DNA of 20,650 nucleotides from a virus. Shown piece by piece: positions 1 through 20,650 of the stretch. The position numbers and the translations under genes are program-made. Numbering within the stretch: position 1 is the stretch's first letter; each line of letters opens with the position of its first letter. Below the pieces are notes generated by a model. The model was not told the DNA's origin, did not search any database, and saw nothing but the letters and a program-made list of their open reading frames with translations. The DNA lies in the IMG/VR virus record IMGVR_UViG_3300010354_000864, positions 1-20,650 of that record; one strand, written 5' to 3'.

Positions 1-146
1 TTACTGAGCTCTGTAACGCTTTGTAATACATTTTTATACATTCGTTCAAGTTGGCGCTTGTGCTGCAAATTATACAATGCCCACATTGAACGTTTAATTT
101 GGGTTTCAATTGAGTTCCAATCTTGCATTGAGTTAAATTCGCTCAT
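1..146 (-). CDS. Small hypothetical protein, C-terminus cut by window edge
   Basis: A reading frame opens at ATG 146-144 and stays open to the window edge for 48 codons (begins MSEFNSMQDWNSIETQIK). The visible part is charged and rich in Gln, Arg and Lys, looks helical, and has no membrane segment or signal peptide. I do not recognise the family. It is believed real because a near-perfect sigma70-type promoter points into it and ends only 5 nt before the ATG, and because it is divergent from the structural operon starting at 220. There is no Shine-Dalgarno sequence before the ATG, so it may be read from a leaderless mRNA. A second in-frame ATG at codon 7 also lacks a clear ribosome site. Function unknown. 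Confidence 0.6.
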   Translation of the reverse strand, partial: MSEFNSMQDWNSIETQIKRSMWALYNLQHKRQLERMYKNVLQSVTELS

Positions 147-151
147 AGTGT

Positions 152-180
152 ATTGTACGGTATATCCTAATTTATGTCAA
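152..180 (-). promoter_or_regulatory. Sigma70-type promoter, leftward
   Basis: On the minus strand TTGACA (180-175) is followed by exactly 17 nt and then TACAAT (157-152). This is a perfect -35 box and a 5/6 -10 box at optimal spacing. The expected transcription start, about 7 nt past the -10 box, falls on the ATG at 146-144. It differs from the TAAATA-type boxes before the structural genes, so the downstream gene is probably expressed early by unmodified host polymerase. Confidence 0.7.
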
Positions 181-191
181 TTTGGGCTGTC

Positions 192-199
192 GCTAAATA
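192..199 (+). promoter_or_regulatory. T4-type late promoter box GCTAAATA
   Basis: GCTAAATA matches 6 of 8 bases of the T4 late consensus TATAAATA. It lies exactly 20 nt before the GTG at 220, the same distance as three other boxes in this window. An overlapping TATAAAATA (198-206) is an alternative. It would drive the neck, gp15 and Nudix genes. Confidence 0.55.
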
Positions 200-219
200 T
201 AAAATAACAGGATACGATT

Positions 220-1602
220 GTGCCAAGATTATCACTTTGGAAAGATGGAGCCCATACTAACGATTACAAATACATGGATCGCAATATCAGTGAAATGTTC
301 ACTGTGGGCGGGACCGGCATTTTAATTCACAAGTACTTAGGCACTAACGAACAAAACTTAACAAAAACAACCAATTCTGCACAAGCCAGTGCTGGGACTA
401 CGTTGACGTTTTCGTCAACAGCTGACATTGATTTAGGAATGTTTGTAACAGCCAATGCTGTTACAACTGGAACTACAGTTGTAGCCAAAACAGCCAATAC
501 AGTAACATTAAGTGGAAATACCACTAGTGCAATTGGTGCAAACACAACCGTAAAATTCTACACTGATGCTGCAAAACCCAGTTACATAAATCAAAGTGCT
601 TCAAACATTCAAGACTTGCTGTTCATTGAAAACAGAGATAGAAAATACGATTCCGATGTGTATGCCATGAGAGGCATATATCAAGTACAAGATGTCACTT
701 TTGATTTAAGCCAATTTGGTATGTTTTTACAAACCGGAACATTGTTCATGGTGTTTCACATCAACGACATGGTTGCTACACTGGGACGTAAATTGATGCC
801 CGGTGATGTAATTGAGTTAATGCATCTCAAAGATTATTATCCACTGGATGACAGTTTACCAGTCGCACTAAAAAGATTTTATGTAATCAGCGATTGTAAT
901 AATGCTGCCGAAGGGTACAGCGCAACCTGGTGGCCGCATCTATGGCGTGTAAAGATCAATCCGTTAACAGACAGTCAAGAATACAAAGATATTTTAAATC
1001 AAATCAAAGTTGACACCGATATCAACGGCAATACTGGTAATGTAACATTAGGTTCTGTTTCTAGTATCATTAACAAGTATATTGAAATCAATGATGCTAT
1101 ACTCAGAGAAGCAGAAACAAATGTACCGTTTTCGGGATATGATATTGATCATATCTATATAAAACCCACTGATCCCACAGGCGGACCAGGTGACCCGGCT
1201 GGTGTTACTGCGGACAACGGAACTGTTACCGGTGATACTGGAATAATAGATACTGCCGGCGGGACTATGAGTCCAGATGCCACTGTGCAAGGATATTTAA
1301 CAGGCGACGGGAAAACCCCCAATGGTTTACCGGTTTACTCAGGTATTGCATTTCCAAGTAATCCTTTGGTAGGTGATTACGCTTTACGCACTGATTACTT
1401 GCCAAATCGTTTGTTTAGATGGGACGGGCGGCGTTGGGTTAAGATAGAGGACAATGTAAGAACGACACTTACTCCCGGTGCAAGTAGTCAGACTCTACGT
1501 AGCGGCTTCATTAACAACACTAATACCTATACCAATAATACTGGCGAGGTTACAGAAAGACAAAGCCTTAGTCAGGCACTTAAACCAAAGGCAGATAATT
1601 AA
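220..1602 (+). CDS. 14: Neck protein, gp14-like, with inserted beta domain
   Basis: 460-aa virion structural protein, probably the neck or head-completion protein that joins the filled head to the tail. The conserved-looking core is residues 1-45 (motif DRNISEMFTVGGTGILIHKY) plus 117-260 (IQDLLFIENRDRKYD, QTGTLFMVFHIND, GDVIELMHLKDYYP). Its pattern of 'structural segment, then GD.I.L, then FYV' recalls T4 gp14, and the gene lies directly before gp15 as in T4. T4 gp14 is about 256 aa; the extra length here is a Thr/Val/Ala-rich insert (48-116) and a C-terminal extension (about 315-460) containing RLFRWDGRRWVKIEDN. The start is GTG, preceded by AGGA 7 nt upstream. The stop TAA overlaps the next ATG by one base. 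Neck role is inferred from position and resemblance; it could be another connector protein. Confidence 0.6.
   Translation: MPRLSLWKDGAHTNDYKYMDRNISEMFTVGGTGILIHKYLGTNEQNLTKTTNSAQASAGTTLTFSSTADIDLGMFVTANAVTTGTTVVAKTANTVTLSGNTTSAIGANTTVKFYTDAAKPSYINQSASNIQDLLFIENRDRKYDSDVYAMRGIYQVQDVTFDLSQFGMFLQTGTLFMVFHINDMVATLGRKLMPGDVIELMHLKDYYPLDDSLPVALKRFYVISDCNNAAEGYSATWWPHLWRVKINPLTDSQEYKDILNQIKVDTDINGNTGNVTLGSVSSIINKYIEINDAILREAETNVPFSGYDIDHIYIKPTDPTGGPGDPAGVTADNGTVTGDTGIIDTAGGTMSPDATVQGYLTGDGKTPNGLPVYSGIAFPSNPLVGDYALRTDYLPNRLFRWDGRRWVKIEDNVRTTLTPGASSQTLRSGFINNTNTYTNNTGEVTERQSLSQALKPKADN
361..567 (+). other. Inserted beta-rich domain inside the gp14-like gene
   Basis: Residues 48-116 are Thr, Ala, Val and Ser-rich with the pattern 'AGTTLTFSS..DI.LGM.V', 'TTGTTVVAKT.NTVTLS', 'IGANTTVKFY'. 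The stretch resembles small beta-sandwich decoration units found in phage and adhesin proteins. The flanks (HKYLGTNEQN before, PSYINQSASNIQDLL after) read as one continuous domain without it. The insertion is inferred from composition. Confidence 0.45.
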
Positions 1603-2960
1603 TGGCACAGCAGTTTTTTTATGATGCACAGATTCGACGATTCTTGATTCAATTCATGAGGATTGTCAGCAATTTTGAAGTTGAATTTGGCAAAGATCGA
1701 GATGGCACACGAACATTGCAACGTGTGCCTGTATATTATGGTGACCCTAGTAGACAGGCAGCAGCCATACTAAGACAAAATAGTGAAAACGTTATGAACG
1801 CTATTCCGGCAATGAGTGCCTATATAAGTGGATTCACTTACCAGCAGGACAGGATGCAAGAGCCGTTTTTTGTAAGTAAAATGAACATGCGTGAACGGCA
1901 ATACGATCCAGAAACTGGATTATACAACAGCAATCAAGGCGACAGCTACACTATTGAACGCTTAATGCCTGTGCCATACAACCTAGAAGTCAAACTTGAT
2001 ATTTGGACCAGCAACACGGAACAAAAAATGCAGTTGATAGAACAACTGGCAGTTTTGTTTAATCCTGCTTTTGAAATTCAAAGCACCGACAACTACATAG
2101 ACTGGTCCAGTCTTAGTTATGTTCAATTGACTGGTGTGGTATGGAGTTCACGTGCTATTCCCACTAGCACAGAAGAACCCATTGACGTAGCAACTTTGAC
2201 TTTTATGATGCCAATTTGGATTAGTGCGCCAGCAAAAGTCAAACGACTTGGCGTTATTCAAAAATTTATTGGCAGTGTCTACGACGAAACCGGTGCGTTT
2301 AGTTCAGATACTGTATTGACAAATTTGAGTACACGTAGATACGTGACTCCACTGGATTACGGCTTGTTTTATAGTGGTAATCAATTGCAGCTCCTAAAGC
2401 CAGAAGAACTTGTTGATGCAAATGATAATATCATTGAAGTGGCTCCACCTGCCACGTGGCGTTCTGTAATTGAAATTTATGGAACCTTGGTTACAGGTAC
2501 CACAGAAATAAGACTGGCGTTGCCAATTGGTACTGAATTGATTGGTACCATTGCTTATCATCCAACTGATCCATACATACTGTTATTCGAGCCTATAGAA
2601 GACACTTTACCTTCTAATACATTAAATCCAGTTGCAGCTATTATAAATCCAAGAAATGTTGCTGTAGACAGCAATCTACTGTCTCCCACTACAGGTACTC
2701 GTTATTTGTTAACAGCGGCTATTGGTAGTAATTTAAATTTAGAAGGAAGTGTGGTCTGGCAAAATTTAGTAGCCAATGCCAACGATATAATTGAATTCAA
2801 TGGATCCATATGGCAAGTGGTGTTTGATAGCCAAAACGAAACTGGTACTGAATATGTAACAAACACACTAACGGGCGTTCAATATAGATGGAACGGTTTA
2901 GAGTGGGTCAAAGCAGTAGAAGGTGTTTATCGAGGTGGCGAGTGGAGTCTAATCATATAG
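1602..2960 (+). CDS. 15: Tail sheath stabiliser and completion protein (gp15-like)
   Basis: 452-aa homologue of T4 gp15, which caps the tail tube and sheath and connects the tail to the neck. Residues 5-20 (FFYDAQIRRFLIQFMR), the RVPVYYG motif (about 42-48), QEPFFVSKMNMRER, and PVPYNLEVKLDIWTSN followed by QLIEQLAVLFNPAF follow the T4 gp15 order (FYN..FRRY, RVPITY, YELSIFTRY, IVEQILPYFQP). The core ends near residue 220 (MMPIWISAPAKVKR). T4 gp15 is about 272 aa, so there is a roughly 180-residue C-terminal extension, beta-rich and ending in QYRWNGLEWVKAVEG, a motif also seen at the end of the upstream gp14-like protein. ATG overlaps the preceding TAA by one base (TAATG), implying translational coupling. 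Confidence 0.82.
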   Translation: MAQQFFYDAQIRRFLIQFMRIVSNFEVEFGKDRDGTRTLQRVPVYYGDPSRQAAAILRQNSENVMNAIPAMSAYISGFTYQQDRMQEPFFVSKMNMRERQYDPETGLYNSNQGDSYTIERLMPVPYNLEVKLDIWTSNTEQKMQLIEQLAVLFNPAFEIQSTDNYIDWSSLSYVQLTGVVWSSRAIPTSTEEPIDVATLTFMMPIWISAPAKVKRLGVIQKFIGSVYDETGAFSSDTVLTNLSTRRYVTPLDYGLFYSGNQLQLLKPEELVDANDNIIEVAPPATWRSVIEIYGTLVTGTTEIRLALPIGTELIGTIAYHPTDPYILLFEPIEDTLPSNTLNPVAAIINPRNVAVDSNLLSPTTGTRYLLTAAIGSNLNLEGSVVWQNLVANANDIIEFNGSIWQVVFDSQNETGTEYVTNTLTGVQYRWNGLEWVKAVEGVYRGGEWSLII

Positions 2961-3388
2961 GGTGCGGTGCCCTTATCTATAGTATAGAAACAAAAAGATA
3001 TCTTTTCTTATTACGTAATCAAAAAAGACATGCAGGATCTTGGGGTTTGGTTGGCGGCGGAGTAGAATCTGGTGAATCACCTGTTGAGGCGTTGAAGCGT
3101 GAGATTGGTGAGGAAATTGGCAGCGTAGAAATACAAAAAATAATACCTTTAGAAAAATTCACTGCAGAAAATACAAATTTTGAATATCATACGTATTTGT
3201 TGACTGTCAAAAATGAGTTTACGCCTAAACTAAACGACGAACACAGGGGCTATGCGTGGACCAGCATTGACGATCACCCTAAACCACTGCACCCCGGTGT
3301 GTGGCGCACATTTAGTTTCAAAAGTGTTGTTGACAAGATTAGAACTTTTGAGGAGACTATATGTCAGCTTCAAGAACAAATTGTCTGA
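2942..3388 (+). CDS. Nudix hydrolase
   Basis: 148-aa Nudix-fold pyrophosphohydrolase. The Nudix box G-x5-E-x7-R-E-U-x-E-E-x-G is complete at residues 39-60 (Gly39, Glu45, Arg53, Glu54, Glu57, Glu58, Gly60). The usual final hydrophobic residue is Ser61. RNQKRHAGSWGLVGGGVE before the box is typical of the family. Nudix enzymes cleave nucleoside diphosphates linked to another moiety, with Mg2+ held by the box glutamates; the substrate here cannot be read from sequence. I chose GTG 2942 because GAGGTG lies just upstream and the protein then starts directly at the beta strand GCGALIYS. An in-frame ATG at 2888 would add 18 Arg-rich residues wholly inside gp15. The gene overlaps gp15 by 19 nt and overlaps the convergent gene by 32 nt. 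Confidence 0.85.
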   Translation: MESNHIGCGALIYSIETKRYLFLLRNQKRHAGSWGLVGGGVESGESPVEALKREIGEEIGSVEIQKIIPLEKFTAENTNFEYHTYLLTVKNEFTPKLNDEHRGYAWTSIDDHPKPLHPGVWRTFSFKSVVDKIRTFEETICQLQEQIV

Positions 3389-4121
3389 AATCAATTTGTC
3401 TGTAATTAAGAAAATATTTCCATGCGTCTGGCTGTCTAAATTTAGCAGTAGGCATTACTCTAATAAATTCTGTATCATTGTATACTCCCATCACTGTTGC
3501 TAAACTTCTAACCCAATAACTTTCGTTGGTTGGGTAATCAAGTGGCGGGTAATTATTTGTGCCTGCAAATATATTGTAATTATTATCGGCACTATCAATA
3601 CCATCAAATCCTAGCATGTAAACTTTTTTATGTCCATCAAATGCCGCCATATAAGCTGCCATGGCTCCTGCATTGAAGTCTGGATTTTGTGGTAAAAAAT
3701 TAAATATTCCTGGATACTGTTCTAGATACTTTGAATTAGTATAAATCATGCCAGGCTTTTCTAAAGGCGTATCCGCTATCTCTTTTATAATACCTTCGCC
3801 AGTACAGGTTAAAAAATCTAATTTATAATTCCTATAGATAGCATTACAACCATATGTAAAAAAATTCTTGGTGTCTTTTTTATAGATCCAATCTGTGGCT
3901 TGACCCCAGGGAGTAGTTTCTCTATAAGGAAGAATCTTAGTTAGATCAAATTCATTGGCAGTGACCCCGTTACCAAATACTACTGCATGATTGGACTTGG
4001 CAGGGAATTGCGGAATTTCAATATCTTCAGTTTGATATTTCCATTGGTCTTCGATATATAAACCTATCAAATTCACTGATTCTGTAGTAATATTTTTTCT
4101 GTAAATTTTTTGCAGTGACAT
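3357..4121 (-). CDS. Sugar-transferase-like protein (GT42/DUF115-like)
   Basis: 254-aa cytoplasmic protein with no signal peptide or membrane segment. It has a nucleotide-binding style glycine turn (AVVFGNGVTANEF, 46-58), then TYGCNAIYRNYKLDFLTC (89-106), then NAGAMAAYMAAFDG and KKVYMLGFDGID (150-176). This order recalls Campylobacter CstII-type GT42 sialyltransferases and DUF115-type proteins (GNGPS, then a cysteine/asparagine strand, then SGVYMCAVAIALGYKEIYLSGID). The overall fold assignment is an inference, and donor sugar and acceptor are unknown. Its ATG overlaps the TAA of the upstream 951-aa fibre gene by one base, with GGGAG before it, so the two are translationally coupled. It may modify a surface glycan or a virion protein. 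Confidence 0.5.
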   Translation of the reverse strand: MSLQKIYRKNITTESVNLIGLYIEDQWKYQTEDIEIPQFPAKSNHAVVFGNGVTANEFDLTKILPYRETTPWGQATDWIYKKDTKNFFTYGCNAIYRNYKLDFLTCTGEGIIKEIADTPLEKPGMIYTNSKYLEQYPGIFNFLPQNPDFNAGAMAAYMAAFDGHKKVYMLGFDGIDSADNNYNIFAGTNNYPPLDYPTNESYWVRSLATVMGVYNDTEFIRVMPTAKFRQPDAWKYFLNYRQIDFRQFVLEADI

Positions 4122-6976
4122 TAAAATCTCCCAACAACCACTTCAATGGTTTTGATATCTTTGCTTTCAATATTTTCTAAGCTTTTCCCTAGCACACATC
4201 CGGGCCTAAACATACTAAAATTAATTGCTTCTGCTACACCGGGTATATCACTTGTAACTAATACAGTTCCTTTAGCAACTGGCCCACGTACTTGGCATGG
4301 TACACGCCCAGTGAACGCTACCGGCAATCCTTGACTGGCCGCATTCATTAAGTAGCCAGGATTGGTAGAAATTACCCCAGCAACTCTTGTGTCATGTGTT
4401 AATGTAGTGGTTGTTACTTCTTTTTCGCCACCAAAAACAACTACAGTACCAGGAGCATAATCTTGATCTGCTGTATAATTTTCTGCCAAGTCGGCGTATC
4501 TTGCCTGTTGCGATACACCGTAAATTGTATTCCACCAGGCGGTTGTACTTCCTAGGTTTTGAGAAACATTGGAAGTAGGAATGATCCATCCTGAAGTAAA
4601 AATATTTGCAGCAAATCCAGCTCCACCACGAACTACTAAAGCACCGGTTGTGGTCGAAGTTGATGTGGTTGTTGCTGTAATAACAAGGTTACCATTTGAA
4701 AAAATTCTTGCTGCTTCAAATAATGCCCCACCGGATCCACTTGCAGTTGTTCTAAATTGAATATCTGTTCCGTGGTTTGTACTAGTCCAGTTTTCTGCTG
4801 CACGGAAGTTAATAGTTCCGCCTGCAAAATATGTAGATCCATCATTACCCCACGCATCAATACCGGCGATACTGCCAGTTGCCGTAGGAACATCAGATCT
4901 CGCTAAAGTTAATGTAGCACTGGTGCCAGGACCAACAACTTGTAATCTTGCAGCACTAGTGCTAACGGTTGAAGAAGTTCCAATTAATGCATTTGTGCCT
5001 GTGATTAAGTTTGCTCCAACAATAACATTTCCAGCGATACCAACACCGCCCGCAACCACCAATGCGCCAGTTGTAGTTGAGGTTGAAGTGGTTGTGGATG
5101 TAATCGCCAAATTACCATTGGCATTATTAAAAACAATATTTGCGCCGGTAAATTGATTGCTGTTGTTGTATTGCAGCTGACCTGTTGTACCACCAGGTGC
5201 GCTACTAAATGCTGCACCATTGCCTGCCCAGTATATACCTGTGTCAGTAAGTACACCATAGGCTCTTAAATTACCTGAATTGGGGTTGTACGTCAATGAG
5301 GTGTTAATGTTTTGTGCCACATTACCCGACGTGGATCTTACAAATGTTACATAAGCTGTTCCCGAGGATATGTTAGAAGTGACTTGTGTGTTAATTGCAT
5401 TTGTAGCTGTGCCTGCAGTTCCATCTATTCCTACCCCGGTCAAAACCTGTGCTCCGCTGCTGCGATTGAGGTTAACATCTGTGGTACCAATATACAAAGT
5501 ACCGTAATGAGTTCCATTTAGGCCGTCGGCAAATATATTGCCCGCAACACCCAATCCTCCTGATACTACAACAGCGCCGGTGGTAGTACTGGTTGACACT
5601 GTGGTGTCGGTAAAGACTATATTTCCAGTTAGATCATCGTAAATGGCAGAGGTGCCACCTAGCGTTCCACCATTATTAAATTGAATTGCCCCATCTTGGC
5701 CCACTGAGGGTCCGCCAATTGGTATATTGTTTCCTGCCCAATACAGTCCCGAAGTATAAAGTGATTCCGAATAGATATTACCGCTTACACCGGCACCGCC
5801 TACTACAACCAAGGCTCCTGAGCTGGTACCAACACTGGCAGTACCAGATGCCGCAACTATATTTCCTGCTGCCGTTACAGTAGTACCTGCATTCACTGCG
5901 CCACTGATTCCCATACCGCCAATCACAACTACTGCGCCGGTAGTTGAGTTTGTACTAGCGGTGCCAGAATAGGCTACAATATTGCCGGCGCTTTTTAATG
6001 TTAGACTGTTGTAAAGATCGTTAAAATATCCAGAATTAGGTACCACTGTACCAATGGCAGTATTTTGTAAACCGCCGGCTGTTAAAGCTCCGCCTATGTA
6101 GGTGTCACCGCTTATACCGGCACCGCCTCTCACTATCATGGCACCAGTTGTTGTGCTTGAACTTGCCGTTCCAGAATTGGCCACAATATTGCCACCTACA
6201 TTTAGTCTACCGGCAATGCCTGCGCCACCTGATACTCGCAATGCTCCTGTGACTGTATTTGAACTCACAGTGGCATTTGCTACAACGATTTCACCAGATT
6301 TGATTGTGCCGTAGGTATTGCCTGTGAATACATTTCCTGTTTCTCTACCAGAATCATACCATTCTAGGTAACCAGTGTCGTTGGCTCTGCCTAAAAATGC
6401 ATGTTCGTCTTGATAATCGTAGTAGTGAAATTTTAGACCAATGTCTTTGCCGTCATTGAATGTCCACGGGGCTAAATTTGCCTGTGTGTGTAAATCTATT
6501 ACAGCGTCGCTAATACTTAAATTTTGCTGCCCAATTGTAAAAATATTGCCTTCAACTTGAAGATTACCTGTTATTCTTGCTGTAGCAAACACAGCATTAC
6601 CACTGCTTAAATTATCTGCCACAAACGTTTGAGCATAACTGGCTGCTGGAGCGCTGAAAGGATTACCGTTTGAGTATAAAAAATTGTCTGTCTTTAAAGA
6701 ATTTACTATTATTGTACCAGCTGTAACATTTGCATATGAAGAAACATTTAAATTGCTATTAGTAATTCCTGTGTCGTTGGTAAATGCAACAACAAACGTG
6801 TTACCACTTTCGCTCCAAACCACAGCTACATTAGATTTGACACCAAGATTTCTGTTTATTAGGAATCCGACATCCACGTTGGCCACTGTGGAATCACTGT
6901 TCAACAGTGTAATAGGATCTTCAAGTTTGGCTTTTGAAGTATCTGCAGAAATAAATCTAGTTCTGGTTAAACCCAT
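4121..6976 (-). CDS. Large tail-fibre-type protein with seven TTGA repeats
   Basis: 951-aa Gly/Ser/Thr/Asn-rich virion protein, likely a tail fibre or fibre tip. Order: N-terminal module (1-90: DPITLLNSD, DVGFLINR, NVAVVWSES); second copy of the same module family (about 135-235: LSISDAVIDLHTQANL, DGKDIGL, YGTIKSGEIVVAN); seven units of the type GNIVA.SGTAS.STTTGALVV.GG.GI.GN (about 227-796); a segment with SIAGIDAWGNDGSTYFAGG (about 702-722); and a C-terminal domain (about 824-951) with ARYADLAENYTAD, VAGVISTNPGYLMN, GRVPCQVRG and IEVVVGRF. The reading frame extends 16 codons upstream to 7024, but that extension contains a promoter box and most of a terminator. ATG 6976, with GGA 6 nt upstream, is therefore the start. 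Host-receptor binding is inferred, not shown. Confidence 0.72.
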   Translation of the reverse strand: MGLTRTRFISADTSKAKLEDPITLLNSDSTVANVDVGFLINRNLGVKSNVAVVWSESGNTFVVAFTNDTGITNSNLNVSSYANVTAGTIIVNSLKTDNFLYSNGNPFSAPAASYAQTFVADNLSSGNAVFATARITGNLQVEGNIFTIGQQNLSISDAVIDLHTQANLAPWTFNDGKDIGLKFHYYDYQDEHAFLGRANDTGYLEWYDSGRETGNVFTGNTYGTIKSGEIVVANATVSSNTVTGALRVSGGAGIAGRLNVGGNIVANSGTASSSTTTGAMIVRGGAGISGDTYIGGALTAGGLQNTAIGTVVPNSGYFNDLYNSLTLKSAGNIVAYSGTASTNSTTGAVVVIGGMGISGAVNAGTTVTAAGNIVAASGTASVGTSSGALVVVGGAGVSGNIYSESLYTSGLYWAGNNIPIGGPSVGQDGAIQFNNGGTLGGTSAIYDDLTGNIVFTDTTVSTSTTTGAVVVSGGLGVAGNIFADGLNGTHYGTLYIGTTDVNLNRSSGAQVLTGVGIDGTAGTATNAINTQVTSNISSGTAYVTFVRSTSGNVAQNINTSLTYNPNSGNLRAYGVLTDTGIYWAGNGAAFSSAPGGTTGQLQYNNSNQFTGANIVFNNANGNLAITSTTTSTSTTTGALVVAGGVGIAGNVIVGANLITGTNALIGTSSTVSTSAARLQVVGPGTSATLTLARSDVPTATGSIAGIDAWGNDGSTYFAGGTINFRAAENWTSTNHGTDIQFRTTASGSGGALFEAARIFSNGNLVITATTTSTSTTTGALVVRGGAGFAANIFTSGWIIPTSNVSQNLGSTTAWWNTIYGVSQQARYADLAENYTADQDYAPGTVVVFGGEKEVTTTTLTHDTRVAGVISTNPGYLMNAASQGLPVAFTGRVPCQVRGPVAKGTVLVTSDIPGVAEAINFSMFRPGCVLGKSLENIESKDIKTIEVVVGRF
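4124..4546 (-). repeat. C-terminal fibre domain, copy A
   Basis: The last roughly 140 codons of the 951-aa gene encode WWNTIYGVSQQARYADLAEN through IEVVVGRF. They are homologous to the end of the 307-aa gene (7058-7486). DNA is also conserved: plus-strand 4475-4492 equals 7403-7420 base for base, followed by one mismatch and eight more identical bases. Confidence 0.85.
4589..6298 (-). repeat. Seven imperfect protein repeats (TTGALVVxGGxGIxGN)
   Basis: Within the 951-aa protein the unit centred on T/S-T-G-A-hydrophobic-V-V-x-G-G-x-G-hydrophobic-x-G-N occurs at about residues 243, 277, 346, 387, 466, 636 and 777. Each is usually preceded by GNIV/GNLV and a Thr/Ser run. Spacing is irregular because other segments are inserted between units. 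Related units occur in the 307-aa (two) and 1415-aa (five) proteins. Confidence 0.8.
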
Positions 6977-6996
6977 TTTTAGTCCATATAGTTTAG

Positions 6997-7004
6997 TATT
7001 TATG
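6997..7004 (-). promoter_or_regulatory. T4-type late promoter box CATAAATA
   Basis: The minus strand reads CATAAATA, 7 of 8 to the T4 late consensus. It is exactly 20 nt before the ATG at 6976 and begins 7 nt after the terminator stem at 7012-7036. It would restart transcription for the 951-aa and 254-aa genes. Confidence 0.75.
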
Positions 7005-7011
7005 GAAAAAA

Positions 7012-7036
7012 CAAAAGGGTCCATTGGACCCTTTTG
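7012..7036 (-). terminator. Rho-independent terminator after the 307-aa gene
   Basis: CAAAAGGGTCC (7012-7022) pairs perfectly with GGACCCTTTTG (7026-7036) around a 3-nt loop, an 11-bp stem. On the minus strand the stem is followed by six T residues. It starts 18 nt past the TAA of the 307-aa gene (7055). Confidence 0.88.
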
Positions 7037-7054
7037 ATTGTACTTTTTTGAATA

Positions 7055-7978
7055 TTACATTCGTCCAACAACAACTTCTATAACACCTTCTATGCCGTCA
7101 AAATCAACCAAGGCTTTGCCAATTACCGTACCTATTTGTGGTGTATTTTCTGGGCGAGCATAACCCGATCCTGCGCTAACTAACATATCGCCTTTATGTA
7201 TTTTACCTCGCACTTTACACGGAGTTCTGCCTTGTAACGCAATTGGTACTACATTTTCACCACGGAGTCCAGTATTCATTAGGTGTGCTGGATTGGTAGA
7301 TACTACCCCTGCCACTCGTCGCGTCCCATCCTCGGCCAGCGTAACTTCGGCTGATCCACCAAACTCTAAAACGGTGCCCGGTTCGTACTGTGCATCTGCT
7401 TGATAATTTTCTGCCAAGTCAGCGTATCTAGCTTGTGTAGACACACCGTAAAAATTGTTCCACCATAGTGTGTCTGATCCTAGGTTGTTTGTGGCTACCA
7501 AGTTGCCGCTGGGTACTATATTTCCTGTAGCAGTAATTGCACGGCCACCTGACCCTGCAATAAACAAATTGCCACCAACACTAACGCCGCCATCAATTTG
7601 CAATGCGCCGGTGGTTGTTGAAATTGCCTGTGTGTTGTTTACAATATCAACAATACCACCAATAAATGCATTACCGGCTACACCCAATCCGCCTCTGCTG
7701 ACAATAGCTCCTGTACTTACATTACCACTTACTGTGGTAGCATAGCCAACAATGTTGCCGGCTACATTAGCTGAACTAGGTGCAATAGCAGTTCCGCTGG
7801 CAAGATAGTAGGCCAAATTGGCATGAGTAGCTGTCCCGCTGAAAGTACCGGCATAGATTGTTGAAAATTGAAAACTAGTATTTCCTAAGAATACATTAGC
7901 ATTGGCCTGAGGTTGTATGTTGCCATTAAACCTAACCGGGTTTGGGCCATAAGCTGTATCAATTCTTTGTAATGCCAT
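7055..7978 (-). CDS. Short tail-fibre-type protein sharing C-terminal domain
   Basis: 307-aa virion protein. Order: N-terminal segment (1-60: QRIDTAYGPNP, NVFLGNTSFQFSTIYAG); two TTGA-type units (about 75-108 GNIVGYATTVSGNVSTGAIV and 117-140 ISTTTGALQIDGGVSVGGN); then a C-terminal domain from about residue 165 (LGSDTLWWNNFYGVSTQARY, ADLAENYQADAQYEPG, VAGVVSTNPAHLMN, GRTPCKVRGKIHKGDMLV, VIEVVVGRM). The same C-terminal domain ends the next gene downstream, so the two proteins may assemble similarly or carry interchangeable tips. In other phage fibres such C-terminal domains can act in trimer assembly or self-cleavage (Peptidase_G2-like proteins). I could not identify a catalytic residue, so that is only a suggestion. 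ATG is preceded by AAAGGAA. It is the last gene of its transcription unit. Confidence 0.72.
   Translation of the reverse strand: MALQRIDTAYGPNPVRFNGNIQPQANANVFLGNTSFQFSTIYAGTFSGTATHANLAYYLASGTAIAPSSANVAGNIVGYATTVSGNVSTGAIVSRGGLGVAGNAFIGGIVDIVNNTQAISTTTGALQIDGGVSVGGNLFIAGSGGRAITATGNIVPSGNLVATNNLGSDTLWWNNFYGVSTQARYADLAENYQADAQYEPGTVLEFGGSAEVTLAEDGTRRVAGVVSTNPAHLMNTGLRGENVVPIALQGRTPCKVRGKIHKGDMLVSAGSGYARPENTPQIGTVIGKALVDFDGIEGVIEVVVGRM
7058..7486 (-). repeat. C-terminal fibre domain, copy B
   Basis: Codons 165-307 of the 307-aa gene, homologous to 4124-4546. Shared signatures are ARYADLAENY, PGTV..FGG..EVT, VAGV.STNP..LMN, GR.PC.VRG, a K-G-x-hydrophobic-L-V turn and IEVVVGR. The segment between LMN and GR and the stretch before the last strand differ in length. 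Confidence 0.85.
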
Positions 7979-7993
7979 TTTTGTTTTCCTTTA

Positions 7994-10588
7994 TTATGCT
8001 TGGTTTTCTTGCCAACGCAACACTGCTCTAGCCTGTACTCTAACATTGTTGTTTAGTGGTGTAACTACTACACTCAATGTGTCCGGACCATCCGGGAATG
8101 TGTTAAATCCGCCTAACAAACTGTTGTTTAGTTCTTTGATCTTGGTCAAATCATAAGTTATAGTTTGGAAGTTGAAGCCGCCTGTAGTTACGAAGCCCGA
8201 ATAGTTTACAGCGTTTTGTCTAGGTGCTGGTGCTCCAACAATACCCTGCCATACAATTTCGCCTCCGGTCGTCAGCGTGGCCTGATCATCATACTGTGCC
8301 AAACTATTACCACCAACATTTACCCATACTGGCGCAGAACTACTTAACTGTCCGTTAAGAATAATTTGTATTTGACAGGCATCGGTAGCAGAAATGTCGC
8401 AACTGAGTGGCCATATCTGCATGTGATTACACAAATCACGCACACCAAATCCGCCTGGAATACCGTTGTCTGCTGTGGGTGCTAATCTAATATTTAGAAT
8501 AGTATAAGGGCTGAACTGGTTAATAGTATTTAACTGTCCAGTAGCACTAAATGTGTACCCACGGTCTTCGTTGAACATACCATCCATGATCATGCTGGTA
8601 CCCCAATGGAACAAAGTTGGAGCTGCACTTGGTGCGGTTTCTCCATTTATTACTTCATACCTTACAGGCAAGTTACCAGAACGGAAATATGCTTCTACTT
8701 TGTTATTACCGTGTACAAAACTGTGTAGATAAGTGATTTCGCCATCCTGATCTTTTACGCCAAAACGAATTGTACCAGCGCCATACCAAGCATAGTCAAT
8801 ATAATACATCAAAATTTTGTTGATATCCAAATTAAAGCCTGTGGCTCCAGTGCCATCTGCCTTGTCAATGTTAAATCCTGATTGTGGAATTCTAGCATCG
8901 ACTGTTTTACTAACCTTGACACCGGATAAAGTAGTTACTGAACTATCGGCTCTATAAGTAGGAGCCACATCTACACTTGTATTGCTTATAATATTGATTA
9001 CTTTATAACTGTTGCCTTTGACTACAATGTAATCTCCTACAGACAATTCATTGGTGAATAAAGTGCCCGAACCGGCAAAATTGGCACTACCATTGGTAAC
9101 AGTAATCGTGCCGGTAATCTGTCTGGTGCTTGATCTACGAATTGCCCATAAAGTGGTACCATCCCACTCCCAGAATGCACCGTTTTGATCATCGTATACA
9201 CCAGCACGATTTTGTATGTTACTTGCTGCTTGTGCAGGATTGTTAAATGCCACTGCAAATGAAACTTGCACACCTTTACCAGATTGATAACGGAAATATT
9301 TACGACTCTGTCTAATAATTCTGCTGTTAGGCTGTGTATCGTTGGTGGTCATGGTGATACCACCATCAAAAGGAGCTGCATACGCTATACCTTGTGGTCG
9401 AACGTAAATGTTACCTGCTGTGCCTGCAAATGTAGTTGTACCACTTATAGTAGCAGTTTCGTAAGTGAATGATCTACCGTTGCCTACAGTAGCGATGGTC
9501 TGTGGACCTGTCACATTGGCCCATGAAAAATTAACTACTGATAATGTGTTATTAACTTTCAGCCCATGGTTACTAGTTGTAATAACTTCAACTGTGGTAT
9601 TACCAAAAGTTTTTAACGCAGTAAATGCAATGTTTGCTCCAGTAAAGAAAGCACCAGGATAAATTGCCACACCGTTTTGGAAAATACTTCCCGAGCTTAC
9701 AGTGCCTGTACCTACATATCTAAAAGTAGTTGTGTTGATGTAAGATACTAAAAATTCTCCATTGGCTTGCTCGTCGGTGGTGCCCACAACTGTAATAGGT
9801 TGTCCTTCGGTTAATCCGTGACTTGCAGAAGTTGTAACTGTAACATAAGATGTACCATTACCGGTAAATGTACTAATGTTTGCTGTTTGAGCAAGGGCAG
9901 CATCCGTATTACGACCATAACTAGCAAAGTAATTGTTGATAAACTTCATGGTTTGCCATTTAGTAGGCTGCGGACCATATTCAAAATCTGTATCAATCAA
10001 TGACTGCGGTTGACTAACACGTAACTTACCAACTGGATCAACTAAAAAGTCTCTAAAAGATACCAATGGTGCCGGTTCGCTGTCAGTGATAATTAATAAT
10101 TTGTCTGTGGTTGAATAGGCGCTGGTATCAACAGGAATATTACCAATTCTCGTTTGATAGTTTCTGTCCGAGAATGTAAGTGCCGTGTTGGTTTCTGTAG
10201 CAGTTGCCGGAACATCAAGATAAATTATATCTGTTCCGTTTGTATAATCAACGGTGGCACCATTTGTGGGCATACCATTGCCGCTGATACGCCAACCTTG
10301 CTGTACGCCAGTACTGTTGTAATTTAATGAGTTAAACTGACCAGTGGTAAATTTGATTGCAGTATTACCGCTTTGTACATTGCCTTGGACATTAAGGCTG
10401 CGCTGCACGTTTGTAAATGTTACACTGTTAAATGTTGTATCATTGAAATTGTACAATGTGGTTTTACTAGGTACGTGAATAATTAACAGTATTTGTTCTG
10501 GTGTGGCCTTGTCTGGTAAGGTTACCTGTGTGCTACCTGAACTGCCTGTTGTAAAAATGTATCCTTCGGTATAAGTTTTCTTTGCCAT
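7994..10588 (-). CDS. Large virion structural protein
   Basis: 864-aa protein of a type found as 'virion structural protein' in T4-like aquatic phages; exact role (fibre, fibre connector or baseplate decoration) unknown. N-terminus 1-50 (YTEGYIFTTGSSGSTQVTLP). Hallmark segment 177-215 (SFRDFLVDPVGKLRVS, SLIDTDFEYGPQPTKWQTM). Two repeats of a small beta unit, SHGLTEGQPITVVGTTD.ANGEFLV (256-291) and SNHGLKVNNTLSVVNF (339-354). A central domain 420-490 (SRKYFRYQSGKGVQVSFA, AFWEWDGTTLWAIRRSS). A beta-barrel-like insert about 490-560 (GTLFTNELSVGDYIVVKG). A long C-terminal domain with FHWGTSMIMDGMFNEDRGY (660-678). No signal peptide or membrane segment. ATG 10588 has AAGGAT upstream. It lies 21 nt after the 349-aa gene and 15 nt before the 307-aa gene, in one operon. 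Confidence 0.7.
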   Translation of the reverse strand: MAKKTYTEGYIFTTGSSGSTQVTLPDKATPEQILLIIHVPSKTTLYNFNDTTFNSVTFTNVQRSLNVQGNVQSGNTAIKFTTGQFNSLNYNSTGVQQGWRISGNGMPTNGATVDYTNGTDIIYLDVPATATETNTALTFSDRNYQTRIGNIPVDTSAYSTTDKLLIITDSEPAPLVSFRDFLVDPVGKLRVSQPQSLIDTDFEYGPQPTKWQTMKFINNYFASYGRNTDAALAQTANISTFTGNGTSYVTVTTSASHGLTEGQPITVVGTTDEQANGEFLVSYINTTTFRYVGTGTVSSGSIFQNGVAIYPGAFFTGANIAFTALKTFGNTTVEVITTSNHGLKVNNTLSVVNFSWANVTGPQTIATVGNGRSFTYETATISGTTTFAGTAGNIYVRPQGIAYAAPFDGGITMTTNDTQPNSRIIRQSRKYFRYQSGKGVQVSFAVAFNNPAQAASNIQNRAGVYDDQNGAFWEWDGTTLWAIRRSSTRQITGTITVTNGSANFAGSGTLFTNELSVGDYIVVKGNSYKVINIISNTSVDVAPTYRADSSVTTLSGVKVSKTVDARIPQSGFNIDKADGTGATGFNLDINKILMYYIDYAWYGAGTIRFGVKDQDGEITYLHSFVHGNNKVEAYFRSGNLPVRYEVINGETAPSAAPTLFHWGTSMIMDGMFNEDRGYTFSATGQLNTINQFSPYTILNIRLAPTADNGIPGGFGVRDLCNHMQIWPLSCDISATDACQIQIILNGQLSSSAPVWVNVGGNSLAQYDDQATLTTGGEIVWQGIVGAPAPRQNAVNYSGFVTTGGFNFQTITYDLTKIKELNNSLLGGFNTFPDGPDTLSVVVTPLNNNVRVQARAVLRWQENQA

Positions 10589-10609
10589 ATATTCAATATC
10601 CTTATAAAA

Positions 10610-11659
10610 TTAAAATCCGCCCAGTGCCACTGCATAAACTAATGCTGTGTTTTGTACAACTGTAATAGATGTAGATGAATTTGCACGCCATTTGCCTGTG
10701 CCTGAGTTATACTGTAAAAATTGTCCATCCGCCGGTGTGCTAGTAAAATCAATGTCTGCCAACGAACCCAATGCACTTACTCCACTACCTGCCAGTATTT
10801 TTACTTCGGCATTACTACCTGTTGGTAACGCTTCAGTGAACGTTATATTGGTTCCACTGATACTGTAAGTGTCTTTTGGTTGATAAATCCCGTTCCACCA
10901 TACCGCAACTTGATCTTTGTCGGCTGGTGTATTGCCTAGATTAAAAGGCCCAACTGTGCCGTTGCCTTGAACAACTTTTGTTAACAGTCCAGATCCTGAG
11001 GTTGTACTAACCTGACTTCCTTGTTGATAAATGTTACCACCAACATAAAGATCACCGGATTTAACAACAACATTGGAACTTGCAGTAACAAATTTATTTG
11101 TAGCCACTACCAAATTTGCTGCTGCCGGTCCTGGGTCTGAATCAGATGTATTAATCCAAGTAAACTTAGAGTCCGGACTCAGTTTTAGTTCTACATATCC
11201 TTTGCCTAGGTCTGATCCTAATAAAAAGTAAACATCCCAACTTGTGCCTGTGCCTAGTCCGTTGGTGCTCAGTGCCTTGACTCCTTGCACACCTTCCCTA
11301 TATCCAAGACTGTAGTAGTTAGATTCAATATTGGTTGAACCGCCATTTAAAAAACGAATTTCAACAATGTCTTTGACCAAGGAATCGGCTGCATAACCTT
11401 GTCCTGCTACCACAGTGAATTCCACTGTTTCTCCTGCACCGGGTCCAGAGGTTACACTGAATGTCCCAATCTTGTACCACGTTGGTGAAGCCAATGACGA
11501 GGGAAACTGTAAACCAATTTTTTGTATATATGAAGTAGTAATTGCGGTAGTAGAGGTGCTGGTAATGTTACCAGTGGTTAAAATTTCGCCGTTGCCAGCA
11601 AAAATTTTAACTGGGCCTACTTCTAATCCGTTATGTACTACAAAATTCTTACTTGCCAT
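10610..11659 (-). CDS. Tail-fibre-type structural protein
   Basis: 349-aa protein. Begins FVVHNGLEVGPVKIFAGNGE (5-24), a common opening for fibre proteins of this phage group. Residues 55-180 form a distinct domain (TWYKIGTFSVTSGPGAGE, DIVEIRFLNGGSTN, SWDVYFLLGSDLGKGYVELK) that looks like an all-beta binding or trimer-forming domain; I cannot assign it to a named family. Residues 237-291 (GPFNLGNTPADKDQVAVWW, NGIYQPKDTYSISGTNITF) are one copy of the 'INGxxQxPxxxYTVxGNxITF' module shared with three other genes here. Residues 296-330 (DFTSTPADGQFLQYNSGTGK) are a variant of the 'RFN..TN.LE.Y.G.W' module. ATG 11659 has GGGAG upstream at a slightly long spacing. It lies 22 nt after the 1415-aa gene. 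Confidence 0.65.
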   Translation of the reverse strand: MASKNFVVHNGLEVGPVKIFAGNGEILTTGNITSTSTTAITTSYIQKIGLQFPSSLASPTWYKIGTFSVTSGPGAGETVEFTVVAGQGYAADSLVKDIVEIRFLNGGSTNIESNYYSLGYREGVQGVKALSTNGLGTGTSWDVYFLLGSDLGKGYVELKLSPDSKFTWINTSDSDPGPAAANLVVATNKFVTASSNVVVKSGDLYVGGNIYQQGSQVSTTSGSGLLTKVVQGNGTVGPFNLGNTPADKDQVAVWWNGIYQPKDTYSISGTNITFTEALPTGSNAEVKILAGSGVSALGSLADIDFTSTPADGQFLQYNSGTGKWRANSSTSITVVQNTALVYAVALGGF

Positions 11660-11681
11660 AGTTCCATATCTCCCTTATGAC

Positions 11682-14600
11682 TTACAGTTTCATTAATGTT
11701 GGTGTTACTTTAATTTTCAAATTTGCTCCAGCACTGCTTGCATTTAAATATGCAGTGCCCGCAGATATATTACTTGAGAATGTGGCCAGGTTAGCTGCAC
11801 CTGTAAAAGTAACCCCATAAACCTCAATACTACATGTTGTTCCGTTATGTACAGCTATCACTTCGGCTGCTTGGTATTCGCCGCCACTTTCATCAGTTAA
11901 TTGGACAAAGAATTTTCCGCTTCTGTAGGTAGCTGTTGCAAATCCATAAACCGCATCTGTACCACCAGGAGAAACAAACTTTCCTCGTATGTCATCGGTA
12001 ACATGTTCTGCGTTGGTTGTAAAGGTACTATTTGCAAATAAACTTGTAAACGCACCTAATCTAGCGATGTTAGCACCAATTACTGTGTCATCTAAACTGC
12101 CAGAGCTTAGGCTTGCCCCGCTGATCGTGCCGCTTACGTTAATGTTACTAACATAAAAATAGTCAACTCTATTGTCGGAATAGCCAATATTTGCTGTGCT
12201 TACAGGATAAAAATCACCGTGAGTGTCTATTCTCCAATTTTCAACCGAACCTAAAGATAAATTACCTGTGTAAAATCTTAGTGCGGTATCGTCTGAAACA
12301 AATTGATTAAATCCGCTAGTGGATGCAATTGCTGTAACGGTTTGTGTTGTAGTGATTATTCTGGTGTCAACAATGTCGCCAATCGCCGGTGCTTCAGTAA
12401 AAGTAACCACATTGCCTGTGACTGTGTAAGCAGTTGTTGGAACTTGTAACACACCACTAATGGATACCAATGTACCAGCAGTTGTGGAATTTGATGCCAA
12501 AGAGAATTGTGTGTTTATGCCGTCAACATTACCGTTTAGATCTCCACTGGAATTACTAAATGTTCTACTTAAAATTGTTGTGAATGTACTACCGGTAGTG
12601 TTCCATTGTCCGTCGCCGTAAAATTCCAATGCATTGGTAGTAGAGTTAAATCTCAACATACCATCTACATCTGTAAAGCCAACTGAACCTGGTCTTTGTG
12701 CCGATGTTCCTACTGGAACTAGTAAGGCATCTGTACTAGCAATAACTAATTTTGCGCCTTGAGTAATATTGCTTGCGGTGATATTTCCGCCAATGCTTAC
12801 TTGATCATAAGTGGAATCTGCTACAACAAATACCAGACTATTTTCATTGGTACCGCGTATAATTGTGTCATGTATAGATTTATTACCGTTAATTACTACG
12901 CCTTGCCCAACATACATGTTTCCATTTATAGCCGCACCGCCGGTGCCTGTAATAACCAATGCACCAGTTGTGCTAGCGGTGCCAGCTGCCGCAGTATAAA
13001 CAGTGGTATTACCTGAGCTGATTACTATATTGCCTGTGGCCAATTTTAAGTTTGCGGTTGCTACAAGTTCAGTGAATGTGCCAGCGGCCGGTGTGGCATT
13101 ACCAATAATTGTGTTGTTTAGTGCCGCAGCGGTTAGTGTAGTAAATGCACCTGTTGCTGCTGTATTGGCACCAATTGGGAAATTGTCTGCATATCCACCG
13201 GTGATTCTTGCATTAGCTGTGCTAAAATTAGTAATTAAGCCAGTTGTAACATAGGCATTGGTCAATGCACTGATATAACCGCCGCTGACAACTAGATTTC
13301 CGCTGCTGAAATTAGAAGCAACTAGAGTAGTAACGTTTCCATTGGTTGCATTTACAGTGGTTCCAGTTACGGTTTGTCCATCAACGGTTGTAAAAGCGCC
13401 CGAACTAGGAGTTACTGCACCAATTGGAATGTTGTTGATTCCGCTGGTACCAGTTCCTCCGCGAATCCAAACAGGACCAGTGGGTGCAGCCCATAAACTT
13501 GTTGCTGCTCTAAAATTAGAAGCATACACATTTGCTGCACTTGTAGCACCAATTGACATATTATCAATTGTACCAATGACCAATGGATTTATAGTAACTG
13601 TGGCTGCACCTGACTGAGGTGCAAGATAAACATTGGCCGTTCCGTTGATTGTTGCAATTACTGCCTGATTGTTTACTGTTAGGCTATTTAAAGTAGATGC
13701 ACTGGTTGACACCAACGTAGTAAACACACCAGTGCTTGGTGTAGCATTTCCAATAGGAGTGGCATTTATACTGCCGGCGTAAATAGTCCCGGCATTTAAA
13801 TTGCCTGCGACGCCAACGCCGCCTGCTACCGTTACTGCACCGGTAATGGTGTTTGTAGACGAAGTAGAATTAGCAATTATTAATTCGCCGGATTTAATTG
13901 TACCATATGTACCGCTTATTACATTACTACTATTTTCTGTTGCTGCTGCATAGTATTCAAAATAGGTTGAACTATTTTTTTGGCCAAAGAAGAAATACTT
14001 GTCTGAACCAAGATAATAGTTGCCTAAAACACCAATGTCTCTACCATCGTTTGTAGTAAGAGGTGCCCCGTTAGCAAATGTGTGTAACTTGATTGAACTA
14101 TCTTTTACGACCAAATCTACGCTGTCAACGCTGGTTGTGGTTCCTAATACCACTAGGTTTCCAGCAACAACTGCATTGCCACCAACATATAAATTTTTAC
14201 CTATACCAGCACCGCCAGTAATTGTTAATGCACCGGTTGATGTTGATGTCGATTGTGTTGCATTTGTTACGTTTAGTATACCACTAGCATTTGCTGTAGT
14301 GAACGAAGCTGGTCCTGTAACATTTGCACCAATTGCAACGTTATCTAAATATCCAGAATAAATGTTGCCAAAACTGGTAGCAAAATTTGTTAATCCTGCT
14401 ACAGTTCCTCCGGTTACATAAATGTTAGGAAAACTTGCACCCAATTCAACTAATAAATTTCCAAACTTGGCATCAAAACCTTCTACATTATCAGCAGTAA
14501 CGAAAGTAGTATCGTTTCCTGTAGAAAGTGATATGTTACCACCGGTAATTACAGCATTGGCTGTGCTAAAGTTTTCCGTCCTGCCTGTTGTTATATAAGC

Positions 14601-15929
14601 ATTTGTTAACGCACTTATGTATCCACCAGAGATAACAATATTACCTGAACTGGCATTGGTTGCATATAATGTAGTAAAGTTGCCGCTTGATGGTGTTGTG
14701 TTTCCAATTGGTGTACCCTGAATACTACCTGCATACACATTACCAGAGATTGCTGCTCCGCCATTCACTAGTAATGCACCGGTACCAAACCCTGAGCTTG
14801 CTGTATTTGAAAGTATAGCCATCCCTGCGGTATTGATAATTGCCTTGACATTGGCTGCATCAAATCCGCCAACAGCAAATGCCATACCGTTGCCTGGACC
14901 GCCACTATGGTTTATTATAAACAAGTTACCAGTGTTACCAACGCCATGATGAATTAGGTAACCATCGTTTGCTTTCAAATTTGGATAAGCAGCGTCGTCA
15001 AATGTGCTACTGTTAATACCTAAGTTAATATAACCATTGGTATCATTGCCATTGTCTGCTGTTAATACAAAGTCTGTTGATGCTTTGGTACCGCTGTTAA
15101 TATTTTGGAAATTTACCTGAGCATATGAATTAACATTTCCACTCATCTGCAATACAGTGGTAGGTAGTGCTGTGTAAGTGCTTGTGCCGGCATACAATGC
15201 GCCTATACCGCCAGCGTTACCAAAAAACACACCAGTATTACTGAATGTACCACCAACTGGTACATTAATATTGCCGCTTAACTGAATATTACCTGCAACA
15301 ATGTTGCCAGCAAATGTACTTGCTCCCTGTACCCATAAGTCACCAGTGATGCCAACGCCGCCGCCGCCAGGAACAACCAATGCACCAGTTGTGTAATTTG
15401 TTGCTGAAGCACCAGATGCTGCAACAATATTGCCCGAGGCAATTAAAAAGTCCGCAACATCAAGATTGTTAATTCTGGCTGTTTGAATAGTTGCTGCATT
15501 AGATACTGTCACATTACCAGCTATAAGGTTAGCTTGGAATTTTCTATTAATAGTTCCGGCAGTTGTGCCTGTTTCAGTGGTAAGAACAACAATAAATGCG
15601 CCATCAGATTCTGACCATACCAGTGCAGCATTTACACCGCCGTAGTTTTCTAGTGTTCCTAAAGAACGGTTAAAAAGTACGCCAACATCATAAGTAGGTG
15701 TACCAACATAACCATTGTTTAAAGTAATTAAATTGTCAGAAACAAGTGTATCAATTGAGTTGATCGTGGTGGTATTACCTGTAACTGTAAGATTTCCCGC
15801 GATACTAACGTTAGAATTTAAAGTTAAATTTGCATTAAACAGACTGCCAACCAGTGTTCCTGACGCAATTTTCTGAAATGTAATGGTACTATCAGTTATC
15901 TGATTATTTTTAATTCTAGTGACTGCCAT
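11682..15929 (-). CDS. Giant modular tail-fibre-type protein
   Basis: 1415 aa, the largest gene here. Order: opening module (1-125: GNLTVTGNTTTINSIDTLV, DNLITLNNGY, NAALVWSESDGAF); five TTGA-type units (about 181, 383, 565, 696 and 988); two ISGGYISALTNAY units (about 433 and 882) identical in style to the next gene upstream; a second opening-type module (590-690: LVVKDSSIKLHTFANGAPLT); seven 'IGN.TPS.G.FTTL' units (about 406-1300); a RFNSTTNALEFYGDGQWN module (1094-1110); an INGxxQxP-type module (LVSISGVLQVPTTAYTVTGN, 1154-1173); and a C-terminal domain about 1305-1415 (TYRSGKFFVQLTDESGGEYQ, then VIAVHNGTTCSIEVYGV). A GTG one codon upstream (15932) is in frame. ATG 15929 is preferred because GGAG lies 7 nt upstream and a promoter box sits exactly 20 nt upstream. 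Likely a trimeric fibre, by composition and repeats. Confidence 0.72.
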   Translation of the reverse strand: MAVTRIKNNQITDSTITFQKIASGTLVGSLFNANLTLNSNVSIAGNLTVTGNTTTINSIDTLVSDNLITLNNGYVGTPTYDVGVLFNRSLGTLENYGGVNAALVWSESDGAFIVVLTTETGTTAGTINRKFQANLIAGNVTVSNAATIQTARINNLDVADFLIASGNIVAASGASATNYTTGALVVPGGGGVGITGDLWVQGASTFAGNIVAGNIQLSGNINVPVGGTFSNTGVFFGNAGGIGALYAGTSTYTALPTTVLQMSGNVNSYAQVNFQNINSGTKASTDFVLTADNGNDTNGYINLGINSSTFDDAAYPNLKANDGYLIHHGVGNTGNLFIINHSGGPGNGMAFAVGGFDAANVKAIINTAGMAILSNTASSGFGTGALLVNGGAAISGNVYAGSIQGTPIGNTTPSSGNFTTLYATNASSGNIVISGGYISALTNAYITTGRTENFSTANAVITGGNISLSTGNDTTFVTADNVEGFDAKFGNLLVELGASFPNIYVTGGTVAGLTNFATSFGNIYSGYLDNVAIGANVTGPASFTTANASGILNVTNATQSTSTSTGALTITGGAGIGKNLYVGGNAVVAGNLVVLGTTTSVDSVDLVVKDSSIKLHTFANGAPLTTNDGRDIGVLGNYYLGSDKYFFFGQKNSSTYFEYYAAATENSSNVISGTYGTIKSGELIIANSTSSTNTITGAVTVAGGVGVAGNLNAGTIYAGSINATPIGNATPSTGVFTTLVSTSASTLNSLTVNNQAVIATINGTANVYLAPQSGAATVTINPLVIGTIDNMSIGATSAANVYASNFRAATSLWAAPTGPVWIRGGTGTSGINNIPIGAVTPSSGAFTTVDGQTVTGTTVNATNGNVTTLVASNFSSGNLVVSGGYISALTNAYVTTGLITNFSTANARITGGYADNFPIGANTAATGAFTTLTAAALNNTIIGNATPAAGTFTELVATANLKLATGNIVISSGNTTVYTAAAGTASTTGALVITGTGGAAINGNMYVGQGVVINGNKSIHDTIIRGTNENSLVFVVADSTYDQVSIGGNITASNITQGAKLVIASTDALLVPVGTSAQRPGSVGFTDVDGMLRFNSTTNALEFYGDGQWNTTGSTFTTILSRTFSNSSGDLNGNVDGINTQFSLASNSTTAGTLVSISGVLQVPTTAYTVTGNVVTFTEAPAIGDIVDTRIITTTQTVTAIASTSGFNQFVSDDTALRFYTGNLSLGSVENWRIDTHGDFYPVSTANIGYSDNRVDYFYVSNINVSGTISGASLSSGSLDDTVIGANIARLGAFTSLFANSTFTTNAEHVTDDIRGKFVSPGGTDAVYGFATATYRSGKFFVQLTDESGGEYQAAEVIAVHNGTTCSIEVYGVTFTGAANLATFSSNISAGTAYLNASSAGANLKIKVTPTLMKL
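12039..14714 (-). repeat. Seven 'IGNxTPSxGxFTTL' protein repeats
   Basis: Within the 1415-aa protein the motif x-P/A/I-I-G-x-x-T-P-x-x-G-x-F-T-T-L recurs near residues 406, 530, 724, 832, 916, 939 and 1281 (for example TPIGNTTPSSGNFTTLYAT and TPIGNATPSTGVFTTLVST). One diverged copy (TAIGTVVPNSGYFNDLY) is in the 951-aa protein. This motif type is common in phage tail fibres. Confidence 0.75.
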
Positions 15930-15949
15930 CACTTATCTCCAATTTTAAG

Positions 15950-15957
15950 TATTTACC
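15950..15957 (-). promoter_or_regulatory. Candidate late promoter box GGTAAATA
   Basis: Minus strand GGTAAATA, 6 of 8 to TATAAATA. The first two bases are off-consensus, but the distance to the ATG at 15929 is exactly 20 nt, as for three other boxes. It sits in the 58-nt gap after the 569-aa gene and would start the 1415-349-864-307 unit. Confidence 0.5.
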
Positions 15958-15987
15958 AAAAATTAGAGATATAGTAAATGACAAAAA

Positions 15988-17697
15988 TTACACTATGAAA
16001 TAGGTTTTTTGCAGTCGCATCTGAGCAGAGGCGCTGGCTGTGGCGTAAACTTGTACGAGTGATCCGCTGATATTGGCAGTAATTGTGGTCAAAACACTGC
16101 CTGTGACAGCCCTGTTTATGTTACTAACTGCAACATTTGGATCAAATTGAGTTATTGCAAACTCAGCGAATTCCGATGAACCAGAACTTGCTGTAGTGCT
16201 AGCAATGTATTTTGCACTTCTAAATTGATTGATATTAAAGCTGTCAATCAAAATTGCTCCTGTGGTCAGGCTAATATTGCCCGAATTTATTTCTTGGTTG
16301 TTTTCGGCTGTAACTGTACCAGATGCAATATATCTAATAGACACAATATCAGTGACTAACGGAATTTCTGAAAAGGTTATCTGGTTACCAGCTACTGTGT
16401 AGGCCACACCAGGCTGCTGTAATGTACCGTTGATGCTGACAATTATACCTTCAGCGGTGGTGCCGGAATCCAATGTATAAACTGTACTTGACCCGTCGGG
16501 TACAATAGATTGGTTGCTGATTTGCCCTAGCAAAGTTTGCCAACCTGTGCCATTGTAAACTTCGAGGTTGTTCGTTGAGTTATTCCATCTAATAGCACCA
16601 CCGTATACCGGTACAGGTTGTTGCCCGGTTGTTCCAGCAGGTAATTGTAAAGCACTTGTAGCGTTTATTGTGACAACTGCATTGGGATTACTCAATAGCG
16701 GCTGTATAACAACATTACCAGTTAAACTGGAGATTGTAATGTCTTCAATTTTTATACTACCAATATTAGCAGTTGATATTGATGCATTGCTTAATGCAGA
16801 AATATAGCCGCCAGAAATTACAGCGTTACCCGAAGAAAGATTTGTTATTACAGATGTAGTTAAATTAGCATTGGTCGCATTTAGATTAGTAGCATACCAA
16901 TTTTGCACATTGCCAGTGACTATAGTTGCATTGGACAATGATGATATGTATCCGCCGCTGATAACTGCATTACCGGTGCTAAAATTGGTTATTTCCGAAG
17001 TGGTTATGTAAGCATTTGTCAATGAGGAAATATAACCACCAGATATTACTGCATTGGCCGTACTAAAATTAGATACTGCCAAAGTTACAACGTTTCCAAA
17101 ACTTGAATTTAATTCAGTGGCATACAAACTTTGCAAATTAGCGGTACTTATAGTGGCATTAGACAATGCACTTATGTAACCACCAGATATTACTGCATTG
17201 GCTGTGCTAAAATTAGTAATTGCACTGGTTGTAATATAGGCATTAGTTAATGCGCTTATATAGCCGCCACTTATAACTGCATTAGCAGTGTTCATTGACC
17301 CCAACGCTGCTGTGTCAGTTACACTGATGTTTCCAAAAATTGAAGTACCGCCAGTGTTACTAATATTGCCGCTAAAGTTATTAGCAAACAAGTTGCCAGC
17401 ATACAAATTGCCTGTTATGCCAGCACCACCAATCACATTAAATGCACCAGAATTTACATCTGTGGCCTGAACGCCTGATGCAGCAACTAAATTACCAAAT
17501 ATTTTTGTAATCCCCGAAACATTGGCAGTTCCTGCGACTGTAAATGTATCAACTACGGAATTAGTATTGACGCCAAATCTAAAGTTGGTAAAGTCCATGT
17601 AGGCCAGCGGCCTACCGTTGGTAGTAAAAGCAAGATCTACACTTTGTCTATCTAGATCTGAAAATAGTAAAGCGCCGCTTATTCTGCCAATAGCCAC
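15988..17697 (-). CDS. Tail-fibre-type protein with five GGYIS repeats
   Basis: 569-aa virion protein. N-terminus 1-60 (LDRQSVDLAFTTNGRPLAYM, then FGVNTNSVVDTF); one TTGA-like unit (about 66-100); five AVISGGYIS[A/S]L units (140, 168, 216, 244 and 292); then QLPAGTTGQQP with IRWNNSTNNLEVYNGTGW (351-387); the INGxxQxP module (SINGTLQQPGVAYTVAGNQI, 421-440); and a C-terminal domain 485-569 (FRSAKYIASTTASSGSSEFA, LTTITANISGSLVQVY) related to the end of the 1415-aa protein. The start is GTG with a strong AAGGAG 5 nt upstream; the next gene upstream in transcription (141 aa) ends only 9 nt before it. Composition and repeats indicate an elongated trimeric fibre or spike, by inference. Confidence 0.7.
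   Translation of the reverse strand: MAIGRISGALLFSDLDRQSVDLAFTTNGRPLAYMDFTNFRFGVNTNSVVDTFTVAGTANVSGITKIFGNLVAASGVQATDVNSGAFNVIGGAGITGNLYAGNLFANNFSGNISNTGGTSIFGNISVTDTAALGSMNTANAVISGGYISALTNAYITTSAITNFSTANAVISGGYISALSNATISTANLQSLYATELNSSFGNVVTLAVSNFSTANAVISGGYISSLTNAYITTSEITNFSTGNAVISGGYISSLSNATIVTGNVQNWYATNLNATNANLTTSVITNLSSGNAVISGGYISALSNASISTANIGSIKIEDITISSLTGNVVIQPLLSNPNAVVTINATSALQLPAGTTGQQPVPVYGGAIRWNNSTNNLEVYNGTGWQTLLGQISNQSIVPDGSSTVYTLDSGTTAEGIIVSINGTLQQPGVAYTVAGNQITFSEIPLVTDIVSIRYIASGTVTAENNQEINSGNISLTTGAILIDSFNINQFRSAKYIASTTASSGSSEFAEFAITQFDPNVAVSNINRAVTGSVLTTITANISGSLVQVYATASASAQMRLQKTYFIV
16768..17280 (-). repeat. Alternating 28/48-residue protein repeat (76-residue super-repeat)
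   Basis: AVISGGYIS units begin at residues 140, 168, 216, 244 and 292 of the 569-aa protein. Intervals are 28, 48, 28 and 48, so a 76-residue (228-bp) super-unit is present twice (17280-17053 and 17052-16825), plus a fifth unit start. Short units read ..SLTNAYITTSxITNFSTxN; long units read ..LSNATI.T.N.Q..YAT.LN. Codons differ at many synonymous positions between copies (for example GCA GTT ATA AGT against GCA GTA ATA TCT). Confidence 0.9.
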
Positions 17698-17706
17698 GGC
17701 TGCTCC

Positions 17707-18132
17707 TTATGCAGCATTAGTGCTGTTGAGATTGTGTACTACAACTATTTTGTTAGGATTGACCCCAGGTGCCGGCGGTGGGCTTGTGAATGTAATCGAT
17801 GTAGTGCCGTTTACTGTGTAATTAATATTAGGTTGCTGATATACTCCGCCTATTTGCACTAAAATTGCATTAGCGTCCGATTCTGTTTGACTCATTGTAA
17901 ACGCTGTTTGTACAGCGTCACCTGTAAATTCATCTACATTGATAGTAACTGACCCAATTTTAGCAACCTGATTCCATACTCCAGCAAAAAACAGTTCCAC
18001 TCGGTTGTTACTAGTGTTGAATCTAATTTGCCCATTTTGTGGTTGATCTGGGCCTACACTATTACTGCCAAGGGGTAATTGTACAGCGTAGCTGCCACCT
18101 AATAGTTGAGTATTTTTTAAGTATCTGCCCAT
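17707..18132 (-). CDS. Small virion structural protein (fibre module pair)
   Basis: 141-aa protein, essentially two of the shared modules in tandem. Residues 17-55 (VQLPLGSNSVGPDQPQNGQI followed by RFNTSNNRVELFFAGVWNQV) are the 'P.GT..RP..G.IRFN..N..E.Y.G.W' module. Residues 62-135 (TINVDEFTGDAVQTAFTMSQ, ILVQIGGVYQQPNINYTVNG, FTSPPPAPGVNPNKIVVVHN) are the INGxxQxP module. I chose ATG 18132 because AGGTG precedes it, the previous gene stops 2 nt earlier (TGATAATG), and the 33 in-frame codons upstream are basic, low-quality sequence inside the previous gene. A virion role is inferred from the family and the neighbours. Confidence 0.68.
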   Translation of the reverse strand: MGRYLKNTQLLGGSYAVQLPLGSNSVGPDQPQNGQIRFNTSNNRVELFFAGVWNQVAKIGSVTINVDEFTGDAVQTAFTMSQTESDANAILVQIGGVYQQPNINYTVNGTTSITFTSPPPAPGVNPNKIVVVHNLNSTNAA

Positions 18133-18134
18133 TA

Positions 18135-18458
18135 TCAAACACCTATAGTGCTTACGCTTGCCACGATTGAATTTCCTACGTTGGCATTGGCTCTCAATGT
18201 ATCTCCGTTGCCTAATACCAATTTTTCCCAATCAACTATATAAGTATCACCAGATGCTATTACCTTGTTTTTGTAAATTATATTATTGGAGTTGGCCACA
18301 AAACCGGCCGGAACGAGATGTAATGTAAAGGCTGTGGCTGCTGTGTTTGTGTTACAAAAATACATAGTTGTCACCGCCTGTCCACCAATACCAGTTGCAG
18401 CTAAAACATTTGCTGCTGCCTGTCCTGAATCTACTAAAACTGTGTTATGAATTGCCAT
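18135..18458 (-). CDS. Small virion structural protein, beta-sandwich-like
   Basis: 107-aa protein (begins MAIHNTVLVDSGQAAANVLA). Order: TTMYFCNTNTAATAFTLHLV (30-49), IIYKNKVIASGDTYIVDWEK (59-78), LVLGNGDTLRANANVGNSIV (79-98). Alternating hydrophobic strands and an 'FCNTN...F.L.LVP.G...NNIIYK...I..GDTY.VDWEKLVL.NGD.LRA' pattern suggest a compact all-beta capsid or fibre decoration unit of the kind seen in aquatic T4-like phages. No signal peptide. ATG has AAGGAA upstream. It stops 2 nt before the 141-aa start, so the two are probably translationally coupled. Exact position in the virion unknown. Confidence 0.65.
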   Translation of the reverse strand: MAIHNTVLVDSGQAAANVLAATGIGGQAVTTMYFCNTNTAATAFTLHLVPAGFVANSNNIIYKNKVIASGDTYIVDWEKLVLGNGDTLRANANVGNSIVASVSTIGV

Positions 18459-18467
18459 TTTTATTCC

Positions 18468-18848
18468 TTAAAGTACCAATGCATAAACTTGTGCCGATGT
18501 AACTGCTGTTGCAGAACCAGTTTGAATAGATTCATATGTGCTTCCATCGTTGGTTAATGTCCATGCACCGAGTGTTTCGTTCCACAAAATTGCTACATTG
18601 GCCAATGATCCGCGATCAACTTCGATGCCTGCTGTATTTTGTGTTACTCCTGGACCTGTTTCGCCTGCATTAACTGTTATAATTCTATCTGTGATCTGAA
18701 GATCAGTTTCGGTAATTGCAGTAGCATTACCGCCCACAAACAAGTTTCCTTGAATAAAAACCGTATTCGTGGATAAAGTTATGTTTGCGTTAGCATTAAT
18801 TTTGTTTGTGATGATGTAATCATCATTTAGACTTTTAACTACAGCCAT
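18468..18848 (-). CDS. Stand-alone fibre N-terminal module protein
   Basis: 126-aa protein made almost entirely of the opening module of the large fibres: NANITLSTNTVFIQGNLFVG (19-38), GNATAITETDLQITDRIITV (39-58), NAGETGPGVTQNTAGIEVDR (59-78), NVAILWNETLGAWTLTNDGS (83-102). The 1415-aa protein carries two versions of it and the 951-aa protein two. First gene after the best late promoter in the window (TATAAATA, 20 nt before the ATG), with AAGGA before the start. The C-terminal tail SAQVYALVL is hydrophobic, like the ends of its neighbours. Perhaps a fibre base or attachment piece; function inferred from module sharing only. Confidence 0.66.
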   Translation of the reverse strand: MAVVKSLNDDYIITNKINANANITLSTNTVFIQGNLFVGGNATAITETDLQITDRIITVNAGETGPGVTQNTAGIEVDRGSLANVAILWNETLGAWTLTNDGSTYESIQTGSATAVTSAQVYALVL

Positions 18849-18868
18849 TTTTAGATCCTTATTCAGTG

Positions 18869-18876
18869 TATTTATA
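18869..18876 (-). promoter_or_regulatory. T4-type late promoter, perfect TATAAATA
   Basis: An exact T4 late consensus on the minus strand, 20 nt before the ATG at 18848 and 29 nt after the terminator at 18905-18926. It would drive the 126-107-141-569 unit. Confidence 0.85.
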
Positions 18877-18904
18877 CTAGATTTTTGTTTGACAAATTCA
18901 ATAA

Positions 18905-18926
18905 AAAACCCGCCGAAGCGGGTTTT
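18905..18926 (-). terminator. Rho-independent terminator with UUCG loop
   Basis: AAAACCCGC (18905-18913) pairs with GCGGGTTTT (18918-18926). On the minus strand the loop is C(TTCG)G, an exceptionally stable tetraloop, and the stem is followed by a T-rich run. It lies 17 nt past the stop of the 169-aa gene. Confidence 0.92.
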
Positions 18927-18943
18927 ATTAAAAGCTAAGTTTT

Positions 18944-19453
18944 TTAATGTGTAACCACATTTGCAAAACCGCTGGTACCGCTTGTTGCTACATAATCGCT
19001 ACCGCGATATTTGTAACGAACATCGCTTTGATCCCAAACATACTTGTTGCTGATACGGCTTGCATAAAACGCTGCGTTTGCTGTAGTATAACCAACAATT
19101 GAGCAAGTGCTTGCACTGCTACCAGGTGTTCCGTTAGCTGCATCTGCACCAGCAGCTAGAGTACAAATAGTTGCACTAGCATTTGCATGAGTATGATTTT
19201 CAACTGCACCAACTGCATTTGCTACAAAGAAAGTAGTTGCACCTTTTTGTGAAATGATATATGCGTTAGCATGTAAAATACCTGCCGAATCTCTAAATTG
19301 AACTTTAACTGTTTTAACACCAGTGGATGTGATCCATTGCGGACGACCGCCTGTGCTACCAATAGTTGAACCACTTACCGGTGGATTAAATACTTCCTGG
19401 TCAACTAGTGTACCGTCTGCTCTTTTGTGACTGATTTTTAAACCTCTTGCCAT
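18944..19453 (-). CDS. Virion structural protein, 169 aa
   Basis: Begins with MARGLKISHKRADGTLVDQE (1-20), then GSTIGSTGGRPQWITSTGVK (29-48), VKVQFRDSAGILHANAYIIS (49-68), an Ala/Thr/Cys-rich middle (about 80-130), and a tail with WDQSDVRYKYRGSDYVATSG (139-158). The N-terminal pattern is typical of small structural proteins of T4-like aquatic phages; the precise role is unknown. Three Cys residues lie in the middle (positions 97, 117 and nearby), unusual among these Cys-poor neighbours. ATG has AAGGAG upstream (TAAGGAGAAATAAAATG). It has its own candidate promoter (AATAAATA at 19531-19538) and its own terminator, so it is probably a separate transcript made in large amount. Confidence 0.65.
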   Translation of the reverse strand: MARGLKISHKRADGTLVDQEVFNPPVSGSTIGSTGGRPQWITSTGVKTVKVQFRDSAGILHANAYIISQKGATTFFVANAVGAVENHTHANASATICTLAAGADAANGTPGSSASTCSIVGYTTANAAFYASRISNKYVWDQSDVRYKYRGSDYVATSGTSGFANVVTH

Positions 19454-19530
19454 TTTATTTCTCCTTATAATAGCGTTCTAGGCCTACGCGGTTGGCTCCG
19501 CAATAAGTTCTCATTGAAGAGTGAACTATG
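19454..19530 (-). promoter_or_regulatory. Long, possibly folded 5' leader of the 169-aa gene
   Basis: 77 nt separate the AATAAATA box from the ATG at 19453, against 20 nt elsewhere. The leader contains GCGGAGCCAACCGC, which can form a 4-bp GC stem with a 6-nt loop, and a palindromic TAGGCCTA. Structure is only suggested; no known riboswitch is recognised. Confidence 0.3.
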
Positions 19531-20524
19531 TATTTATTTGATCCATGATAAATTTAGTCCAAGGATCACCAATTTCGTACTGTTTTAAAACTTGTAAATT
19601 TTTTATTCTTCGTTCCGTAGTTGCAAAATAGATTTTTTCTATGTCAAAAAATATTCTTCGAAATTCCCTGTGTACATGATCTGTTCGTTCTACCCAGTCG
19701 TTAATTTGATCGTAGTCATGATTGATATAATCGTCAAAAGTATCAAAACCAATACTGCGTAAAAACTGTATAACTCCAACAGGACCTTGAACTAAAAATA
19801 ATTGTCCAGCTCTAATAGGTTTATAGGTTTTTTCTGTCAAAAATCCAATGCTGTCTAGTCTAGATTCTGTAACCAAATTTAGATAACTGTCTGTGTAATC
19901 CTTTATGCTTGAACAAAGTTCATACTCAGTTTTAGCATTAAATCCAAGGGAGGTGCTGTTAATGGTTTGATATTTTATATAATTTTCTAATCCAATTTCG
20001 TCAATGATCAAATTTTTATCAGGGACCGGCCCATTTGATTCTTCGGCCTTGAACCATAAAAATTTAAATTTTTCATTCATGAAGTTGTCTAATTTTACTC
20101 TGTTATAAATCCTTGATATCCTTGGACTTCTGTTAATACAACAAGCATAGTAAGTTCTGTGCGAAGATAAATTTATTTCTTCGTTAACAGCAAGGTATGA
20201 AGAAAATAATAAATGAAAAGGATAGTAATTTTGTTTGTTAAAATCACTGTTAATTATGAGCTTATTTTTAACAGTATTAAAAACTGGCAAATTGTATGGG
20301 TGATCACTGCAATTAACCAGTAAAAAATCAATGTCGCTTTTGTCTATTAGATCTTCACAAAACTGGGCATGATTTACAATGCAAATTTCTTTAGGACCTT
20401 TAAATTTTTTTAAAAAATAAATCAATTGGCTGATTTTGGCTACATCTCCAAAATTTCCTTGCCCAGCATCCCAAATAATATCGTCAAAATCAATTTTTTC
20501 TAAATTTTTGTTATAAAAGTTCAT
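19526..20524 (-). CDS. Glycosyltransferase, exostosin/fucosyltransferase-like
   Basis: 332-aa soluble protein. The diagnostic C-terminal half has SYLNLVTESRLDSIGFLTEK (213-232), TYKPIRAGQLFLVQGPVGVI (233-252) and QFLRSIGFDTFDDYI (253-267). This 'TE..F..TEKT.KPI..GQ.F...G..G....LR..GF.TF' pattern is typical of nucleotide-sugar-dependent transferases of GT10- and exostosin-like phage and bacterial families. Glu231-Lys232 match the usual donor-binding E-K pair. The N-terminal half (acceptor side) is variable and rich in Asn, Ile and Phe. Base composition is more AT-rich than the fibre genes next to it, which may reflect separate acquisition. ATG 20524 has no clear ribosome site and lies only 21 nt past a terminator. 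Substrates are unknown. Confidence 0.72.
   Translation of the reverse strand: MNFYNKNLEKIDFDDIIWDAGQGNFGDVAKISQLIYFLKKFKGPKEICIVNHAQFCEDLIDKSDIDFLLVNCSDHPYNLPVFNTVKNKLIINSDFNKQNYYPFHLLFSSYLAVNEEINLSSHRTYYACCINRSPRISRIYNRVKLDNFMNEKFKFLWFKAEESNGPVPDKNLIIDEIGLENYIKYQTINSTSLGFNAKTEYELCSSIKDYTDSYLNLVTESRLDSIGFLTEKTYKPIRAGQLFLVQGPVGVIQFLRSIGFDTFDDYINHDYDQINDWVERTDHVHREFRRIFFDIEKIYFATTERRIKNLQVLKQYEIGDPWTKFIMDQINT
19531..19538 (-). promoter_or_regulatory. Candidate late promoter box AATAAATA
   Basis: 7 of 8 match to TATAAATA on the minus strand, embedded in the last codons of the glycosyltransferase gene. It is 77 nt before the 169-aa gene start. It would let that structural gene be transcribed independently. 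Confidence 0.55.
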
Positions 20525-20545
20525 GTCAAATACTTAGTCAACAAA

Positions 20546-20565
20546 AAAGCGCCTTGCGGCGCTTT
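20546..20565 (-). terminator. Rho-independent terminator after the right-edge gene
   Basis: AAAGCGCC (20546-20553) pairs with GGCGCTTT (20558-20565) around a 4-nt loop. On the minus strand the stem runs into TTTTTTG. It begins 25 nt past the TAA at 20591. Confidence 0.88.
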
Positions 20566-20590
20566 AATGTTTCCCATCCCGAGTGGAAAA

Positions 20591-20650
20591 TTACTGGAAC
20601 GATAGGTTAGAAACAGCAATCTCACCTAGGTAGTCAGCTGCATTACCGAA
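20591..20650 (-). CDS. C-terminal end of an unknown gene
   Basis: An open frame from the window edge to TAA (20593-20591) gives 19 residues, FGNAADYLGEIAVSNLSFQ. It is followed at proper distance by a strong terminator, which supports it as the real 3' end of a leftward gene. Too short to assign; a structural protein is likely from context only. Confidence 0.55.
   Translation of the reverse strand, partial: FGNAADYLGEIAVSNLSFQ

Follow-up and report, generated by a model that had tools for sequence, protein, structure and literature searches.

Neighbouring fibre genes of a freshwater T4-related phage share a kit of protein modules with fixed ends and exchanged interiors

How do neighbouring fibre genes of one phage come to share their protein parts, and which of these parts are free to move? 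The question is raised by a 20.6-kb IMG/VR virus record, analysed here as the window (the whole 20,650-nt stretch). The window and its relatives show a freshwater T4-related phage with consecutive fibre genes drawn from a common protein kit; the genes of the cluster, with and without kit modules, have the one-strand order 169-126-107-141-569-1416-349-864-307-967-254 (genes are named by product length in aa). Facing the cluster on the opposite strand are a Nudix gene, gp15 (tail sheath stabiliser) and a gene for a 460-aa structural protein, while in relatives the gp20 portal, gp21 protease and gp23 capsid genes, followed by variable genes, lie upstream of it. The homologues of gp15 (in the window) and of gp20, gp21 and gp23 (in locus L018) are syntenic, as in a T4-superfamily myophage. 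A close relative has a gp23 with 68-70% identity to the jumbo-phage protein, its best matches being Vibrio phage 2.275.O, Sinorhizobium phage Phosso and Pseudomonas phage PA5oct, and contigs of up to 374 kb carry relatives of the 141-aa gene. The comparison set comprised ~100 IMG/VR loci, several of them assembled from metagenomes, where repeats may be joined wrongly.

The surroundings of the kit genes are themselves partly conserved. The Nudix hydrolase gene (2888-3388, + strand) has its start overlapping the end of the gp15 gene, and this adjacency is retained in relatives and in PA5oct. The cluster is closed by a 254-aa protein (3357-4121, - strand; 32-77% identity in relatives), which gave a weak PHROG match alone. 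The 864-aa protein, a conserved anchor gene of the cluster, had 173 tblastn matches, mostly in cyanophages, with 36-39% identity among the best matches listed; the 569 gene had no tblastn match among cultured phages. A 332-aa protein (19526-20524, - strand) without Pfam or PHROG match carries a TEKTYKPI...GP motif, which we take to resemble a glycosyltransferase C-terminus, and its site holds one to three related genes in relatives (L020, L025).

The original prediction had described five recurrent modules (A to E) and a C-terminal domain common to the 569 and 1416 proteins (F). HMMs of the modules, started from the window and refined iteratively with relatives, and BLASTP recovered all of these and gave nine modules across seven genes, the others being G (PIGxxTPSxGxFTTL) and H (common to 307 and 967), both absent from the prediction, and A2, a second form of A (Table 1). 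As predicted, B was found in 569, 1416, 307 and 967, C in 569 and 1416, and E in 569, 1416, 141 and 349, and the small genes 126 (A) and 141 (D-E) are a single module and a module pair. Two assignments needed amendment: A occurs in 126, 1416 and 967, but the second copies in the latter two are the diverged A2, which lacks NVALVW, and D occurs in 569, 1416 and 141, but the HMM finds none in 349. The preference for a 951-aa product over the 967-aa ORF agrees with the start shared by relatives (MGLTRTRF...). The cluster had been placed at 11682-18848; the kit does lie there, but it runs on to 4121, so that this interval holds about half of it.

Table 1. Positions of the kit genes, their parts and associated features in the window
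Feature	Position	Strand	Modules and parts	Evidence
126-aa gene	18468..18848	-	single A (~18495-18755)	HMM E 5e-30; syntenic orthologues
107-aa small gene	18135..18458	-	no shared module	syntenic in nearly all relatives; weak phrog_16194 tail protein
141-aa gene	17707..18132	-	D (17974-18090), E (17740-17955)	HMM D 5e-22, E 8e-29
569-aa fibre gene, B-C5-D-E-F	15988..17697	-	conserved N-terminal anchor ~17548-17697; B 17392-17499; five C 16777-17295; D 16540-16656; E 16324-16515; F 15994-16269	BLASTP and module HMMs
1416-aa fibre gene	11682..15932	-	N-terminal anchor 15804-15932; A1 15516-15803; then variable B/G/C/A2 interior; D 12603-12728; E 12354-12545; F 11694-11972	module HMMs
A2 in 1416 gene, a kind that elsewhere typifies the 967 gene	13878..14162	-		tree and AU tests
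Putative recombination breakpoint in 1416 gene	13443..13565	-	aa ~790-830	20-aa and 60-aa identity profiles, DNA
349-aa gene	10610..11659	-	E at ~10790-10990	HMM 9e-29
864-aa virion structural protein	7994..10588	-	without kit module	phrog_5838 2e-159
307-aa gene	7055..7978	-	B-B (7553-7762), H (7058-7492)	HMMs; H C-terminus 47% identical to that of 967
967-aa ORF (951 aa from conserved start), A-A2-B7-H	4121..7024	-	A1 6716-6982; A2 6287-6568; seven B 4586-6298; H 4124-4570	module HMMs

Within the cluster, BLASTP aligned 1416 with 569 (34% over 351 aa, 2e-33) and with 967 (38% over 223 aa, 5e-30), 307 with the C-terminus of 967 (47% over 189 aa, 8e-42), 141 with 1416 (3e-9) and 569 (5e-9), and 126 with 1416 (1e-8). 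Residue-shuffled decoys gave no match to the unfiltered module HMMs, and reversed decoys gave one marginal match (E 0.0095), only to the first, over-broad model of H, which was then narrowed. Orthologue sets were never mixed in the profile-profile comparisons, which were thus not circular; F of 569 scored 97.8% (1e-12) against F of 1416, and A of 1416 scored 97.2% (4e-11) against A of 126, while A against A2 was weaker (86-89%, E ~2e-6 to 6e-6, chiefly in the first half). These comparisons upheld the recurrence of the modules, and an explanation by low complexity was not borne out. A tandem-repeat finder detected no long tandem arrays in the window.

Several modules could be related to known folds. 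The profile of module E matched in the PDB a K1 depolymerase (3e-13), the tail adaptor of Klebsiella phage Kp7 (4e-11) and the fibre of cyanophage P-SCSP1u (1e-5), and matched CBA120 by sequence at E 0.12 only. Eight of its 20 copies matched Phage_T7_tail (PF03906) at E <= 0.1 (best 2e-4; the window 569 copy was unmatched), and eight of 20 matched DUF4183 (best 6e-5). A model of E fitted TSP4 187-250 (XD2) with Z 9.6 and 1.7 Å over 64 residues, and T7 7ey7 with Z 7.2. By profile and model, then, E resembles a docking fold of the T7 gp17-N / CBA120 TSP4-XD2 type. Six of 12 F copies matched phrog_967, 'baseplate wedge tail fiber protein connector' (best 9e-7), and the F model fitted T4 gp9 (1qex 169-283) with Z 9.0 and 2.6 Å over 98 residues, which supports F as a putative gp9-like connector. 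XD2-type domains of T4 gp10 and CBA120 TSP4 bind other trimeric phage proteins, and TSP4 has the gp9 fold as well, in its XD1 domain (PMC8825819). Module A was recognised solely within families of virion structural proteins; in PA5oct a protein encoded at the same place, whose record names it a tail fibre and notes its detection by mass spectrometry, matches A at 6e-9. Eight of 16 H copies matched Peptidase_G2 (PF11962; best 7.5e-6; the window 307 copy was unmatched), going by its family name a domain of self-cleaving tail-spike C-termini. H is a candidate Peptidase_G2-like domain and is predicted to be a C-terminal folding or chaperone domain. In two relatives (L031:16847-17551 and L021:19115-20422) H is fused to Mtd_N, the Major tropism determinant N-terminal domain. 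A 307 orthologue (L011:3804-4739) has its C-terminal end out of frame relative to all others, probably through a frameshift or sequence error.

PDB sequence searches with whole proteins and with the F, H and A profiles gave no useful match, and the window proteins yielded neither an enzymatic nor a carbohydrate-binding domain. The partial AlphaFold model of 569 was good only at 390-569, with pLDDT <45 before residue 350, and that of the 951-aa protein had a mean pLDDT of 35. In the 569 model, the C-repeat region aligned with beta-helix tailspikes (Z up to 13), but at a pLDDT of <45, too low for use, and these alignments were set aside.

The histories of the modules differ according to where they lie in the proteins. 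Each gene has an N-terminal anchor that it retains across the ~100 IMG/VR loci. D-E copies cluster by gene rather than by phage: a tree of 36 copies required three gene-label changes, the minimum possible, vs 33 phage-label changes, and one of 140 copies required four gene-label changes vs a shuffled mean of 61. All 63 D-E copies from the 141 gene formed one clade, and the nearest neighbour of E was the same gene in a different phage in 41 of 41 copies. F copies separated cleanly into 569 and 1416 groups in the first set, with three changes in the larger one, and the N-terminal A copies of 967 (22 copies) and 126 (44 copies) required one label change each. The anchors and the D-E/F ends are thus old paralogues inherited in place.

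The interiors of the same genes are fluid. All 25 unique complete 1416-type proteins (860-2064 aa; an artefact contig was excluded) differ in module string, yet A stands first in 25 of 25 and D-E-(G)-F last in 21 of 25; the string in the window is A-B-B-G-C-C-G-B-A2-B-G-G-C-C-G-G-B-D-E-G-F. Among C repeats, 24 had a nearest neighbour from the same phage and the same gene, vs 7.4 expected, which reflects local duplication. Genes are also divided. The 967 gene is present as two genes in L010 (1252 and 244 aa, the latter H alone) and in L014 (625 and 419 aa), each half with a separate start and a Shine-Dalgarno-like sequence, and an inserted body divides the 569 gene in L046 and L103 and the 1416 gene in L033 and L110. 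The tips of 569 and 967 orthologues carry F, H, Gp53-like_C, Gly_rich_2 or other domains, and the end of one 967 orthologue carries collagen repeats.

Pieces also pass between genes. The central A of the 1416 gene is of one type in most relatives and of the 967 type in the window, L013 and L014, and the 967 gene of L014 holds the 1416-type central A. With 56 A copies, AU tests rejected trees in which the central copies of 1416 (p 2e-5) or of 967 (p 8e-5) were held together; with 153 copies, the 1416 group needed eight label changes and was rejected at p 7e-77. Central A modules therefore cross among the 1416, 967 and 569 genes; in L122 the 1416 A is 84% identical to the A of 569b in L124, vs 71% to the next 1416 copy. 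In L046, L103, L112 and other loci a ~610-aa body (phrog_8578) directly follows the 569 anchor, and in L033 it directly follows that of 1416, with 45-55% identity behind the two different anchors; it lies at L046:2440-4434 and L033:6994-10134 and does not occur in the window. In L021 and L031, where the 349-864-307 genes are absent, the 1416 orthologue terminates in H rather than F, and an AU test of the placement of this H among the 307 copies gave p 0.17. Exchange between phages is seen in the 1416 gene of the window, which is 85-100% identical to that of L014 around aa 580-790 and ~85-100% identical to those of L015 and L016 over most of the stretch past aa 800, the other parent being far lower on either flank of a sharp breakpoint. 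We infer that the gene is a mosaic, L014-like upstream and L015/L016-like downstream of the breakpoint, which adjoins a G module, a single case that does not prove G to be a recombination site. The original prediction of a combinatorial system in which genes grow, split and exchange pieces is thus supported by the relatives on each count, but exchange is not free: since the anchors and D-E/F ends are old paralogues kept in place, 'combinatorial' applies to interiors and tips only.

Could these patterns have arisen otherwise? The proteins are T-, S-, N-, G- and A-rich, and the similarity might reflect the composition of Gly/Ser/Thr/Asn-rich beta repeats rather than homology. We regard this as extremely improbable, given that shuffled decoys failed to match unfiltered HMMs, that profiles matched across orthologue sets, and that Trp/Tyr/Asp positions are kept in A, D, E and H; it is ruled out for A, D, E, F and H, while for the short B, C and G the case rests on the HMM decoy controls. 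Nor does it seem at all likely that misassembly of repeats in metagenomes is the main source of the differences in architecture, although one such case was encountered. The fibre gene of L018 (L018:12171-16159, IMGVR_UViG_3300008117_000714) has no mismatch to L016 over the 1416 gene and differs from it by clean deletions of 144, 30 and 78 bp and an exact 26-bp tandem duplication that produces a frameshift. As the two are otherwise identical, the apparent split in L018 (798 and 454 aa) was dropped as a natural one and is probably a misassembly. Elsewhere, however, the same architectures recur in independent assemblies (L026/L031 with 1051 aa; L033/L034/L035 with 497 and 1046 aa; L081/L087/L088/L089 with 1134 aa), and the genes are all in frame with start and ribosome-binding sites.

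Old gene duplications alone might also mimic exchange, if both types of A had once been present in each gene and were lost differentially. The D-E, F and N-terminal A modules do behave as old in-place paralogues, the A2 exchange is itself old (the A2 copies of 1416 and 967 in the window are ~47% identical), and some of the history of A could be duplication with differential loss rather than transfer. As a full account, however, hidden paralogy is unlikely: none of the first-set 1416 genes with a central A holds both central types, and the body shared behind two unrelated anchors, the close L122-L124 pair and the sharp breakpoint in the window all speak against it. About equally improbable is that part of the cluster specifies fibres decorating the head or neck and not tail fibres that bind receptors. 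The cluster does come after gp23, and PHROG annotations place relatives of 864, 967 and A among head and packaging structural proteins; against this, F matches gp9, E matches tail adaptors and tail-fibre N-termini, the alternative tips are tail-fibre domains (Gp53-like_C, Gly_rich_2), and the PA5oct counterpart is named tail fibre.

The fold and profile resemblances of E, F and H thus make a receptor-binding fibre cluster the likely reading: one of a T4-superfamily myophage with a capsid nearest to those of jumbo phages, whose putative trimeric-fibre genes are built from one kit with fixed anchors and docking parts and exchanged interiors and tips. The products would be virion proteins that bind receptors, and the cluster may encode a branched fibre complex. 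Each gene would most likely give one fibre of this complex, in which an N-terminal anchor specific to the gene would lead into a shaft made up of short beta-rich repeats (A, B, C, G) and, beyond it, docking domains (D-E, F) and a replaceable tip or C-terminal folding domain (H). The docking domains would recruit or receive other fibres; both they and the anchors evolve in place, presumably because their partners do not change. The interiors and tips undergo duplication, deletion and recombinational swapping, among phages as well as among the genes of one cluster, which would alter fibre length and receptor binding, and they could be exchanged without breaking assembly since docking parts stay fixed and shared folds are kept. 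Such swapping is probably a way in which these phages change the surfaces that they bind. A more speculative extension, which we consider doubtful, is that the cluster is a standing generator of diversity: B, C and G repeats of neighbouring genes would serve as sites of intragenomic recombination, so that a lineage could quickly reshuffle interiors and tips while docking ends kept the products compatible with the complex.

Modular receptor-binding proteins and tailspike swapping are already known. In Kuttervirus TSP genes, receptor modules are swapped at a conserved motif (PMC8432352), and tail fibres and tailspikes show an excess of domain mosaicism (PMC10684548). As in TSP1-4 of Ackermannviridae phage CBA120 and in T4 gp9/gp10, adjacent receptor-binding genes here would share jelly-roll docking domains and a gp9-like domain; E fits XD2 of TSP4 (an XD2/XD3-like jelly-roll) and F is gp9-like, docking itself being predicted. 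In contrast to the CBA120 TSPs, the window proteins have their docking domains towards the C-terminus, after long shafts of repeats, and none was identified as a beta-helix depolymerase. The T4-superfamily jumbo phage RaK2 (Alcyoneusvirus) has ~nine long-tail-fibre proteins with XD domains (PMC10253068), likewise a fibre gene cluster; those proteins are mostly depolymerases, whereas those of the window are repeat-shaft fibres. The host recognition cluster (HRC) of pelagimyophages and cyanomyophages is a hypervariable island of fibre genes and glycosyltransferases in the structural region, located between VrlC and the neck gene gp14 (PMC7029224). Our cluster is likewise a hypervariable, fibre-rich island within the structural region, and relatives of A and 864 occur in cyanophages; because it lies in relatives between gp23 and the Nudix/gp15/460-aa genes, we consider it HRC-like in its working, yet do not class it as an HRC. 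Compared with general domain shuffling of receptor-binding proteins, exchange is here resolved among neighbouring genes of a cluster, with fixed ends and mobile interiors. What is new is a clear variant, in resolution and lineage, rather than a new kind of system.

The cluster provides annotation rules for 'structural protein' genes of aquatic T4-like phages. Its ~100 loci, with 25 architectures of a single gene, also form a natural comparative series that separates the parts that must stay (anchors and docking ends) from those that are free (shaft and tip) in abundant uncultured phages, and through it questions of fibre length, branching and host range become testable.
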